Below, in pieces: positions 1-64,000 of a DNA stretch of 64,000 nt. This DNA comes from Vineibacter terrae. GTDB taxonomy: Bacteria; Pseudomonadota; Alphaproteobacteria; Reyranellales; Reyranellaceae. Position 1 is the first letter of the stretch. Each line of letters starts with the position of its first letter. The stretch is from the NCBI RefSeq assembly GCF_008039615.1, contig NZ_VDUZ01000007.1, forward strand, positions 62,001 through 126,000, written 5' to 3'. A program made the position numbers and the translations under genes. The notes below the pieces were generated by a model, which was given only the letters and a program-made list of their open reading frames with translations, ran no database searches and had not been told where the DNA came from.

Positions 1-80
1 GCGCTGGCGCGCGACGCCAGCAGCGATGCCGCCAAGCCTGTTCCGACCACGAACGACCGACGCCCCATCATGCTACGCAT
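1..80 (-). CDS. Secreted protein, N-terminal fragment (cut by window edge)
   Basis: Only the first 26 codons are inside the window. They begin at an ATG (78-80) preceded by a GGGAGGGGA ribosome-binding site and encode an export signal: MRSMMGRRSFVVGTG, then a hydrophobic Ala/Leu stretch. The Arg pair before the hydrophobic core suggests a Tat or Sec signal. The gene lies 53 bp downstream of the ABM-type gene on the same strand, so it is probably the last visible member of that catabolic operon. Binding proteins of tripartite tricarboxylate transporters often start this way and sit in such operons, but the fragment is too short to assign a family. Confidence 0.6.
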   Translation of the reverse strand, partial: MRSMMGRRSFVVGTGLAASLLASRAS

Positions 81-133
81 GTGGCTTCCCCTCCCTCTTC
101 ATGAATCAAGGCCAGAGCATCTGCCCGGCCGTC

Positions 134-469
134 TCATCCTGGTGCGCCGCCGCTTGCGGGCGACGGCAGTCCTTTGCCGGCTACGAGCGATAGCCAATGG
201 ATTTCCGGCGGTGCGGCCAGCACGGGCTTCAGGCTTGCCAGCACCGCGTCGTGTGTGGCGCTCGTCCGATGAATCTCGAACGCGGCTTTGTCCTGGTAGC
301 GCTCGTAGAACCAGACGACATCCGGTTCGTTGTCCGAGAGGTGCATCAGATAGAGCAGGGTCCCCGGCTCCTTCTCCACCTCGTTGAACATCGGCTTCAG
401 GATCGCGACCAGCTCATCGCGCTTTCCAGGCCGTGCCACGAATCTCACAACATGGCCATGCGTCGCCAT
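134..469 (-). CDS. ABM-superfamily (antibiotic biosynthesis monooxygenase-like) protein
   Basis: A 111-residue ferredoxin-fold dimeric alpha/beta-barrel protein. The N-terminal beta strand (HGHVVRFVARPGKRDEL) followed by ...EPGTLLYLMHLS and WFYERYQDKAAFEIHRTS matches the usual layout of ABM/YgiN quinol monooxygenase-type proteins: a strand, then PG, then W-x-ERY, then a late H. Family members oxidise quinols or aromatic rings without cofactor, or simply bind small aromatics. I chose ATG 469 because GGAGGAACGACG stands directly before it; an upstream in-frame start at 505 lacks this. It follows the ketopantoate-reductase-like gene by 19 bp, in the same operon. The substrate is not predictable. 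Confidence 0.8.
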   Translation of the reverse strand: MATHGHVVRFVARPGKRDELVAILKPMFNEVEKEPGTLLYLMHLSDNEPDVVWFYERYQDKAAFEIHRTSATHDAVLASLKPVLAAPPEIHWLSLVAGKGLPSPASGGAPG

Positions 470-488
470 CGTCGTTCCTCCTCGCCGA

Positions 489-1475
489 TCAGTGACCAAT
501 AGCAACCGCGGTCGAAAGCTGCCCGCGCAGCACGTCCGGGGTCATGGTGCCGGGCTGCACGCGCTCGCGCGCCATGCGGCGCGCGAGCTGCTGCAGGAAA
601 TCATTGACCGGAGTCGGCACGCCATGGGTGCGGCCCAACAGCGTGATCTCCCCGTTGAGCCAGTCGCCCTCGATGCTGCCGGTGCCACGTGCCAGGCTCT
701 GCCAGGACGAGCCGCCGGGAAACGGCGCACCGTCGACCTGCTTCAGAGGCAGCAGCGCCGCCATCCGTTGCGCCCGCTCCTCGGCCGACGCCCAGGCGAT
801 GCCGGCGGCCCGGTAGCACGCTTCGCCCTCGGCTCGCGCCGTGGCGTAGATGTCGCTGGTATCGGCGCCGGGACCGCATGCGGCATGCAGGGCGTTGGCG
901 AGGTTGGCGAGCAGCTTGCCGTGCTTCCATCGCATGACGTCGCTGCGGCACAGACTGTCGAAGCCCGCGCCGGCAAGGTCGCTCGCCACCCACGACGCGA
1001 GGCTGTCGGCGCCGTCGGGGTAGCCGCCCACATCGAGCACCCCGTGACAAGGGGCCGTGTAGCCATGCACCAGTCCGGGTGCGAGGTGCAGGCCGAAGAT
1101 ATAGACATACATGCCGTAGACCCGGCGGAAGCGCCGCAGCGCCTGGCTTTCGTTGGCCACACCGTTCTGCGCGCAGAAGATCGGCACGTCGGCAGGAGCC
1201 GCGTCGGCCAGCGCATCCAGCGCGGCGGCGGTGTCCTGGCTTTTCACCGCCAGCACGACGGCGTCGTCGGCGGTAATCGCGGCTTCGCGCGGGTGCCCTA
1301 CGGCCTGAACGGCAAGGATCTGGTCGGTCTCCGGCGTGCGCAGTTGCAGTCCGTCGCGGCGCAACGTATCGAGCGTCGCGCCGCGCGCGATAAAGGTCAC
1401 GTGCTGCCCTTGCTGCTGCAGGCGGGCGCCGATGATGCCGCCGATGGCGCCCGCGCCATAGATCACGTACCGCAT
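489..1475 (-). CDS. Ketopantoate reductase-family (ApbA/PanE) oxidoreductase
   Basis: 328 residues with an N-terminal Rossmann motif MRYVIYGAGAIGGIIGARL (GxGxxG) for NADP(H) and a C-terminal helical domain containing KHGKLLANLANAL, the usual catalytic Lys/Asn region of this family. Known members reduce 2-dehydropantoate to pantoate, but many paralogues sit in catabolic operons and act on other 2-keto acids. Here the neighbours are an enolase-superfamily enzyme, a cupin and an amidohydrolase, so a catabolic 2-ketoacid or hydroxyacid step is more likely than pantothenate synthesis (inference). Start ATG 1475 is where the GxGxxG strand begins; an upstream start at 1532 would run into the preceding gene. 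It starts 7 bp after that gene's stop. Confidence 0.85.
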   Translation of the reverse strand: MRYVIYGAGAIGGIIGARLQQQGQHVTFIARGATLDTLRRDGLQLRTPETDQILAVQAVGHPREAAITADDAVVLAVKSQDTAAALDALADAAPADVPIFCAQNGVANESQALRRFRRVYGMYVYIFGLHLAPGLVHGYTAPCHGVLDVGGYPDGADSLASWVASDLAGAGFDSLCRSDVMRWKHGKLLANLANALHAACGPGADTSDIYATARAEGEACYRAAGIAWASAEERAQRMAALLPLKQVDGAPFPGGSSWQSLARGTGSIEGDWLNGEITLLGRTHGVPTPVNDFLQQLARRMARERVQPGTMTPDVLRGQLSTAVAIGH

Positions 1476-1482
1476 CGGGCCC

Positions 1483-2574
1483 TCAGGAGACGCGCAGCCT
1501 GCGGACGGCGTCAGGATCAAGCTCCAGTCCATGTCCGGGCCGCTCGCTGAGCACGAGCTTGCCGTCCACGAGATCCGGCAGTCCGCAGAAGAGACCCTGG
1601 GTCCAGGGCATCCCTTCGACGATCAGGCCATTCGGGATCGCCGCGATGCAGTGGCAAAACACTTCCGGGATCAGATGGCTCGCGACCGGGACGCCGAACG
1701 CCTCGGCCATCGCCGCGACCTTGCGGAACTGGGTGATGCCGCCCATCCGCATCATGTCGACCATCAGGTAATCGACCGCGCGCGCCTCCAGCAGCTTGAG
1801 CAGCGGCGGCATGTCGTAGTGGTATTCGCCGGCGCAGACCGGCACGTCAAGCGCCCGGGCGATGGCGGCTTGGCCAACCACGTCGTGCATCAGCGTCGGG
1901 TCCTCGATCCAGAACAGCTCGAAGGGCTCGAGTGCCCGCCCGACCTGGATCGCGCGCGAGGGAGTCCAGGTCTGGTTCACGTCGTACATGAGATCGACGT
2001 CGTAGCCGATCACGTCACGGACGGCGCGGACGCGCGCCACGGCGTCAGCGGCCCGGCCGTGGCGATCCGGCCCTGGCCGCATCTTCATCGCGCGGTAGCC
2101 GGCTTTCAGCGCGGCTTCGGCGCCGCGCTGGATGGTGTCGATGTCGACACCGATCAGCATGCCGCTTTCGTAGACCCGCACCCGGTCCGTGGCGCCGCCC
2201 AGCAGGCGCCATAACGGTTGCCCGAGATCCTTGCCGACGATATCCCAGATCGCGATGTCGATGGCGCACGCCGCGATATTGAGCATGCCGCCCGGCCCGA
2301 CCCAGTTGGCTGGGTACAGCATCTTTCCAAGGCACTGCTCGGTCCGCCGTGGGTCGAGGCCGATCAGCGACTCGCCGAGCTCGCCGACCATCGTTGCCAG
2401 CGAGCGGGTGAACTCGTGATTCAGCGTGATCGTATGGCCGATACCCTCGATGCCGGTATCGGTGCGGACAATGGCGACGATGGTCGGAAGCTCCTCCCAA
2501 CGCCGGTTTTCGTAACCGCGGGGAACGGCGCGCGGCATCATCGCCGTCAGCACCTCGACGCTGGTGATCTTCAT
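1483..2574 (-). CDS. Mandelate racemase/muconate lactonizing-type enolase-superfamily enzyme
   Basis: 363 residues: capping domain (about 1-130) then a TIM-like barrel. Visible active-site elements are metal ligands D198 (YDVNQ), E224 (IEDP) and E250 (CAGEYHY), and the general-base pair D273 and H300 (ASHLIPE). The second-strand KxK motif reads K164-M-R166, so the usual second lysine is an arginine. Known family members abstract a proton alpha to a carboxylate, as in racemisation, cycloisomerisation or dehydration of sugar acids. With the D273-H300 dyad kept, a one-sided reaction such as acid-sugar dehydration is plausible (inference). It overlaps the cupin gene by 4 bp (ATGA), so the two are translationally coupled. 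Confidence 0.9.
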   Translation of the reverse strand: MKITSVEVLTAMMPRAVPRGYENRRWEELPTIVAIVRTDTGIEGIGHTITLNHEFTRSLATMVGELGESLIGLDPRRTEQCLGKMLYPANWVGPGGMLNIAACAIDIAIWDIVGKDLGQPLWRLLGGATDRVRVYESGMLIGVDIDTIQRGAEAALKAGYRAMKMRPGPDRHGRAADAVARVRAVRDVIGYDVDLMYDVNQTWTPSRAIQVGRALEPFELFWIEDPTLMHDVVGQAAIARALDVPVCAGEYHYDMPPLLKLLEARAVDYLMVDMMRMGGITQFRKVAAMAEAFGVPVASHLIPEVFCHCIAAIPNGLIVEGMPWTQGLFCGLPDLVDGKLVLSERPGHGLELDPDAVRRLRVS

Positions 2575-2981
2575 GGCGTACCCTTCGTGTCGGATCGCGT
2601 CGTGGTCGATGTTCCGGGCAGGAAGAAGCGCAGGCTGTCACGCGCGAACGATCCCGCGCAGGGGTCCTTCAGATCGATGATCAGCTCGCGCAAGGTGCGG
2701 TCGGGCGAGACGTTGCGCGCCATCTCCGCCTGGTCCGTGCGGGGGACGCAGAGCACCTGGCCGTCGGGGATCTCGAGGTGCGCGCTCGTCCCATCGGCAC
2801 GCCGGCCCTCGATCGTGGCGCCGTCGACGACCACGAGAAGGTGGTCATGCTCGTGGACATGCCAGTTGCAGATCTCGCCGGGCTTCATGATCAGCTCCCA
2901 GATGCGGATCCGATCGTTCTCGAACAGCAGCGTTCCTGGATCGCCAGGACAATCCGGACTCATGCCGGGGATATGAGCCAT
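2571..2981 (-). CDS. Cupin-domain protein
   Basis: A 136-residue single-domain cupin. Motif 1 is NWHVHEHDHLLVVVDG, with a run of metal-binding histidines; motif 2 is less conserved (GQVLCVPRTDQAEMARN). Small cupins of this type bind a divalent metal and act as isomerases, dioxygenases or ligand binders, so the exact reaction is open. Start ATG 2981 has a strong GGAGGAACCCC upstream; an in-frame start at 3044 has none. The stop overlaps the next gene's ATG. It is in the amidohydrolase-cupin-enolase operon and probably acts on the same substrate pool. Confidence 0.8.
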   Translation of the reverse strand: MAHIPGMSPDCPGDPGTLLFENDRIRIWELIMKPGEICNWHVHEHDHLLVVVDGATIEGRRADGTSAHLEIPDGQVLCVPRTDQAEMARNVSPDRTLRELIIDLKDPCAGSFARDSLRFFLPGTSTTTRSDTKGTP

Positions 2982-3033
2982 GGGGTTCCTCCGACGGCCG
3001 GGTTGCCGGCGCGTCTCTCGGTAAGCCTTCAGA

Positions 3034-4263
3034 TCAGGCGACAAGCCCCAACCGGTCGGCTGTCGGCGCGATGCGCTCGATCAAGGCGGTGAACTCGCTC
3101 TTGCGGACGGGGAAGGCGCGGTGGATGTCCTCGCCGAGATAGCCGCGCATGGCCCGTTCCGGGAGGCCGCCGACCAGGGTGCGCAGATTGTCGAGCCCTG
3201 ATGGCCAGATACCTTCGCCATGGCCGAGGTCGGCGCCCCACAGCAGGTTCGGAACGGCGCCAAAGGCGTCGCCTTCGAGATCCTGGCGATTGATCAATCC
3301 GGAATAGGCGATGAAGCATTGCCGCCGGAAATACGCCGAAGGTGTCATTGACAGCTTCACCTTGCGCGGCGAATCGGAGAAAACCGCGTGATCCTCCTCC
3401 GCGTACTTGTCCATCTGGTCCAGCAAGGGGGCGACCCAGTGGGTGCCGAACTCGGTGAACACCAGGCGCAGCTTCGGGAAGCGCTCCAGCACGCCGCCGA
3501 ATATCAGGCACCACAGCGGGCGCTGGGCAAACCAGCGTGCCTCCAGGCTCCAGATCCGGGAGATCACCCAGGGTTCGCTGCCGACCCATTGCGGTCCGCC
3601 CTTGGAAATGTGGCAGACCACGCTCAGGTCGAGCTCCTGCAGAACCGCCCAGAGCGGATCGTAGCGGGGGTGATGGTATAGGGGGAGGTAGTACTCGAGT
3701 GGCAGCAGGACTCCTGTCCTGAGGCCGGCATCATAGGCACGGATGATCTCGTTGACGGCCCAGTCGACATCATCGAGCGTGCCGAGGATCGTCAGGCCCA
3801 GCAGCCGCTTCGGATCGGCAGAGCAGAAATCGGCAAGCCAGCGGTTGTAGGCGCGGGCGCCGATGCGCTGCCATTCCGGCGAATAAGATTCGTAGCCGCT
3901 GCCGGCCACGGCGGCGGTCGCGAGTCCGGAGCCGAACGGCGGATCATTGCTGTTCTGGTCGTCCGGGACGAGAACTTCGGCGACGATGCCTTCGCGGTCG
4001 TACTCCTGCAGCCGGAACGCGGCGTCCCAGACGATCGGCGAGCCGCGGGCCGGGTCGAAACCGGCCGTGGTGCGCATCCTGTCATGCAGCGCCGGCTCGA
4101 GCAGCGATTCCGGGTGCGCCGGCGACCACAGCCACTTGTGATGCGCCAGGTATTCGTCGAAGGCCGTGAAATACCGGGATTCGAGATACTTCCGATAGAC
4201 TTCGGTGGGCGCGCCGACATGCCCGTCGGCGGAGGCGAGAAACACTTTGTCAGCAGCAGTCAT
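3034..4263 (-). CDS. Amidohydrolase-2 family metal-dependent hydrolase/decarboxylase
   Basis: 409 residues of the amidohydrolase-2 (COG2159) family. The first strand carries the metal-binding motif SADGH (D13, H15), and the C-terminal half has VFTEFGTHWVAPLLDQMD and a late NLLWGADLGHGEG with the conserved Asp. Family members include acid-ring decarboxylases (ACMS decarboxylase, gamma-resorcylate decarboxylase) and lactone or amide hydrolases, all cytoplasmic TIM barrels with Zn or Mn. It is the first gene of the left-hand operon and diverges from a LysR gene, so it likely performs the entry or ring-processing step (inference). ATG 4263 has AGGTG nearby; the longer open frame upstream is non-coding leader. 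Confidence 0.87.
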   Translation of the reverse strand: MTAADKVFLASADGHVGAPTEVYRKYLESRYFTAFDEYLAHHKWLWSPAHPESLLEPALHDRMRTTAGFDPARGSPIVWDAAFRLQEYDREGIVAEVLVPDDQNSNDPPFGSGLATAAVAGSGYESYSPEWQRIGARAYNRWLADFCSADPKRLLGLTILGTLDDVDWAVNEIIRAYDAGLRTGVLLPLEYYLPLYHHPRYDPLWAVLQELDLSVVCHISKGGPQWVGSEPWVISRIWSLEARWFAQRPLWCLIFGGVLERFPKLRLVFTEFGTHWVAPLLDQMDKYAEEDHAVFSDSPRKVKLSMTPSAYFRRQCFIAYSGLINRQDLEGDAFGAVPNLLWGADLGHGEGIWPSGLDNLRTLVGGLPERAMRGYLGEDIHRAFPVRKSEFTALIERIAPTADRLGLVA

Positions 4264-4437
4264 GATCACCTGCCTTGCGGTCCGTCCCTGGGCTTCTTCG
4301 GCGTCTTCGTTCCACGCCGTCTGCATGCGGCCGTGTCGCTGTGCCGGTGATAGGCGGTAGCCGATAGCCACGGAAGTTCGTAATCTGCACGGGTCTGCTG
4401 ACTTATCCGAACGAATGCCTCCGGAGGAGGGCTGCAA

Positions 4438-5418
4438 ATGGATGTGGAGCTTGCAGCGCTGTTCATCGCTGTTGCCGAGACGGGCAGCCTCGCGGCCGCT
4501 GCTCGGCGGCAGAACATCTCGGCATCCTTCGCCAGCCGGCGCGTGTCGCAACTCGAGAGGGAGCTGAACACCCGCCTCCTGAATCGGACCACGCGCAGCC
4601 TCTCCCTCACGGAAGCAGGGCGCATGTTCCTGCAGTGGGCCCGGGAAGCCGTCGACCGGAAGGAGCGTCTGCACGAGCAGATCGCGGCGCTCAGATCGGC
4701 GCCGGAAGGGTGCGTGCGGGTGGCGATCGACGCCTGGATCGCCTCGTCCTACCTGCCGGACGTGCTGAAGCAGTTCTCAGCCGCGTACCCGGAGATCACG
4801 CTGTCGGTCGTCACCTGCGATTATCCCCCCGACATGCTCGACGGAGCGTGCGATCTCGCCGTGCATGCCGGCCTGCCGCCGCGCGACGACCTCGTCGGGC
4901 AACGCGCGTACGACTACCGGCGCTTTCTCTGCGCTGCCCCGGCCTATCTGGAACGGCACGGCACGCCGCGCACGCCCGCCGACCTGGACCGCCACAAATG
5001 CCTGGTGCATGGCTCGCCGGCGGAGCGGGTTTGGATGCTTCGCTCGAAAACCGGAGACGTGACCTCGGTTGCGGCGCAGCCCTACGTCGAGACCAACAGC
5101 TGGCTGCTGCTGCGAACCATGGCGATCGAAGGGCTGGGGATTGCCCATCTTGGCGGGCCGCTGCCCGGCGCCGATATACGCAGCGGGCTGCTCGTGCGCG
5201 TTCTGCCGGAGCTCGACGGCATTCCCGCCGGTGGGTCGAGGCTCGGTGTCTGGGTCATCCACGCCGACGCGCATCCGCCGCGGCGGGTCCAGCTTCTCGC
5301 CCGCTTCCTTGCCCGCTACCTGCGCGCGACGATCTCGCCGCGGGAGGCGGCGCCCAGGCTGCCTCCCGACACGCTGCTGAAACGCAACACAACACGGCGC
5401 CGTCGGCCGGCCCGCTGA
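4438..5418 (+). CDS. LysR-family transcriptional regulator
   Basis: 326 residues. The N-terminal winged HTH (about 1-60: LFIAVAETGSLAAAARRQN...SRRVSQLERELNTRLLNR) and the periplasmic-binding-protein-like effector domain (about 90-300) are typical. The start has GGAGGAGGG upstream. It is divergent from the amidohydrolase operon across a 174-bp region (4264-4437), the usual arrangement for a LysR activator of a catabolic operon with a pathway intermediate as co-inducer. The last 25 residues are Arg/Pro-rich and extend beyond the usual domain end. No unambiguous T-N11-A box could be singled out. Confidence 0.92.
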   Translation: MDVELAALFIAVAETGSLAAAARRQNISASFASRRVSQLERELNTRLLNRTTRSLSLTEAGRMFLQWAREAVDRKERLHEQIAALRSAPEGCVRVAIDAWIASSYLPDVLKQFSAAYPEITLSVVTCDYPPDMLDGACDLAVHAGLPPRDDLVGQRAYDYRRFLCAAPAYLERHGTPRTPADLDRHKCLVHGSPAERVWMLRSKTGDVTSVAAQPYVETNSWLLLRTMAIEGLGIAHLGGPLPGADIRSGLLVRVLPELDGIPAGGSRLGVWVIHADAHPPRRVQLLARFLARYLRATISPREAAPRLPPDTLLKRNTTRRRRPAR

Positions 5419-5455
5419 CGGGCACGTGATTCAGGGCCGAGGGGGCGATGCGTGA

Positions 5456-6310
5456 TCAGCCCAGGGCCACCCGGGCTGGCGCGAGCGGCAGGCCGGGCAC
5501 ATCGACACGGCTGCGGAACACGGTGCCGCAGTTCTCATGCGGGCCGCCGCGCGAGCCGGTCACGACATAGAGGTCGCGCATGTCGTCGCCGCCGAAGCAC
5601 AGGCTGGTGACCATGGGCAGGGGCACGGCGACATCCGTGCGATGGCTGCCGTCGGCGTTGAACACCGCGACCCGGCCGCCATGCGCGTCTGCGACCCAGA
5701 CCGAGCCGTCGCTGGCGACCTTCAGTCCGTCGGCGACACCATTCTCGCCCAGGGTCACGAAGCGGCGCCAGGGCCCGACCGAGCCGTCGTCGTTGACATC
5801 ATAGACCCGCACCAGCCCGCCGCGCGCATCGGAGTGGTAGAGGCGCTTGCCGTCGGGCGAGAAGCCAAGGCCGTTGGTCAGCATGATCCCGTCGGAGATC
5901 GTGCGCGCCGTGCCGTCGAGGTCGATGACATGCAGGTGCCCTGGCCGCGGCTCATCGCCGCCGAAGACGCGGAAGGCGAGCGATCCGACATAGATGCGGC
6001 CGGCCTGATCGGTGGTCAGGTCGTTGAAGCCGATGGCAACGGGCGTGACATCCTTGGTGAGCAGCGTGCGGGTCTCGCCGCCGTTCCCCAGGCCGACATG
6101 GGCGATGTCGCGGCCGCCCACCACCAGGCCGCCGGCTGCATGCAAGGCCATGCCGCCGATGCCGCGCCGCTTGGGAACCGCGAGGGAGACCTTGTCGGCG
6201 CGGTCGAGCAGGTAGACCCCGCCATTGGGCACGTCGCTGAAATACAGTCCTGTGGCCGGATCCCACACTGGCCCTTCGATCAGTCCGTAGCCGCTCGCCA
6301 ATGCCTGCAT
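5456..6310 (-). CDS. SMP-30/gluconolactonase-like (LRE) family protein
   Basis: 284 residues forming a six-bladed beta-propeller of the SMP-30/gluconolaconase/LRE family. The early LIEGPVWDPATGLYFSD carries the conserved metal-binding Glu, and the central FNDLTTDQAGRIYVG, TNGLGFSPDGKRLYHSD and VADGLKVASDGSVWVAD repeats carry the Asn and Asp ligands. Known members hydrolyse sugar lactones with Ca or Zn. With sugar-acid-type enzymes nearby, a lactonase step is likely. ATG 6310 has GAGGGA upstream. It is convergent with the LysR gene and 30 bp downstream of the DUF1330 gene, with which it should be cotranscribed. Confidence 0.88.
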   Translation of the reverse strand: MQALASGYGLIEGPVWDPATGLYFSDVPNGGVYLLDRADKVSLAVPKRRGIGGMALHAAGGLVVGGRDIAHVGLGNGGETRTLLTKDVTPVAIGFNDLTTDQAGRIYVGSLAFRVFGGDEPRPGHLHVIDLDGTARTISDGIMLTNGLGFSPDGKRLYHSDARGGLVRVYDVNDDGSVGPWRRFVTLGENGVADGLKVASDGSVWVADAHGGRVAVFNADGSHRTDVAVPLPMVTSLCFGGDDMRDLYVVTGSRGGPHENCGTVFRSRVDVPGLPLAPARVALG

Positions 6311-6340
6311 GATGTGTCCCTCGCTCTATGCGTCGTGGCC

Positions 6341-6925
6341 TTACACCCCCTCGACCAGGATGGCGCGCGAGCGGGTGGCTGACAGGCGTAGATTACGCAG
6401 TGCCTGATAGGCATCGCTGAAGTAGCAGGCGCGCAAAGCGGCCATGTCGGGAAAGCCGACCACGGTCAGCCGCTCGGGCTGCCAGCCGGCCTCGATCGCC
6501 TCGGTCTTGTCGGATCGCACCACCAGGCGGCCGCCTTGCGCGCTCACCAGGGGCTGCACCTGCCGGAAATAGGTCGCCAGCGTGGCCGGATCGGTCACGG
6601 CGAAATCCACCATCAGGAATGCGTGTGACGGCGCGCAAGCCTCGCCCTCGACCGCCACCGCCCGCGAGCGGCCGGCGTCCAGGCGCATCTGCAGCACGGG
6701 CTGGTATGCCGGTGCGGCGTAGAACGCCTTCAACGCCGCCATATCCGGGAACTCGATGAACACGATGCGCTGCGGCTGCCAATCGCCCTCGACGGTCTCG
6801 GTGGCACCGCCGCGCACGGTGAAGCGGCCGCCGAACTGGCCGACGAGGCCGGGCGTGTGCTTGCGGTACTCGGTCATGAGCTCCTGGTTGTGAGTCTCGA
6901 CCTCGACCAGCAGATGGGCAGGCAT
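6341..6925 (-). CDS. Tandem DUF1330 protein
   Basis: 194 residues consisting of two copies of the DUF1330 ferredoxin-like domain. Copy 1 (about 4-97) has IVFIEFPDMAALKAFYAAPAY...RLDAGRSRAVAVEG; copy 2 (about 101-194) has LTVVGFPDMAALRACYFSDAY...RLSATRSRAILVEG. The internal repeat is plain: FPDMAAL, a C-terminal xxRSRA(V/I)xVEG and WQPxR in each half. Single-domain members are about 95 residues and dimerise, so this chain is probably a fused pseudo-dimer. Function is unknown; the family is related to ABM-type dimeric barrels. It is cotranscribed with the lactonase gene. AGGAGCCGTC precedes the ATG. Confidence 0.88.
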   Translation of the reverse strand: MPAHLLVEVETHNQELMTEYRKHTPGLVGQFGGRFTVRGGATETVEGDWQPQRIVFIEFPDMAALKAFYAAPAYQPVLQMRLDAGRSRAVAVEGEACAPSHAFLMVDFAVTDPATLATYFRQVQPLVSAQGGRLVVRSDKTEAIEAGWQPERLTVVGFPDMAALRACYFSDAYQALRNLRLSATRSRAILVEGV

Positions 6926-7071
6926 GACGGCTCCTGTCGATTGCGAACGACAGGCTGGATAGCGCGAATCGCGGGAGAGCGAAAAGGGGGACCGGCGATC
7001 ATGCGCCGCGCCGGATGACCCGGCCGGGAGATGCGGCGGGCGGCTGTGGCGCCGCCCGCCGATCCTTGTCC

Positions 7072-7950
7072 TCAGAACCGTCCGGCGTTGTAGTCCTGGA
7101 CGGCCTGGATGAGCTGGGCCTCGGTGTTCATCACGAACGGGCCGTACTTGGCGATCGGCTCGCGCAGCGACCGTCCGGCGACGAGCAGGGCCCGTGCCGG
7201 CCCGCCGTCAGCGTGCAGCGTGATGGTGTCGCCTGCGTCCAACACGCCCAGCTCGCCGCGCCGCAGGCTGTCGCCGTCGGCGCCGCCGCCGATTCGGATC
7301 GATCCCTCGAACGGGTAGACGAAGGCGGCGTAGTCCGTCGGCACCGCGTGGCTGAACGTGGTGCCGGCGGGCAGGCTCACGTCGAGGTAGGTCGGGTCGG
7401 TCGCGACCGCCCGCACGGCGCCCTCGACATCACCCACGCGCCCGGCGATGACCTTGACGCGCACCCCGTCCGCCAGCTCAAGCACGGGGATGTCTTCCGG
7501 CTCGATGTTCTGGTAGCGCGGCGCCGTCATCTTGTCGGCCGCCGGCAGGTTGACCCAAAGCTGGAAGCCCCACATCAGGCCGTCCTCCTGCTCGGGCATC
7601 TCGGAGTGCACGATGCCGCGTCCGGCGGTCATCCATTGCACGCTGCCGGGCCGCAGCAGGCCGCTGTTGCCCTGGTTGTCGCCGTGGCGCATCCGCCCGG
7701 CCAGCATGTAGGTGACCGTTTCGAAGCCGCGATGCGGGTGATCCGGGAAGCCGGCCAGGTAGTCCGACGCGGTATCGGAGCGGAACTCGTCCAGCATCAG
7801 GAACGGATCGAGGTCCGGCAGACCGGGGCGGCCGATCAGGCGGGTGAGCCGCACGCCGGCGCCCTCGCTGGTCGGCATGCCGTCGTAGCTGCGCTCGACG
7901 CGACGGGTGGTGGTGCCGGCGGTGGCGGCACGACGGGTGGCTGTGGTCAT
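7072..7950 (-). CDS. Pirin family protein (first of two)
   Basis: 292 residues with the bicupin fold of pirins. The N-terminal cupin shows FPDHPHRGFETVTYMLAGRMRHGDN with the two metal His residues, then WMTAGRGIVHSEMPEQEDG with the third His and the Glu. Known pirins bind Fe(II); some act as quercetin 2,3-dioxygenases and others as redox-sensitive regulators. The real start is ATG 7950, preceded by CCAGGAGAGAG; the open frame continues upstream without an RBS. It is divergent from the LysR gene at 8057, which probably controls it. Confidence 0.9.
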   Translation of the reverse strand: MTTATRRAATAGTTTRRVERSYDGMPTSEGAGVRLTRLIGRPGLPDLDPFLMLDEFRSDTASDYLAGFPDHPHRGFETVTYMLAGRMRHGDNQGNSGLLRPGSVQWMTAGRGIVHSEMPEQEDGLMWGFQLWVNLPAADKMTAPRYQNIEPEDIPVLELADGVRVKVIAGRVGDVEGAVRAVATDPTYLDVSLPAGTTFSHAVPTDYAAFVYPFEGSIRIGGGADGDSLRRGELGVLDAGDTITLHADGGPARALLVAGRSLREPIAKYGPFVMNTEAQLIQAVQDYNAGRF

Positions 7951-8012
7951 GGCTCTCTCCTGGGTCGGAGGGTTCTTGGCATGGGCCTCATGTGGGTATC
8001 GGCAGCAGAGCA

Positions 8013-8026
8013 TGGAATGCGTTCCA
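8013..8026. promoter_or_regulatory. Candidate operator (TGGAA-N4-TTCCA) between pirin and lysR
   Basis: A perfect interrupted palindrome, TGGAA-TGCG-TTCCA, in the 106-bp gap between the divergent pirin and LysR genes, 30 bp upstream of the LysR start. Position and symmetry suit a LysR-type recognition site. No regulator has been tied to it; this is inference from symmetry and location. Confidence 0.4.
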
Positions 8027-8056
8027 CGCGAAGGCGGTGTTCGCTAGGATCGAACG

Positions 8057-8974
8057 ATGAAGTGGCGTTTTGACGATGTCCTCACCTTCCTGGAGGTGGT
8101 TGAAGCCGGCGGCGTGACGGCTGCCGCGAGCCGGCTGAACGTGTCGAAATCGGTGATCAGCAAGCGCATTGCCGACCTCGAGGCGGCGCTGGGTGTCGAC
8201 CTGTTCCAGCGCTCCAGCCGGCATCTGCGGCCCAGCGACAACGGCACGGCGTTCTATGAGCACATCCGGCCGCTGGTGCAGGCGATCAACGAGGCCGCCG
8301 AGCGGATCGGCAGCCGCACCGAGGCGCTGCAGGGCCGGTTGCGCGTCACGGCGCCGATGACGTTCGGCACGATGTATCTCGGGCCGATGATCTTCGACTT
8401 CGCCAAGGCGCATCCCGGCCTGGAGCTGGCGCTGGACTACGATGACCGTATGGTCGAACTGGTGCGCAATGGCTACGACGTCGGCATCCGCATCGGCATC
8501 CTCAAGGATTCGAGCCTGGTCGCGCGCAAGCTGTGCACGGTCCGCCGTGTCGTGTGCTGCAGCCCCGGCTATGCCCGAGACAAGGGCCTTCCCGAGAGCA
8601 TTGCGGCCCTGTCGTCGCATGATTGCATCGACTACGCCAACGTGCACACCAGTCAGCTCTGGCAGTTCCAAGCGCGCCGGCCGGGAGGCAAGCCGGCAGC
8701 GGTGATGCTGCGCAGCCGCATCGTCGCCAACAACGGCGAAGCCATGCGCGATGCCGCGATCGCCGGCCTGGGGCTGGCGGTGCTGCCGATGTTCCTGGCC
8801 GCCGCGCCATTGCGTGAAGGCCGGCTGGTGGCCGCGCTGCCCGGCGAGACGCCGCCGCCCTACGCCATCCATGCGGTCTATCCGCCAACCCGTCACGTTC
8901 CGGCCAAGGTCAGGGGCTTCGTCGACCATCTCGCCAAGGCGTTCCGGCCCACGCCGCCCTGGGAGCGCGATTGA
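8057..8974 (+). CDS. LysR-family regulator next to pirins
   Basis: 305 residues. The HTH (about 5-60, FLEVVEAGGVTAAASRLNVSKSVISKRIADLEAALG) and effector domain (about 90-295) resemble the AaeR/PtxR-type branch of LysR regulators, which keep a short N-terminus and the RVTAPMTFGTMYLGPMI entry to the effector domain. It sits between two pirin genes: divergent from the upstream one and convergent with the downstream one. Control of the divergent pirin, and possibly of both, is the simplest reading (inference). Confidence 0.9.
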   Translation: MKWRFDDVLTFLEVVEAGGVTAAASRLNVSKSVISKRIADLEAALGVDLFQRSSRHLRPSDNGTAFYEHIRPLVQAINEAAERIGSRTEALQGRLRVTAPMTFGTMYLGPMIFDFAKAHPGLELALDYDDRMVELVRNGYDVGIRIGILKDSSLVARKLCTVRRVVCCSPGYARDKGLPESIAALSSHDCIDYANVHTSQLWQFQARRPGGKPAAVMLRSRIVANNGEAMRDAAIAGLGLAVLPMFLAAAPLREGRLVAALPGETPPPYAIHAVYPPTRHVPAKVRGFVDHLAKAFRPTPPWERD

Positions 8975-8995
8975 TCCAAGCTGCGTGATGCGGCG

Positions 8996-9919
8996 TCACG
9001 GCCCGTCGGGCAGCGGAATGAACTCGGTCTCGCCCGGCACCACCATGTCGAACCGGTTGCGCGACCAGTCGGCCTTGGCCTGCTCGATGCGCTCGCGGCG
9101 GCTGGAAACGAAGTTCCACCAGATGTGGCGTGGGCCGTCCATCGGTTCACCTCCCAGCACGACCAGACGCGCTGCCGTGCGGGCGGCCACGACGATCTGT
9201 CGGTTGGGGGTGAGGACCAGCAACCGTCCCGGCTCGAACGTGGTGCCGTCGATCTCGACCGTGCCTTCCAGGAGGTAGGCAGCGCGTTCCTCGTAAGCCG
9301 CGTCGAGCGCCAGTCGCGCGTTGGCCGTGAGCGCGACATCGGCGAAGAAGAGGTCGGACAAGGTTTCGACGGGCGACGTCTTGCCGAAGGCCGTGCCTGC
9401 GACGAGCCGCACGGTGGCGCCGTCGCCCGCGATCTGCGGCAGGCCTGCGGCGCCGTAGTGCTTGAAGGCGGGCGCGGTCTCCTCATGCCGCTCGGGCAGG
9501 GCGACCCAGAGCTGCAGGCCGTACAGGTCCTGAGGCGCCTTGCGCAGGTCCTGGTCGGACCGTTCGGAATGGACAATGCCGCTGCCGGCCGTCATCCAGT
9601 TCACGTCGCCCGGCGTGATCAGCTGCAGGCTGCCCAGGCTGTCGCGGTGGATGATCGTGCCTTTCAGCAGATAGGTGACGGTCGCCAGGCCGATATGCGG
9701 GTGCGGCCGCACGTCGATGCCGGTGCCGGCGTCGAACCGGGTGGGGCCCATCTGGTCGAGGAAGACGAACGACCCGACCATGCGGCGCTGCACCGAAGGC
9801 AGGACACGACGGACCTCGAAGCCGCCAAGGTCCCGCGCGCGCGGGACGATGACCGTCTCGACCGAGTTGCATTGCACGGTGTCGTCCGTGCGGGGCGTGT
9901 CGCAGGGAACCCAGCTCAT
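8996..9919 (-). CDS. Pirin family protein (second)
   Basis: 307 residues, a bicupin with VRPHPHIGLATVTYLLKGTIIHRDS (metal histidines) and WMTAGSGIVHSERSDQD. It is clearly a paralogue of the pirin at 7072-7950 but of a different subfamily: it has a long N-terminal extension, MVGSFVFLDQMGP, and a 'pirin-C'-type second cupin. Start ATG 9919 is supported by GGAGATCGCC. It lies convergent to the LysR gene. Iron-binding pirin activity is inferred from the family; its substrate is unknown. Confidence 0.9.
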   Translation of the reverse strand: MSWVPCDTPRTDDTVQCNSVETVIVPRARDLGGFEVRRVLPSVQRRMVGSFVFLDQMGPTRFDAGTGIDVRPHPHIGLATVTYLLKGTIIHRDSLGSLQLITPGDVNWMTAGSGIVHSERSDQDLRKAPQDLYGLQLWVALPERHEETAPAFKHYGAAGLPQIAGDGATVRLVAGTAFGKTSPVETLSDLFFADVALTANARLALDAAYEERAAYLLEGTVEIDGTTFEPGRLLVLTPNRQIVVAARTAARLVVLGGEPMDGPRHIWWNFVSSRRERIEQAKADWSRNRFDMVVPGETEFIPLPDGP

Positions 9920-10015
9920 GGCGATCTCCGTTGTGGGGAAGACGAACCATAGGCCTGGCACGCGTCGAAGTTAAGCCGTTCTACCGTCAACACCGGGTTC
10001 TGCCCCGGCAAACCT

Positions 10016-10122
10016 TTTTGGACCGCGCGCGTCCACGCGCGCACTCGCTCGCAGCGAAGCGGAGAGCGAAACCTTGTCGGCGCTGACGCGCCGATGCGCG
10101 CGTGGACGCGCGCGGTCCAAAA
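10016..10122. repeat. Long perfect inverted repeat (2 x 28 bp)
   Basis: Arms at 10016-10043 and 10095-10122 are exact reverse complements over 28 bp (TTTTGGACCGCGCGCGTCC... pattern) with a 51-bp spacer that itself holds a shorter palindrome (TCGCTC/GAGCGA). It lies 9 bp after the ABC transporter ATPase stop and about 97 bp before the pirin start, all on the minus strand. It could act as a transcription barrier or 3'-end stabiliser for the transporter mRNA, but no U-tract follows the stem in either direction, so it is not a classical intrinsic terminator. A dispersed palindromic repeat is the alternative. Confidence 0.8.
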
Positions 10123-10130
10123 GAAATTTT

Positions 10131-11114
10131 TTAGCCCTTACCCACGAGGTGGCAGGCGACCCAGTGGCCGGGTGCCGCCTCGCGCAGGGGGACCGGCTGG
10201 GCGCAGATCGGCTGCGCCAGTGGGCAGCGCCCGCGCAGGCGGCATCCTGCGGGGATGTCGACCGGGCTGGGCACCTCACCCGCCAGCGCAAACCGCTCGC
10301 GCCGCGCATCGGGATCGGGGATCGGCACGGCCGAGAGCAGGGCGCGCGTATAGGGGTGCAGCGGATTGGCGAACAGCTCCCGGGTCTCGGCCTGCTCGAC
10401 GATGGCGCCCAGGTACATCACCGCGACGCGATGCGCGAGGTACTTCACCGTGGCGATATCGTGCGAGATGAACAGATACGAGAGCCCACGATTTTCGCGC
10501 AGCGCTTCGAGCAGCAGGATGATGCGCGAGCGCAGCGATACGTCGAGCGCCGAGGTCGGCTCGTCGAGAACGACGAAGCGTGGATCGGTGACGATGGCGC
10601 GTGCGATGTTGACACGCTGCTTCTGGCCGCCCGAGAGTTCGTGCGCGTAGCGCGCCGCAAAGTCGGGCCCCAGGCCGACCGCGACCAGCACGTCATCGAC
10701 GCGCGCGCGCCGCTCGCTCGGCCCGAGCGTGGTGTGCAGGCGCAGCGGCTCCTCGACCATCCGGCGCACCGACAGGCGCGGGTTGAGCGCCGCGGTCGGG
10801 TCCTGGAAGACCATCTGCATGCCGTGGCGCAGGCGTTGCAGAGCTGATCCGTTCAGCCGCGTCACCTCGGTATCGTCGAGCCGCACCGAGCCTGATGTCG
10901 GCTCGACCAGGCGCAGCAGGCAGCGTGCCACCGTGGATTTGCCGCAGCCGGACTCGCCGACCAGCCCCAGGGTCTCACCCGGCGCGATGTCGAACGACAC
11001 GCCGTCGACGGCGCGCACGTCGGTGCGCCGGCCGCGCATGCGGTCGAGCATCGGGCCAAGCCCGCGCATCGGAAAGCTCTTTGAAAGGCCTTCGACCTTA
11101 AGCAACGGCGGCAC
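10131..11114 (-). CDS. Oligopeptide-type ABC transporter ATP-binding protein (DppF/OppF-like)
   Basis: 327 residues with Walker A (GESGCGKST), Q-loop (VFQDP), signature LSGGQKQR, Walker B (FVVLDEPTSALD) and the C-terminal oligopeptide-transporter domain with clustered cysteines (CRLRGRCPLAQPIC). This is the usual second ATPase of Dpp/Opp/Nik importers. The best start is GTG 11114, preceded by CTGGAGGCGAATC; it gives the standard family length and overlaps the previous gene by 17 bp. Longer frames upstream are antisense to nothing useful. It is the last gene of the operon. Confidence 0.92.
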   Translation of the reverse strand: MPPLLKVEGLSKSFPMRGLGPMLDRMRGRRTDVRAVDGVSFDIAPGETLGLVGESGCGKSTVARCLLRLVEPTSGSVRLDDTEVTRLNGSALQRLRHGMQMVFQDPTAALNPRLSVRRMVEEPLRLHTTLGPSERRARVDDVLVAVGLGPDFAARYAHELSGGQKQRVNIARAIVTDPRFVVLDEPTSALDVSLRSRIILLLEALRENRGLSYLFISHDIATVKYLAHRVAVMYLGAIVEQAETRELFANPLHPYTRALLSAVPIPDPDARRERFALAGEVPSPVDIPAGCRLRGRCPLAQPICAQPVPLREAAPGHWVACHLVGKG

Positions 11115-12075
11115 GATTCGCCTCCAGGGCGTGACATGCGACGCGGTGATCGGCCTCGACCACGTCCAGCGACGGCTTGTTCTTGCGGCACACCTCCAGC
11201 GCATGCGGGCATCGCGCCATGTATCGGCAGCCTGGCGAGGCATGCAGCAGCGACGGCACCGCACCAGGGATCGGCTCCAACGCCACCTCGCGGTCGATGC
11301 GCGGAATCGAGCGCACCAGAGCGCGTGTATAGGGATGCAATGGCTGACGGAACAGCGCCCGCACCGTGCCGGTCTCGACCAGCTGGCCGGCATGCATCAC
11401 CGCGACGCGATGGCAGGTCTCGGCGACGACGCCGAGGTCGTGCGTGATGAGGATGATGGCCGCGCCCGTCCTGGTGCCCAGCTCGCGCAGCAAGCCCAGG
11501 ATGCGGGCGGCGATCGAGACGTCGAGGCCGGTCGTCGGCTCGTCGGCGATCAGCAGCTGCGGCGAGCTGGCCAGGGCCATTGCGATCATCACGCGCTGGC
11601 AGGTGCCGCCGGACAGCTGGTGTGCGTATTGCCCCATGCGGCGTGCGGCATCGGGCACGCCGACCTGGTCGAGGGCCTCGATGCCGCGGTTCCAGGCGGC
11701 GCGGCGGGAGAGGTCGCCGTGCAGCTCGAACAGGCGTGCAATCTGAGTGCCGATCGTGATCACCGGGTTGAGCGCCGTGCGCGGACTTTGCGGCACGAGC
11801 GCGATGCGGGCGCCGCGGATGCGCCGCATCTCCTCCTCGGGCAGGGTCAGAAGGTCGCGCCCGTCGAGCCGGACGGACCCGCGCACGATCCGTCCGGGCG
11901 GACGGATCAGGCGCAGGATGGAGAAGCCGGTCACCGACTTGCCGGAACCCGATTCGCCCACAAGCCCCAGGATCTCACCGGCGCCCACCGACAGGTCGAG
12001 GCCGTGCACGGCCTCGACAGGGCCGTCGTCGGTGGCGAAATGCACGGTGAGTCCGCTGACCTCCAGCAAGCTCAT
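11098..12075 (-). CDS. Oligopeptide-type ABC transporter ATP-binding protein (DppD/OppD-like)
   Basis: 325 residues with Walker A (GESGSGKSV), Q-loop (LVPQSP), signature LSGGTCQRV, Walker B (LLIADEPTTGLD) and the oligo_HPY-type C-terminus (HPYTRALVRSIP...CRYMARCPHALEVC). The signature has a Thr-Cys pair before QR where most paralogues have charged residues. The start is ATG 12075, which overlaps the permease stop in GTGATGA; GTG 12078 is an alternative. It pairs with the DppF-like ATPase to power import across the inner membrane. Confidence 0.92.
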   Translation of the reverse strand: MSLLEVSGLTVHFATDDGPVEAVHGLDLSVGAGEILGLVGESGSGKSVTGFSILRLIRPPGRIVRGSVRLDGRDLLTLPEEEMRRIRGARIALVPQSPRTALNPVITIGTQIARLFELHGDLSRRAAWNRGIEALDQVGVPDAARRMGQYAHQLSGGTCQRVMIAMALASSPQLLIADEPTTGLDVSIAARILGLLRELGTRTGAAIILITHDLGVVAETCHRVAVMHAGQLVETGTVRALFRQPLHPYTRALVRSIPRIDREVALEPIPGAVPSLLHASPGCRYMARCPHALEVCRKNKPSLDVVEADHRVACHALEANRAAVA

Positions 12076-12965
12076 CACCGGACTCCCCGCATGCGCGGAT
12101 CCAGCAGGTCACGCAGGCCGTCGCCGATCAGGTTGAAGGCAAGAACCGTGGCCATGATGACAAGGCCTGGAAACACGAACAGCCACCACTCGCCGGTCAC
12201 CATGTGGCTCGCACCCTCGGCGGTCATCTCGCCCCACTCGGCGTCGGGTGGGCGGATTCCCAGGCCGAGGAACGACAGCGCCGCCATGGTGAGCAGCGCG
12301 AACCCCATGGCGAGCGTCGCCTGCACGATCAGGGGTGGGATGCAGTTGGGCAGCAGGTGCACCACGACGATGCGCCAGGACGGATTGCCGACGGTGCGCG
12401 CCGCCTCGGCGTACTCCATCTCGCGCACGCGCAGCATCTCGCCACGGATGAGGCGGATGTAGATCGGGACCTGCGTGATGGCGAGGGTCAGGATGATGTT
12501 GCCGATGCTGTTGCCCAGCGCCGCCGTCAAGCCCATCGCGAGCACGAAGGCGGGAAACGCCAGCACGGCCTCGACCATGCGCATGATGACCTGGTCGACC
12601 CAGCCGCCGCGGTATCCCGACAGCGCGCCGATCAGGGCGCCGATCACCAGAGCGGCGGCGGTCGACGCGAACGGTATGATGAGGTCCAGACGTGCGGCGT
12701 GGATCAGGCGCGAAAGCTGGTCGCGGCCATAGACGTCGGTGCCCAGCAGATTCTGCCAGGTCGGGGCCGACAGCGCGATCGCAGGATCGGTCGCCTCGGG
12801 GTCGAACGGCGCCACGACCGGTGCCAGCACGGCGACAACGGTCAGGACGACGATCACGCCCAGCGCGCCCAGTGTCACAGGGTTGCGCCGCAAGCGCCGC
12901 CACATCGCGGCCAGGGGCCCGCGGCGCTGCGCCGGCAGGGGGAGTGCGGTTGCCGCGTCGGTCAT
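12075..12965 (-). CDS. ABC transporter permease (DppC/OppC-like)
   Basis: 296 residues: short cytoplasmic N-terminus, first transmembrane helix (about 33-57, LGALGVIVVLTVVAVLAPVV), then about five more. The EAA loop is EAARTVGNPSWRIVVVHLLP near residue 205. The post-TM1 segment NLLGTDVYGRDQLSRLIHAARLDL is diagnostic of DppC-type permeases. ATG 12965 overlaps the DppB stop by 4 bp (ATGA). An open frame continuing upstream to 13388 is antisense-free frame extension inside dppB and not part of the protein. Confidence 0.92.
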   Translation of the reverse strand: MTDAATALPLPAQRRGPLAAMWRRLRRNPVTLGALGVIVVLTVVAVLAPVVAPFDPEATDPAIALSAPTWQNLLGTDVYGRDQLSRLIHAARLDLIIPFASTAAALVIGALIGALSGYRGGWVDQVIMRMVEAVLAFPAFVLAMGLTAALGNSIGNIILTLAITQVPIYIRLIRGEMLRVREMEYAEAARTVGNPSWRIVVVHLLPNCIPPLIVQATLAMGFALLTMAALSFLGLGIRPPDAEWGEMTAEGASHMVTGEWWLFVFPGLVIMATVLAFNLIGDGLRDLLDPRMRGVR

Positions 12966-13981
12966 CAGCTCAGCCGGGTGCGGGGGTCGACGACCGCATA
13001 GAGCAGGTCGACGATCAGGTTGACGATCACATACATCACCGCGACGAACAGCACGAACGACTGGATCGGGCCCGAATCCTTGGTCATCAGGGCGGTGACG
13101 GCGTAATTGCCGATGCCGGGCCAGGCGAACACGGTCTCGACCACCGCGTTGCCCGCCATCAGGAAGCCGAACACGACACCCAGCGTGGTGACGACGGGGA
13201 TCAGCGCGTTGCGCAAGGCGTCGCCATAGATCACGCGCCGGCGCGGCAGCCCTGCCGCCCAGGCCGCCGTGATGTAGTCCGACTGCAGGATTTCCAGCAT
13301 GGTGGCGCGCACCATGCGCGCCACCGGCGCCATGACGCTGAACGCCAGCGTGGCCGCCGGCAACGCCAGCTGACCCAGGCTCGACCACAGCGTGCGCCAG
13401 TTCCCGGTCAGCAGCGAATCCACGACGTAAAGGCCGGTGATCGCGGTGGGCGGCGTCAGGCCCGAGGCCAGCCGTCCCAGCGGGGCAGGCGCGATGCCGA
13501 TCAGATAGAAGAGCACGTAGATGAACAGCAGGCCGGTCCAGAAGGTGGGCATCGCGACGCCGGCGACGCCGACGATGCGTCCGACATGGTCGATGGCGGT
13601 GTCACGATGCACGGCCGAGAGGACGCCCAGCGGCACGCCGATCAGAATGGCGAGGATGAGGCTGGCCAGCGTCAGCTCCAGCGTCGCCGGCAGGCGCTGG
13701 GTGAAGTCCTGGAGCACCGGCCGCCCGGTTGCGGCGCTTTCGCCGAGATCGCCGCGGAACAGGCCGCCGACATAGCGGCCGTACTGGACCCACATCGGCT
13801 GGTCGAGGCCCATCTGCCGCTCGACCTCGGCCAGATACTCGGGTGTCGCCAGCGGACCGGCCTTCACCTGCGCCGGATTGCCTGGGAGCATGTAGGTGAG
13901 GAAGAAGCTGATCAGCGTGACGCCGAAAAGCGTGGGAATGACGGACATCAGCCTGCGCAGGACATAGAGCGCTAGCGCCAT
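12965..13981 (-). CDS. ABC transporter permease (DppB/OppB-like)
   Basis: 338 residues: N-terminal YVLRRLMSVIPTLFGVTLISF (TM1), a large periplasmic loop with GLDQPMWVQYGRYVGGLFRGDLG, and five more helices. The EAA-type loop is AAWAAGLPRRRVIYGDALRN. These are standard for the first permease of Dpp/Opp importers. It is 101 bp downstream of the binding-protein gene and overlaps dppC by 4 bp. With the partner permease it forms the substrate channel. Confidence 0.93.
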   Translation of the reverse strand: MALALYVLRRLMSVIPTLFGVTLISFFLTYMLPGNPAQVKAGPLATPEYLAEVERQMGLDQPMWVQYGRYVGGLFRGDLGESAATGRPVLQDFTQRLPATLELTLASLILAILIGVPLGVLSAVHRDTAIDHVGRIVGVAGVAMPTFWTGLLFIYVLFYLIGIAPAPLGRLASGLTPPTAITGLYVVDSLLTGNWRTLWSSLGQLALPAATLAFSVMAPVARMVRATMLEILQSDYITAAWAAGLPRRRVIYGDALRNALIPVVTTLGVVFGFLMAGNAVVETVFAWPGIGNYAVTALMTKDSGPIQSFVLFVAVMYVIVNLIVDLLYAVVDPRTRLS

Positions 13982-14082
13982 CGTGCTTCGGCCTCACTCT
14001 GCATGCATCTCAAGAGCAGAAAGTCCGGGATGCACGGATCGAGCCGGATCCCGGACGCAATCTTTCATATGAGCGTCGCCGC

Positions 14083-15711
14083 TCAGGCAAGCTTCATGCC
14101 GTAGTAGCGCTCGAACGTGTCCCAGCGCTTTTCGACGCCAACCAGATCGGCGCGCATCACGCGTGTCCAGCTGTCGTACCACAGAAAGCCCCAGACGGCA
14201 TCGTCGATCAGGATCTGCTGCGCCCGCCGGGCGGCGGCCAGGCGGCTGGAGCCGTGGGGGCTGCGCATGTTCTCCTCGATCAGCTTGTCGAGCTCGGGAT
14301 TGGCGTAGAACGCCGTGTTCGTGGTGACCGACTTGCTGTGGAAGTTGAAATGGAGGTGGTAGAACGGATCGTTGATCCACGACTGCCACGTCTCGATCGA
14401 GAGCTGGTGGCCGCCTTTCGATGCGACCTGCCGGAAGGTCGCGTCCGTCTCCTTGACGATGTTCACCTTGAAGCCGATCTGCTCCAGCTCGCGCTGGATC
14501 CACACTGCCGCCTGCTCGTGCGGCTGCCAGCCCACGCGCACGGCCAGCTCGATCGTGATCGGCAGCGGCCCGACCCCGGCTTCGCTCATCAGGGCCTTGG
14601 CCTTGGCGATATCGTGCTTGTAGGGCGAAAGCTTGTCGTCGTAGCCCGGCGTCAGGCTCGGCACGGGGCTCTTCATCTGCGTGCCGTAGCCGAACAGCAC
14701 GCTGGGGATGATGGCGTTGATCGGAATGGCGTAGTTGATCGCCTGCCGCACCTTGACGTTGTCGAACGGCGCCTTCTTGGTGTTCATGCTGAGCCAATGG
14801 CAGGTCGTGTCCGGCACGCTGAAGATCTTCAGGCCGGCCTCGCCTTCGAGGCTCTTCACGTTGCGCGGTGACAAGCCGGGACGGCCGGTCACGATATCGA
14901 CCGCGCGGCGCTTGAGCAGCAGCACGCGGTCGGCCTCGCTGGGCACGAACTTGAACACCAGCCGCTGAAAGAACGGCTGCGGCCGCCAATAGTTCTTGGC
15001 TGCCTCCAGCACGACCTCGACACCCGGCTCGTTCTTCACCAGGCGATAGGGGCCGACGCCGGCGACGTTGCGCTTCAGCCAGTCCGTCGCCCACGGATCC
15101 TTTTCGCTCGCATGTGCCTTCACCTCGTCGGGGTCGAGGATGGCGTTGTTCGACAGCGCCAGCACGTCGAGCGCCATGGGGCTGGGAGCCGGCATCTCGA
15201 TCGCCAGGGTCTTGTCGTCGCGCACGACGATCTGCTCGGGCTTCGTGACGCCGAGCAGGACCGGGAACAGCAGCCGGATGTAGCCAGGCGACTGCAGGCC
15301 GCGGTCGAAGGCGTATTTGACGGTATGGGCGGTGACGGGCTTGCCGCTCGGCAGGGTGAGGCCGTCGCGGATCTTGAGCACCACCGTGGCGCCGTCCTTC
15401 TCGAACGACCATGCCTGGGCGGCGCTGGGATCGAACTCGCCAGGCCGCGAGCGGAACAGGCCGGGCTTGCCTTGCTCGGGCTGCACCTTCCACATCAGCG
15501 GGCTGTCATAGACATTGGCCTGGACCACGTAGGCGCCGATCGACTTGAACGCCGCAGGGTCCAGCGTGTCGATATCGGTGTCCCACGCGATGGTGAGCGT
15601 GCGCACATCCTGCGCCGCAGCGCGCTGCGTGAAGGCGGTGCCCGCCAGCGCCAGCGAGGTCGCGCCGCCCGCCAGCTTGAATACGTCCCTTCGCCTCAGA
15701 TCGTCGACCAT
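14083..15711 (-). CDS. ABC transporter substrate-binding protein, family 5 (DppA/OppA-like), Tat-exported
   Basis: 542 residues, periplasmic solute-binding protein of family 5. The N-terminus has a twin-arginine motif RRRDVFKLAGG followed by a hydrophobic stretch and an AAA-QD cleavage site near residue 34. The mature part starts LTIAWDTDIDTLDPA, typical of the family. Start ATG 15711 has AAAGGGGAGCGCG. Family 5 proteins bind di- and oligopeptides, nickel chelates, opines or other small organics, so peptide specificity is not implied. It is the first gene of the importer operon and diverges from the IclR gene at 15904. Confidence 0.92.
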   Translation of the reverse strand: MVDDLRRRDVFKLAGGATSLALAGTAFTQRAAAQDVRTLTIAWDTDIDTLDPAAFKSIGAYVVQANVYDSPLMWKVQPEQGKPGLFRSRPGEFDPSAAQAWSFEKDGATVVLKIRDGLTLPSGKPVTAHTVKYAFDRGLQSPGYIRLLFPVLLGVTKPEQIVVRDDKTLAIEMPAPSPMALDVLALSNNAILDPDEVKAHASEKDPWATDWLKRNVAGVGPYRLVKNEPGVEVVLEAAKNYWRPQPFFQRLVFKFVPSEADRVLLLKRRAVDIVTGRPGLSPRNVKSLEGEAGLKIFSVPDTTCHWLSMNTKKAPFDNVKVRQAINYAIPINAIIPSVLFGYGTQMKSPVPSLTPGYDDKLSPYKHDIAKAKALMSEAGVGPLPITIELAVRVGWQPHEQAAVWIQRELEQIGFKVNIVKETDATFRQVASKGGHQLSIETWQSWINDPFYHLHFNFHSKSVTTNTAFYANPELDKLIEENMRSPHGSSRLAAARRAQQILIDDAVWGFLWYDSWTRVMRADLVGVEKRWDTFERYYGMKLA

Positions 15712-15844
15712 CGCGCTCCCCTTTATCGCCCTGTGATGGCGGCCCGTCACCGAGCGCGCCGGAACTGCCGTTCCTCCACGTCACCAGTGTCCGGCGCGGG
15801 TCTTGCCCCGCGTTCCGAGACGTCCCCGCACGCAAGAGAGCTTG

Positions 15845-15874
15845 AATAAATCGTGTGGTTGCATTATTGTCAAC
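15845..15874 (-). promoter_or_regulatory. Promoter of the importer operon with overlapping GTTG-N9-CAAC site
   Basis: On the minus strand TTGACA (15868-15873) is followed after 17 bp by TTTATT (15845-15850), a reasonable sigma-70 pair aimed at the binding-protein gene. A symmetric GTTG-N9-CAAC (15858-15874) covers the -35, and further half sites (GCAAC, TCAAC) lie at 15891-15903 just before the IclR start. The layout suggests that the divergent IclR regulator controls both directions. Consensus matches are by eye. Confidence 0.45.
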
Positions 15875-15903
15875 TCCAGTTCCATTTTTTGCAACTTTCA
15901 ACG

Positions 15904-16686
15904 ATGTCAGCCCTCTCGAACGCAGTATCCGTGCTGCGTCTCTTCTCCACGGAACGGCCGGAGCTCTCGGTCACCGAAGTCTCGCGGCTGCTCGACATGC
16001 CGAAGAGCTCGGCCTCGCGGCTGCTCAAGTCGATGCTGCGGGAAGGGCTGCTGGCGAACGTGGGGGCGACACCGCGCTACCGCGTCGGCCACGTGTTCTT
16101 CGAGATCTCGCGTCTGTACGGACGCAATTCGACCTTGATGGATCTCACCGACAACGCGTTGGGCGAGATCTGTCGCGCGGTGCGGCACGGCGGCTATATC
16201 TCCATACTCGACGGCGCTGATGCGCTGGTGCTGCGCGCCTATATCGGACCCGAGACCCTGCGCGTGGTGACGCCCTTGGGCAGCCGCATGGCGGCGTTCG
16301 CGACCTCGACCGGCCGGACGCTGCTGGCACGGCTGAGCAACGAGGCCATCAAGGCGTTGCATCCGCAGCCGCTCGTGCCGCCTTCGCCGAACGCGCCGCA
16401 GAACATGGGCGAGCTGATGGAGCGCATCGACCAGATCCGCCGCTGCGGCTGGTGCGAGGCGATCGACGAAGGCGTGCCGGGCGTCGGGTCGGTGGCGGTC
16501 AGCATCGCGGATCGGGCAAGTGCGGAGACGCTGGCGTTCTGCGTGTCGTTCCCGGCGCATCCGGTGTCAGAGCTGGAGCGCCGTCGCTTCGCCGTGACGC
16601 TGACCGATGCCGCGCGGCGCCTGGCGACGCAGGTCGATGATCAATTCTGGACGCGGGTGAAGGCCCCCAAGGCAGTTGCGGCATGA
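15904..16686 (+). CDS. IclR-family transcriptional regulator
   Basis: 260 residues: winged HTH (about 5-60, AVSVLRLFSTERPELSVTEVSRLLDMPKSSASRLLKSM) and an IclR effector domain (about 75-250, with GRTLLARLS and the Cys/Asp-containing CGWCEAIDEGVPGVGSVAV). IclR proteins usually repress or activate nearby catabolic operons and bind a pathway intermediate. I use ATG 15904, which gives a normal length; there is no good RBS, and GTG 15853 in frame is an alternative. It overlaps the DUF917 gene by 4 bp and is divergent from the importer operon, so it probably senses the imported substrate (inference). Confidence 0.9.
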   Translation: MSALSNAVSVLRLFSTERPELSVTEVSRLLDMPKSSASRLLKSMLREGLLANVGATPRYRVGHVFFEISRLYGRNSTLMDLTDNALGEICRAVRHGGYISILDGADALVLRAYIGPETLRVVTPLGSRMAAFATSTGRTLLARLSNEAIKALHPQPLVPPSPNAPQNMGELMERIDQIRRCGWCEAIDEGVPGVGSVAVSIADRASAETLAFCVSFPAHPVSELERRRFAVTLTDAARRLATQVDDQFWTRVKAPKAVAA

Positions 16687-17750
16687 GAGAGCTTTCCGCT
16701 GACGATATCGAAGCGCTGGCCGTGGGTGCCTGGATCCTGGGCACGGGCGGCGGCGGCAGTCCGTATCACGGGCTTCTCAACATGCGCCGGCTCTACGACG
16801 AGGGGCTGCGCGTGACCCTGATGGACCCGCAGGCGCTGGCCGATGGCGACGACGTCGCCGTGGTGTCCTACATGGGCGCGCCGCTGGTGACCCAGGAGCG
16901 CCTCGTCGACAGCCGCATGACGGCGCGCTCGGTCGAGGTGATGGAGGAGTATATCGGCCGCAAGTTCAGGGCGGTGATGGCGATCGAGATCGGCGGCGGC
17001 AACGCGATGCAGCCGCTGATGGCCGCGGCGCACCTGAAGATCCCGGTGGTCGACGCCGACGCCATGGGCCGGGCCTATCCGGAAGCGCAGATGACCACCT
17101 TCGCGGTCGGTGATCTCGCGCCGGCACCGCTCACGTCGATCGACCCGCGCGGCAACGAGGTGATCGTCTCGCGCGCCGCGACCTGGAAATGGATGGAGCG
17201 CACCAGCCGCAAGGTGTGCACCGAGTTTGGCTCCATCGCTGCCACCTGCAAGGCGCCGCGCACCGGCGCGGAGGTCAAGCGCTGGGGCATTCCCTACACC
17301 ACGACCAAGGCCATCAACCTGGGCAAGGCGGTGATGGACGCCAACCGCCGCCACGAAGATCCGATCGCGGCGATCCTCAAGGCCGAACGCGGCAAGCGGT
17401 TGCTGGCCGGCAAGGTCGTCGAGGTCGAGCGGCGCACCACGGAAGGATTCCTGCGCGGCCGTGCCGTGCTGGAGAGCGACGGGCGCGAGACGATCGTGCT
17501 GGATTTCCAGAACGAATGGACGGTGGCCTGGCACGACGGCCGGCCGCTGGCGTCGACGCCGGAGCTGATCTGCGTGCTGGACAGCGACAGCGGCGAGGCG
17601 ATCGGCACCGAGATGGTGCGCTACGGACAACGCGTCACCGTGATCGTGCTGCCGTCGCCGGAGATCTTCCTCACGCCGCGCGGCCTGCAGAACGTAGGGC
17701 CGCGCGCGTTCGGCCATGACATCGACTTCCGCTCGGTATTTTCATCGTGA
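16683..17750 (+). CDS. DUF917-family protein (S-methyl thiohydantoin desulfurase-like)
   Basis: 355 residues covering a whole DUF917 domain: N-terminal AVGAWILGTGGGGSPYHG, then EIGGGNAMQPLMAAA, VVDADAMGRAYPEAQM and a C-terminal PEIFLTPRGLQNVGPRAFG. DUF917 includes an S-methyl thiohydantoin desulfurase but most members are uncharacterised; many are encoded next to HyuA-type hydantoinase subunits, as here. Both ends overlap the neighbours by 4 bp, so it is translationally coupled to the regulator and the HyuA-like gene. A role in processing a hydantoin-like or lactam ring is inferred from the family and the neighbourhood. Confidence 0.9.
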   Translation: MRELSADDIEALAVGAWILGTGGGGSPYHGLLNMRRLYDEGLRVTLMDPQALADGDDVAVVSYMGAPLVTQERLVDSRMTARSVEVMEEYIGRKFRAVMAIEIGGGNAMQPLMAAAHLKIPVVDADAMGRAYPEAQMTTFAVGDLAPAPLTSIDPRGNEVIVSRAATWKWMERTSRKVCTEFGSIAATCKAPRTGAEVKRWGIPYTTTKAINLGKAVMDANRRHEDPIAAILKAERGKRLLAGKVVEVERRTTEGFLRGRAVLESDGRETIVLDFQNEWTVAWHDGRPLASTPELICVLDSDSGEAIGTEMVRYGQRVTVIVLPSPEIFLTPRGLQNVGPRAFGHDIDFRSVFSS

Positions 17751-19327
17751 AACGCATCGGTATCGACGTCGGCGGCACCAACACGGATGCCGTCCTGATC
17801 AATGACGGCCGTGTCGACGGCGCCGTCAAGGCATCGACCACCGCCGATGTGACCGGCGGCATCCTCGCCGCGATGCGTGCCTTGCGCGCGCAGTCGGGTG
17901 ACGGGGCCGACGTCGACGCCGTGCTGGTCGGCACGACTCACTTCATCAACGCGGTGATCCAGCGCAAGCAGCTGCACAAGGTCGCCGCCATCCGGATCGG
18001 CGCGCCGGCCACGACGGCGTTGCCGCCGTTCTGCGACTGGCCCCGCGACCTGGCGCACCTCGTGGACGGCGGCATCTGGATGATCGAGGGCGGCCACGAC
18101 TACGATGGCCGCCGGTTCATGCCGCTTAACGTCACGCAGGTGCGCGAGGCGGCGCGCGAGATCAGGCGGCGCGGGCTGGCCTATGCGGCGGTCACGGCCA
18201 TGTTCTCGCCGCTCGATCCCTCGGACGAGGATGCGGTGGCGGCGATCCTCCAGGAGGAGGTGCCGGGGATCTCGGTCACCTGCTCGCACATGCTGGGCGG
18301 CATCGGCGTGCTGGAACGGGAGAACGCGGCGCTGCTGAACGCGGCGCTGATCGCACTTGCCCGCGATACCGTCAAGGGCTTCGAGGAGGCGATGCGCAGC
18401 AGCGGCATCGATGCGCCGCTCTTCATCACGCAGAACGACGGCACGGTGGCTGCCGCGGCGCACGCCGTCGCGCTGCCGGTCTACAGCTTCGCCTCGGGGC
18501 CGACCAACTCGATGCGCGGCGGCGCATACCTGTCGTCGCTGCAGGAGGCGGTGGTGGCCGATGTCGGCGGCACCACCACCGATTTCGGTCATCTGCAGAA
18601 CGGCTTCCCGCGCCAGGCCAACACGGTCGTGCATATCGGCGGCGTGCGCACGCTGTTTCGCATGCCCGACCTGATCTCGATCGGGCTTGGCGGCGGCAGC
18701 CTGGTCGATACCGAAAAGATGACCATCGGGCCGCAGAGCGTCGGCTTCCGGCTGACCCAGGAAGCCCTGGTGTTCGGCGGCACGCAGCTCACGGGCACCG
18801 ATATCGCCGTGGCTGCCGGCTTGCTCGACATCGGCGAGCGGCAGCGGGTTGCACATCTGCCGGCGGCCCTGATCAAGGGCGCGCTGAGGCGCGCCCAGGC
18901 CATGGTCGAAGAGCATGTCGATCGCATCAAGACGGCGGCCGGTGGCGTGACCCTGCTGGCGGTCGGCGGCGGCGCGTTCCTCATCCCCGATCGCCTCGAG
19001 GGCGTGGATCGCGTCATCCGCACGGAGCATGGCGGCTGCGCCAATGCCGTGGGTGCGGCCATTGCGCAGGTCAGCGGTGACGTTGACCAGGTCTTCCAGG
19101 ACCTGTCGCGGACCGAGGCTGTTGCCAAGGCCCGCGCGCTGGCCGATGAACGCGCCGTGGAGGCGGGGGCCGATGCCAGCACGCTTTCGCTGGTCGAGGC
19201 CGAGGACATCCCGATCGCCTACCTTCCCGGCAACGCGCTGCGCGTGCGCGTGAAGGTCGTCGGTGACATCAATTCCAGGCAAGGGAGCACGCCAAATGCC
19301 CGTGACGTTCGTCATCAGCACGCTTAA
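17747..19327 (+). CDS. Hydantoinase A/oxoprolinase-family ATPase (HyuA-like)
   Basis: 526 residues of the hydantoinase A/5-oxoprolinase family. The N-terminal Hydant_A_N domain opens with RIGIDVGGTNTDAVLI, the phosphate-binding loop of the ASKHA fold; the central hydantoinase_A domain includes SGPTNSMRGGAYLS and VVADVGGTTTDFGHLQNG. It is shorter than HyuA of the classical HyuAB pair (about 700) and no HyuB partner is nearby; DUF917 is the coupled partner instead. Known relatives use ATP to open hydantoin or oxoproline rings. It overlaps DUF917 by 4 bp and the next gene by 32 bp. Confidence 0.9.
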   Translation: MKRIGIDVGGTNTDAVLINDGRVDGAVKASTTADVTGGILAAMRALRAQSGDGADVDAVLVGTTHFINAVIQRKQLHKVAAIRIGAPATTALPPFCDWPRDLAHLVDGGIWMIEGGHDYDGRRFMPLNVTQVREAAREIRRRGLAYAAVTAMFSPLDPSDEDAVAAILQEEVPGISVTCSHMLGGIGVLERENAALLNAALIALARDTVKGFEEAMRSSGIDAPLFITQNDGTVAAAAHAVALPVYSFASGPTNSMRGGAYLSSLQEAVVADVGGTTTDFGHLQNGFPRQANTVVHIGGVRTLFRMPDLISIGLGGGSLVDTEKMTIGPQSVGFRLTQEALVFGGTQLTGTDIAVAAGLLDIGERQRVAHLPAALIKGALRRAQAMVEEHVDRIKTAAGGVTLLAVGGGAFLIPDRLEGVDRVIRTEHGGCANAVGAAIAQVSGDVDQVFQDLSRTEAVAKARALADERAVEAGADASTLSLVEAEDIPIAYLPGNALRVRVKVVGDINSRQGSTPNARDVRHQHA

Positions 19328-19616
19328 GCCGGGCGTCGACCCGGCCGACTATGAGCGCTGGGTGCGTGAGCGCGACTACGCGTACACGCGCAGCAATCCG
19401 AATTTCATAAGCTACGTCGTGCATCGCATTGATGCGCCGGTCGAAGGCGTCCCGAATGCCGGCTGGCGCTACGTCGAGCGCATCGAGGTGAAGGACGCCG
19501 AGCAGCATCGCAAGGACCTCGCCTCGCCCGAGGGCAAGGCCCTGCTCGATGAGCTCTACGGACAGTTCCTGGACCGCACCAAGAACGTCTATATCCGGAC
19601 CAACGTGGTCGACTAG
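19296..19616 (+). CDS. Small dimeric alpha/beta-barrel protein, HapK/RedY-like
   Basis: 106 residues, start ATG 19296 after AAGGGAG. The pattern (VTFVISTLKPGVDPADYERWVRERDY, then GWRYVERIEVKD and a C-terminal FLDRTKNVYIR) suits a ferredoxin-like dimeric barrel and looks most like the REDY/HapK family, named after prodigiosin-like pathway proteins of unknown activity. Such proteins also occur beside oxygenases. The long 32-bp overlap with the HyuA-like gene argues for coupled expression. I am fairly sure of the fold but not of the family name. Confidence 0.65.
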   Translation: MPVTFVISTLKPGVDPADYERWVRERDYAYTRSNPNFISYVVHRIDAPVEGVPNAGWRYVERIEVKDAEQHRKDLASPEGKALLDELYGQFLDRTKNVYIRTNVVD

Positions 19617-19622
19617 AACGTC

Positions 19623-19649
19623 CCTTCTCTCCGCTGCGCGGAGAGAAGG
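19623..19649 (+). terminator. 12-bp stem-loop inside the operon
   Basis: CCTTCTCTCCGC (19623-19634), a TGC loop and the exact complement at 19638-19649 form a strong hairpin in the 70-bp gap between the HapK-like and LLM genes. No U-tract follows, so it is more likely an mRNA-stabilising or attenuating structure than a full terminator. The same pyrimidine/purine palindrome style recurs at 55.7 kb, so a dispersed repeat is possible. Confidence 0.5.
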
Positions 19650-19686
19650 TTGGAAGCAGCACTTCACTCCACCCGGGATCCGTATC

Positions 19687-20721
19687 ATGACCATCGAGCT
19701 GCTCGTTCTCGGCGATTCCTCGATCAACCGCATGGTCGAGAGCGTCAAGCTCGCCGAGGCCAACGGCTTCGACAAGGTCTGGCTTGCAGACGAGCGCTTC
19801 TACCGCGAGGTCTATTCCTGCCTCTCGATCTTCGCCGTCAACACCTCGCGCGTGAAGCTCGGCCCCTGTGTCACCGATCCATTCGCGCGGCACCCGGCGC
19901 TCACCGCCATGGCGATCGCGACCCTGGATGAGATTTCCGGCCAGCGCGCCATTCTCGGCCTCGGGGCCGGCATCTCCGGCTTCGGCGAGCTGGGCATCGT
20001 CCACAACAAGCCGCCGCGCGCGATCCGCGAGTCGATCGCGCTGATCCGGGAGCTGCTCAAGGGCGGCCAGGTCGATTTCCAGGGCGAGGTCATCAAGTTC
20101 AACGACGGCCATCTGAGCTTCAAGCCGGTGCGGTCCGACATCCCGATCCATGTCGCCAGCAACGGCCCCCTGGGGCAGCGTGCGGCAGGGGCCGTCGCGG
20201 ATGCGCTCATCATGGAGGCTTGCGGCTCGGTGGCTGAGGTGCAGGCGCTGAAGGCCGAGATCGTGCGCGGGGCGCAGAAAGCCGGGCGTGATCCGGCCGA
20301 GGTCAAGCTGGTCGCGCGCCTGAACGCCTGCGTCGACAACGACGGCCGCGCCGCCCGCGATGTCGTGCGGCCCGGTGTCGCCCGCCTGCTGGGCCGCGGC
20401 TCGCTGAAGCTGGCCACTGCCGAAGCGGAGGGCCTGACGCTGCCGGCCGACGCCGTCGCCTCGGTGGGACCGGCGCCCTACGCCGAGGGCGTGAAGCCCT
20501 ATCTGAAGCTCCTGCCGCTGGTCTCCGATCGTCATGTCGACGCCTTCACACTGGCAGGCACCGCCGATGAGATCACCGAGCACGTGATTGCGTTGCGCAA
20601 GGCGGGTATCGATTCGATCATCATCCGGCCACTGGCCAGCCCGGGCTGCTCGATCGACGATACGATCAGGATCTTCGGAACCCGTATCTGGCCAGCGGTG
20701 GAGGCTGCGACCCCGGCATGA
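19687..20721 (+). CDS. LLM-class flavin-dependent oxidoreductase
   Basis: 344 residues of the luciferase-like monooxygenase/F420-dependent reductase (LLM) superfamily, a TIM-barrel enzyme using FMNH2 or F420H2. Visible features: an initial strand with MVESVKLAEANGFDKVWLADERF, the mid-barrel LGLGAGISGFGELGI, and DIPIHVASNGPLGQRAAGAVADALI. Members hydroxylate or open rings and oxidise aldehydes. ATG 19687 has only a weak RBS; the frame upstream is non-coding. The stop overlaps the next gene's ATG by 4 bp, so it belongs to the same operon as the molybdenum hydroxylase. Confidence 0.88.
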   Translation: MTIELLVLGDSSINRMVESVKLAEANGFDKVWLADERFYREVYSCLSIFAVNTSRVKLGPCVTDPFARHPALTAMAIATLDEISGQRAILGLGAGISGFGELGIVHNKPPRAIRESIALIRELLKGGQVDFQGEVIKFNDGHLSFKPVRSDIPIHVASNGPLGQRAAGAVADALIMEACGSVAEVQALKAEIVRGAQKAGRDPAEVKLVARLNACVDNDGRAARDVVRPGVARLLGRGSLKLATAEAEGLTLPADAVASVGPAPYAEGVKPYLKLLPLVSDRHVDAFTLAGTADEITEHVIALRKAGIDSIIIRPLASPGCSIDDTIRIFGTRIWPAVEAATPA

Positions 20722-21590
20722 GCTTCCAGGTGCACCATCCGCAGTCCGTCGCCGACGCGATCGCGCTGTCGCAGCAATTCGGCGATGCAGGGCGCTTCAT
20801 CGCCGGCGGCACGGATCTGGTCATCCAGATCAACCGCAAGCGGCAGACGCCGGCGCACCTGATCGATCTCAATCGCCTGGACGAGCTGGCCGGGATTGCG
20901 CAGACGCCGGATGGCTTCGCGATCGGCGCGCTCGCGACGCACAAGGCGGTCGAGCGGCATCCGCCGTTCCAGGACGCATTGCGTGGCCTGGTGGAAGCCG
21001 CGCGCGTGGTCGGTGGGCATCAGGTCCGCAACATCGCGACCGTCGGCGGCAACATCGCCAACGCATCGCCGGCCGCCGATGTCGTCGTGCCGCTGCTGGC
21101 GCTGGACGCCCGTGTATCGCTGGTCGGTCCGCGCGGGGCGCGCACATTGGCGCTGGGCGATTTTCTGCTCGGGCCCGGGCGCACGGCGCGCGAAGCCGGC
21201 GAGCTGATCGATTGCATTCACATTGCACGGCTGCCGCAACGCAGCGCCACGGCGTTCCTCAAGGCTGGCCGCCGCAAGGCGATGGAGATCTCCGTGGTCT
21301 GTGTCGCGGCACGCCTCACGCTCGATGACGAAGGGCGCTGTGCGGCTGCTTCCCTCGCTCTGGGCGCCGTCGGCGCGACCGCCATGCGGGCCGGAGAGGC
21401 GGAGAAGGCCTTGGTCGGCCGCGTTCCGGACGACGCCGCGTTGCGCGACGCCGCGCAGGCGGCGGCGGCCGCCTGCAACCCGATCAGCGACGTGCGCGCC
21501 TCGGCACGCTACCGCCGCCTGCTGGTGGAGGCGCTGGTGCCGCGCGCGCTGCGGATCTGCGTCACGCGGATCCGGGAGGGGCGGACGTGA
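20718..21590 (+). CDS. Molybdenum hydroxylase FAD-binding subunit (CoxM/XdhB-like)
   Basis: 290 residues of the CO-dehydrogenase flavoprotein-like family. FAD-binding motifs are FIAGGTDLVIQI (P-loop like, near 30) and TVGGNIANASPAADVVVP (near 108), then the C-terminal CO_deh_flav_C domain. It transfers electrons from the Fe-S subunit to an acceptor. It is coupled to the LLM gene (4-bp overlap) and to the Fe-S subunit gene. The three subunits are ordered M-S-L as in cox operons. Confidence 0.93.
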   Translation: MSFQVHHPQSVADAIALSQQFGDAGRFIAGGTDLVIQINRKRQTPAHLIDLNRLDELAGIAQTPDGFAIGALATHKAVERHPPFQDALRGLVEAARVVGGHQVRNIATVGGNIANASPAADVVVPLLALDARVSLVGPRGARTLALGDFLLGPGRTAREAGELIDCIHIARLPQRSATAFLKAGRRKAMEISVVCVAARLTLDDEGRCAAASLALGAVGATAMRAGEAEKALVGRVPDDAALRDAAQAAAAACNPISDVRASARYRRLLVEALVPRALRICVTRIREGRT

Positions 21591-22090
21591 TGCGCAATCC
21601 CCTGACGCTGACGATCAATGGCGAGCAGCATGACCTGCTGATCGAGCCGCATTGGACGCTGCTGCACGTCCTGCGGGGCCAGATCGGCCTTGCCGGCAGC
21701 AAGGAGAACTGCCTGGAAGCCGAATGCGGCGTCTGCACCGTGCTGCTTGACGGCAAGGCCGTGAATTCCTGCATTCTGCTGGCGTCGCTGTGCGCCGGAC
21801 GCAGCATCGTCACCATCGAGGGCCTGGGCGACCCCGAGCATCTGCATCCGCTGCAGGCGGCATTTGTGAAGCACGGGGCCGTGCAGTGCGGCTACTGCAT
21901 CCCCGGCATGATCCTGACCGCCAAGTCGTATCTCGACGAGCACCCGGATCGCATGCCGTCCCGCGACGAGATCCGCGAGGCGATCTCCGGCACCCTCTGC
22001 CGCTGCACCGGCTACCAGAAGATCATCGACGCCATCGCTGCGGTGGCGGCCGAGCGCGCCGGGAAAGGGGCACAAGAAGATGCGCCCTAA
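21590..22090 (+). CDS. Molybdenum hydroxylase 2Fe-2S subunit (CoxS-like)
   Basis: 166 residues. The N-terminal plant-type cluster uses C41, C46, C49 and C61 (CLEAECGVC...NSC); the C-terminal helical cluster uses C100, C103, C137 and C139 (CGYC...CRC). This is the complete set for the small subunit of CO-dehydrogenase/xanthine-oxidase-type enzymes. The start is ATG 21590, with GGGAGGGGCGG nearby; GTG 21587 in frame is an alternative. It shares 11 bp with the large-subunit gene. Confidence 0.94.
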   Translation: MRNPLTLTINGEQHDLLIEPHWTLLHVLRGQIGLAGSKENCLEAECGVCTVLLDGKAVNSCILLASLCAGRSIVTIEGLGDPEHLHPLQAAFVKHGAVQCGYCIPGMILTAKSYLDEHPDRMPSRDEIREAISGTLCRCTGYQKIIDAIAAVAAERAGKGAQEDAP

Positions 22091-24350
22091 CCAGAACACG
22101 GTCGCCGGTCGGCGGCTGCCGCGCCTCGATGGCGCCGCCAAGGCGACCGGCCGCTACGTCTACGGCACGGATGTCACCTTGCCGGGAACGCTCTACGGCA
22201 AGGTGCTGCGCAGCGACATGCCGCATGCGCGCCTGACGCGGATTGATGTCAGCGCCGCCCGCGCCATGCGCGGCGTGCGCGCCGTCATCACCAGCGCCGA
22301 CGTGCCGCAAGTACGCTACGGCAATGCCGTCAAGGACCAGACGGTGTTCGCGACCGACACGGTGCGGTTCGTCGGGCATCCACTGGCGGCGGTGGCAGCC
22401 GACACGCTGGAGATCGCCGAGCAGGCGTTGAGCGCGATCGCGGTCGAGCTCGAGCCGCTGCCGCCGCTGTTCGATCCCGAGGCGGCGCTGGCACCCGACG
22501 CGCCGCTGCTGCATCCGGACTGGCAGGACTACGTCGCGCTGCCGGTGATCGCCCGCGAAGGCAATATCGCCGGTCGCTCCCGCATGCGGCACGGCGATGT
22601 CGAGGCTGCCTTCGCGCAGGCCCATCGCGTCTACGAGCACCGCTTCACCACGGCGCTGCAGCACGCCGGCTATACCGAGCCGCGGGCGGCATCGGCGGCG
22701 TGGGACAGCACCGGCGTGCTCACCGTGTGGTCGAACGGCCAATTGCCGTTCGAGGTGCAGGCCACGCTGGCTGACATCCTGGAATTGCCTGTTTCGCGCA
22801 TCCGCGTGGTGGTCCCCGGCATCGGCGGCGGCTTCGGCGGCAAGCTGCGGATCGGCGTCGAGCATTTCGCGGCGCTGCTGGCGCGCCAGTCCGGCCGTCC
22901 GGTGAAGATGATCACCACCAGCGAGGAAGAGCTGATCGCGGCGCATCCGCGCCAGGCCGCGATCATCACGGTGAAGACCGCGGTCAGCGCCGACGGTCGG
23001 ATCCTGGCCCGCCAGGGGCGTGTGGTCGTCGATTGCGGCGCCTGCTCGGGCTCGGGGCCGGGCACCGGCGCGGTCGCGCTGCAATGCCTGGTGGGTCCGT
23101 ACCGCACACCGAACCTGCTGATGGAGAGCCTCGCCGTCTACACCAACAAGGTGCCCAGCGGCTCGTTCCGTGCGCCGTCCGGTCCGATGGCGAACTTCGC
23201 CGTCGAATCGCAGATGGACATCATCGCGAAGGATCTCGGCATCGATCCGCTGGAGATCCGGTTGCGCAACATCGTGCGTGAAGGCGACCTCGGGCCGGCC
23301 GGCGAGGTCCTGAAGGATGTCAGCATCGAGGAATGCCTGCGCCGCGCCGCCGATGCCATCGGCTGGCATGACCGCGCCGCAGAGCCGGGCCGTGGCAAGG
23401 GTATCGCCTGCAGCTGGTGGATGACCACGGGCGGCTCGTCGGCCGTGTTCATCAAGCTCAACGGCGATGGGACCGTGGCCCTCACCAGCGGCGCCGTCGA
23501 GCTCGGCACCGGCGCCCTCACCGGCGCGGCGCAGATCCTGGCCGAGGAATTGTCGCTCGATCTCGAGGATGTGCGGGTCGCGACCGTCGACACGCTGCAT
23601 GTGCCCTACGACTATGGCGCGCAGGGCAGCCGTACCGCGTTTTCCGTCGGCAATGCCTGCCGGGCCGCGGCGGCCGATCTGCGGCAGCAGCTGTTCGCGC
23701 TGGTCGCGGCCCAGCATGGCGTGCCGGCCGAGGAGATGATGCTGCGCGACAAATGCGTGGTCGCGGGCGACAAGCGCATTCCCCTGGCCGACATTGCGCG
23801 CCAGCAATACACGGGCGGCGGGCTCGTCGCGCGCGGCACCGCGCTCAATCCGCCGCCGGCCTACGATCCCGCACGCGTGGAGAACCACCCGCTGCCGGTC
23901 TGGAACACGCCGAGCTTCCACGCGCACGCCGCCGATGTGAGCGTCGATACCGAGACCGGTGAGGTGACGATCAATCGCTACGTGGTGGCGCAGGACGTCG
24001 GCTATGCGATCAACCCGACCTACATCGAAGGCCAGATCGAGGGCGGCGTGAGCCAGGGCCTGGGCCAGGCCTTGTCGGAGGAGATCGTCTACCAGGACGG
24101 GCGCGTGCTGAACGCCAACCTCACCGACTACAAGATGCCGACGTCGCTGGACGTGCCGCCCATCGAATCGATCCTGGTCGAATGCCCGAGCGCCGCCGGC
24201 CCATACGGCGCCAAGGGTGTCGGCGAGCCGCCCTGCATCGAGCCGCCGGCCACCATCGCCAACGCCGTCGCCGCGGCGACCGGGTTGTGGATCACCTCGC
24301 TGCCGATCACGGCCGAGAAGATCCTGCTGCGCTTGAAGGGCGAGCCGTAG
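22080..24350 (+). CDS. Molybdenum hydroxylase catalytic subunit (CoxL/XdhA-like)
   Basis: 756 residues: Ald_Xan_dh_C type N-terminal domain (about 15-125) and the large molybdopterin-binding domain (about 135-750). Visible are GIGGGFGGK for cofactor contacts, SGSFRAPSGP in the substrate-binding loop, and the C-terminal catalytic Glu in AKGVGEPP. It lacks the AYRCSFR copper-cysteine loop of true CO dehydrogenases, so it should hydroxylate an organic substrate such as a purine, nicotinate or other N-heterocycle at a carbon next to N (known for this family; substrate inferred). Confidence 0.93.
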   Translation: MRPNQNTVAGRRLPRLDGAAKATGRYVYGTDVTLPGTLYGKVLRSDMPHARLTRIDVSAARAMRGVRAVITSADVPQVRYGNAVKDQTVFATDTVRFVGHPLAAVAADTLEIAEQALSAIAVELEPLPPLFDPEAALAPDAPLLHPDWQDYVALPVIAREGNIAGRSRMRHGDVEAAFAQAHRVYEHRFTTALQHAGYTEPRAASAAWDSTGVLTVWSNGQLPFEVQATLADILELPVSRIRVVVPGIGGGFGGKLRIGVEHFAALLARQSGRPVKMITTSEEELIAAHPRQAAIITVKTAVSADGRILARQGRVVVDCGACSGSGPGTGAVALQCLVGPYRTPNLLMESLAVYTNKVPSGSFRAPSGPMANFAVESQMDIIAKDLGIDPLEIRLRNIVREGDLGPAGEVLKDVSIEECLRRAADAIGWHDRAAEPGRGKGIACSWWMTTGGSSAVFIKLNGDGTVALTSGAVELGTGALTGAAQILAEELSLDLEDVRVATVDTLHVPYDYGAQGSRTAFSVGNACRAAAADLRQQLFALVAAQHGVPAEEMMLRDKCVVAGDKRIPLADIARQQYTGGGLVARGTALNPPPAYDPARVENHPLPVWNTPSFHAHAADVSVDTETGEVTINRYVVAQDVGYAINPTYIEGQIEGGVSQGLGQALSEEIVYQDGRVLNANLTDYKMPTSLDVPPIESILVECPSAAGPYGAKGVGEPPCIEPPATIANAVAAATGLWITSLPITAEKILLRLKGEP

Positions 24351-24353
24351 CGC

Positions 24354-25220
24354 CTACCGGCCTGCGGTCGCCATCGGCAGCGACGGATCCGTCGCCCACT
24401 CCTGCAGCGAGTTGTCGTACACCGTCACGTCACGGTGTCCCAGCACGGCCTTCAGCGCGAAGGCATCGCCGGTGGCGGCGATGCCGCCGCCACAATAGGC
24501 GACGACCCGCCTGCCGTCGCGCGCGTCGACAGTCTCGAAGATCTTGGCGAGCTCGGCAGGCGACTTGAAGGTATTGTCCGGATTGAACAGCCCGGCCGCC
24601 GGCACGTTGAGGCTGCCGGCAATGTGGCCTGGCCTGCCGTAATGGACGGGGCTGCTGCCGTCATGCTGTTCCGGCCGCAGGCAATTGACGACCACGGCGT
24701 TGTTGTCGTCCAGGGCTGCAAGCACGCCCTGCTTGTCGACAAAGGCCTCCGCCCGCGGCCGCGCCGTCAGCGCCGCCGGCGGATAGGTGCGTGCCGCCTT
24801 TTCCAAGGGGCGTCCCTCCGCCATCCACTTCTTCAGGCCACCATCGAGGACGGCGGCACGGTCGAAGCCGATCGACCAGAGCAGCCACCAGACGCGCGTT
24901 GCCCACCAGATGTCGCCGTCGCAGTACAGCACCACGTCGCTGTCGTCGCCGATGCCCTTGTCGGCAAAAGCACGGGCCAGCGTGTCGGGCCGCGGCGCGG
25001 TGAAACGCAGCTTGCTGGCCGGATCGGAAAGGTCGGCCTGCAGGTCCAGCAGCACGGCACCGGGAATGTGGCCGCGCTCATCGTAGAGCCGACGGCCGGT
25101 CTCGATCGTGAAGCCACCCTCCGGCCGCGGCCGCAGGAAGGTCGTGCAATCGAAGACGAGCGGAGCCGCCGGGCTGCTCAGCCGCGCTGAAAGGTCAGCC
25201 GTTGAAATCAGGACATCCAC
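24354..25220 (-). CDS. Rhodanese/3-mercaptopyruvate sulfurtransferase-like, two domains
   Basis: 288 residues with two rhodanese domains. The N-terminal domain (about 5-135: LVFDCTTFLRP, DERGHIPGAVLLDL) is non-catalytic; the C-terminal one carries the active-site Cys in VVAYCGGGIAAT, a Gly-rich version of the usual CGSG loop. These enzymes move sulfane sulfur from thiosulfate or 3-mercaptopyruvate to thiophiles. I prefer GTG 25220 as start because GGAGGTGATC, a perfect Shine-Dalgarno match, lies just before it; ATG 25235 in frame is the alternative. It is convergent with the operon's last gene, 3 bp apart, and preceded by a long structured leader. Confidence 0.88.
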   Translation of the reverse strand: MDVLISTADLSARLSSPAAPLVFDCTTFLRPRPEGGFTIETGRRLYDERGHIPGAVLLDLQADLSDPASKLRFTAPRPDTLARAFADKGIGDDSDVVLYCDGDIWWATRVWWLLWSIGFDRAAVLDGGLKKWMAEGRPLEKAARTYPPAALTARPRAEAFVDKQGVLAALDDNNAVVVNCLRPEQHDGSSPVHYGRPGHIAGSLNVPAAGLFNPDNTFKSPAELAKIFETVDARDGRRVVAYCGGGIAATGDAFALKAVLGHRDVTVYDNSLQEWATDPSLPMATAGR

Positions 25221-25284
25221 GATCACCTCCGCCATGGCCGGCGGCGAGAATGGATCATGATGGGGGAAGGGCTCAAGGCCATCG

Positions 25285-25436
25285 GCGTTCGCAGTGCGAA
25301 TATCTGCGACACGCCACACTTTGCGACCTAATATCTGCACGCCCTTGGATCCGTATGGGGATCCAAGGCCGGCCGGCGCAGGTCGCAATTGCACCGGCCG
25401 GCAGGAGGATGCGTTCGCATATAACTTAACGAACGC
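25285..25436 (-). ncRNA. Structured 5' leader with pseudoknot potential, before the sulfurtransferase
   Basis: Transcribed leftwards, this leader can fold as: a hairpin with arms 25411-25417 and 25430-25436 (7 bp); an 11-bp GC-rich hairpin (25391-25401 with 25369-25379, one G-U) with an 11-nt loop; an abutting 10-bp hairpin (25359-25368 with 25343-25352). Nine of the 11 loop nucleotides (25380-25388) are complementary to 25321-25329, allowing a pseudoknot over the second hairpin. The first arm at 25430-25436 could also pair with a second copy of its partner at 25285-25291. The nine-base AATATCTGC (plus strand) occurs twice, at 25299-25307 and 25330-25338. I know no riboswitch matching this layout. 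The stretch 25236-25576 contains no gene. Confidence 0.5.
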
Positions 25437-25440
25437 CTTG

Positions 25441-25469
25441 TTTCTAACTTTCCCAAAGACTTGTGTCAA
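25441..25469 (-). promoter_or_regulatory. Candidate sigma-70 promoter for the sulfurtransferase leader
   Basis: Read on the minus strand: TTGACA at 25464-25469, 17 bp, then TAGAAA at 25441-25446. Transcription would start near 25434, giving a leader of over 200 nt before the GTG at 25220. The local sequence is A+T-rich relative to its surroundings. Read by eye. Confidence 0.5.
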
Positions 25470-25576
25470 TCCTGTGATGTGCTGTGACAATCCCGTGGAT
25501 GTGAATTCGCATTCATTGTGTTATTTGCACGCGCGACCTACGATGGGCGGTAGGTATTGTTCCGCAGTGCGATTGA

Positions 25577-25981
25577 TCAGGGCTTGGCGTAACGCGCCCG
25601 AGCCGCCGTTTCCAGTGCCGCGCAGGTAAGCGAATCGATATCGAACAGCTCGGCCAGCAGGTCCAGCACCCCGATTTCGGTGTCGCGCACCTGGCCTTCG
25701 GAGGCGATCAGATCGCACGCCAGGGCATAGGCCGTCTCGCCGAAGCGCTTCGGCACCGTCTTGCGGATGAAGGCTGTCACCTTGTCCAGCCCGCCATCGG
25801 CGACCAGCGCCGTGGCGCAAGCCTCCGTCACCGTCGGCAGGCGGTCGGCTTTGAAGCCTCTGAAGACGGGCAGGTGCTCGACGAGGTCGCGCATGGTGTC
25901 GACCTCGGCCGGAGACAGGTCACGGTCAGCCGCCGATGCCAGCACCATGGTCCAGATCAGGCCGTCCTGCAGTGCCGACAT
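25577..25981 (-). CDS. TerB-like protein
   Basis: 134 residues, all-helical, matching the TerB/tellurite-resistance family: LIWTMVLASAADRDLSPAEVDTM with acidic residues resembling the metal site, and a second similar repeat ACDLIASEGQVRDTEIGVLDLLAELFDID. Stand-alone TerB-like proteins are common in alphaproteobacteria and their role is mostly unknown (envelope or stress related). It is monocistronic, divergent from the AEC transporter gene with a 159-bp gap. Family assignment good, function open. Confidence 0.78.
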   Translation of the reverse strand: MSALQDGLIWTMVLASAADRDLSPAEVDTMRDLVEHLPVFRGFKADRLPTVTEACATALVADGGLDKVTAFIRKTVPKRFGETAYALACDLIASEGQVRDTEIGVLDLLAELFDIDSLTCAALETAARARYAKP

Positions 25982-26140
25982 GGTCGCTCCTTCTTCCGAT
26001 TGAATCGCTGTCGCCCGGTGTGCCCGGCGTGGCGAGACGGGTCAAGCGGGCGGCCGGCTCGACGTGCCGGCGTCCGATCTCTATGGTGCGTGGCGCGGAG
26101 CGTCCCGCTCTGTCCCGTCGTCTCGTTCCGTGCGGGCCGC

Positions 26141-27079
26141 GTGCACGTCCTTCTCACCGTCGCCTTTCCCGTCTTCGCCCTGATCGGCATCGGCTGGCTC
26201 GGGGGCCGGTTGCGGCTGCTGGGACCGCACGGCACGATGGCGCTCAACGGCTTCGTCGGCTGGTTCGCGCTGCCGGCCATGCTGTTCACGGCGCTGGCCA
26301 AGGTCAGCATCGCCGAAGTGCTGAACGGCGCGTTCGTCATCGTCTTCGGTGGCAGCATGCTGCTCACCTACGTCGCCGGGATGGTGGCTGCGCGCCTGAT
26401 GTCGGGGGCGCGGCTGGCCCATATGAGCCTGTTCGGCCTGTCGGCATCATTCGGCAATGTCGGATACATGGGCATCCCACTTTGCGTCACGGCATTCGGG
26501 CCTGAAGGCGCGTTGCCGGGAACCCTGGCGGCTGTCCTCGGCGCGGCCGGCATCCTCACCTTCGGGCTCATTCTTGTAGAGGTCGATGTCCAGCGCGGCC
26601 ACGGCGCTCAGGCTGCGCGCGGGCGCGTGCTGCGGGCGGTGCTGCGCAGCCCGATCGTTCAGGCGGTGGCGCTGGGCGCGATGGTCAGCGCGCTGCGCAT
26701 TGCGGTGCCGGAGCCTGTGATGCACTTCCTCGACCTGCTCGGCTCGGCGGCCGCCCCCTGTGCCTTGTTTGCCATCGGCCTCTTCCTGTCGGACAAAGGG
26801 CTGGGCTCTGCGCGGCGCGAGGTTTTCGTGGCCAGCCTCGGCAAGGTGCTGCTGCAGCCGTTGATCGCACTGGCGCTGCTGCCCTGGTTCCTCGACCTGG
26901 GGACGATGTGGGGCAAGGCTGCGGTCCTGTGCGCGGCGTTGCCGACGGCGGCCAACGCCTTCGTGGTGGCGAAGGAGTATGAGACGTTCGTCGAGGGCGC
27001 CTCAGGCACCATCCTGCTGTCCACGGTCGCGTCGGTGGCCACGGTGTCGGCGCTCCTGGTGCTGCTGAGTATCGGCTGA
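26141..27079 (+). CDS. AEC-family (auxin efflux carrier-like) permease
   Basis: About 312 residues with ten hydrophobic segments and the two inverted halves typical of AEC/MdcF permeases: an N-terminal VFALIGIGWLGGRL and LSASFGNVGYMGIPLCVTAFG (crossover motif), then the C-terminal PTAANAFVVAKEYE. Family members move organic acids or malonate. The start is uncertain: no ATG fits, so I use GTG 26141, which sits at the first hydrophobic helix; the upstream open frame back to 25874 is antisense to the TerB gene. Confidence 0.82.
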   Translation: MHVLLTVAFPVFALIGIGWLGGRLRLLGPHGTMALNGFVGWFALPAMLFTALAKVSIAEVLNGAFVIVFGGSMLLTYVAGMVAARLMSGARLAHMSLFGLSASFGNVGYMGIPLCVTAFGPEGALPGTLAAVLGAAGILTFGLILVEVDVQRGHGAQAARGRVLRAVLRSPIVQAVALGAMVSALRIAVPEPVMHFLDLLGSAAAPCALFAIGLFLSDKGLGSARREVFVASLGKVLLQPLIALALLPWFLDLGTMWGKAAVLCAALPTAANAFVVAKEYETFVEGASGTILLSTVASVATVSALLVLLSIG

Positions 27080-27198
27080 TGCGATAGGTAGCGTGCGCGC
27101 GCGCCGCTACCCACAAAAGATTTGATGAAGGCCTATTGCGCGCGTCATACTTTCGCGTCCGCGGAAGCGCATCGCGGTCATGCGAAGGAGTGGGGAAT

Positions 27199-27621
27199 AT
27201 GCTCCAGGAGTTCAAAGAATTTGCAATGAAGGGCAATGTCCTTGATCTCGCCATCGGCGTGATCATCGGCGCTGCGTTCGGCAAGATCGTCGAATCCTTT
27301 GTGGGCGATATCATCATGCCGATCATTGGCATGTTCGGCACGGTCGACTTCTCGAACCTGTACATCGTGCTGAAGGGCAGCGTGCCGGCGGGCGCTTCGC
27401 TGGCCGACGCCAAGAAGGCCGGCGTCGTGCTCGGCTATGGGAACTTCGTCACGATCGCCATCAACTTCCTGATCATTGCCTGGGCCTTGTTCATGGTGGT
27501 CAAGGGCGTGAACCGCATGAAGCGCGCGGAAGCGGCCGCCCCGGCGCCGGCGGCGCCGTCGCCGCCGACCCGCGACCAGGAGCTGCTGATCGAGATCAGG
27601 GATCTGCTGAAGAAGCAGTAG
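27199..27621 (+). CDS. mscL: Large-conductance mechanosensitive channel MscL
   Basis: 140 residues. The N-terminal amphipathic helix and TM1 read [20 protein letters not shown] and the following [20 protein letters not shown]2 is [23 protein letters not shown], and the charged C-terminal helix is [16 protein letters not shown]. This is the hallmark of MscL, a homopentameric inner-membrane safety valve opened by membrane tension on hypo-osmotic shock. ATG 27199 follows GAAGGAGTGGGGA. It is slightly longer between TM1 and TM2 and has an Ala/Pro-rich linker before the C-terminal helix. Confidence 0.97.
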
Positions 27622-27624
27622 AGC

Positions 27625-30453
27625 TCAAGCCGGCCCGCCGGCCGACTCCAGGAACAGCCTGGTCTCACGCACTGCGTCGGCGAGGCCGATGCGGTGGATC
27701 GGAACGCCGGCCGGGAAGGCTGTCATCAGCCGCGATGGCAGCCGGTTGTCCAGCATCACGAACACGCCGTGGTCGTCAGCGCGCCGCACCAGGCGGCCGA
27801 AGGCCTGCTTCAGGCGGAAGCGGGTGAGCATGTCATCGTACGCGTTGGGCGGATGGCCCTCGGCACGGTAGGCGAGCTTGCGTGCCCGGTGAAGGATATC
27901 GGGTCGCGGCCAGGGCACGCGGTCGAAGACGATCAGCCGCAGCGAGCGCCCCGGCACATCGACGCCGTCGCGCACCGCGTCGGTGCCCAGCAGGCAGGAC
28001 CGTTCCTCGGCGCGGAAAATATCGACCAGGGTGGCTGCGTCCATGCCGCCGATATGCTGCGCGTAGAGCGGGATGCCGTGCGCTTCCAGCGGCTCGGCGA
28101 TGCGGCCATGCACGGCCCGCAGCCGGCCGATGGCGGTGAACAGTCCCAGCCCGCCGCCATCGGCGGCCAGGAACAGCTCGCGATACGCGGCGGCCACCTG
28201 CTCCAGGGAGTCGCGGCCGACGTCGCGCACCACCAGAACCCGGGTCTGCGTCGCATAGTCGAAGGGCGAGGCGACGGCCGCCCGGATCGCCGGCGCGGTG
28301 AGGTGCCGTGCGCCGGTGCGGGCCTCGGCCACCTGCCAGTCGGCGGCCTCCTGGGTGGCGACCCCGATCGGCGGCGCCGGTGGCGGGTCGTTGGCGCCGC
28401 TCCAGTCGCGCAGGGTCGCCGATGTCACTACGACGCCATGCGCCGGCTTCACCACAGCCTCGGCGAACGGTTCCATCGGGTCGAGGTAATGCCGGTACAT
28501 GCCGACATCGATCTCGCGGCCTTCGATGCGCGCGATCGCGAACCAGTCGACGAACGCCTCGCTGGGGGTATCCGACTCCAGCGCCCGCAGCATGGCGATC
28601 CATGCCCGCAGCTGCAGCTCACAGCGATTGAGCAGCGAGCGCGAGACGCCTTCGATGCGATTGCGTGTCGCCGTGTCGAGCTCCGCCGCCTCGTCGTCGA
28701 GCTTGGCGCGCAGCGCCTGGCGCAGCGCTGCAGCCGGACGCAGGAGCCGCTCCAGCGTCTCGACGCAGCTCTGCGCCGCCCCGACGAGGCCGGGCGCCGT
28801 CGGGCGGACGTCACATTCGATACCGTAGGCGTTCTCGTCGGCGGTGGAGCGCGCCAGGACCTGCTGGCGCACGAGGGCGAGAAACTCCTCGGGTGCGCCC
28901 AGCACGGTGCCGTCGGCCAGGCGCGTCTGCCAGTTGGCGGCCGGCAGCTCGCGCGCCGCCGCCAGCAGGGTGCGAAGCGCGCCGGCGATGGCTGCGTCGT
29001 CCTCGGCCAGCTCGGCGACACGGCGCTCCAGTCCGCGTGCCCGGCTGCCGCGCCGTCCTTCGGCGCCCAGCAGCCAGCGCCGCAGATCGGCGGTCTCGAT
29101 GCCGGTCAGGTGGGCGGCGAAGGCGCCATCGGCAGCGTCGAAAAGATGGTGGCCCTCGTCGAACACATAACGGCTGGGTCGCGCATTGTCGTCCAGGCCG
29201 CCCGTGGCTGCCTGCATCATCACCAGGGCGTGGTTGGCGACCACGATGTCGGCATGCCGCGCCCGGCGGATGGTGCGTTCGACGAAGCAGCGCCGATAGT
29301 GCTCGCAACCGGCGTAGATGCACTCACCCCGATGGTCGGCCAGCCGCATCAGGCGGCTGCGCCCGATCAGGGCGCCCAGCCACGCCGGCAGGTCGCCGCC
29401 CACCATGTCGCCGTCGCGGGTGGCGCTGATCCAGCGCGCCAGCAGGCCCAGGCCGACAGCATTGGCAGGATTGGTGATGGCGCGCTGCGCCGCTTCCTCG
29501 AAGTTCAGCAGGCAGAGATAGTTCTCACGTCCCTTGCGGATCACGACCTTGCTGCGCTTGGTGATGCGGTCGGGGTGCAGCCGGTCGAGCTCGTTGTCGA
29601 TCTGGCGCTGCAGATTGCGCGTGAAGGTCGCGATCCATACCGGCGCCCCGTTCTTTTCGGCCCATAGCGAGGCCGGCGCGACATAGCCGAGGGTCTTGCC
29701 GACGCCGGTCCCGGCTTCGGCCAGCACGACATGAGGCTCGCCTTCGCGCTCGCGCGGCCGGAAGGCCAGCGACACGGCCGAAGCGTAGTCGCTCTGCGTC
29801 GGCCGCGGCTCGGCCGGTGCGCCGCCCCGCGCCAGGAGCTGCGCCAGCCGGCTGCGGGCTTCCGGCGGCTCCACCGGATGCGATGCCGGCGGCGTCGCCG
29901 GAGGATCGTCCTCCCAGATGGGCAGCCGCTTCCAGACGTCGAGCCCGGCCAGGCCGCGCGGCCGCGGCGTCTGCGGCGCGATGCCCAGCGCCTGCAGCAC
30001 CGCCGCTCCCCATGGCCATCCGCCATGGTGCATCGCCAGCGCCAGCGCCTGGGTTTCGGGTGGCTCGCGATGGGCGCGGTCGGCGATCTCGTCGAGCAGG
30101 GCCGAGATGACCGCGAGCAGGGTGCGCGCCTCGGCTTCGGTGCTGGTCGGGAGCGGCAGGTCGAGGGCTTCCGCCAGACCCCGCACGGTCGGCAGGCAGA
30201 AGGTCGCCGGGCGTGCGAACGCAAACAGCTCCAGGGCGTCATGGGCCGGGAAGTCCTCGAGGCCCAGCCGCAGGGCGGTCGCCGGAAAATGGCAGACCAC
30301 CGGCATCTCCAGCGTCGCGCGCGCCCGGGCCGCGCTGTGCGTCAGAGTCTCGACCGCGCCGTCCCAGCCTGCCCATGCCGCCGTGCTCGCGGTCACGACC
30401 AGTGCCGCGGGCTGGCTTCGGGCACCGCCGGCGGGTGGCAGGCTCTGCATCAT
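27625..30453 (-). CDS. DinG/XPD-type ATP-dependent DNA helicase
   Basis: 942 residues. Walker A is AEAGTGVGKT (245-254); an Fe-S cluster is likely held by the Cys in ENYLCLLNF and the CIYAGCEHYRRC triad; Walker B is VFDEGHHLFD; the C-terminal helicase half ends with GTDAVRDGVDVPGRSLRLIVFDRVPWPRPD. DinG proteins unwind 5'-3' forks and R-loops. Residues 1-220 occupy the place where some relatives carry an exonuclease domain but no D-x-E motif is visible, so it may be degenerate. ATG 30453 has no clear RBS; GTG 30471 is an alternative. It is convergent with mscL. Confidence 0.9.
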   Translation of the reverse strand: MMQSLPPAGGARSQPAALVVTASTAAWAGWDGAVETLTHSAARARATLEMPVVCHFPATALRLGLEDFPAHDALELFAFARPATFCLPTVRGLAEALDLPLPTSTEAEARTLLAVISALLDEIADRAHREPPETQALALAMHHGGWPWGAAVLQALGIAPQTPRPRGLAGLDVWKRLPIWEDDPPATPPASHPVEPPEARSRLAQLLARGGAPAEPRPTQSDYASAVSLAFRPREREGEPHVVLAEAGTGVGKTLGYVAPASLWAEKNGAPVWIATFTRNLQRQIDNELDRLHPDRITKRSKVVIRKGRENYLCLLNFEEAAQRAITNPANAVGLGLLARWISATRDGDMVGGDLPAWLGALIGRSRLMRLADHRGECIYAGCEHYRRCFVERTIRRARHADIVVANHALVMMQAATGGLDDNARPSRYVFDEGHHLFDAADGAFAAHLTGIETADLRRWLLGAEGRRGSRARGLERRVAELAEDDAAIAGALRTLLAAARELPAANWQTRLADGTVLGAPEEFLALVRQQVLARSTADENAYGIECDVRPTAPGLVGAAQSCVETLERLLRPAAALRQALRAKLDDEAAELDTATRNRIEGVSRSLLNRCELQLRAWIAMLRALESDTPSEAFVDWFAIARIEGREIDVGMYRHYLDPMEPFAEAVVKPAHGVVVTSATLRDWSGANDPPPAPPIGVATQEAADWQVAEARTGARHLTAPAIRAAVASPFDYATQTRVLVVRDVGRDSLEQVAAAYRELFLAADGGGLGLFTAIGRLRAVHGRIAEPLEAHGIPLYAQHIGGMDAATLVDIFRAEERSCLLGTDAVRDGVDVPGRSLRLIVFDRVPWPRPDILHRARKLAYRAEGHPPNAYDDMLTRFRLKQAFGRLVRRADDHGVFVMLDNRLPSRLMTAFPAGVPIHRIGLADAVRETRLFLESAGGPA

Positions 30454-30578
30454 GGCGCGGGCATAGCACACCCGGCGCAGGCTCCGGATGCATTCACGGA
30501 TGCGATCGGCTTTTTTTCGACAGAATTGTTACATAGAACATTACGGTCCCAAGACGGAATAATGACAAGGCCCGCAAC

Positions 30579-32345
30579 GTGGTCACCGACCGCGCCGCAG
30601 TTGATTCCCTCCGCCCGTCACGCACGAAGGCCATCCTGAGCGCGCTGCTGCTGGTCGCGCAGCTGCTCTGTGCCGGCTGGATGGCCTATCTCGTGCAGCG
30701 TGATGAGAGCGGGCTGCTCCAGCAGACCTATGTCTTCCTGATCTTCGGACTGCTGGCGCTGCTGGTGTATGGCGTCACGCGCCGGCCGGCTTTCAGCCTG
30801 GGGCTTGTGTCGCTGTTCATCGTCGCCATCCACGCGCTGTCGCTGGCCAAGTTCGAGTATCTGCGGGCCCCGATGCTGATCGAGGACGTCTCGCTGCTGC
30901 TGCGGCCTGAGATCAGCGACCTGCTGCTGCAGGGCTATCCGCAGCTGTCGTGGATCTTTGTCGGTGGCCTGGCCGTGTTCACCGCCTACTGCATCGCCGC
31001 GGTGCGGCTCGAACCGCCACGACCGGCCCGGAACCGCGCATGGACGTCGGCCGGTGCTATCGCCGTCGCATTGGCAGGGCTTGTCGTGGTGGTTCCCGGC
31101 CCCGGGCCGCTGTCGGTGGCGACGGCGGAGGATGCCGATCCGTCGACGGCCAACAGCGACTGGGACGTGATCAGCCGCTTCTTCGCGTCGTCCATGCATA
31201 TGGGCCTCAAGCGGCCGGTCTTCGCGGCGCCGATCAGCCCCTGGCTGGCCACGGGCGTGGCAGCATCTCCGGCGGTCTCGGCAAGGCGGCCCGACATTGT
31301 GGTGGTGTTGGAGGAATCGACCTTCAACCCGCAGCGCATCCTGCCGTTCTGCACGCCGGACCTTTGCGAAAAGCCGTTGCTGACCGGCATGCCCAACAGC
31401 GCGGCCGTCGGTCCGCTGCGGGTGCACGTGGTCGGCGGGCTCACCTGGCTGTCGGAGTTCGCCCTGCTTGCCGGGATGCCGCATTCGCTGTTCGGCCAGG
31501 CCGGGCAGTTCGCGCCGTCCAAGGTCCTGCCGCGGGTCAAGTACACATTGCCGCGCTGGCTGAAGATGCTGGGCTACCGCACGGTTGTGGTCTACCCGGT
31601 CGAGAAGCATGCCTATGGCGGCGCGGTGTCCTATCCGCTCTATGGCTTCGACCAGGTGCTGCCGCACCCGCTGATCACCAGCGGCCATCGCCAGGGCTAC
31701 TGGGACCTGTCCGACCGCGAGATGCTGGCGTATGTGCGGCAGGTGATCGCCGAGGAGGACGCCAAGCCCGACCGGGCGCCGCTGTTCATCTTCATGCTGA
31801 CCCTGCAGCAGCACGGGCCGCATGCTGCCGCGCTGAACGGTCAGCCCCCACGCGACGACCGGCCGACGTTTCCCACCATCGAGCGCGAGCTGAACGCCAA
31901 GCTGAACGACTACCTGACCCGGCTGGCGTGGTCGAGCGACGCCATGCGCGATTTCGATGCGGCGATGGCCCGGCGCGGGCAGCCCTATGTGCTGGCCCAT
32001 TTCGGCGACCATCAGCCCTCCTTCGAGGGCCTGCTGCGCGGCGTGCCCAAACGCCCGCAGCCCCAGCGGGCGCCGGCCGACTTCGTCACCTACTTCAACA
32101 TCCAGACGGGCGGCGGCCTGCCGCGGTCCGGCTATCGCGTGTCGGCAGCCTATCGGATGCTCGATGTGGCGCTGCTGGGCGGCCTGATCCTCGATATCGC
32201 CGGGCTGCCCAAGGATCCATATTTCGCGGCCAATGTCCGCCTGCGCGAGCGTTGCGAAGGCCTGTTCACCGAGTGCGCCGACACCGAAACGCTCTCAGCG
32301 TACCAGCAATACATCTTCGACGAGCTGAGCGCCGTCGCGTTCTAG
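30579..32345 (+). CDS. Membrane sulfatase-fold phosphotransferase (LTA synthase/MdoB/EptA-like)
   Basis: 588 residues: about five transmembrane helices in the first 180 residues (e.g. ILSALLLVAQLLCAGWMAYLV), then a sulfatase-fold domain outside the membrane. DIVVVLEESTFNP holds the catalytic Thr after the Glu, as in LTA synthases, and AHFGDHQPSF supplies the metal-binding Asp/His. Such enzymes transfer phosphoglycerol or phosphoethanolamine to envelope glycans or lipid A. Start GTG 30579 is the only plausible in-frame start and has AAGG nearby. The gene is monocistronic. Confidence 0.85.
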   Translation: MVTDRAAVDSLRPSRTKAILSALLLVAQLLCAGWMAYLVQRDESGLLQQTYVFLIFGLLALLVYGVTRRPAFSLGLVSLFIVAIHALSLAKFEYLRAPMLIEDVSLLLRPEISDLLLQGYPQLSWIFVGGLAVFTAYCIAAVRLEPPRPARNRAWTSAGAIAVALAGLVVVVPGPGPLSVATAEDADPSTANSDWDVISRFFASSMHMGLKRPVFAAPISPWLATGVAASPAVSARRPDIVVVLEESTFNPQRILPFCTPDLCEKPLLTGMPNSAAVGPLRVHVVGGLTWLSEFALLAGMPHSLFGQAGQFAPSKVLPRVKYTLPRWLKMLGYRTVVVYPVEKHAYGGAVSYPLYGFDQVLPHPLITSGHRQGYWDLSDREMLAYVRQVIAEEDAKPDRAPLFIFMLTLQQHGPHAAALNGQPPRDDRPTFPTIERELNAKLNDYLTRLAWSSDAMRDFDAAMARRGQPYVLAHFGDHQPSFEGLLRGVPKRPQPQRAPADFVTYFNIQTGGGLPRSGYRVSAAYRMLDVALLGGLILDIAGLPKDPYFAANVRLRERCEGLFTECADTETLSAYQQYIFDELSAVAF

Positions 32346-32458
32346 CTCGTGCTATGGCTTGTCGCGGCCCTGGGAGATTGACGCTGTGCCGGCGCGTCCC
32401 TAGGTTGGCCGTTTCCGCGCGGACGCGGATTTTGCGGCACACCTGAAAGCAGCGACTC

Positions 32459-34069
32459 ATGAGCACGGAGCGGCAACTGGCGGAGCAGGCACGAGCCTGG
32501 CCTTTCGAGGAAGCGCGCAAGATCGTCGCGCGGCTCGGCGGGGCGGACGTGTCGAAAACGCCGGCCAAGGGCTACGTGCTGTTCGAGACCGGCTACGGCC
32601 CTTCAGGCTTGCCGCATATCGGCACCTTCGGCGAGGTCGTGCGGACCACCATGGTGCGCCAGGCATTCCGTCGCCTGTCGGACATCCCGACCCGGCTGTT
32701 CTGCTTCTCCGACGACATGGACGGGCTGCGCAAGGTGCCCGACAATGTCCCCAACAAGGAGATGCTGGCAGCGCATCTGGGCAAGCCGCTGACGTCGGTG
32801 CCGGACCCGTTCAGCAACGAGCATCCCAGCTTCGGCGCGGCCAACAACGCGCGCCTGCGGGCTTTCCTCGATTCGTTCGGCTTCGACTACGAGTTCCAGT
32901 CGGGCACCGACTGGTACAAGTCGGGCCGCTTCGATCCCATGCTGCTGGCCATGCTGCGGCACTACGACGAGATCCTGGCCGTGATGCTGCCGACGCTGGG
33001 GGAGGAGCGGCAGCAGACCTACAGCATCTTCCTGCCGATCTGCCGCAAGACCGGCCGCGTGCTGCAGGTGCCGGTGGTCAAGATTGACCCCGACGCCGGC
33101 ACCATCGTCTACCGCGACGAGGACGGCAGCCTGGTCGAGACACCGGTCACGGGCGGCAACGTCAAGCTGCAATGGAAGGCCGACTGGGCCGGACGCTGGT
33201 TCGCGCTGGGCGTCGACTACGAGATGTACGGCAAGGACCTGATCCCGTCGGCCGAGCTCAGCGCCAGGATCGTGAAGATCCTGGGCGGGCGACCGCCGGA
33301 AGGGTTCAACTACGAGCTCTTCCTCGACCAGGAAGGCAAGAAGATCTCCAAGTCCAAGGGCAATGGGCTGTCGGTCGAGGAGTGGCTGCGTTACGCACCG
33401 CCCGAGAGCCTGGCGCTCTACATGCATCAGCAGCCGCGGCGCGCCAAGCGGCTCTATTTCGACGTGATCCCGCGCGCCGTCGACGAATACCTGTCGCTGG
33501 TCGAGAAGCTCCCGAAGGAGGAGCCGGCCAGGGTGATGGAGAATCCCGCCTGGCATGTCCATGACGGCAAGGCCCCCGAGCATCATGCAGGCGGCGTCAG
33601 CTTTGCCATGCTGTTGAACCTGGCGGGCGTGGCGCACACCGACGACAAGGACGTGCTGTGGCAGTACCTGCGCCGCTATGTGCCGGGCGCCACGCCGCAA
33701 AACGCGCCGTACCTCGATCGGCTGCTGGCCAACGCGGTGGCCTACTACGTCGACTTCGTGAAGGCGCACAAGAAGTTCCGGCTGCCGACGCCGGCGGAGC
33801 GGGCGGCGCTGGCCGATCTCGCCGACACGCTGCGCCGTCTGCCGGAGGATGCCAGCGCCGAGTTCATCCAGAACGAGGTCTATGAAGCCGGCAAGCGGCA
33901 CTTTGCGCAGGCCGAGCTGCGGCAGTGGTTCAAGACCCTCTACGAGGTGCTGCTGGGCAGCGAGCAGGGCCCGCGCATGGGCGCCTTCATCAAGCTCTAC
34001 GGCCGCGATAACGTCGTGCACTTGATCGACCGTGCGCTGGCCGGCGACGATCTCGGCGAAGCCGCATAG
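32459..34069 (+). CDS. lysS: Lysyl-tRNA synthetase, class I
   Basis: 536 residues of the class I (archaeal-type) LysRS. The Rossmann HIGH motif appears as PHIGTFGE (H53) and the KMSKS as KISKSKGNG (about 295-303). It charges tRNA-Lys with lysine. Class I LysRS is used instead of class II in many alphaproteobacteria, and supports the taxonomic guess. ATG 32459 gives the expected N-terminus ([17 protein letters not shown]). The 3' end is notable: a partial second copy lies 350 bp downstream and a truncated gene abuts its stop codon on the opposite strand. Some databases use the symbol lysK. Confidence 0.95.
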
Positions 34070-34213
34070 GCGGCCTCCCAGCCGTTTGAGAGCCTTTGTG
34101 ATGTCGTCGCCAGGCTTGTGGTCGAGGTGGCTGGCGACGCTTTCGGCCAAAGCCGACACGGATGGCTTTGGCAGCCAACTGGGTTGAACCTTTTCATAGT
34201 CCGGCTTTGTCAT
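34067..34213 (-). pseudogene. Truncated gene (possibly ImmA/IrrE-like N-terminus) abutting lysS
   Basis: From ATG 34213 leftwards 49 codons look like a real protein N-terminus: PSWLPKPSVSALAESVASHL, then a [17 protein letters not shown] segment. After GGRL the frame passes directly into the antisense of the lysS stop codon, and it stays open there only as a shadow. The composition and P-x-W-L-P-K pattern remind me of ImmA/IrrE metallopeptidase N-termini (tentative). It has its own promoter and paired operators upstream. It is therefore a gene broken exactly at the lysS 3' end. Confidence 0.55.
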
Positions 34214-34227
34214 AGTGGTCGTCGGTC

Positions 34228-34322
34228 CACAATTGTCTGAAGCGCCTTGCCTTGAAAGGTACGAGTTGCTCCCACGGCAGCGAGAGTGGGTTTTTGTACC
34301 TTATTTGTGCACAATTGTCAAG
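34228..34322 (-). promoter_or_regulatory. Promoter and two ACAATTGT operators for the truncated gene
   Basis: On the minus strand TTGACA (34317-34322), 17 bp, then TACAAA (34294-34299) makes a good sigma-70 promoter. The 10-mer CACAATTGTC, with its perfect palindrome ACAATTGT, occurs at 34228-34237 (between the promoter and the ATG) and at 34310-34319 (over the -35). The paired palindromes suggest autoregulation by a small dimeric repressor. The interval 34070-34418 is clearly more A+T-rich than its neighbours. Confidence 0.5.
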
Positions 34323-34418
34323 CTCTTCTCGTCAGATACGAGCAAATGTCACGACGCCCACACGAGGTAGATGCGCTGTCGGACTGACTTCGCGAGTGGC
34401 AGTGGCCGTGTAGCGTGG

Positions 34419-34506
34419 GGGCGCCTTCATCAAGCTCCGCCGCCAGGACAACATCGCGCGCCTGATTGAGCGCGCTGGCCGGCGAAAATCTCGCAAAGTC
34501 GCATAG
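34419..34506 (+). pseudogene. Decayed second copy of the lysS 3' end
   Basis: From GGGCGCCTTCATCAAGCT to GCATAGGC this stretch matches the lysS 3' end (about 33979-34071) at roughly 80% by eye, with a 2-base and a 1-base deletion that break the reading frame. Reading through the shifts it still spells GAFIKL, RLIE and ALAGENLAK, a lysS-like C-terminus. It lies between the truncated gene and the Tat protein's promoter, so it marks the far end of a rearranged or once-inserted segment. No other part of a second lysS is visible. Confidence 0.75.
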
Positions 34507-34553
34507 GCTCATTTCAAGTTCCCGGAGATACCTTCGGCCAGGGCAGTCTGCGC

Positions 34554-34598
34554 TTGCCATAATATATTCCGTAGAATATAAAATGAATTCCATGGAAT
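34554..34598 (+). promoter_or_regulatory. Promoter with two spaced ATTCC/GGAAT-type operators
   Basis: TTGCCA (34554-34559), 17 bp, then TATAAA (34577-34582) is a strong sigma-70 promoter. Two 12-bp near-palindromes, ATTCCGTAGAAT (34566-34577) and ATTCCATGGAAT (34587-34598), lie 21 bp apart, two helical turns, over the spacer and the expected start of transcription. The second gene of the operon is a MarR repressor, so autorepression through these sites is the natural reading (inference). Confidence 0.65.
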
Positions 34599-34613
34599 GT
34601 TATGGGGATCGAC

Positions 34614-35774
34614 ATGGCCATGGCCCGACGCAATTTCATCCGCGTGATCGGCGGCGGCATCGTTCTGGCAGCAGGGACGGCGGTGGCGGTGCCGCGGCTG
34701 GATGCCATGCCGGCGGCTGCGGTCGAGGGTTGGCGCGGCCCCAGGCCGCAAGAGCGCGACCCGCGGCGGCGTGCGCTTGCGTGGGCGATGCTGGCGCCCA
34801 ATCCGCACAACATGCAGGCCTGGCTGGTGGACCTGAGGCAGCCGGACGAGATCGTGCTGTATGTCGATCGCGAGCGGTTGCTGCCGCAGACCGATCCCTT
34901 CAGCCGGCAGATTGTCGTGGGGCAGGGGACGTTCCTCGAGCTGCTGGTCCTGGCGCTGGCAGCCGACGGCTATCGCGCCGAGATCGTGCTGTTTCCCGGT
35001 GGCGAGTTCGAGGCCGAACGCATCGATGCGCGGCCCGTGGCGCGCGTGCGGTTGGTCAGGGACAGCACGATCAAGGTCGACCCGCTGTTCGCCCAGATCC
35101 CGCACCGGCGCTCGATCAAGACCGAGTATGCGAAGCAGCCCGTGTCGGCGGCGCACCTGGCGGCCCTTGCGGCGGCGCACCGCGCAGTCAGCGACCTGAC
35201 GCTCGATTTCGCGACCGATCCAGCGGCGCTCGATGCGCTGCGTGCGATTGCCGCCGGCGCGAGCGAGGTCGAGATGATGACGCCGCGCACTCACAAGGAA
35301 AGCATCGACCGCCTGCGCATCGGCGCCGATGAGATCGCAACCCATCGTGACGGCCTGGTGCTCACCGGGCCGATGATCTGGGCGCTGCGCCACGCCGGCA
35401 TCTTCACGCGCGACAAGGCGATGACCCCCGGCACGCTGGCCTGGAAAGGCGGCCGCGACGTCATCATGACCGGCTATGCCAGCGCTGTCGCCTTCGGCTG
35501 GATCGCGACACCGCTCAACACGCGCACGGCCCAGATCGCGGCGGGGCGTGCCTATGTGCGGCTCAACCTGAAGGCCACCGAGCTGGGGGTGGCGATGCAT
35601 CCGCATAGCCAGGCCCTGCAGGAGTTCGCCGAGATGGCTGACATGCATCGCGCCATCCACAAGGCGACCGGCATGCCCGATGGTCACACCGTGCAGATGT
35701 TCTTCCGCCTCGGCTATGCTGCCGATCCTGGGCCGACGCCCCGTCGGTCGCCCGACAGCATCGTGATGGCCTGA
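34614..35774 (+). CDS. Tat-exported nitroreductase-like (Acg family) protein
   Basis: 386 residues from ATG 34614. The N-terminus MAMARRNFIRVIGGGIVLA carries a twin-arginine signal, then a hydrophobic core ending in AVA-V. The rest matches the Acg-type FMN-binding nitroreductase-like family: ALAWAMLAPNPHNMQAWLV near the N-terminus and IPHRRSIKTEY in the middle, and the C-terminal HPHSQALQEF. These are diverged nitroreductases; some may bind FMN without a known substrate. GGGGATCGAC lies before ATG 34614; ATG 34602 in frame is the alternative. It is cotranscribed with the MarR gene, 2 bp downstream. Confidence 0.82.
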   Translation: MAMARRNFIRVIGGGIVLAAGTAVAVPRLDAMPAAAVEGWRGPRPQERDPRRRALAWAMLAPNPHNMQAWLVDLRQPDEIVLYVDRERLLPQTDPFSRQIVVGQGTFLELLVLALAADGYRAEIVLFPGGEFEAERIDARPVARVRLVRDSTIKVDPLFAQIPHRRSIKTEYAKQPVSAAHLAALAAAHRAVSDLTLDFATDPAALDALRAIAAGASEVEMMTPRTHKESIDRLRIGADEIATHRDGLVLTGPMIWALRHAGIFTRDKAMTPGTLAWKGGRDVIMTGYASAVAFGWIATPLNTRTAQIAAGRAYVRLNLKATELGVAMHPHSQALQEFAEMADMHRAIHKATGMPDGHTVQMFFRLGYAADPGPTPRRSPDSIVMA

Positions 35775-35776
35775 GC

Positions 35777-36271
35777 ATGCCAGCAGCGCGCCGCACCCCG
35801 CAGCAGGACACGGCATCGCCGGCGCCCGCATCGGCAAACCCGCTGCCCTTCCGTATCGTCAACTGGATCGGCATCATCGACCAGCTTGTCGGCACGCAGG
35901 CCAACCGGCTGCTGAAGGATCATGGCTTGGCGCTGCCGCAATTCATCATGCTGAACCACTTCAGCCACCGTCCGGCCGAAGGGAAGACGGTGACGAGCGT
36001 GGCGCGGGCCATGCAGCAGCCGCAGCCCGGCATCACCAAGACCATCCGGAAGCTGCTGGCCAAGCATTGGCTGCGCGAGGAGGCAAATCCCGAGGACGGC
36101 CGCTCCAAGCTGCTGTTCCTGACGCCGGCCGGGTTGGCACGCCACAATCAGGCCGTCGCCGTTTTCACGAACGCATTGACGCCGGCGTTCGACGGCTGGT
36201 CATCGGCCGAGCAGGAGCAGCTGTTCGCCCGGCTCGACCGGCTCAAGAGATGGCTGGATGACAACAGGTGA
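35777..36271 (+). CDS. MarR-family transcriptional regulator
   Basis: 164 residues: dimerisation helices around a winged HTH (about 58-125, LALPQFIMLNHFSHRP...TSVARAMQQPQPGITKTIRKL, then the wing EEANPEDGRSKLLFLTPAG). MarR proteins repress their own operon until a phenolic or oxidative signal is bound. It follows the Tat-exported protein by 2 bp, and two palindromes in that operon's promoter (34566-34598) are the probable binding sites. Confidence 0.92.
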   Translation: MPAARRTPQQDTASPAPASANPLPFRIVNWIGIIDQLVGTQANRLLKDHGLALPQFIMLNHFSHRPAEGKTVTSVARAMQQPQPGITKTIRKLLAKHWLREEANPEDGRSKLLFLTPAGLARHNQAVAVFTNALTPAFDGWSSAEQEQLFARLDRLKRWLDDNR

Positions 36272-36307
36272 CGCCGCGGGCGACGTCACCCGGCAACGGC
36301 AGAATCC

Positions 36308-37165
36308 TCAACAGATCCGCTGCGTGTGCGCGTAGTCGCGGTAGAGCTGGGCAGCCTTGCGCCCGATCGGGCCCGGCTGCAGCTCACGGCTTTCATAGCG
36401 GATCACCGGCTGCACCTTGCCTGCGTTGCCGGTGGTGAAGATCTCGTCGGCGCTGTCGAGCTCGCCCGGCAGCACGGTGCGCTCCTCGACACGGGTGCCG
36501 CTGCCACGCAGCAGCTGGATCGTGCGGTTGCGGGTGATGCCGGCAAGGAAGGTGCCGTTGGCGATCGGCGTGATCGCAACGCCGTCCTTCACCAGGAAGA
36601 TGTTGGAGCTGCAGGTCTCGGCCACGTTGCCCAGCGCATCGAGCACGACGCCGTTCTGGAAGCCGCGGGCCAGGATCTCGGCCACGCCGCGCGACGAGTT
36701 GGGGTAGAGGCACGACGCCTTGGCGGCGGTCGGTGCGCTCTCCGGCGTCGGCCGGCGGATCGTGCGGCACAGGCCCAGCGACAAACCCTGCCCGTTGGGC
36801 AGCGGCGAGACATAGACGCAGAGGCAGAACCTGGTGCTGGTGGGATCGATCGAGATCGGGCCGGGGCCCCCCTTGGTGGCCCAGAACATCGGCCGCACAT
36901 AGAGCTCGGCCTTGCTGCCGAACCGTCTCACAGCTTCCTTGGACAGCGCCAGGATCTCGTCCGCCGTCTGGGCAGGCTGAAGCCCCAGGGTTCGCGCCGA
37001 GCGCACCGCCCGGGCGGCATGCAGGTCCAGGTCCGGGCCGCAGCCCTCATAGGCGCGGCCGCCGTCGAACACGATCGAGCCCAGCCAGAAGGCATGATCC
37101 CGCGGCCCCATCAGGGCCGGATTGCCCTCGTGCCACTTGCCCTCCCAGAAGGTCAGGGTATCCAT
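36308..37165 (-). CDS. Branched-chain aminotransferase-like protein (class IV PLP)
   Basis: 285 residues of fold-type IV aminotransferases. GSIVFDGGRAYEG near residue 30, AAKASCLYPNSSRGVAEILARGFQNGVVLD (with the PLP-binding Lys in AAKAS), VAETCSSNIFLVKDG and the C-terminal EIFTTGNAGKVQPV are standard for branched-chain or D-amino-acid transaminases and aminodeoxychorismate lyase relatives. Start ATG 37165 is preceded by GGCGGAGGGACAAG; an upstream ATG at 37192 lacks it. It is monocistronic. Exact specificity cannot be read from sequence. Confidence 0.9.
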   Translation of the reverse strand: MDTLTFWEGKWHEGNPALMGPRDHAFWLGSIVFDGGRAYEGCGPDLDLHAARAVRSARTLGLQPAQTADEILALSKEAVRRFGSKAELYVRPMFWATKGGPGPISIDPTSTRFCLCVYVSPLPNGQGLSLGLCRTIRRPTPESAPTAAKASCLYPNSSRGVAEILARGFQNGVVLDALGNVAETCSSNIFLVKDGVAITPIANGTFLAGITRNRTIQLLRGSGTRVEERTVLPGELDSADEIFTTGNAGKVQPVIRYESRELQPGPIGRKAAQLYRDYAHTQRIC

Positions 37166-37298
37166 TCTTGTCCCTCCGCCCGTGCGGGCCATTGGAGGGC
37201 GGAAAATAGCAACTTGGCTGACCTATTCGAGTCAGAAATTGTCCGGTTACACCTATCCGGATTGCACCCTGGTGAATGCTGGATCGCCGTTACCTGGA

Positions 37299-37691
37299 TC
37301 AGCGGGCCCAGGACGTCCACGCCCACCAGATGAGGCCAGCCGCAGCCAGGATGGGCAGGATCACGACGAGGGCAGCGGTAGTGCGAGAGAGGCTCAGGCC
37401 GGCGTCCAGGCGGCGTGCCGCCTCGTTGCGGGCGTCGCTCAGCACGATCGCCGGGGTGAGGTGCAGCGCCCCCCACAAGATCAGCGGCACCACCACGGCA
37501 TCGTCGAGCAGGCCGACCACCGGGATGGCATCCGGGATGAGATCGATGGGGCTGAAGGCATAGACGGCCGCGCCGAACACCAGGAACTGCACGGTCCAGG
37601 GCGTGCGCGGATCCTGTGCCGCCAGCCAGACGGCGAGCGCCTCCTGTTCCAGGCGGCGTGTCCAGCCATGCGGGGGTGCGATATGGATCAT
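37299..37691 (-). CDS. YkvA/DUF1232 small membrane protein
   Basis: 130 residues. The signature FSPIDLIPDAIPVVGLLDDAVVV identifies DUF1232 (YkvA), with a central hydrophobic segment and a second membrane helix at the C-terminus (ALVVILPILAAAGLIWWAW). Function is unknown; the family is widespread and probably sits in the inner membrane. It is upstream of the aminotransferase on the same strand but separated by a 133-bp gap. Confidence 0.85.
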   Translation of the reverse strand: MIHIAPPHGWTRRLEQEALAVWLAAQDPRTPWTVQFLVFGAAVYAFSPIDLIPDAIPVVGLLDDAVVVPLILWGALHLTPAIVLSDARNEAARRLDAGLSLSRTTAALVVILPILAAAGLIWWAWTSWAR

Positions 37692-37796
37692 CCGTCCCTC
37701 CCTTGTTCGCGAAACCGGCTCGCAGGGTCAGGTCTGTCGGGACGCTTGGCAGTTTGCGCCGGCGCGCGGTGGACGTCCAGCGATGCGTGATGCCCG

Positions 37797-38210
37797 TCAG
37801 GGTGCGTGGACGTACTCCAGCTTCAGCCCGTCCGGATCGGTAAAGAAGACCGCGTAGTAGCCGGGGCCATACTGCGGATACTCGGCCGGCGGGTCGAGAA
37901 TGGTGGCCCCGAGGTCCATCAGGTGTGCGTATAGCTGATCGACGTCGGCGCGACTGTCCGCACGCCATGCAACGTGATGCAGACCCGGCGCATACCGGTC
38001 ATGGGGGCGTGTGCGCCCGTCGCCTTCGGCCTTGACGATGCCGATCGAGCACGAACTGCTGCCGTTCGGCGTCACGAGATCCCAGTCGAAGCCACGCGCG
38101 TCTTCCTTGACGCACCGATAGCCCATCAAGCCCAGCACCGCCTCGTAAAAGGCACGCGAGGCCCAGGGGTCCTTCACGGTGAGATCGAGGTGATGGATGG
38201 CGCCGCGCAT
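37797..38210 (-). CDS. VOC (glyoxalase/dioxygenase superfamily) protein
   Basis: 137 residues with the beta-alpha-beta-beta-beta pairs of the vicinal oxygen chelate fold. Likely metal ligands are the His in AIHHLDLTV, the His in GLHHVAWRA and the C-terminal Glu in LKLEYVHAP. Members are lactoylglutathione lyases, extradiol dioxygenases, fosfomycin resistance enzymes or mere metal-binding folds; the reaction cannot be told. Single gene, divergent from the UxaA gene at 38382. Confidence 0.85.
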   Translation of the reverse strand: MRGAIHHLDLTVKDPWASRAFYEAVLGLMGYRCVKEDARGFDWDLVTPNGSSSCSIGIVKAEGDGRTRPHDRYAPGLHHVAWRADSRADVDQLYAHLMDLGATILDPPAEYPQYGPGYYAVFFTDPDGLKLEYVHAP

Positions 38211-38257
38211 GGTTTGATTGTGCCTTCGTTAAGCCAGTCATTCAGGATGAAACCCGC

Positions 38258-38274
38258 TTGTCGAGTATAGACAA
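38258..38274. promoter_or_regulatory. Candidate operator TTGTC-N7-GACAA between VOC and UxaA genes
   Basis: TTGTC at 38258-38262 and GACAA at 38270-38274 form a perfect interrupted palindrome in the middle of the 171-bp divergent gap. The T-G-T/A-C-A symmetry resembles operators of GntR/FCD-type regulators of sugar-acid pathways, which would fit the UxaA-type dehydratase. No such regulator lies next to it. Inference only. Confidence 0.35.
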
Positions 38275-38381
38275 TCTGGCGATTTCCCAAGTCAATGGCA
38301 GGGGCCGGTTGTGTCCGCTGGCCGACAGAGGCCTCTCGGGTCTAGACTGCATCGAACGAAGACCATCGGAGGGCACGCCCC

Positions 38382-39899
38382 ATGACAGCCCCGCTCGCCA
38401 TCCGCCTGCATGCTGCCGACAACGTCGTGGTGGCTCGCATGGACATCCTGCCGGGCACCGATGTCGAGCCCGGCGTGGCGGCGATCCAGCGTGTGCCGCC
38501 TGGCCACAAGATCCTGACGGCGCCGGTGGCCAAGGGCGCGCCCATCCGCAAGTACAACCAGATCATCGGCTTCGCCACCGAGGACCTGCCGCCAGGTACA
38601 CATGTCCATACGCACAACTGCGTCATGGGCGATTTCGAGCGCGATTATGCCTTCTGTGCCGATGCGCACCCCACCGACTACGTGCCCGAAGCCGAGCGCG
38701 CCATGTTCCAGGGCATCGTGCGGGCCGATGGACGCGTCGCCACCCGCAACTATATCGGCATCGTCACCACGGTGAACTGCTCCGCCGCCACCAGCCGGAT
38801 GATCGCCAACAAGGTGACACCGCTGCTCGACGCGTTCCCCAATATCGATGGCGTTGTGCCGCTGACGCATGGCACCGGCTGCGGCATGGCCTCGGCCGGG
38901 CTGGAGATGGATGTGCTGCGCCGCACGCTGGCCGGCTACGCGCGCCATCCCAACATGGCGGCGGTCGTGGTGCTGGGGCTGGGCTGCGAGGCCAACCAGG
39001 TGGCCGGCCTGATGAATGCCGAGAAGCTGAACACCGGCCCGATGATGATCCCGATGACCATCCAGGACGAGGGTGGGGTATCCAGGACGGTGATGCGCGC
39101 CACGGGCTTCATCAAGGAGTTGCTGCCCGAGGCCAACGCCGTGAAGCGCCAGGCCGTGCCGGCCAGCCACCTGACCTTGGCGCTGCAATGTGGCGGCTCC
39201 GACGGCTATTCCGGCATCTCGGCCAATCCGGCGCTGGGCGCGGCCGTCGACCTGCTGGTGCGCCATGGCGGCGCGGCGGTGCTGAGCGAGACGCCCGAGA
39301 TCTACGGCGCCGAGCACCTGCTGACGCGCCGGGCGGTCAATCGCGAGGTCGGCGAGAAGATCGTCGAGCGCATCCGTTGGTGGGAAGATCACTGCGCCAG
39401 GACCGGCGGCGAGATGAACAACAATCCCTCGCCGGGCAACAAGGCCGGCGGGCTGACCACCATTCTCGAGAAGTCGCTGGGTGCCGTGGCCAAAGGCGGC
39501 ACCACTAATCTGGTCGAGGTCTACAAATACGCCGAGCCGATCACTGCCCGCGGCTTCGTCTACATGGACACGCCCGGCTATGATCCGGTCGCGGCCACCG
39601 GCCAGGTGGCGGGCGGCGCCAACGTGCTCTGCTTCACCACCGGCCGCGGCAGCGTGTTCGGCTGCAAGCCCACGCCGTCGATCAAGCTGGCGACCAACAG
39701 CGCGCTGTACCGCCGCATGACCGACGACATGGACATCAACTGCGGCACCGTCGTCGACGGCGAGGAGAGCATCCAGCAGGCCGGCCAGCGCATCTTCGAC
39801 CTGATCCTGCGCGTGGCCTCGGGCGAGAAGACCAGGAGCGAGGCGCTGGGCATCGGCGACGACGAGTTCGAGCCCTGGAAGATCGGCGCGACGATGTAG
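38382..39899 (+). CDS. UxaA-family (altronate/galactarate-type) dehydratase
   Basis: 505 residues: a SAF-type N-terminal domain (about 1-85, containing VVVARMDILPGTDV and GTHVHTHNCVMG), then the UxaA/GarD catalytic part with VTTVNCSAATS, LTHGTGCGMA, LGLGCEANQVAGLM, QCGGSDGYSGISANPALG and a C-terminal GEKTRSEALGIGDDEFEPW. Known enzymes dehydrate D-altronate, galactarate or related aldarates with iron or manganese. The 3' end looks complete, but a headless reading frame follows its stop codon immediately. Confidence 0.9.
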   Translation: MTAPLAIRLHAADNVVVARMDILPGTDVEPGVAAIQRVPPGHKILTAPVAKGAPIRKYNQIIGFATEDLPPGTHVHTHNCVMGDFERDYAFCADAHPTDYVPEAERAMFQGIVRADGRVATRNYIGIVTTVNCSAATSRMIANKVTPLLDAFPNIDGVVPLTHGTGCGMASAGLEMDVLRRTLAGYARHPNMAAVVVLGLGCEANQVAGLMNAEKLNTGPMMIPMTIQDEGGVSRTVMRATGFIKELLPEANAVKRQAVPASHLTLALQCGGSDGYSGISANPALGAAVDLLVRHGGAAVLSETPEIYGAEHLLTRRAVNREVGEKIVERIRWWEDHCARTGGEMNNNPSPGNKAGGLTTILEKSLGAVAKGGTTNLVEVYKYAEPITARGFVYMDTPGYDPVAATGQVAGGANVLCFTTGRGSVFGCKPTPSIKLATNSALYRRMTDDMDINCGTVVDGEESIQQAGQRIFDLILRVASGEKTRSEALGIGDDEFEPWKIGATM

Positions 39900-39901
39900 G
39901 T

Positions 39902-40129
39902 TGGCTGGTCGACGCGCAGGGCAGCATCGTCGAGCGCTTCTTCGTCACGGTCGGGAGCGTTGATGACGAGCTGAGCGCGACGCTGTTCGCCATCGAGGAC
40001 CACGCGCTCATGGCCGAGTCAGACGCTCAGGAGCAGGTCGGCGCGATGAACAATGCCGCGGCGTTCGCGCTCGCCGCGCGCGGTGTGGCGCGTGCCCGCA
40101 CGCTGCTGGCGGCGCAGCTTGATGACTGA
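39902..40129 (+). pseudogene. 5'-truncated reading frame after uxaA-like gene
   Basis: Between the UxaA-like stop and the P450 gene a 75-codon frame without an initiator reads as a normal protein: WLVDAQGSIVERFFVTVG, then SVDDELSATLFAIEDHALMA and an Ala-rich C-terminus ending QLDD. Third positions are strongly G/C, like neighbouring genes. The first in-frame ATGs come at codons 36 and about 46, too late. I read it as the C-terminal remnant of a lost gene. I do not recognise the family. Nothing else is seen in 39900-40221, apart from the P450 leader. Confidence 0.55.
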
Positions 40130-40221
40130 GATCGCAAATATCCCTTGGCGACTTGCAGTCCGCGCCGGTCTAACCTGGAGCTACGGCCGGACAGCACAAC
40201 CATGCCATCGACGAGGCAGCG

Positions 40222-41466
40222 ATGAGTGTGCAGATCGATTCGGCGAAGCGAGTCGGGGAGCATGTCGCCATACCGCCGCCCGATGGCGTGCCGGTTTGGG
40301 ATATCGATCCTTATGGCGATGATGTTCTCGCCCATCCCGAGGCCTACTACGCCGAGCTTCGGGCGCGGGGCCCGTTCGTCTATATCCCGCGCTACGCGCT
40401 GCTCGCCTGTGGCCGCTACCCGGAGACCCGGGAGGTCTTCTCGGATTGGCAGCGCTTCGTGTCGTCGCGCGGCGTCGGCCTGACGGATTTCAAGCTGGAG
40501 AAGCCGTGGCGGCCGCCCAGCATCATCCTCGAGGTCGACCCGCCCTATCATGCCAGGACACGGGCCGTCATGACGCGCGCCATGTCCCCGCGCGCCGTTG
40601 CCGCGCTCAAGTCGTCGTTCCAGGATGCGGCCGATGCGCTCGTCGACAGGCTACTGGAGAAGGGCACCTTCGACGCGGTGCCGGATCTGGCCGAGGCCTA
40701 CCCGACGTCCGTGTTTCCGCGCGCCGTAGGGTTGACGGAGGTCGATCCGCGGCGGCTGATCGACTATGGCGCCATGGTCTTCAATGCCCTGGGGCCCGAC
40801 AACGTGCTGCGCCGCAACGCGATGGCCAAGGGGCCGGACGTCGTCCCCTGGATCATGGAACAGTGCCGGCGGGAGCGGCTAGCGCCCGACGGGTTCGGCG
40901 CCACGATCTACGCCGCCGCCGATAGCGGCGAGATCACGCCGGACGAGGCAGCCATGCTGGTGCGGTCGCTGCTGTCGGCGGGCGTCGACACGACGGTGAG
41001 CGGCATCGGCAGCACGATCTGGTGCCTTGCCATGTACCCCGCCGAGCTCGAGCGACTCAAGGCGAACCCCCGGCTGGCGCAACCGGCCTTCGAGGAGGCA
41101 CTGCGCTTCACATCGCCCGTCCATTCGTTCTGCCGCACCGCGAACCAGGCCACGACGGTGAATGGCGTCCCGATCCCGCAGGACGCGAAGATTCTGTGCG
41201 TGCTCGGCGCCGCCAATCTCGACCCCGACCATTGGCCCACCGCGGATCGTTTCGACATCACCCGGCGGCCAATCGGGCACCTGGCTTTCGGGGTCGGCAT
41301 CCATGGCTGCGTCGGGCAGAACGTCGCCCGCGCCGAAGCCGATGCCCTGCTGACAGCAATCGCCAACAAGGTCGGCTCGATCGCGCTCGCCGGCGATCCC
41401 GTCTGGCGCCCCGGCAATGCGATCCACGCCTTGGAGAGGCTGCCCCTCACCTTCAAGGCGAAGTAG
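40222..41466 (+). CDS. Cytochrome P450
   Basis: 414 residues. Heme-binding loop FGVGIHGCVGQ with C363, ExxR motif E292-A-L-R295, and oxygen-activation motif AGVDTT (253-258) in the I helix are intact, so it should be a functional monooxygenase, soluble class I, needing a ferredoxin and a reductase. The substrate is unknown. It opens a run of oxidative genes (40.2-47.3 kb); a ferredoxin is encoded at 45777 but no ferredoxin reductase is in the window. Confidence 0.94.
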   Translation: MSVQIDSAKRVGEHVAIPPPDGVPVWDIDPYGDDVLAHPEAYYAELRARGPFVYIPRYALLACGRYPETREVFSDWQRFVSSRGVGLTDFKLEKPWRPPSIILEVDPPYHARTRAVMTRAMSPRAVAALKSSFQDAADALVDRLLEKGTFDAVPDLAEAYPTSVFPRAVGLTEVDPRRLIDYGAMVFNALGPDNVLRRNAMAKGPDVVPWIMEQCRRERLAPDGFGATIYAAADSGEITPDEAAMLVRSLLSAGVDTTVSGIGSTIWCLAMYPAELERLKANPRLAQPAFEEALRFTSPVHSFCRTANQATTVNGVPIPQDAKILCVLGAANLDPDHWPTADRFDITRRPIGHLAFGVGIHGCVGQNVARAEADALLTAIANKVGSIALAGDPVWRPGNAIHALERLPLTFKAK

Positions 41467-41562
41467 GCACGGCGTGCTTCGCCTCGACGCTGCAAGGGCT
41501 TGTCACGCGAGCGCCGCGGTCGTCTTATCGCGCATCGCTGACATCATATCGGAAACCGCCCC

Positions 41563-42588
41563 ATGATGCCGAAGACCCATCGTCGTGTCGTGCTTGTGCG
41601 CCGTCCACCGGGCGAGCCGGCGGAGAGCGATTTCCGCATCGAGGAGGTGCCGGTGCCGCAGCCCGGCCCGCGCGAGGTGCTGGTGCGCGTGATCTACCTG
41701 TCGCTCGACCCCTACATGCGTGGGCGCATGCGCGATGCGGCGTCCTACGCCGCGCCCGTGGGCATCGGCGAGGTGATGACCGGCGGCACGGTGGGCGAGG
41801 TCGTGGCCTCGAACCATCCCGGCTTCAAGGTCGGCGACATCGTCGAGGACCGGCTGGGTTGGCAGGAATATGCCATCGGCGGCGGCCCGGCGCTGCGCCG
41901 GATCGACCCGTCGCTCGCGCCGATCTCGACCGCCAACGGCGTGCTCGGCATGCCGGGCATGACGGCCTATTTCGGCCTGCTCGAGGTCGGCCGGCCCAAG
42001 CCGGGCGAGACCGTGGTGGTGTCGGCAGCGTCGGGCGCGGTGGGGCAGGTGGTGGGCCAGATCGCCAGGATCATGGGCTGCCGCGCGGTTGGCATCGCCG
42101 GCGGCGATGCCAAGTGCGCCTTCGTGAAGGACACGCTCGGCTTCGACGCCTGCATCGACTACAAGGCCACGGACGATCTCGATGCCGCGCTGCGCGCTGC
42201 CTGTCCCGACGGCATCGATGTCTATTTCGACAATGTCGGCGGCCCCATCACCGATGCCGCGCTGCGCAACCTCAACGTCCATGCCCGCGTGGCGCTGTGC
42301 GGCTCGATCTCGCAATACAACGCCACGGCGCCGGAGACGGGCCCGCGGCTGCTGGGCACGTTCGTGGGCAAGCGCGTCACGGCGCGCGGCTTCATCGTGT
42401 CGGATTTCGCCGCCCACTACGGCCCGGCGCTGCGCCAGATGGGTGCCTGGATAAAGTCAGGCCGGCTGAAATACCGCGAGGACATCGTCGAGGGCATCGA
42501 CAAGGCGCCGCGTGCCTTCATCGGTCTGCTGCGTGGCGAGAATTTCGGCAAGCTGCTGGTGAAGCTGGGACCTGAGCCGCGTGCCTAG
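41563..42588 (+). CDS. MDR-type NADP-dependent oxidoreductase (prostaglandin reductase/curcumin reductase-like)
   Basis: 341 residues of the zinc-free medium-chain dehydrogenase family. Features: early YLSLDPYMRGRM, then GMPGMTAYFGLLEVGRPKPGETVVV and nucleotide-binding AASGAVGQVVGQIA. These NADPH enzymes reduce the double bond of alpha,beta-unsaturated ketones. It follows the P450 by 97 bp and overlaps the next gene by 8 bp. Confidence 0.9.
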   Translation: MMPKTHRRVVLVRRPPGEPAESDFRIEEVPVPQPGPREVLVRVIYLSLDPYMRGRMRDAASYAAPVGIGEVMTGGTVGEVVASNHPGFKVGDIVEDRLGWQEYAIGGGPALRRIDPSLAPISTANGVLGMPGMTAYFGLLEVGRPKPGETVVVSAASGAVGQVVGQIARIMGCRAVGIAGGDAKCAFVKDTLGFDACIDYKATDDLDAALRAACPDGIDVYFDNVGGPITDAALRNLNVHARVALCGSISQYNATAPETGPRLLGTFVGKRVTARGFIVSDFAAHYGPALRQMGAWIKSGRLKYREDIVEGIDKAPRAFIGLLRGENFGKLLVKLGPEPRA

Positions 42589-43306
42589 CCCGGGGCCGGC
42601 CGGCAAGGGCGTCAATTGGCGGGGGCTGCTGTTCCTCGCGGCCCTGGCCGTCGTCGGGCTGGGCATCATGCTTCACTACGGGGCGCCGAAGGACATCCTG
42701 ACCGACATGGTCAAGGCGGGTGGCGACCTGCACCGCCTGATTGCTGACTGGGGCGCGGTCGCCGCTGTCCTGTTCGTTATCGGCTATGCCGGACTGATGA
42801 TGAGCTTGTGGTTCCCGGCCTGGCCCTGCACCGTCGCGGCGAGCTTTCTCTTCGGGTATTGGCACGGGGTGATCTGTGCGCTTGCGGGCGCAACCCTGGG
42901 GGCAACCGCCGTCTTCCTCTTGGCGCGCAGTGGGCTTGGCGCGCTTGATCGGCGGGCGGCGCCCTTCGTCCAGCGACTCGAAGCGGGGTTTCGCGAGAAT
43001 GCATTCAACTACGTCGTCGCGCTGCGGTTGTTTCCGTTCGTCCCGTTCACCATCGTCAACATTGTTTCCGCCGTCGCCGGCGTACGCCTGTGCACGTTCG
43101 TGCTGGGAACCATGATCGGCATTGTTCCCGGCACCCTCATCTATGCGATGATCGGCCAGGCTCTCGAGGAACTGCTTCGGGAAACAGGAGAAATACCGGA
43201 TATCTGGTCCCGCCCGGCATTTTATCTGCCGATCGTCGGTCTCACCGTGCTCGCCGTGGCTCCGGTCGGATATCGCTATCTCGTGAGCCGATCCTGCAAG
43301 AAATAA
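42581..43306 (+). CDS. TVP38/TMEM64 (DedA-superfamily) membrane protein
   Basis: 241 residues with about six hydrophobic segments, including the family core FGYWHGVICALAGATLGATAVFLLAR and VALRLFPFVPFTIVNIVSAVAGV. TVP38/DedA proteins are inner-membrane, possibly proton-driven transporters or scramblases. GTG 42581 overlaps the previous gene by 8 bp; it has no ATG option nearby. The link with the catabolic genes is only positional. Confidence 0.88.
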   Translation: MPSPGPAGKGVNWRGLLFLAALAVVGLGIMLHYGAPKDILTDMVKAGGDLHRLIADWGAVAAVLFVIGYAGLMMSLWFPAWPCTVAASFLFGYWHGVICALAGATLGATAVFLLARSGLGALDRRAAPFVQRLEAGFRENAFNYVVALRLFPFVPFTIVNIVSAVAGVRLCTFVLGTMIGIVPGTLIYAMIGQALEELLRETGEIPDIWSRPAFYLPIVGLTVLAVAPVGYRYLVSRSCKK

Positions 43307-43324
43307 AACCAGGATGACGGCCAC

Positions 43325-44455
43325 ATGCACGCTTCGAGCCTTCCCGCCTGGATCTACACCGACCCGCATTTCTTCGAGCTCGAGCGGGCGCGGATCTTTC
43401 GCCAGGCCTGGCACATCATGGGGCATGTCAACGACGTGCCCGGCGCCGGCGACTACATTACGTTGGATATCCTGGGCGAGCGGGTCGTGACGCTGCGCGA
43501 TGCTGCCGGCGTCGTGCGCAGCTTCCACAATGTTTGCCGCCATCGTGCGTCCCGCCTGGCGCCGGATGCGCGCGGCTCATGCGGGTCGCGTCTGGTGTGT
43601 CCTTATCACGCCTGGACCTACGGGCTGGATGGCCGCCTGGTCGGCGTGCCGTCCTGGCAGGGCTTCGAGGATCTGGACAAGGCCGTCCATGGCCTGCAGC
43701 CAGTGCTGCAGGAGATCTTCCACGGCTTCATCTTCGTGCGTTTCGAGACAGGCCTGCCGAGCGTGGCCGAGATGATGGCGCCTTATGCAGCGGAGCTCGA
43801 GCCCTATGCGCTGACGGCGCTCGTGCCGCAGGGCCGCGTGACGCTGCGCCCGCGTGACGTGAACTGGAAGACCATTGCCGACAACTATGCCGACGGCCTG
43901 CATATCCCCGTCGCGCATCCCGGCCTCAGCCGCCTGTTCGGCACCAGCTACAGGATCGAAGCGCGCGATTGGGTCGACAAGATGTCGGGCGTGCTGCAGC
44001 CGGCCGCGTCGGCCCGCTGGTCGGAGCGTGCCTATCTGGCGCTTCTGTCGCAGCTCGATACCGTGCCCGCCGAGCAGCGCCAGCTTTGGGCCTACTACAA
44101 GCTGTGGCCGAACGTTGCCTTCGATGTCTATCCCGATCAGGTCGACTTCATGCAGTTCATTCCGCTGTCGCCGACCCAGACGCTGATCCGCGAGATTGCC
44201 TACGTGCACCCCGATGCCAGCCGCGAGATGAGGGCGGCGCGCTACCTCAATTGGCGCATCAACCGGCAAGTGAATGCCGAGGACACGGCGCTGATTGCGG
44301 GTGTGCAGGGCGGCATGACCTCGTCCAGCTACACGACGGGTCCGCTCTCGCCCCATGAGGTGTGCCTGCGTGCCTTCGCCGACCGCATGCGGGCGCTGAT
44401 CCCGCAGGCACGGCTGGGGCGTGCGCCGGTCGCGCCTGGGCAGTCCGCACCGTGA
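43325..44455 (+). CDS. Rieske-type aromatic ring-hydroxylating oxygenase, alpha subunit
   Basis: 376 residues. Rieske 2Fe-2S ligands are C71, H73, C92 and H95 (CRHRA...CPYHAW); the catalytic mononuclear iron site is in DNYADGLHIPVAHP. It is a single-component alpha-type oxygenase; no beta subunit or dedicated reductase is adjacent. Family members hydroxylate aromatic or choline-like substrates. It starts 18 bp after the TVP38 gene. Confidence 0.92.
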   Translation: MHASSLPAWIYTDPHFFELERARIFRQAWHIMGHVNDVPGAGDYITLDILGERVVTLRDAAGVVRSFHNVCRHRASRLAPDARGSCGSRLVCPYHAWTYGLDGRLVGVPSWQGFEDLDKAVHGLQPVLQEIFHGFIFVRFETGLPSVAEMMAPYAAELEPYALTALVPQGRVTLRPRDVNWKTIADNYADGLHIPVAHPGLSRLFGTSYRIEARDWVDKMSGVLQPAASARWSERAYLALLSQLDTVPAEQRQLWAYYKLWPNVAFDVYPDQVDFMQFIPLSPTQTLIREIAYVHPDASREMRAARYLNWRINRQVNAEDTALIAGVQGGMTSSSYTTGPLSPHEVCLRAFADRMRALIPQARLGRAPVAPGQSAP

Positions 44456-44615
44456 GCGGCGGTTCGCCCCCGGCGCCCACGGTCCAAGGCGGACCAATTG
44501 CACACGCTTGACGCCAATTCGCGTCGAACCTGTCAGGGTTTCCGCCTATAGTCGGCACCGATCAGTGCGTACCTTATGCTGCGAGCAATGGTGTTGTTGT
44601 TGGGAAACCGGCGCA

Positions 44616-45038
44616 ATGAAGATTCTCCTGGTCGACGACGAGCCTGAAATCCTGGATGAGCTGCGAGATGTCTTGAGCCGGCGCGGCCACACGGTGATGT
44701 GCGTCGATGGCGCCATGGCTGCGATCCACACGCTTGGCCGGAACGGGCCGTTCGACGTGCTGCTTACCGACATCCGCATGCCTGATGGCAGCGGCATCGA
44801 CGTGGTGCGGGCCTGCCTTGACCTGCAACCCAAGGCGGCGCGCTACGTGATGTCCGGCCATGCCGGCGATGAGGAGATCGCGCGTGCCCGCGACGAGGGA
44901 GCGCTGGATTATTTTCCCAAGCCGGTCGCCTTGCGGTCGCTTATGCAGGTCCTGGCTGGACTGGGCGGAGAGCGCGACGCGGCCCCGCTGGCACGTCCTG
45001 CCAAGCGCCCGTCGCCGAAGACATTGCGCCGCCACTGA
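44616..45038 (+). CDS. Stand-alone response regulator receiver protein
   Basis: 140 residues, single receiver domain: LLVDDEPEILDE (acidic pocket), phospho-acceptor Asp in LLTDIRMPDGSG, MSGHAGDEE (Thr/Ser position) and the Lys in YFPKPVAL. No output domain or partner histidine kinase is near, so it is an orphan CheY-like protein, possibly part of a phosphorelay. The C-terminal 25 residues are Pro/Arg-rich. It has its own promoter region of 160 bp. Confidence 0.9.
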   Translation: MKILLVDDEPEILDELRDVLSRRGHTVMCVDGAMAAIHTLGRNGPFDVLLTDIRMPDGSGIDVVRACLDLQPKAARYVMSGHAGDEEIARARDEGALDYFPKPVALRSLMQVLAGLGGERDAAPLARPAKRPSPKTLRRH

Positions 45039-45178
45039 CCTCATCCATCGAATCTGCGCGTAGCTGCTGCCCGGCGCCGCCATGCGGGCGGGATGACGGT
45101 GCATTGCGGCCTTGCAGGATCCGGAGATAACCTGCGCCTGCGGACGTAGAATCAGTTCACTGGCTGACGGAGACGCCG

Positions 45179-45769
45179 ATGGCCAACCGGTCGGATGTGG
45201 CGACGCGGCGGGCGCGAGCCTGCACGGCGTTGCTGGCGCAGGTGCACGCGATCACGGACAAGGAAGGCATCACGCCTTCGGCGCTGCACGCCATCAAGCT
45301 GAGGCTGGTGGCGCTGGCGAAGCGCGCCGAGCTGTTTTCGTTGGCCGACTTCGCCATGCCCGAGGCACAAGGGCGCACGCATCCTCTGCTGCTGGAGGAC
45401 AATGACGGCCATGGGCTCTACCTGACCATCAGCCTGCCCGGCAAGGAGGCAGCACCGCACGACCATGGGATCTGGTGCGTCAATGCCGGCATCGCCGGAT
45501 GCGAGCGCAACGTGCTCTATCGCCGTACCGACAACGGCAGCAAGCCCGGTGTCGCTTCGGTCATGCAGGTGGGGGAGGTGCTCGTGGCGCCGGGCAACGG
45601 CATGGCGATGGCCGATCACGACATCCACAGCACCGAGGTCGTTGGCGCCGAGCCGTCGGTGACGCTGGCGTTGTACGGCTACGCCCTGGCCCGGTTTCCG
45701 TCGGTGACGTGGTTCCATCCGGCATTCTCGTCCGTGCGCACGACACCGTCGCGCCGGCATGCGGCGTGA
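45179..45769 (+). CDS. Cysteine dioxygenase-like cupin protein (COG5553 type)
   Basis: 196 residues. The cupin motif PHDHGIWCVNAG (H94, H96), followed by GCERNVLYRR and a later ADHDIHSTEV, matches the double-stranded beta-helix family related to cysteine dioxygenase and 3-mercaptopropionate dioxygenase. Such enzymes use a 3-His iron site; two of the three are visible in the first motif and the third likely in ADHDIH. Thiol dioxygenase activity is plausible but not certain. It is followed 7 bp later by a ferredoxin gene. Confidence 0.75.
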   Translation: MANRSDVATRRARACTALLAQVHAITDKEGITPSALHAIKLRLVALAKRAELFSLADFAMPEAQGRTHPLLLEDNDGHGLYLTISLPGKEAAPHDHGIWCVNAGIAGCERNVLYRRTDNGSKPGVASVMQVGEVLVAPGNGMAMADHDIHSTEVVGAEPSVTLALYGYALARFPSVTWFHPAFSSVRTTPSRRHAA

Positions 45770-45776
45770 GGCGGAC

Positions 45777-46079
45777 ATGACCGGGACATCGGCGACATTC
45801 CAGGTCACCATCGCCAACCGGGGGCGGACGATTGCCTGCGCGGCGGACCAGACCATCCTGCAGGCTGCGATCGCCGCCGGCATCGCCTATCCTTTCGCCT
45901 GCGCCACGGGCAATTGTGCGACCTGCATCTCGAAGCTCGACGACGGAACGGTGTCGCTGCTGCCCCGCACCGACGCCGCGCTGCGAGAGGCGCAGGTCAG
46001 GGCCGGACTGACACTGACCTGCCGGGCGCAGCCACGCAGCGACGTGACCGTCACGTGGCTCGCCCGGGTGGCGGACTAG
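45777..46079 (+). CDS. 2Fe-2S ferredoxin
   Basis: 100 residues, plant-type ferredoxin with ligands C42, C47, C50 and C82 (CATGNCATC...TCRA). It is the right type to feed electrons to a P450, to the Rieske oxygenase or to the thiol-dioxygenase-like neighbour; it lies in the same cluster as all three. GAGGCGGAC precedes ATG 45777; the frame upstream to 45759 is not translated. There is no reductase in the window. Confidence 0.92.
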   Translation: MTGTSATFQVTIANRGRTIACAADQTILQAAIAAGIAYPFACATGNCATCISKLDDGTVSLLPRTDAALREAQVRAGLTLTCRAQPRSDVTVTWLARVAD

Positions 46080-46109
46080 GCGACACTGCAACGTTCCGTA
46101 GGGGAAACC

Positions 46110-47252
46110 ATGACCAGCGCCATCAGGCCTTTCCGTATCGCCGTCGATGACGGCGTGCTCGACGATCTGCGCGCGCGGCTGCGCAGGACGCGCTGGCCTG
46201 AAGCGGAGCTGGTCGGCGACTGGAGCCAGGGCGCGCCGCTGGCCTGGATCCAGGACGTCTGCCGGTACTGGGCCGAGGACTATGACTGGCGGCGGCGGGA
46301 GGCGCTGCTCAACCGCTTCGCGCAGTTCACCACCACCATCGACGGGCTCGACATCCACTTTGCGCACGTCCGCTCGCCGCATCCGGAGGCCATGCCGCTG
46401 ATCATCACCCATGGCTGGCCGGGCTCGATCGTCGAGTTCCACAAGGTGATCGAGCCGCTCGCCGACCCGACCGCGCATGGCGGCAGCGCAGCTGACGCCT
46501 TCCACGTGATCTGCCCGTCGCTTCCCGGCTTCGGCTTTTCGGCCAAGCCGATGGCCACCGGCTGGGGCGTCGATCGCATCGCCGCTGCCTGGGCCGTGCT
46601 GATGGACCGTCTGGGCTATGCCCGCTACGGCGCGCAGGGCGGCGATTGGGGATCTGCGGTGACCACGTCGCTGGGCGCGCAGGATCCCCGGCACTGCGCC
46701 GGCATCCACATCACGCTCGCCATGGCGTCGCGGCCCAAGGTCGAGGGCGAGCCGACGGCGGAGGAGGCGCGGGCGCTCAAGGGCATCAAGCACTATGCCG
46801 ACTGGGACTCCGGCTACTCCAAGCAGCAGTCGACCCGGCCCCAGACCCTGGGCTACGGGCTGACGGACTCGCCCGCCGGCCAGGCCGCCTGGATCCTCGA
46901 GAAGTTCTGGGCCTGGACCGACTGCGGCGGGCACCCCGAGAACATCCTCGGCCGCGACGAGCTGCTGGACAACGTCATGCTCTACTGGGTGACGGCGACA
47001 GCCGCGTCATCGGCGCGGCTGTACTGGGAGAGCTTCGGCGCCGGGCGCCGCGCCGACAATCGGGTCACCGTTCCGACAGGGGTCGCGGTGTTCCCCAAGG
47101 AGATCGTCACCCCGGTGCGGCGCTGGATGGAGGACCGCTACAGCGATATCCGGCACTGGCGCGAGATGCCCAAGGGCGGCCATTTCGCCGCCTTCGAGCA
47201 GCCGGCGCTGTTCGTCGACGATGTGCGTGCCTATTTCAGGACTCTGCGCTGA
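46110..47252 (+). CDS. Epoxide hydrolase (EHN-type, alpha/beta-hydrolase fold)
   Basis: 380 residues: N-terminal EHN domain (about 1-110, RPFRIAVDDGVLDDLRARL) and an alpha/beta-hydrolase core with the oxyanion motif HGWPGS (101-106) and nucleophile D179 in GGDWGS; the catalytic His lies in GGHFAAFEQP near the end. Members open epoxides made by P450s or oxygenases, so the neighbouring P450 and Rieske enzymes give it a likely source of substrate (inference). ATG 46110 follows GGGGAAACC. Confidence 0.92.
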   Translation: MTSAIRPFRIAVDDGVLDDLRARLRRTRWPEAELVGDWSQGAPLAWIQDVCRYWAEDYDWRRREALLNRFAQFTTTIDGLDIHFAHVRSPHPEAMPLIITHGWPGSIVEFHKVIEPLADPTAHGGSAADAFHVICPSLPGFGFSAKPMATGWGVDRIAAAWAVLMDRLGYARYGAQGGDWGSAVTTSLGAQDPRHCAGIHITLAMASRPKVEGEPTAEEARALKGIKHYADWDSGYSKQQSTRPQTLGYGLTDSPAGQAAWILEKFWAWTDCGGHPENILGRDELLDNVMLYWVTATAASSARLYWESFGAGRRADNRVTVPTGVAVFPKEIVTPVRRWMEDRYSDIRHWREMPKGGHFAAFEQPALFVDDVRAYFRTLR

Positions 47253-47262
47253 CGGTATCGCC

Positions 47263-47291
47263 TTGTCGTCGGGTGCCGGACGCGGCATACT
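47263..47291 (+). promoter_or_regulatory. Candidate promoter of a small transcript
   Basis: TTGTCG (47263-47268), 17 bp, then CATACT (47286-47291) gives a fair sigma-70 match right after the epoxide hydrolase stop. Transcription would start near 47298, just ahead of the small reading frame. Read by eye. Confidence 0.45.
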
Positions 47292-47328
47292 GCGGCTTCG
47301 TGTTCAACATCGGAAAGGAGGTGATCCA

Positions 47329-47403
47329 GTGTCTCATTGTCATCGTCGGCCAGTTTGTGCCGGGACCTGGGTCCTCGTCGCTTCCCATCGGAACGCCGAT
47401 TGA
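47329..47403 (+). CDS. 24-residue Cys/His-rich peptide with perfect Shine-Dalgarno
   Basis: A short frame begins at GTG 47329, directly after GGAAAGGAGGTGATCCA, a full-length match to the 16S rRNA anti-Shine-Dalgarno, and ends at TGA 47403. The peptide begins SHCHRRPVC and ends ASHRNAD; it has two Cys and three His in 24 residues. A promoter lies upstream and a strong hairpin terminator 45 bp downstream, so the unit is a stand-alone transcript of about 190 nt. It may be a leader peptide, a small metal-binding peptide or a dual-function sRNA. The gap 47253-47594 holds only this unit. Confidence 0.5.
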   Translation: MSHCHRRPVCAGTWVLVASHRNAD

Positions 47404-47447
47404 TCAAGAGATCCGGCCCTCGGCGCAAACCGGGGTCGTGACAATGG

Positions 47448-47477
47448 AAGGGCCGCTCCCGTATCGGAGCGGCCCTT
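47448..47477 (+). terminator. Strong stem-loop terminator
   Basis: AAGGGCCGCTCC (47448-47459) and its exact complement (47466-47477) with a 6-nt loop make a 12-bp GC-rich stem, one more pair (G47447-C47478) possible, followed by TTCTTGTGT. It is a good rho-independent terminator for the small transcript and protects the MFS gene from read-through. Confidence 0.75.
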
Positions 47478-47594
47478 CTTGTGTGTAGCCTGTGCCGGAT
47501 CCGGTCATGTCGGCCGGCAGCTTTTCTTGTCCGGAAGATCGCTGATCCCTTTCCCGCAGCAGCCGGCATCACCGACCCACGATAGAGGCGGCGC

Positions 47595-48845
47595 ATGCGG
47601 CTGATCGCGCGCGTGCCGGCGTTGGCGCCGTTCGGCGTGCGCAGCTTCCGCTTTCAATGGCCGGCCGACCTCGCGACGTCGTGGGCGTTCGAGATGGAGA
47701 CCCTGATCCTCGGCTGGTACATCCTGGTCGAGACCGGCTCTGTCGTCATCCTGGCGGCTTTCGGCTCGCTGCAGTTCCTCGGCACCCTGGTGGCGCCGCT
47801 GTTCGGTGTTGCAGGCGATCGCATCGGCTATCGCAATCTGCTGTGCCTGATGCGCGCTACGTACGCCACGCTGGCAGCCATCCTGATGATCCTCTTCCTC
47901 ACCGGCACGGCAAGTCCCGCGGCGGTCTTCGCCGTCGCGGTGGCGGCCGGCACCGTCCGGCCGTCGGACCTCGTGATGCGCAACGTGCTGATCGGCGACA
48001 CCATGCCGCCCGCCTTGCTGATGCGTGCCATGGGCGTCTCGCGCACCACGATGGACTCGGCCCGCGTCGCGGGCGCGCTGGCCGGCGCCGGCCTGGTCGC
48101 GTCGCTGGGCACGGGGCCGGCCTATATCGCCATCTGCGGCTTCTACGTCCTGAGCCTGCTGCTGACGCTGGGCGTCGCGGGCGGCGGCGCGCTGGCACCG
48201 GGCACGGCGCGCATGCGCGCTTCGCCGCTGCGCGACCTGCGCGACGGGCTGGCCTACATTTGGTCCACGCCGCCGCTGCGCGCCACGATGTATCTCGCGT
48301 TCCTGGTCAACCTGACGGTGTTCCCGCTGACGGGCGCGTTGCTGGCGCATGTCGCCAAGGACGTCTATCACCTCGACCAGCGCGGCCTGGGCTGGCTGGT
48401 CGCCAGCTTCGCGGCCGGCGCGCTGACCGGCTCGATCGCGCTCAGCGTGCTGGGCGCCGCCATTCGCCCGGCGCGGATCATGCTCGTCTACGGTGTGCTG
48501 TGGTATGCCGCGACCATAGCCTTCGCCCATGCCGCAGGACCCACCCTGGGCTGCGCCATCCTGCTGGTCGCCGGCCTGGTCCAGAGCCTGTGCATGGTGC
48601 CCATGGCCGTGGCGCTGCTGCGCACCGTGCCACCGGCGCTGCGCGGCTGCATCATGGGCGTGCGCATGCTGGCGGTGTACGGCTATCCTGTCGGCCTGCT
48701 GGCGGCGGGTCCGCTGATCGAGCGCTTCGGCTTCGCCGCCACGGCGACCGCCTATTGCACTGTGGGCCTCTGCTTCCTGCTGGTGATCGCCGTGCGCTGG
48801 CGCGAGCATCTCTGGCGCACCGACGCGGTGGCCAACACGCTCTGA
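47595..48845 (+). CDS. MFS transporter (enterobactin-exporter-like)
   Basis: 416 residues with 11-12 hydrophobic helices; AAPLFG-type motif A equivalent is VAPLFGVAGDRIGYRN between TM2 and TM3. The layout resembles the EntS/MFS_3 group of efflux transporters. The substrate is unknown. ATG 47595 follows GAGGCGG. It is convergent with the acyl-CoA ligase gene. Confidence 0.86.
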   Translation: MRLIARVPALAPFGVRSFRFQWPADLATSWAFEMETLILGWYILVETGSVVILAAFGSLQFLGTLVAPLFGVAGDRIGYRNLLCLMRATYATLAAILMILFLTGTASPAAVFAVAVAAGTVRPSDLVMRNVLIGDTMPPALLMRAMGVSRTTMDSARVAGALAGAGLVASLGTGPAYIAICGFYVLSLLLTLGVAGGGALAPGTARMRASPLRDLRDGLAYIWSTPPLRATMYLAFLVNLTVFPLTGALLAHVAKDVYHLDQRGLGWLVASFAAGALTGSIALSVLGAAIRPARIMLVYGVLWYAATIAFAHAAGPTLGCAILLVAGLVQSLCMVPMAVALLRTVPPALRGCIMGVRMLAVYGYPVGLLAAGPLIERFGFAATATAYCTVGLCFLLVIAVRWREHLWRTDAVANTL

Positions 48846-48861
48846 CGCGGCGCGCGGCGGT

Positions 48862-50385
48862 TCACGTCCGCGGCAGCTGGTGCTTCAGCACCTTGCCGGT
48901 GGCGTTGTGCGGCAGCTCGCCGATGAAGCGCACTTCCTTGGGAACCTTGTAGCGCGCAAGCTGGCTGCCGCAGTGCTCGATCACGGCGCCTTCGTCGAGA
49001 TTGGCGCCCGGCTTCAGCACGACATAGGCGCGCCCCACCTCGCCCCACTTCTCGTGCGGCACCCCGATCACGGCGTTCTCCAGCACGCCGTCGAGCTGGA
49101 AGATCACATTCTCGACCTCGGCCGGATAGACGTTCTCGCCGCCCGAGATGAACATGTCCTTCCAGCGGTCGACGATGTAGTAGTAGCCATCGGCGTCCTG
49201 CCGCGCGGCATCACCGGTGTGGAACCAGCCGTCGGCCGTGAACGACGTGCGGTTGGCTTCCGGCCGGTTCCAGTAGCCGGGCGTGACGGTCGGTCCCTTG
49301 ATCATCAGCTCGCCGGTCTGGCCCGGCGCCACCTCGTTGCCGTCCGGATCGCAGATCTTCAGGCGCACATAGAGCGGCGGCAGCCCGGACGAGCCGACCT
49401 TGGCCAGCGCCATGTCGGGCGACAGCAGCAGGCCCAGCGGCCCGGTCTCGGTCATGCCCCAGCCTTGCTGCAGCTTGATGCCCTTGCGGCCATAGTCCTC
49501 CAGGAGCGCCAAGGGGGCCGCGGCGCCGCCGACGCCGATGCAGACGATGTGCGACAGGTCGGCCTCGGCGAAGCCCGGCTCCTGCGCCAGCATCAGGAAA
49601 TTGGTCGGCACGCCCAGCAGATGGGTCAGGTGGAGCTGCTTGTCGACCAGCAGCCGCAGGAACTGGCTGGCATCGAAGCTGCGCATCACGACGTTGCAGC
49701 CGCCGGTATGGAAGGTCGGATTGGCGTAGACGTTGAGGCCGCCGGTGTGGAAGGTCGGCAGGAACACCAGGTTCTTGCTCTGCGCCGTCAGCCCTATCGT
49801 CATGGCGCACTGGATGGCGTTGAAGACGCACATCCGGTAGGTGATCTGCGCTCCCTTGGGCCGTCCCGTCGTGCCCGAGGTGTACATGATGGTCCAGATG
49901 TCATCGAGGTCCATCACCGGCGGCGTCAGGGTGCCCGTCGCTGCCGCGAGGCCTGCCTCGTAGGCGCTGGGCTGGCCATTGGCGAGGTTGGCGACATGCC
50001 GCACGCCGGCCAGCCGCGCCACCTGCGCGGCGGCATCGGCGAACTCATCACCGTGGATCAGGGCCACGGGCGTCGCGTCCTTGCAGATGAACTCCAGCTC
50101 GGGCACGGCCAGGCGCCAGTTCAGCGGCAGGAATGTGGCCCCCAGCCGGCGGCAGGCAAACTGCAGCTCGAAGACGTCGGTGTCGTTCATGCTGAGCACG
50201 GCGACACGGTCGCCCCGCCGGACGCCGAACGCCTCTGCCAGCCACAGCGCGGCGCGGGTGATGCGGTCGTCGAACGCAGCGTAGGTGAAGCGCCGTCCGG
50301 ATGCCAGGTCGTGCGCAGCCTCGGCGGCGGGCGAGAAGCGCGCGTGATGGGCAATCCAGTCTTCCGCGACAATCCCTGACGTCAT
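48862..50385 (-). CDS. Acyl-CoA synthetase (AMP-binding family)
   Basis: 507 residues of the ANL superfamily. P-loop IMYTSGTTGRPKG, A5-type QGWGMTETGPLGLL, A8 GWFHTGDAARQDADGYYYIVDRWKDMFISGGENVYPAEVE abbreviated here by its core DRWKDM, and the C-terminal catalytic Lys in NATGKVLK. It activates a carboxylic acid to its CoA thioester. ATG 50385 has GAGGAAACGC upstream. It lies 111 bp downstream of two acyl-CoA dehydrogenases on the same strand, a typical beta-oxidation operon. Confidence 0.92.
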   Translation of the reverse strand: MTSGIVAEDWIAHHARFSPAAEAAHDLASGRRFTYAAFDDRITRAALWLAEAFGVRRGDRVAVLSMNDTDVFELQFACRRLGATFLPLNWRLAVPELEFICKDATPVALIHGDEFADAAAQVARLAGVRHVANLANGQPSAYEAGLAAATGTLTPPVMDLDDIWTIMYTSGTTGRPKGAQITYRMCVFNAIQCAMTIGLTAQSKNLVFLPTFHTGGLNVYANPTFHTGGCNVVMRSFDASQFLRLLVDKQLHLTHLLGVPTNFLMLAQEPGFAEADLSHIVCIGVGGAAAPLALLEDYGRKGIKLQQGWGMTETGPLGLLLSPDMALAKVGSSGLPPLYVRLKICDPDGNEVAPGQTGELMIKGPTVTPGYWNRPEANRTSFTADGWFHTGDAARQDADGYYYIVDRWKDMFISGGENVYPAEVENVIFQLDGVLENAVIGVPHEKWGEVGRAYVVLKPGANLDEGAVIEHCGSQLARYKVPKEVRFIGELPHNATGKVLKHQLPRT

Positions 50386-50496
50386 GCGTTTCCTCTTGGC
50401 ATCCTTGAACGGCAGCGACCCGCCTGCCGTTTTATCACGTCGATTTACGTATCTTGCGCAGGCATTGGCAAGAGCAGGCCGGATCGAAGGAGCACC

Positions 50497-51756
50497 TCAC
50501 GACGAGACGGTGTTGCGCGGCACGTCGCGGAACGGCTTGTCGGTATCGACGCTGGGCTCCTTGGGCATGCGCAGCACGCGCTCGGCGATGATGTTGCGCT
50601 GGATCTCGTCGGTGCCGCCGGCGATCGAGGTCGCGGGCACCGACACCAGGATCTCGGCGATCACGCCGTCCAGCGCGCCGTCCTCGCCGCTCAGCAGCGC
50701 GTCGGCGCCCGCGATGTACGTGTGCACCCGCGCCGCCGCGCGGGCCACATGGCTGGAGACCAGCTTGCCCAGCGAGCCTTCCGGGCCTTGCGGTCGTCCC
50801 TGCTCCTGCGCGGCGCGTGCGCGCCGTGCCGTCCATTCGGCTGTCTTGGCCATGATCAGCAGCCTGGCGATCTCCTGGCGTATGACGGGATCATTGATCT
50901 TGCCGGTGGCCTTGGCCCGCTCCAGAACCAGATCGACGCGGCCGGCACGTTGCGGATACCACTTGTAGGGCTCCATCGTCGTTGCGATCTCGGCCCGCTC
51001 CTCGTCATAGATGCGGCCTTCGCGCTTGGACGCCGTTGCCCAGCTTCGCAGGCTGTCGGCGCCGCGTCGTTCGTGCATCAGGGTCGTCGTCGCGACGGTC
51101 CAGCCGTCACCGACCTCGGCCATCAGGAACTCGGGCTCGACCATGGCATCGGTGAAGAACACCTGGTTGAACGAGGCATGTCCGTTCATCTGCCTGAGCG
51201 GATGCACCTGCACCCCGGGCTGCTTCATGTCGAGGATGAAATAGGCCAGGCCCTTGTGCTTGGGCACATCCCAGTTGGCGCGCGCCAGCAGCAGGCCCCA
51301 ATCCGCCCGATGGGCGCTCGTGGTCCACACCTTCTGGCCGTTGATCACCCACTTGTTGCCCTTGAAATCGGCGCGTGTCACAGCCGCGGCCATGTCGGAG
51401 CCGCTGCCCGGCTCGCTGAAGAGCTGGCACCAGGTATCCTCGCCGGTGAGGATGCGGCGCAGGAACTTCTCCTTATGCAGGCTGGTGCCGTGCGCCAGGA
51501 TCGTCGCCGCGGCCAGGGTCCGGATGCCGGCCTTGGCGACCCCGACGGCGCCGATGCGGGCGAACTCCTCGTCCACAACCGATGCCAGCGCCTGGGGCAG
51601 GTCGCGACCGTACCATTCCTTGGGCCAGTGCGGCGCGCCCCAGCCCGAATCGGCGAGCTTGTTGCGCCATTCGACCAGGCCGAGCGCCGGGTCCCAGTTG
51701 GCTTCCAGCCAGGCGCGCACCTCGGCGCGGACGGTGCTCTCCGAAGGCATGTCCAT
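50497..51756 (-). CDS. Acyl-CoA dehydrogenase (first)
   Basis: 419 residues, three-domain acyl-CoA dehydrogenase. FAD/substrate motifs WCQLFSEPGSGSDMA (about 125) and WVINGQKVWTTSAH, and the C-terminal SIAGGTDEIQRNIIAERVLRMP. Length and motifs match the larger bacterial enzymes of steroid- and lipid-degradation operons. ATG 51756 follows AAGGAGACGGACG. Its partner lies 14 bp upstream; such pairs often form an alpha2-beta2 heterotetramer (inference). Confidence 0.92.
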   Translation of the reverse strand: MDMPSESTVRAEVRAWLEANWDPALGLVEWRNKLADSGWGAPHWPKEWYGRDLPQALASVVDEEFARIGAVGVAKAGIRTLAAATILAHGTSLHKEKFLRRILTGEDTWCQLFSEPGSGSDMAAAVTRADFKGNKWVINGQKVWTTSAHRADWGLLLARANWDVPKHKGLAYFILDMKQPGVQVHPLRQMNGHASFNQVFFTDAMVEPEFLMAEVGDGWTVATTTLMHERRGADSLRSWATASKREGRIYDEERAEIATTMEPYKWYPQRAGRVDLVLERAKATGKINDPVIRQEIARLLIMAKTAEWTARRARAAQEQGRPQGPEGSLGKLVSSHVARAAARVHTYIAGADALLSGEDGALDGVIAEILVSVPATSIAGGTDEIQRNIIAERVLRMPKEPSVDTDKPFRDVPRNTVSS

Positions 51757-51770
51757 CGTCCGTCTCCTTC

Positions 51771-52901
51771 CTAGTGGCCCCAGCGCTGCAGCATCAGCTC
51801 GCGATGATGGTTGGCATCGCCGAACAGGATCTCCGAGCTCTTGGCGCGCTTGAACCACAGATGCGTGTCGTTGTCCCAGGTGAAGCCGATGCCACCATGG
51901 ATCTGGATGGCGTGGATCGCCGTCTGCAGATACGCTTCAGCGGCGCAGGCTTTGGCGAGGGACGCGACCGCCGGCATGTCGTCGTCGTTCTCGTCCACGG
52001 CCGCCGCGGCGTAGTAGGCTGCCGACTTCGCCAGCTCGACATCGGCCAGCATGTCGGCGGCCTTGTGCTTGGTCGTCTGGAACGAGGCGATCGAGCGGCC
52101 GAACTGCATGCGCATCTTGGCGTAGTCCAGCGCCGACTGGCGCAGCTTCTCGGCGCCGCCGACCATCTCGTTGGCCAGCAGAACCGCCGCCTGCTGCAGG
52201 GTCCGCGCGAAGGGGGCTGCCGCCGTCCCTGCCTCTCCCAGCAGCTGGGCCTCGACGCCGTTGAACTGCAGGCGCGCAAGCTTGCGGGTCTCGTCCATCG
52301 TCTTGAGCCGCCGGCGCTGCAGGCCGGGCGCGTCACCGGCCACGGTGAAGAACGACAGGCCGCTCTCGCCGCTCGAGCCGGGGGCGCGCGCCAGCACGAC
52401 GACGATATCGGCCGTGTGGCCGTCCAGCACGAAGCTCTTGACGCCGTCCAATCGCCAGGCACCGCCGGATGACGTCGCCGTCATCGCGACGCTTGCGGCA
52501 TCGTTGCCGCCGTCATCCTCGGAGAAGGCCAGTGTCGCGGTGGTGTCGCCGGCGGCGATCGACGGCAGCAGGGCCTGCTTCTGCGCTTCCGTGCCGGCAT
52601 TGAGGATCGCGGTCGTGGCCAGCGCCGCCGTCGAGAAGAAGGGTGCGCACAACAGGCCGCGGCCCATCTCTTCCAGGACGATCGCCAGCTCGGCATACCC
52701 GAAGCCCTGGCCGCCATACGCCTCGGGAACATGGATCGCCGTGAGCCCCAGCTCCTGGTTGATCTTTCTCCATGCATCGCGATCCCAGCCGGCATCCGTC
52801 GCCATCAGCCGGCGGACTTCCGATACCGGCGAACGGGCGTCGAGCAGCCGTCGCACGATGGTGCGGAATTCATCCTGCTCGCTCGTGAAGCTGAATCGCA
52901 T
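51771..52901 (-). CDS. Acyl-CoA dehydrogenase (second, partner-type)
   Basis: 376 residues. The N-terminal helical domain (FSFTSEQDEFRTIVRRLLDARSP) and HVPEAYGGQGFGYAELAIVLEEMG are typical; the middle domain has LAFSEDDGG where a catalytic paralogue has W-x-TEP-x-G-x-GSD, so FAD binding may be shared with the other subunit. C-terminal AIQIHGGIGFTWD is conserved. ATG 52901 follows GGGAGGCGCAGGTC. It is the first gene of the operon with the 50497 and ligase genes. Confidence 0.9.
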   Translation of the reverse strand: MRFSFTSEQDEFRTIVRRLLDARSPVSEVRRLMATDAGWDRDAWRKINQELGLTAIHVPEAYGGQGFGYAELAIVLEEMGRGLLCAPFFSTAALATTAILNAGTEAQKQALLPSIAAGDTTATLAFSEDDGGNDAASVAMTATSSGGAWRLDGVKSFVLDGHTADIVVVLARAPGSSGESGLSFFTVAGDAPGLQRRRLKTMDETRKLARLQFNGVEAQLLGEAGTAAAPFARTLQQAAVLLANEMVGGAEKLRQSALDYAKMRMQFGRSIASFQTTKHKAADMLADVELAKSAAYYAAAAVDENDDDMPAVASLAKACAAEAYLQTAIHAIQIHGGIGFTWDNDTHLWFKRAKSSEILFGDANHHRELMLQRWGH

Positions 52902-53166
52902 GACCTGCGCCTCCCTTGTGATGCCGAGACTGGGACAGATCGGCGCGTGTCCATAGCACCGAAAATGCATATCCGCCTTCGGTGCCGGGCGCACGTGCCG
53001 GCTGCCCGGATGCCATCTGGGGTTCGTGTTTCGGATAGTGGAGGCACCCCTTGGTAGGGGAGGTTTCTGGCACCATATGAGGGTGCGCGCCGGCTTGCTC
53101 ATGCCAGCTCGTGGCCGTCATGTGCCGACGGCAGCGGGCTGGCTTTTATTTTGAATGGAGGGTGCC

Positions 53167-53769
53167 ATGGCGATGTCGCCAAACCGATTTGCGATCGCGG
53201 CGATTCTATCATTGTCCCTGGCGACTGCGGGCGGCGCGTGGGCGCAGGCTCCAGGCGACAGGGCCGTCACCGGCATATTCACGTCGTCATCGTTCAAGAC
53301 CGAGGCCAAGGTGACGGCCGTCGATCCGGGAACGCGGATGGTGACGGTGCTGACCGCCGATGGTCGCACGCTCACGCACAAGGCCAGCGACGCCGTCCAG
53401 AATCTTGGTCAGGTCAAGGTCGGTGATATCGCCCTGATCTCATACGAGGAGCGCACCAGCTACATCCTGTCGGAGCCCGGCGCCAGATTGCCTGCCGCTG
53501 GCGACCTCACCGTGTCGGCAGCCGGCACGAAGGGCCAGAGGCCGGCCGGCGGCATCATGCGCCAGGGCCTGGCCAACTATACGGTCATCGGCACCAACGT
53601 TGCCGGCAACACCATCACGCTGGTGGACGCGACGGGCGGCGAGGTCCGCACCTTTGACGTCACCGATCCCACCGCGCGCTCGCAGCTGCCGCGGGTCAAG
53701 GCTGGCGATGCCCTGACGGCCATCGACCGGCAGACCCTGATCGCCACGATCGTGCGCAAGCCGTCGTAG
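53167..53769 (+). CDS. Secreted protein of unknown function
   Basis: 200 residues with a clear Sec signal peptide (MAMSPNRFAIAAILSLSLAT..., cleavage at AWA-QA). The mature part is two similar beta-rich halves: KVTAVDPGTRMVTVLTADGRTLTHKAS and an equivalent C-terminal half with NTITLVDATGGEVRTFDV. A small periplasmic beta-barrel-like fold is likely. ATG 53167 has GGAGGGTGCC. No neighbours suggest a function. Confidence 0.8.
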   Translation: MAMSPNRFAIAAILSLSLATAGGAWAQAPGDRAVTGIFTSSSFKTEAKVTAVDPGTRMVTVLTADGRTLTHKASDAVQNLGQVKVGDIALISYEERTSYILSEPGARLPAAGDLTVSAAGTKGQRPAGGIMRQGLANYTVIGTNVAGNTITLVDATGGEVRTFDVTDPTARSQLPRVKAGDALTAIDRQTLIATIVRKPS

Positions 53770-53855
53770 TCCACGGGGCTGCGGCATCGTCGCCGCGCCT
53801 GTTGTGCGCCGGTGAATGCCCGGCATTCACCGGCGCAGCGTGTCGCGGCGCCCCG

Positions 53856-54740
53856 TCATGCCGGCATATGCCTGCGGAACCAGGCATTGGTCTCGCGCAT
53901 GACGTCGTCGAAGGCCGGCTTGGCGTAGACTTCGTAGTGACCGACGCCCGGCAGCACGACCAGCTTCTTGGGCTCGCCGGCCTTGTCGAACAGCGATCGG
54001 CAATCCTCGGGCGGCACCAGCCGGTCATCGCCCGCCGCGATCAGCAGCAAGGGCCGCGGCGCGATCTTGTCCACCACCCATTCGGGATGGAACGACAACG
54101 TCTCGTCGATGTACTCCAGCGGGATCGTGCCGACGGCATTGGGATTGGCGGCACGCGCCCTGGCCGCGAGCTCGGCCGACTGGCGATCGGGCAGAAGAAC
54201 CTCCTCGCGGGCGACGAGCTTCGACTCGCCCGTCAGCACACGCCGCTCGCGGTCCGTCTCGGCCCGCGCCAGCAGGTCGAACCACTCGTCGGGCCGCCGG
54301 ACGCTGCGCATCCAGCGCCCGCCGTGGCCCATGCCGACAACCCCGACCGTGCATTTCACGCGCTCGTCGATGGCGGCGGTGAACACCACCGTGGCGCAGC
54401 CGTAGCTGGTGCCGTAGATGCCGATGCGATGCTTGTCGCATTGCGGCTGGAGGCCGAGGAAGGTGATCGCGGCCTGCACGTCGGCGACGCGGCTGAACGG
54501 AGCGAGCCGGCTGCGCGCGCCGTCGCTCTTGCCCCAGCCCTTGTAGTCGAACGTCAGCACGACATAGCCGCTCTGGTTCAGCGATGCAGCGTTGTCGGGC
54601 AGATAGAGATCCTTCACGCCGGTATAGCCATGGCACAACACGATCCCGGCACGCTTCTCGCCCGGCTTCAGATCGTCGGGCAGGAATAGATCGCCGTCGA
54701 GCTTCACACCTTCACTGTAGAACGATACCGGTTGTCGCAT
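53856..54740 (-). CDS. Alpha/beta hydrolase (Xaa-Pro dipeptidyl-peptidase-like/DeoC esterase type)
   Basis: 294 residues, serine hydrolase fold: HGYTG oxyanion region, nucleophile in GIYGTSYGCATV, catalytic Asp in AGDDRLVPPED and His in PGVGHYEVY. It looks like a dienelactone-hydrolase or Xaa-Pro-esterase relative and acts in the cytoplasm. ATG 54740 follows GGAGTGTGGCC. The substrate is unknown. Confidence 0.88.
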   Translation of the reverse strand: MRQPVSFYSEGVKLDGDLFLPDDLKPGEKRAGIVLCHGYTGVKDLYLPDNAASLNQSGYVVLTFDYKGWGKSDGARSRLAPFSRVADVQAAITFLGLQPQCDKHRIGIYGTSYGCATVVFTAAIDERVKCTVGVVGMGHGGRWMRSVRRPDEWFDLLARAETDRERRVLTGESKLVAREEVLLPDRQSAELAARARAANPNAVGTIPLEYIDETLSFHPEWVVDKIAPRPLLLIAAGDDRLVPPEDCRSLFDKAGEPKKLVVLPGVGHYEVYAKPAFDDVMRETNAWFRRHMPA

Positions 54741-54926
54741 TGGCCACACTCCGCAGACGAGGCACGAATGCTATGCCAATGACCGTTCGGGCGCTTCAGA
54801 AAATCGACCATCCGGGTGGTCGGCGCCTGCCCCGGCATCGCCGCATGCCGGCAATGCCCATCACCGGCGCTTGGCGCGATCGGATGGTGCTACGCTGGCA
54901 CGCTGATGTGCTCGGGAGGAAACCAG

Positions 54927-55682
54927 ATGCGCTTGAAGGACAAGGTGGCGCTGATCACCGGCGCCGCCAACGGCATGGGGGCGGCGACCGCCAGGTTGTT
55001 CGCACGCGAAGGTGCCAAGGCCGTCGTGGTGGCCGACGTGCTCGACACAGCGGGCGCCGCGGTGGTTGGCGACATCGAGAAGGCTGGTGGGCGCGCCACC
55101 TACATGCATCTTGACGTCACCGACGAGGCGGCCTGGAAGTCGGCGATCGACAAGACGCTGTCGGCCCATGGCCGGCTCGATGTGCTGGTCAACAATGCCG
55201 GCATCAGCGGCTCGGCGGCCGAGGATCTCTTCGCCACCGACATCTGGGACAAGCTGATGGCGATCAATGCCACGGGAGTCTTCCTTGGCACCAAGCACGC
55301 TGTCGCGGCGATGAAGAAGACCGGCGGCGGCTCGATCATCAACCTGTCATCCGTCTCGGGCATCGTGGGCCAGCGCGGTGTCCATGTCGGCTACAACGCG
55401 TCGAAGGGCGCGGTGCGCCTGTTGACAAAGGGCATCGCCGTGCAGCATGGCCGCGACGGTATCCGGGTCAACTCGGTCCATCCCGGCCTGATGCCGCCGA
55501 TGATCACCTCCGGGCGCACGGCCGACCCGGTCCATCGCGCCAAGACCCTGAAGGGGGTGCCGCTGGGACGTGCCGGTGAGGTCGACGAGGTGGCTCACGC
55601 CATCCTGTTCCTCGCGTCCGACGACGCCTCGTACGTCACCGGCACCGAGCTCGTGGTCGACGGCGGCTGGACCGCGACGTAG
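54927..55682 (+). CDS. SDR-family oxidoreductase
   Basis: 251 residues, classical short-chain dehydrogenase. Cofactor motif TGAANGMGAA, NNAGISG, and catalytic Ser with YNASK (S-Y-K triad). The acidic residue after strand 2 (VVVADV) favours NAD over NADP. It is close to bile/steroid-type 3-hydroxysteroid dehydrogenases (EC-unspecified). GGGAGGAAACCAG precedes ATG 54927. It is monocistronic, 187 bp from the divergent hydrolase. Confidence 0.93.
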   Translation: MRLKDKVALITGAANGMGAATARLFAREGAKAVVVADVLDTAGAAVVGDIEKAGGRATYMHLDVTDEAAWKSAIDKTLSAHGRLDVLVNNAGISGSAAEDLFATDIWDKLMAINATGVFLGTKHAVAAMKKTGGGSIINLSSVSGIVGQRGVHVGYNASKGAVRLLTKGIAVQHGRDGIRVNSVHPGLMPPMITSGRTADPVHRAKTLKGVPLGRAGEVDEVAHAILFLASDDASYVTGTELVVDGGWTAT

Positions 55683-55701
55683 CGCGCGGCGGCGGGGCGA
55701 C

Positions 55702-55773
55702 CGCATATGGGAGCACCGGTGCGGTCTCCTCGCCCCGCGGCAGCGGGGAGAGGGGTGAACGGCAGCATATGCG
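55702..55773. repeat. Nested palindrome with CGCATATG ends
   Basis: CGCATATG (55702-55709) and CATATGCG (55766-55773) bracket a region with an inner near-palindrome, CTCGCCCCGC/GCGGGGAGAG. It is directly downstream of the SDR gene. It could form a large stem-loop that ends or protects the SDR transcript, or be a dispersed repeat. Confidence 0.45.
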
Positions 55774-55816
55774 ATCGTCCTGCCCTCGGCGAAGGCGCCA
55801 AGCGCGCCCTATTGCG

Positions 55817-55959
55817 GGGAATCGCAGGTCGCTGATACATCCGTCATCCCGAGCGCAGCGAGGGATCTCCTGCGTGGGACGCACAGTGCGCCATTCACAG
55901 GAGATCCCTCGCTGCGCTCGGGATGACAGTCATGATTCACCTTCCACCGATAGTCGGTA
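55817..55959. repeat. 143-bp palindromic dispersed repeat, copy 1
   Basis: The core is a perfect 29-bp inverted repeat (arms 55844-55872 and 55898-55926) with a 25-nt loop. A second copy, in the same orientation, lies at 62821-62962; over the full length only eight substitutions and one single-base gap are seen. The flanks outside the hairpin (GGGAATCGC... and ...TAGTCGGTA) are shared too, so the mobile or amplified unit is larger than the hairpin. It ends exactly at the spoVR stop codon. It may also serve as a transcription-end structure. Confidence 0.85.
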
Positions 55960-57510
55960 CTATGTCGGCGCCAGCAGGGTGCAGCGCGGCTTGCAGATGT
56001 GCTCCGTGAGGATCGCGTCCGAGGCGTCGACCTCCCGCAGCAGCACGTCATAGCCCCAGAGGTCGGCGAGATGCTGCAGGACGCGCTTGGCGTCTTCTTC
56101 TTCCAGCAGGCTGCCGCTGACCACGTTGTGGTGCATGATCAGGCGCCGGTCGCCCATGAGATCGACGTCGACCACCTCGATGTTGGGATCGATCCAGCCG
56201 ACGTCGTGGCGTCGCGCGAGCTGGCGCCGGATTCGCTGGTAGCCGCGCTCGTTCTGGATCGCCTCGACCAGGATGCCCTCGGTCTCGGCCGGGTCGTCGT
56301 GCAGCTGGAACATGCGCATCTCGCGCATCAGGCGCGGGCTGAGGTACTGGCTGATGAAGCTCTCGTCGCGGTAGTTGGCCCAGATGTCGCGCAGCACCGC
56401 CATCGCATCACCGGTGCCGGCGATATCGGGAAACCATTGCCGGTCCTCGTCCTCCGGCCGGGTGACGATCCGCTCGATGTCGCGCATCATCGCGAAGCCC
56501 AGCGCATAGGGATTCAAGCCCGAGAAGCGCGGATCATCCCAGGCCGGCTGGAAGATCACGTTTGTGTGCGACTGCAGGAACTCCAGGAAGTTGCCGTCGG
56601 AAATCGCACCGCGTTGATGCAGGCGGCTCATGATCCGATAGTGCACGTAGGTCGCCGTGCCTTCGTTCATGACCTTGGTCTGGCCCTGCGGATAGAAGTA
56701 CTGGGCGATATGGCGCACGATCCGCAGCAGCTCGCGCTGCCAGGGCGCCAGCCGTGGAGCGGTCTTCTCCAGGAAATACAGGATGTTCTCCTGTGGCAGG
56801 CCGAGCAGCGCGCGGCGTCGGTCGATGCTCAGCTCGCTGACGCTCTTGCCGGGCCCCGTCGGCACGGTTCGCCATAGATCGTTGAAGCTGCGCTCCTTGT
56901 GATTGCGCCGCCGCCGCTCGCGTTCCTCCTCCTGGCGCAGGTTGAGCTTCTTCTTGCCGGGATAGCGATCGACGCTCTGCGCCATCAGCGCATGCGCGGC
57001 ATCCAGCGTCCGCTCGACGAGGCCATGGCCGTAGCGGTCCTCGCAGTGCGCCACGTAGTTCTTGGCGAATGTCAGGTAGTCGAGAATGCCCTCGGCATCG
57101 GTCCATTGCCGGAAGAGGTAGTTGTTCTTGAAGAAATGATTGTGGCCGAAGGCGGCGTGCGCAATGACCAGCGTCTGCATCGTGGCCGTGTTGTCGCCCA
57201 TGAGGTAGCAGACGCACGGCGAGCTGTTGATCACGATCTCATAGGCCAAGCCCCGCAGGCCGGCCCGGTAGAGCGCTTCATGCTGGGTGAACTGCTTGCC
57301 GAACGACCAGTGCTTGTAGAACAGAGGCATGCCGATGGACGAATAGGCATCGATCATCTGCTCGGTGGTGATCACCTCGATCTGGGTCGGGTAGACGTCC
57401 AGCCCCAGCTCCGACAGCGCGATCTCCTCGCAGGCGTCATGGATGCGCTGCAGTGTCGCGAAATCCCACTCGGCGCCGTCATAAAGCCGCGTCATCGTGT
57501 CGGTGGTCAT
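55960..57510 (-). CDS. SpoVR family protein
   Basis: 516 residues, SpoVR/YcgB family: AHAAFGHNHFFKNNYLF, the Arg-rich central segment and the PWQRELLRIVRHIAQYFYPQGQTKVMNEG metal-like His/Glu cluster are the family signature. In Bacillus it is linked to spore cortex; in Gram-negatives it is a stationary-phase protein of unknown biochemistry, coexpressed with PrkA and YeaH. ATG 57510 overlaps the yeaH stop by 4 bp. The repeat at 55817 abuts its stop. Confidence 0.95.
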   Translation of the reverse strand: MTTDTMTRLYDGAEWDFATLQRIHDACEEIALSELGLDVYPTQIEVITTEQMIDAYSSIGMPLFYKHWSFGKQFTQHEALYRAGLRGLAYEIVINSSPCVCYLMGDNTATMQTLVIAHAAFGHNHFFKNNYLFRQWTDAEGILDYLTFAKNYVAHCEDRYGHGLVERTLDAAHALMAQSVDRYPGKKKLNLRQEEERERRRRNHKERSFNDLWRTVPTGPGKSVSELSIDRRRALLGLPQENILYFLEKTAPRLAPWQRELLRIVRHIAQYFYPQGQTKVMNEGTATYVHYRIMSRLHQRGAISDGNFLEFLQSHTNVIFQPAWDDPRFSGLNPYALGFAMMRDIERIVTRPEDEDRQWFPDIAGTGDAMAVLRDIWANYRDESFISQYLSPRLMREMRMFQLHDDPAETEGILVEAIQNERGYQRIRRQLARRHDVGWIDPNIEVVDVDLMGDRRLIMHHNVVSGSLLEEEDAKRVLQHLADLWGYDVLLREVDASDAILTEHICKPRCTLLAPT

Positions 57511-58787
57511 GCGGCGGGCTTCCCTTCGCGGCGCTGGAAAAGCTCGCGGAACACCGGATAGATCTCGCTTCGGGTGCTGACCTTGCGCATGGCCAGGGGC
57601 GCGCCTTCGCTGCGCAGGCGATCGTAGATGCCCCACAGCGCCGAGTTCGGCATCACCGGGTTGTCGTGCGCGCCGGCTTCGCCGACCTCGAGATAGGCGA
57701 AGTACTGGGTGACGGGCAGGATCGCGTTCTGGATGAGCTGCGCCGTCAGCTCGCCGTCGCTGTAGGAGTTGTCGCCGTCGGATGCCTGGGCAGCGTAGAT
57801 GTTCCAGTCCTGCGGCCGATAGCGGTCCTGCACGATGTGCCGCATCGCCTCCAGCGCGCTCGACACGACGGTGCCGCCCGTCGCCGGGCTGCGGAAGAAC
57901 GTCTCCTCGTCCACCTCCTCGGCGCGGTCGGTATGGCGGATGAACACGATCTCGACCCGTCGATAGCGCCGCGTGAGGAAGATGTAGAGCAGCATGTAGA
58001 AGCGCTTGGCGAGATCCTTCATGTGCTCCGACATCGAGCCGGACACGTCCATGAGGCAGAACATCACCGCCTGCGCCACCGGCTTGGGCACGTTCTCGAA
58101 GCGGCGATAGCGGATGTCGATCGGGTCGATGAACGGGATGCGCCGCATCTTGGCCGTCAGGGCGGCGATCTCGGCCCGGATTGCGGCGCGCCGCGTCTCG
58201 TCCTCGCACGCCGCGAGCTCTTCCTCGAGCAGCTCGACGGCACGGGGGCTGGGACGGCGCAAGGCCATGCGGCGCGCCATCGCCAGGCGCATGGTCCGTG
58301 TCACCGCCAGGTTCACCGGCGAGCCGGACACCGAGTAGCCGGCGCGGCGCACGCCCTCGTGCTCGACCTCCGTCAGCCGCCGCTTGGCGAGGTCCGGCAG
58401 CTCGAGGTCATCCAGGAACAGGTCGAGGAACTCTTCCCGTGTCAGCATGAAACGGAAGGCGTCCTCTGCATCGCCGCCGCCCTGGCCGGCGCCGGGGCGG
58501 CCCCTGCCGCCGCCTTCCGGCCGCGGGATGAAGTCGCCTTCCGAGAAGGTCTTGTTGCCGGGCAGCACATTGTCGTGAATGCCGCCGGGGCCACGGCGGA
58601 ACTGCGGCTCGTTCAGTCCGCCCGTAGGGATGCTGATCTCGCCGCCGTCCAGGATGTCGGAAATGTCACGATCCTGCGACGCTTCCCGCACCGCGCGCTG
58701 CACCAGGGCCTTGGCGCGCCGCAGGAAGCGTTGACGGTTCTCAAGGCTCTTGCCGGTCGGGTTGAGCCGTCGGTCTAGAATCTGCAT
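57507..58787 (-). CDS. YeaH family (DUF444) von Willebrand-domain protein
   Basis: 426 residues. An N-terminal basic region (MQILDRRLNPTGKSLENRQRF), a Gly-rich linker (GGGRGRPGAGQGGGD), and a C-terminal vWA-like domain with a MIDAS-type DVSGSMSEH. This is the usual middle gene of the prkA-yeaH-spoVR operon, in E. coli coexpressed in starvation with the kinase YeaG (PrkA). ATG 58787 has GGGAGCGGC. Its biochemistry is unknown. Confidence 0.94.
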   Translation of the reverse strand: MQILDRRLNPTGKSLENRQRFLRRAKALVQRAVREASQDRDISDILDGGEISIPTGGLNEPQFRRGPGGIHDNVLPGNKTFSEGDFIPRPEGGGRGRPGAGQGGGDAEDAFRFMLTREEFLDLFLDDLELPDLAKRRLTEVEHEGVRRAGYSVSGSPVNLAVTRTMRLAMARRMALRRPSPRAVELLEEELAACEDETRRAAIRAEIAALTAKMRRIPFIDPIDIRYRRFENVPKPVAQAVMFCLMDVSGSMSEHMKDLAKRFYMLLYIFLTRRYRRVEIVFIRHTDRAEEVDEETFFRSPATGGTVVSSALEAMRHIVQDRYRPQDWNIYAAQASDGDNSYSDGELTAQLIQNAILPVTQYFAYLEVGEAGAHDNPVMPNSALWGIYDRLRSEGAPLAMRKVSTRSEIYPVFRELFQRREGKPAA

Positions 58788-58812
58788 GGCGCCGCTCCCG
58801 GCGATATGCGGG

Positions 58813-60756
58813 TCAGCTCGCCTGCTTGACCCGCATGTACCACTCGACCAAGCGCCGGACCTGGCGCTCGGTGTAGCCGCGCGCGACCATCCGCGTGACG
58901 AACTCCCCGTGCTTCTTTTCGGTTTCTCCATCCTTCTTGGTGCCGAAGGAGATCACGGGCAGCAGATCTTCGACCTGCGAGAACATGCGTTTCTCAATCA
59001 CCTCCCGGATTTTTTCATAGCTCGTCCAGGAGGGGTTCTTGCCGTTGTTGTTCGCCCGCGTGCGCAGGGCGAACTTCACGATCTCGTTGCGGAAGTCCTT
59101 TGGATTGGCGATGCCTGCCGGCTTCTCGACCTTGGTCAGCTCCTGATTGAGCAGCTCGCGGTTGAGCAGCTGGCCGGTATCCGGATCCTTGAAATCCAGA
59201 TCCTCGATCCAGGCATCGGCGTAGTCGACATAGCGGTCGAACAGGTTCTGGCCGTAGTCGGCGTAGGATTCGAGATAGGTTTTCTGGATCTCGTTGCCGA
59301 TGAACTCCGCGTAGCGAGGCGCCAGGTCGCCCTTGATGAACTCGAGATAGCGCTTCTCCATCTCGCCCGAGAGCTGCTCGCGGCGGATGGTCTGCTCCAG
59401 CACATACATCAGATGCACCGGGTCGGCGGCGATCTCCGTCGTATCGTGGTTGAAGGTCGCAGCCAGCACCTTGAAGGCGAAGCGCGTCGAGACGCCGTCC
59501 ATGCCTTCATCCACGCCGGCGGCGTCCTTGTATTCCTGGACGCTGCGGGCCTTGGGGTCGGACTCCTTCAGCGTCTCGCCGTCATAGACGCGCATCTTGG
59601 CGTGGAGCGTCGAGTTCTCGTGCTGGCGCAGGCGTGAGAGCACCGAGAAGCGGGCGAGTGTCTCGATGGTCGCGGGCGCGCAGGGCGCGTTCGTGAGCTC
59701 CGAGCTCTTGATCAGCTTGTCGTAGATCTTGGATTCCTCGGTCACCCGCAGGCAGTAGGGCACCTTGACGACCGAGATGCGGTCGATGAACGCCTCGTTG
59801 TTCTTGTTGCTCTTGAAGCTCTGCCACTCGGCTTCGTTCGAGTGGGCCAGGATGATCCCCGAGAAGGGGATGGCGCCGATGTTCTCGGAGCCGATGTAGT
59901 TGCCTTCCTGCGTTGCGGTGAGCAGGGGGTGCAACATCTTGATCGGCGCCTTGAACATCTCGACGAACTCGAGGATGCCCTGGTTGGCCCGGTTGAGGCC
60001 GCCCGAGTAGCTGTAGGCGTCGGGATCGTTCTGGGCGAAGGCCTCGAGCTTGCGGATGTCGACCTTGCCGACCAGCGACGAGATATCCTGGTTGTTCTCG
60101 TCGCCGGGTTCGGTCTTGGCGACGGCGATCTGCCGCAGGCGGGAGGGCTGGATCTTGGCAACCCGGAAGCGCGAGATGTCGCCGCCGAACGCCTCGAGGC
60201 GCTTGAGGCACCAGGGGCTCATCAGGCCGTTCAGGCGGCGGCGCGGAATGCGGTACCGCTCCTCCAGCAGGGCGCCCATCGTGTCGGGGTCGAACAGCCC
60301 CAGCGGGCTCTCGAACACCGGGCTGATCTCGTCACCGGCCTTCAGGACGTAGATGGGGTGCACCTCCATCAACGACTTCAGCCGCTCGGCCAGCGACGAC
60401 TTGCCGCCGCCCACCGGGCCGAGGAGATAGAGGATCTGCTTGCGCTCCTCCAGGCCCTGCGCCGCGTGGCGCAGGAAGGAGACGATGCGCTCGATCGTCT
60501 CCTCCATGCCGTAGAACCCGGAAAACGCAGGGTAGATGCGGATGGTTCTGTTGAGGAAGATCCGGCCGAGGCGCGGATCCTTGGCGGTGTCGAGGATCTC
60601 GGGCTCGCCGATGGCGGCCAGCAGGCGCTCCGTTGCGCTGGCGTACAGCATGGGATCGCTGCGGCAGGCATCGAGGTAGTCCGACAGCGACATCGCGGTT
60701 TCGCGTCGTGCTTCGAACGACCGCACCAGGGTGTTGAAAACAGAGTCGTCGGGCAT
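58813..60756 (-). CDS. prkA: PrkA-family serine protein kinase (YeaG-like)
   Basis: 647 residues. An AAA+ domain with Walker A GPVGGGKSS (113-121) and a C-terminal kinase-like domain. The start MPDDSVFNTLVRSFEARRE and YGMEETIERIVSFL match YeaG/PrkA, a Ser/Thr kinase active in nitrogen starvation and stationary phase. ATG 60756 follows GAGGATACC. It is the first gene of the operon; the promoter should lie in the 840-bp gap upstream. Confidence 0.95.
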   Translation of the reverse strand: MPDDSVFNTLVRSFEARRETAMSLSDYLDACRSDPMLYASATERLLAAIGEPEILDTAKDPRLGRIFLNRTIRIYPAFSGFYGMEETIERIVSFLRHAAQGLEERKQILYLLGPVGGGKSSLAERLKSLMEVHPIYVLKAGDEISPVFESPLGLFDPDTMGALLEERYRIPRRRLNGLMSPWCLKRLEAFGGDISRFRVAKIQPSRLRQIAVAKTEPGDENNQDISSLVGKVDIRKLEAFAQNDPDAYSYSGGLNRANQGILEFVEMFKAPIKMLHPLLTATQEGNYIGSENIGAIPFSGIILAHSNEAEWQSFKSNKNNEAFIDRISVVKVPYCLRVTEESKIYDKLIKSSELTNAPCAPATIETLARFSVLSRLRQHENSTLHAKMRVYDGETLKESDPKARSVQEYKDAAGVDEGMDGVSTRFAFKVLAATFNHDTTEIAADPVHLMYVLEQTIRREQLSGEMEKRYLEFIKGDLAPRYAEFIGNEIQKTYLESYADYGQNLFDRYVDYADAWIEDLDFKDPDTGQLLNRELLNQELTKVEKPAGIANPKDFRNEIVKFALRTRANNNGKNPSWTSYEKIREVIEKRMFSQVEDLLPVISFGTKKDGETEKKHGEFVTRMVARGYTERQVRRLVEWYMRVKQAS

Positions 60757-61604
60757 TGGTATCCTCATGACTACGCTGCGACTATGCCAAGTTCAGGCCA
60801 GAGATCGCCGCCATTCGGATGGACATGTACCTAAGTACGCTTCTGGTTCAGGTCCCGTTCCCGTGTTGTCTTACATGGTGACGATCCAGATTATTTTCAA
60901 CATTATGGCAAAAAGACGTGTCCTGACCTTGGCTGTGCAGATTCAGGGACAGCACCTGTGCAAGTGCGGCTTTTCTCAGCAACGCCTTGCAGGCACCCTT
61001 TTCAACGGTCTGTTGCCCCGAGCTATTCCATGGGCTGAGCAGGACGGGACCGACAGTTGATGTGGGCAAACCCAGTACGTCATCGCCGGGCGATGTGTTC
61101 CAGCCGGCGAAGACAGTCATCGCAGAGGCGCCCGATCTGCGCGTCGTGAGCGTCAGATCGTGGGAGCAAATTCTCGGCGTGCGCAACGGAACCCGAGAAC
61201 CGCCCGATCTCGCCTTCGACAGGCTCCTCATGTTGCCCTCGCGGGCACTAGTATCCTCAATGAGCATTCTACGCCTGTCGGGCTGCCTATACAACATGCA
61301 GCTGGCAGGGTGTGAATATCGCACCGCATTTAGAGTCTCCATTCTGTGCGACAACTAACTGTTCCAGAGCACGACTCGTGCCGGGACGGTGTGCGCGAGG
61401 CGAAGGACATCCGGTCCCGCTTGGAGTTGATGCTGCGGTGCGGTAGAGCAGGCATCGGCGACCGGCAGAGCCGCGCGCCACGCATGCCTGAGGCTCCTGC
61501 CGCGGATCGATGTTGCGGGCCGGCGTGGCTTCCTCGAAAACGAGACATAGCCCTGCGCGCCATCCAGCCGTGGCATGGCCGGGGCCTGAATTGAGGGGCG
61601 CATC
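60757..61604. other. 848-bp interval with no supportable gene
   Basis: Open frames of up to 168 codons exist on both strands (60848-61354 minus; 60987-61358 plus) but none shows a recognisable domain, convincing third-base bias or a good RBS, and they overlap each other. The part around 60830-60980 is more A+T-rich than the flanks. It must hold the promoter of prkA (minus strand) and of the aminotransferase (plus strand). A decayed gene is possible; I cannot identify it. Confidence 0.6.
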
Positions 61605-62816
61605 GTGGCAGTCGCTGAAGTGAGAGCTGAAAAAAAGAGCATGCCGGCCAATGATTTCGACCTGCCGGAGGCCGCTCTGCGTGCGCTGCGTAACTCCAAG
61701 TGGAGCAAGTATGGACCGGACGTGCTGCCGGCCTGGGTCGCCGAGATGGATTTCGCCGTTGCCGAGCCGATCCAGCAGGCCGTCCAGCGTATCGTCGAGG
61801 CACGCGACTACGGCTATCCCATGCGCAACGGCGACAAGGCCGGCGCCGCGGTCACGGTATCCTTCGCGGCGCGCATGAAGGAGCGTTTCGGCTGGGAGGT
61901 CGATCCCGCCCTGGTGCTGCCGCTGGCCGACCTCGTGCAGGGAACCTATGCGCCGGTCCTGGCCTTCTCGGAGCCGGGCGACGGTGTCGTGCTGCAGGTG
62001 CCGAACTATCCGCCGTTCCGGGACGTGATCCAGACCACCGGCCGCAAGCTGATCCCGCTGGCGATGCGCGACGACGGCAGCCGCCATGTCTGCGACACGG
62101 CCGAGCTTGCCGGCGTGGTCGACGGACGGACGCGTATCTTCGTGCTGTGCAATCCGCAGAATCCGACCGGTCGCGTGTTCACGCGCGCCGAGCTGCAGGC
62201 GATGGCGCGCTTCGCGATCGACCACGACATGATCGTCATCTCCGACGAGATTCACGCCGATCTCGTGTATCCCGGCCATCAGCACATCCCGCTGGCGTCG
62301 CTGGGACCGGAGATCGCGGCACGCACGGTCACGATCACCTCGCCGACCAAGAGCTTCAACATCCCGGGATTGCGCTGCGCGGTGCTGCATTTCGGGTCGG
62401 CCCGGCTGCGCGACCGTTTCCTCGCCCGCATTCCGGCGCGGCTGATGGGCGATCCCAACGCCATCGGCGTCGATGCCACTGTCGCGGCATGGTCGGCTGG
62501 ACAGCCCTGGCTCGACGCGGTGACGGCGCACCTGCTGCGGGCCCGCGACCGGCTGGTCGGCAGGCTGCAGGCGGAGCTGCCGGAGATCCGCTGCCACGCT
62601 CCGGAAGGCACATTCCTCGCCTGGCTCGATTGCACGAAGCTCGGCTTCAACACGTCGGCCTTCGACTTCTTCCACGACAAGGCGCGCATCGCCTTCAGCG
62701 CCGGCGAGACCTTCGATCCGGCTTGCCATCAGTTCGTGCGCTTCAACTTTGCGACGTCGATGCCGATCCTCGACAAGCTGCTCGACCGCATGGTCACCGC
62801 CGTCCGGCGCAGCTAG
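61605..62816 (+). CDS. PatB/MalY-type pyridoxal-phosphate aminotransferase (cystathionine beta-lyase-like)
   Basis: 403 residues, fold-type I PLP enzyme. NPTGRVFTRAELQAMARFAIDHDMIVISDEIHADLV (abbreviated), catalytic Lys in SPTKSFNIPGLR and a large C-terminal domain with FSAGETFDPACHQFVRFNFA match PatB/MalY, which cleave cystathionine or other C-S bonds. GTG 61605 follows GAGGGGCGCATC; ATG 61641 in frame is the alternative. It is followed after 4 bp by the dispersed repeat copy 2. Confidence 0.88.
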   Translation: MAVAEVRAEKKSMPANDFDLPEAALRALRNSKWSKYGPDVLPAWVAEMDFAVAEPIQQAVQRIVEARDYGYPMRNGDKAGAAVTVSFAARMKERFGWEVDPALVLPLADLVQGTYAPVLAFSEPGDGVVLQVPNYPPFRDVIQTTGRKLIPLAMRDDGSRHVCDTAELAGVVDGRTRIFVLCNPQNPTGRVFTRAELQAMARFAIDHDMIVISDEIHADLVYPGHQHIPLASLGPEIAARTVTITSPTKSFNIPGLRCAVLHFGSARLRDRFLARIPARLMGDPNAIGVDATVAAWSAGQPWLDAVTAHLLRARDRLVGRLQAELPEIRCHAPEGTFLAWLDCTKLGFNTSAFDFFHDKARIAFSAGETFDPACHQFVRFNFATSMPILDKLLDRMVTAVRRS

Positions 62817-62820
62817 TGCA

Positions 62821-62962
62821 GGGAATCGCGGGTAGCTGATACATCCGTCATCCCGAGCGTAGCGAGGGATCTCCTGCGTGGGACACACGTGCGCCATTCG
62901 CAGGGGATCCCTCGCTGCGCTCGGGATGACAGTCATGATTCACCTTCTACCGGTAGTCGGTA
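62821..62962. repeat. Palindromic dispersed repeat, copy 2
   Basis: Same element as at 55817-55959, about 94% identical by eye. Inverted arms 62848-62876 and 62901-62929 carry two mismatches. It begins 4 bp after the aminotransferase stop codon, so both copies sit directly at the 3' end of a gene. It probably acts as a transcript end or stabiliser. Confidence 0.85.
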
Positions 62963-63041
62963 TGGAGCGCGTGCGAACCCGGGGACACAGGTGCCCACCC
63001 TCTCTCGCGCAGGATGATTTCCGCCCGGGGTGGAACGCTTC

Positions 63042-63956
63042 CTAAGCGCTCCGGTCTGCGGCCGGCGCCGACGTCTGGGAAAAGATCCGTCGGGCCATGT
63101 CGGCGAGGTAGGCATATTCCCCGGCCGTCTCGCTGCCCCACCACATGACGCAGAGGTTGTGGGCCGGAATAGGCGGCTCGGCCTCGAGCACGCGCAGCTT
63201 CAGATCGCCACCGGAGAGCTTGATGATCTCGCGCGGCAGCAGTGCGGCGCCCGTGCCGGCGCCGGCGAGCCGGGCGATCACGGTCAGCGGATTGCATGTG
63301 TTGAGCCTGTGCGGCTTCAGTCCGCGGGTGCCGAACCACATCTGGATCGTCGTGAACAGCCCGGACGGCGGGCCGTTGGTGAAGATCGGCAGGTCGACGA
63401 GGTTTTCCGGCGTCGCGATATCACCCTCGAAGGGAAGGTTCGTGCCGATGACCCAGACGAGGTCGATCAGCCAGAGCGGCACGATGGTGATGCCGTCATG
63501 AGCGCGCGGCTGGGACAGAAAGGCGATATCGATCGCGCGGTCGAGGAGCTGCTGCTCGAGCCGGGTGCTGAAATCGACGGTCACATCCACCTGCAGCTCC
63601 GGCCGCTGCATGGCAAGCGACACCAGCAGATCCGGCAGGATGCGGGCGGCGAAGGAATCCGCCGCACCGATCCGCAGCAGGCTGCGGTCGGCGCTGCCAC
63701 CCGCCGACCGGCGCTGGACCTGCTCGGCATGGGCCAGGATACGCTCCACGTCGCCGTAGATCGCGTCCCCGAAAGTCGTGAGCGACGGACGATAGAGCGA
63801 GCGGTCGAAGAGCTCGGTGCCCAGGATGCGTTCGAGCTCCTTGACCCGAAGGCTCACGGTTGGCTGCGACAGGTTCAGGTGGGACGCTGCGGCGCGGAAG
63901 CCGCCCAGCCGGGCCACCCAGTAGAAGGCCTCAGCCTGGCCGAAGGTGTAGCGCAT
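63042..63956 (-). CDS. LysR-family transcriptional regulator
   Basis: 304 residues from ATG 63956. HTH: FYWVARLGGFRAAASHLNLSQPTVSLRVKELERILG; effector domain (about 95-295) with a typical RIGAADSFAARILPDLL entry. The start has no Shine-Dalgarno; TTG 63986 in frame is the alternative but lies in the operator-like palindrome (63968-63984). It reads leftwards, so a divergent target may lie beyond the right window edge. Confidence 0.9.
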   Translation of the reverse strand: MRYTFGQAEAFYWVARLGGFRAAASHLNLSQPTVSLRVKELERILGTELFDRSLYRPSLTTFGDAIYGDVERILAHAEQVQRRSAGGSADRSLLRIGAADSFAARILPDLLVSLAMQRPELQVDVTVDFSTRLEQQLLDRAIDIAFLSQPRAHDGITIVPLWLIDLVWVIGTNLPFEGDIATPENLVDLPIFTNGPPSGLFTTIQMWFGTRGLKPHRLNTCNPLTVIARLAGAGTGAALLPREIIKLSGGDLKLRVLEAEPPIPAHNLCVMWWGSETAGEYAYLADMARRIFSQTSAPAADRSA

Positions 63957-63967
63957 GACGTCAAGAC

Positions 63968-63984
63968 GATAGTTAATGACTATC
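63968..63984. promoter_or_regulatory. LysR-box-like palindrome GATAG-N7-CTATC
   Basis: A perfect interrupted palindrome 12 bp upstream of the LysR start, in A+T-rich DNA. The ATAG...CTAT symmetry is typical for LysR-type recognition sites (T-N11-A). It probably serves autoregulation and control of the unseen divergent gene. Confidence 0.5.
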
Positions 63985-64000
63985 AAGCTGCCAAGAGTTC

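Follow-up and report, generated by a model that had tools for sequence, protein, structure and literature searches.

The reductive uric acid pathway (XdhD, YgfK/UacX, SsnA, HyuA and YgeW/Y/X) is one of the closest described systems; like the locus described here, it includes a molybdoenzyme of the xanthine dehydrogenase family, and the ring is reduced and then opened (PMC12507026). In the same 2025 paper, a putative F420 LLM protein of the Chloroflexota uricolytic clusters is suggested to have a role in reductive uric acid breakdown (PMC12507026). The Fht picrate reductases of Rhodococcus, Nocardia and Nocardioides are F420H2-dependent LLM proteins that act in the catabolism of an electron-poor ring (PMC8498797). 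In its account of bacterial F420H2-dependent reductases and F420-reducing dehydrogenases, that 2021 review states that none outside Actinobacteria had been investigated experimentally, and the purpose of F420 in Proteobacteria is listed there as an open question (PMC8498797).

The window analysed here is a stretch of 64,000 nucleotides of Vineibacter terrae, in which 13 genes at 10131-24350 form one unit according to ORF coordinates, Pfam and PDB sequence matches. A preliminary description had already treated them as a unit of "eleven or so" genes; all the genes named by it were found, and the count had to be raised. The features are as follows:

10131..11114, minus strand: importer ATPase 2, ABC_tran + oligo_HPY (Pfam on the longer ORF 10131-11393; start from codon scoring)
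11098..12075, minus strand: importer ATPase 1, ABC_tran + oligo_HPY (Pfam on ORF 11098-12078; codon scoring)
12075..12965, minus strand: importer permease 2, OppC type (Pfam on the longer ORF 12075-13388; NCBIfam; start from codon scoring)
12965..13981, minus strand: importer permease 1, DppB type (Pfam)
14083..15711, minus strand: family-5-type solute-binding protein (PDB sequence matches to DppA and related proteins, best E 7e-42)
15867..15895, no strand assigned: candidate promoter/operator-like element in the divergent importer/IclR gap (pattern count)
15904..16686, plus strand: IclR-family regulator (Pfam; ATG 15904 likely, from the translation)
16683..17750, plus strand: DUF917 / S-Me-THD-like protein (PF06032 188 bits, PF20906 212 bits)
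17747..19327, plus strand: short HyuA-type ATPase, 526 aa (PF05378, PF01968)
19296..19616, plus strand: HapK/REDY-like small protein (PF11639, E 2e-8; profile match 2jdj, E 3e-10)
19687..20721, plus strand: Mer-like LLM protein, predicted F420-dependent reductase (PF00296; Mer profiles; CofD co-occurrence)
20718..21590, plus strand: molybdoenzyme FAD subunit (Pfam; no 4-Cys insert seen from the Cys positions)
21587..22090, plus strand: molybdoenzyme [2Fe-2S] subunit (Pfam)
22080..24350, plus strand: molybdoenzyme Moco subunit, xanthine dehydrogenase family, 4-HBCR/XdhA-like (Pfam, NCBIfam, PDB)

The arrangement is as first described: the five-gene family-5 importer (two ATPases, two permeases and one binding protein) lies to the left of IclR on the minus strand, and DUF917, HyuA, HapK, LLM and the FAD, 2Fe-2S and MoCo subunits follow to the right on the plus strand. 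The overlaps also agree with the ORF coordinates, namely 4 bp for IclR/DUF917, 4 for DUF917/HyuA, 32 for HyuA/HapK (ATG 19296), 4 for LLM/FAD, 1-4 for FAD/FeS and 11 for FeS/MoCo, while HapK and LLM are separated by a gap of 70 bp, the LLM start being placed by alignment at ATG 19687. The IclR ORF opens at 15853, and codon scoring picked 15931 instead of the likely ATG. The element in the importer/IclR gap is composed of TTGTCAAC and the palindrome GTTCCAT-N3-TTGCAAC, of which TTGTCAAC may supply, on the minus strand, a -35 box (TTGACA) for the importer. It occurs once in the window against 0.01-0.02 expected, with patterns that were composed post hoc, once the gaps had been inspected; TTGTCAAC-N3-GTTNCA is present in the same gap of L041-L046.

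The conservation of gene order across loci is better than chance. When the same gene set was sought in other genomes, the order importer, then IclR-DUF917-HyuA-HapK-LLM-FAD-FeS-MoCo, recurred as a conserved neighbourhood (51-79% identity of core proteins) in six Bradyrhizobium loci, one Ferrovibrio and one Caldovatus, that is, in full in eight complete loci (L041-L046, L048 and L051) and in L059 as far as the contig end; reduced forms of the island are present in Reyranella relatives. The carriers are soil and water bacteria, many of them related and thus not independent observations, and since the best 5-14 LLM candidates per genome were scored, the carrier counts are lower bounds. Two archaeal records with about 30% identity were all that a plasmid search with the LLM protein returned, so that no close island was present on the plasmids searched; the two records were left out of the carrier counts. 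The importer, IclR, LLM and molybdoenzyme are the more constant part of the island, with HapK in most. The idea of one conserved importer-plus-enzyme unit is supported, but DUF917/HyuA do not belong to every island: they are absent from the fetched stretches of six loci (L040, L050, L052, L054, L055 and L062). On another contig (L033), the L062 genome does have a more distant DUF917/HyuA pair, next to a pair of HapK genes. A ThiS/MoaD-like gene follows MoCo in 13 loci (L041-L048, L050-L052, L054 and L062), though it is absent from the window. In Bradyrhizobium, BKACE, SMP-30, DUF1028 and other genes are located between two LLM copies, and taken together these genes did not agree on a substrate.

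By NCBIfam, profile and pairwise comparison, the LLM protein resembles the F420-dependent members of the LLM family in sequence more than the FMN-dependent ones. Its best NCBIfam model is F420_mer (TIGR03555), at 217.8 bits, below the cut-off of 348.7; in the profile search six Mer chains scored 191-264 bits and the best FMN monooxygenase (7bip) 60 bits, and the pairwise scores were 177 bits for jMer against 45 for RutA and 40 for SsuD. The "Luciferase family protein" 9hav reached 92 bits, as high as the F420 enzymes other than Mer, which counts against the F420 reading. In the LLM tree, branches are long and the deep forks weakly resolved. Mer is the best full-length match (34% to jMer, 264 bits by profile), but its catalytic residues, Glu6 and Asp96 (PMC11094777), are replaced in alignments by Leu6 and Ile96, which makes the Mer reaction itself unlikely; an invariant ADERF also stands where Mer has TDHY, and the host pathway is unlike that of Mer. 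The identification with Mer itself was therefore rejected.

CofD belongs to F420 synthesis, and NpdG and FGD supply F420H2. CofD was found over the cut-off in 27 of the 27 carriers checked (24 of 24 locus genomes and G000, G325 and G580), against a background of 58/385 sampled Alphaproteobacteria and 34/195 Bradyrhizobium. The LLM gene was found in 7 of these 195 Bradyrhizobium genomes, all of which have CofD, 6.3 kb away on the same contig (hypergeometric p 3.5e-6, kinship ignored); over seven Bradyrhizobium genomes and Ferrovibrio the distance is 6.3 or 4.7 kb. In one family (f1), CofD is common (56/75 genomes), so the 11 of 11 carriers there (p 0.03) are weak evidence. NpdG, CofE, CofD and CofC lie downstream of the MoCo gene in B. 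jicamae, FbiC is located 3' of it in B. valentinum, CofE-CofD-CofC come after it in Ferrovibrio (L048), and in G409 a related LLM (36%) lies about 5 kb from CofE-D-C-FbiC. The window genome encodes CofC, CofD, CofE, FGD and CofH, all over the cut-off, on a contig other than that of the island, so that the host should be able to make F420. The Mer-like sequence and the presence of CofD in the carriers, near the LLM gene, together indicate that the protein is probably an F420H2-dependent reductase and not an oxygenase; the use of F420 by it is very likely.

We favour, with some reserve, the reading of the unit as an F420-dependent catabolic island for some small organic molecule; a nitrogen heterocycle is the likeliest substrate, and a plausible one by analogy. 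The family-5 importer, under IclR control together with the enzymes, would take up the compound; the three-subunit molybdoenzyme would oxidise (or dehydroxylate) the ring; the Mer-like LLM protein would move a hydride from F420H2 onto a ring C=N or C=C; HyuA would use ATP to activate the resulting lactam or imide, the opening of which DUF917 would finish; and HapK-like proteins may aid an isomerisation or cyclisation step. We infer the order of the steps, the role of HapK and the substrate class, and reductive ring chemistry is given slightly less than an even chance. As had been noted before, HyuB is missing from the unit, at least from its annotated genes; HyuA has only 526 aa. DUF917 is the usual neighbour of this HyuA, and the genome has the pair at one further site, in keeping with the suggested partnership. 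The sequences DVGGTNTD, DVGGTT and GLGGG, which we take to be ATP-binding motifs, are invariant in eight HyuA sequences. RslO4 is a cofactor-independent monooxygenase, and a list of proteins that share its fold includes HapK (PMC8093152).

Several known enzymes were rejected because they fell under the NCBIfam cut-offs. The S-methyl and plain thiohydantoin desulfurases share a two-domain Pfam family with the window DUF917, which scored 112.8 bits with NF058532 (cut-off 450) and 95 bits with NF058529 (cut-off 440); caprolactamase was dismissed likewise. Xanthine dehydrogenase and 4-hydroxybenzoyl-CoA reductase were also discarded, the alpha model of the latter giving 546 bits against 995. That reductase carries an extra 4Fe-4S insert in its FAD subunit; the FAD subunit here has 290 aa and five scattered Cys, and no such insert was seen in it. 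The hosts of B. valentinum and of B. retamae suggested a quinolizidine alkaloid (lupanine-type lactams) as the substrate, an idea that was given up for want of support.

The LLM protein had been described as a ring-opening monooxygenase, which is no longer the first choice, because Mer outscores the FMN enzymes and CofD is linked; both indicate an F420-dependent hydride-transfer enzyme. PF00296 does take in FMNH2-dependent two-component monooxygenases, which, RutA/SsuD-like, would oxygenate or open the ring after molybdenum hydroxylation, and a flavin reductase gene (PF01613), as expected for such an enzyme, adjoins the island in L057, L059 and L065. However, none is found among the genes annotated beside the window unit, relatives of the L057 flavin reductase are present in only 3 of 26 loci (unlike ones could be missed), FMN monooxygenases score far under Mer, and CofD accompanies every carrier checked and lies inside the island in Bradyrhizobium and Ferrovibrio, so this explanation is improbable. 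F420 could also be used in the other direction, by a dehydrogenase like FGD or Adf acting on an alcohol or amine, with the molybdoenzyme oxidising the aldehyde and the substrate perhaps being no heterocycle. FGD and Adf are among the related LLM proteins, aldehyde oxidoreductases are in the molybdoenzyme family (PDB matches), and SDR genes adjoin in L050, L052, L055 and L056; but the closest LLM relative of known function, Mer, is a reductase, suppliers of F420H2 are encoded (NpdG beside the island in B. jicamae, FGD in the window genome), and DUF917/HyuA would be left without a role, which makes the oxidative direction unlikely.

It is somewhat unlikely that DUF917/HyuA form a separate hydantoin/lactam cassette, with no tie to the LLM/molybdoenzyme pathway beyond a shared IclR operon. 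That six islands lack them in the stretches fetched agrees with this, as does a separate cassette elsewhere in the window genome, DUF917x2-HyuA-AroM, which comes with a binding protein of the SBP_bac_8 type. On the other hand, DUF917 lies near LLM in 13 of 26 loci, including L082 and the very divergent DUF917 of L056 and L061 (28-31% identical), and in L061 it stays there though the importer is of another type.

If the favoured reading of an F420-dependent catabolic island is right, the island would supply one testable reason for the synthesis of F420, a rare cofactor, in these bacteria. In the Ferrovibrio MAG and in six of the Bradyrhizobium genomes, no CofD was found other than the one that adjoins the catabolic operon, so a one-gene deletion there tests the purpose of F420. 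The island also gives an opening to test the roles of DUF917 and of HyuA without HyuB. In Sinorhizobium meliloti, nodule competitiveness has been statistically linked to F420, molybdoenzyme and PyrC genes (PMC8407117), which gives modules of this kind a possible bearing on the fitness of rhizobia.

A literature search turned up no pathway with the full gene set, in agreement with the preliminary description. With the reductive uric acid pathway the unit has only the molybdoenzyme and a candidate reductase in common; it is without SsnA, YgeW, YgeX and YgeY, and its HyuA is of the ATPase type with DUF917, alongside a family-5 importer and in aerobic Alphaproteobacteria. The HyuA of that pathway (IPR011778) is presumably a dihydropyrimidinase-type enzyme. 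The Fht picrate reductases are actinobacterial, unlike the window hosts, and we know of no molybdoenzyme, DUF917 or HyuA in their systems. It is possible, and proposed only tentatively, that many Proteobacteria make F420 mainly for modular reductive N-heterocycle pathways. In these, an importer would be combined with a ring reductase (an F420H2-dependent LLM protein), in some cases with a molybdoenzyme, and with a ring opener that can be exchanged: a dihydropyrimidinase, a PyrC-type enzyme, a 5-oxoprolinase or HyuA-DUF917. The window would have a new flavour in which DUF917 would replace HyuB in an ATP-dependent lactam/imide opener. An evident ring opener is seen in only 5 of 13 plasmid CofD regions, hand-picked for reading. 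The F420 clusters of Leisingera (LLM with the dihydropyrimidinase hydA), S. meliloti pSymA (pyrC, deacylase, Mo enzyme) and Agrobacterium rubi (PxpA and carboxyltransferase-domain genes, 5-oxoprolinase) all combine F420 synthesis, an LLM protein, a transporter and a ring-opening hydrolase or lactamase, but their LLM proteins belong to other subfamilies (aligned over 200-329 residues, they show 21-26% identity to that of the window), and their ring openers and importers are other than those of the window.

The window (contig C7, 62001-126000), from the 8.76 Mb genome of Vineibacter terrae, contains the unit (10131-24350) that had been described beforehand from the sequence, and its gene starts were set by codon scoring and alignment. 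It is composed of two arms:

Importer, minus strand: two ATPases, two permeases and one binding protein.
Enzyme arm, plus strand, divergent from the importer: IclR, DUF917, HyuA, HapK, LLM (a Mer-like luciferase-like protein), and the FAD, 2Fe-2S and Moco subunits of a molybdoenzyme.

HapK and LLM are separated by a 70-bp gap; the remaining overlaps match those of the preliminary description. Two pirin genes (7072-7950 and 8996-9961, minus strand) lie on either side of a LysR gene immediately left of the importer, and a convergent rhodanese gene (24354-25235) follows the Moco subunit gene.

The gap between importer and IclR carries TTGTCAAC, in which TTGACA resembles a -35 box of the importer, and also the palindrome GTTCCAT-N3-TTGCAAC. 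Both patterns were composed after the gap sequences had been inspected, and each occurs once in the window against 0.01-0.02 expected. Among 16 related loci searched, TTGTCAAC-N3-5-GTTNCA was found again in six, all Bradyrhizobium, and the palindrome in L040 (the nearest relative's island) and L041 (Bradyrhizobium); the latter pattern also occurs once in L062, within a predicted binding-protein ORF. We infer that this element acts as promoter and operator.

Of 146 relatives searched for HapK, 15 genomes had matches. Eleven stretches around HapK matches and one around the own genome's second DUF917 site, 12 in all, were retrieved, and scanning the LLM alignment against the species-genome collection gave 26 loci. 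The conserved neighbourhood that the preliminary description proposed to look for does exist: the full window order recurs in six Bradyrhizobium loci (L041-L046), in Ferrovibrio (L048) and in Caldovatus (L051), and in L059 as far as the contig end. By our count, close importer homologues (at least 55% identity) are present in 20 of the 26 loci; the molybdoenzyme is present at least in part in 18, contig ends cutting some others, HapK in 18, DUF917 in 13 and HyuA in 11. L064 has the LLM alone; in L060 it is accompanied by distant importers. A ThiS/MoaD-like protein of 76-77 aa with C-terminal GG follows the Moco subunit in 13 loci (e.g., L041 14671-14904) and is absent from that place in the window.

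The nearest relative's island reads IclR-HapK-LLM-FAD-FeS-MoCo, without DUF917 and HyuA. Since the pair-less islands L050, L052, L054, L055 and L062 form one LLM clade (SH-aLRT 100) together with L047, whose contig begins at the LLM, the pair was probably lost, or never gained, in that clade. A different contig of the L062 genome (L033) carries, about 6 kb past a HapK pair, a DUF917-HyuA pair with another importer; this pair shares 52 and 57% identity with that of the window. The second DUF917 site of the V. terrae genome is as follows:

L036 (G000:C8:70500-90000), 6881-13956: SBP_bac_8-type binding protein, ABC ATPase, AroM (PF07302), two DUF917 and HyuA.

No LLM or molybdoenzyme match was found in this stretch; AroM and DUF917 are mentioned together in PMC11055893.

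The island is accompanied by genes for F420 synthesis. Contig C6 of V. terrae encodes FGD, CofE, CofD, CofC and CofH, and CofD exceeds the cut-off in all 24 genomes that supplied 25 of the 26 loci; the remaining locus, L063, comes from an assembly of the same strain as L045. CofD is present in 27 of 27 LLM carriers, including V. terrae, G325 and G580. With the best 5-14 LLM candidates rated per genome, the carriers found were CofD-positive against every background: 4 of 4 in Alphaproteobacteria (CofD over cut-off in 58/385 genomes), 7 of 7 in Bradyrhizobium (34/195, or 35/195 at E 0.001; p 3.5e-6, kinship ignored) and 11 of 11 among the relatives (67/146 at E 0.001; p 1.2e-4, kinship ignored). 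Within the family alone, where we counted CofD in 56/75 genomes, the association has p 0.03, kinship again ignored.

The linkage is also physical. In B. jicamae the genes after the Moco subunit encode a ThiS-like protein, NpdG (174 bits, cut-off 150), an Lrp regulator, CofE, CofD and CofC; in B. valentinum FbiC (1058 bits, cut-off 1018) comes next. Each of the seven Bradyrhizobium carriers has CofD on the LLM contig, 6.3 kb from the LLM, and in six this is the genome's only CofD match. In Ferrovibrio L048, CofE-CofD-CofC comes immediately after MoCo-ThiS, with CofD, the sole match of its genome, 4.7 kb from the LLM. In genome G409, a 36% LLM lies about 5 kb from CofE, CofD, CofC and FbiC, and an FGD-like gene lies in between. 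The Ferrovibrio locus L061 and L082, from the genus mate G580, combine a divergent DUF917 (28-29%) with an LLM and two molybdoenzymes, and L061 has an NMT1/THI5-like binding protein, a type that binds pyrimidine-like ligands. Beyond FbiC, a second block in B. valentinum encodes a further binding protein, a further LLM and an SDR, and in L063 and L069 HapK too:

L067 7622-18932: DUF1028, SMP-30, BKACE (NF053538 over cut-off), GntR, second binding protein and second LLM.

An intact permease was not recognised in this block of L067; L069 has an 82-aa permease-like piece. The second LLM copy is broken into two pieces in B. vignae (L063 5865-6885) and intact in other Bradyrhizobium.

The preliminary description had taken the LLM for a flavin monooxygenase. 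The strongest point for the rival reading as an FMN-dependent enzyme is that L057, L059 and L065 each have a flavin reductase next to them. The LLM profile gives its best matches with six Mer chains (264, 263, 262, 243, 206 and 191 bits; Mer is the F420-dependent methylene-H4MPT reductase), against 84-96 bits with other F420 enzymes, 92 bits with the 'Luciferase family protein' 9hav, and at most 60 bits with FMN monooxygenases. As an F420 enzyme, the LLM would transfer hydride from F420H2 to a ring that the molybdoenzyme, which is of the hydroxylating family with no evident 4Fe-4S insert, may hydroxylate (or dehydroxylate); after reduction, HyuA and DUF917 would open the ring with ATP. All 8 aligned HyuA proteins share the ATP motifs unchanged, and 46 columns are invariant among 12 aligned DUF917 proteins. 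The order hydroxylation, reduction and ATP-dependent opening accounts for every enzyme of the unit except HapK.

Searching plasmids for CofD yielded 39 records, of which 13 were read, picked for annotation and genus spread; their gene tables are partial, so that counts refer to genes listed. An LLM is listed in 10 of the 13 (not in Aromatoleum, Paenarthrobacter or Thermomicrobium) and ring-opening enzymes in five. Two Leisingera stretches (L086, L095) hold a nucleobase symporter, dihydropyrimidinase, Zn hydrolase, aminotransferase and PntAB, adjoined by cofG/H/D/C/E, npdG and a TIGR03842 LLM; no dihydropyrimidine dehydrogenase is listed there, and the cluster is a candidate F420-dependent reductive pyrimidine pathway. 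S. meliloti pSymA (L083, CP130049.1 31100-71945) has pyrC, a branched-chain-type importer, npdG, cofD/C/H, LLM, an ArgE/DapE deacylase, PntAB, a three-gene xanthine-dehydrogenase-family molybdoenzyme and a PALP fragment, and resembles the reductive uric acid pathway in an F420-using form. Agrobacterium rubi has PxpA and carboxyltransferase-domain genes, and Variovorax an amidohydrolase and a C-N hydrolase. The other eight stretches list no countable ring opener (Thermomicrobium has a nitrilase-related gene and no LLM), so the pairing of F420 LLM and ring opener on plasmids is a lead. PMC8407117 links genes of these kinds in S. meliloti to nodule competitiveness. For uric acid, PMC12507026 describes a pathway of similar logic and suggests that in Chloroflexota an F420-dependent reductase of the luciferase family takes part.

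In the literature covered, mostly open-access titles and the starts of abstracts, neither a pathway with this gene set nor an experimentally studied proteobacterial F420-dependent reductase was found. The individual parts are of known kinds; what appears undescribed is their combination and, in these bacteria, the link to F420. The closest known enzyme for the LLM is Mer, whose catalytic Glu6 and Asp96 correspond to Leu and Ile in the window's LLM; because these residues are replaced and the LLM has an invariant ADERF motif of its own, its substrate, judged from sequence, is probably different from that of Mer.
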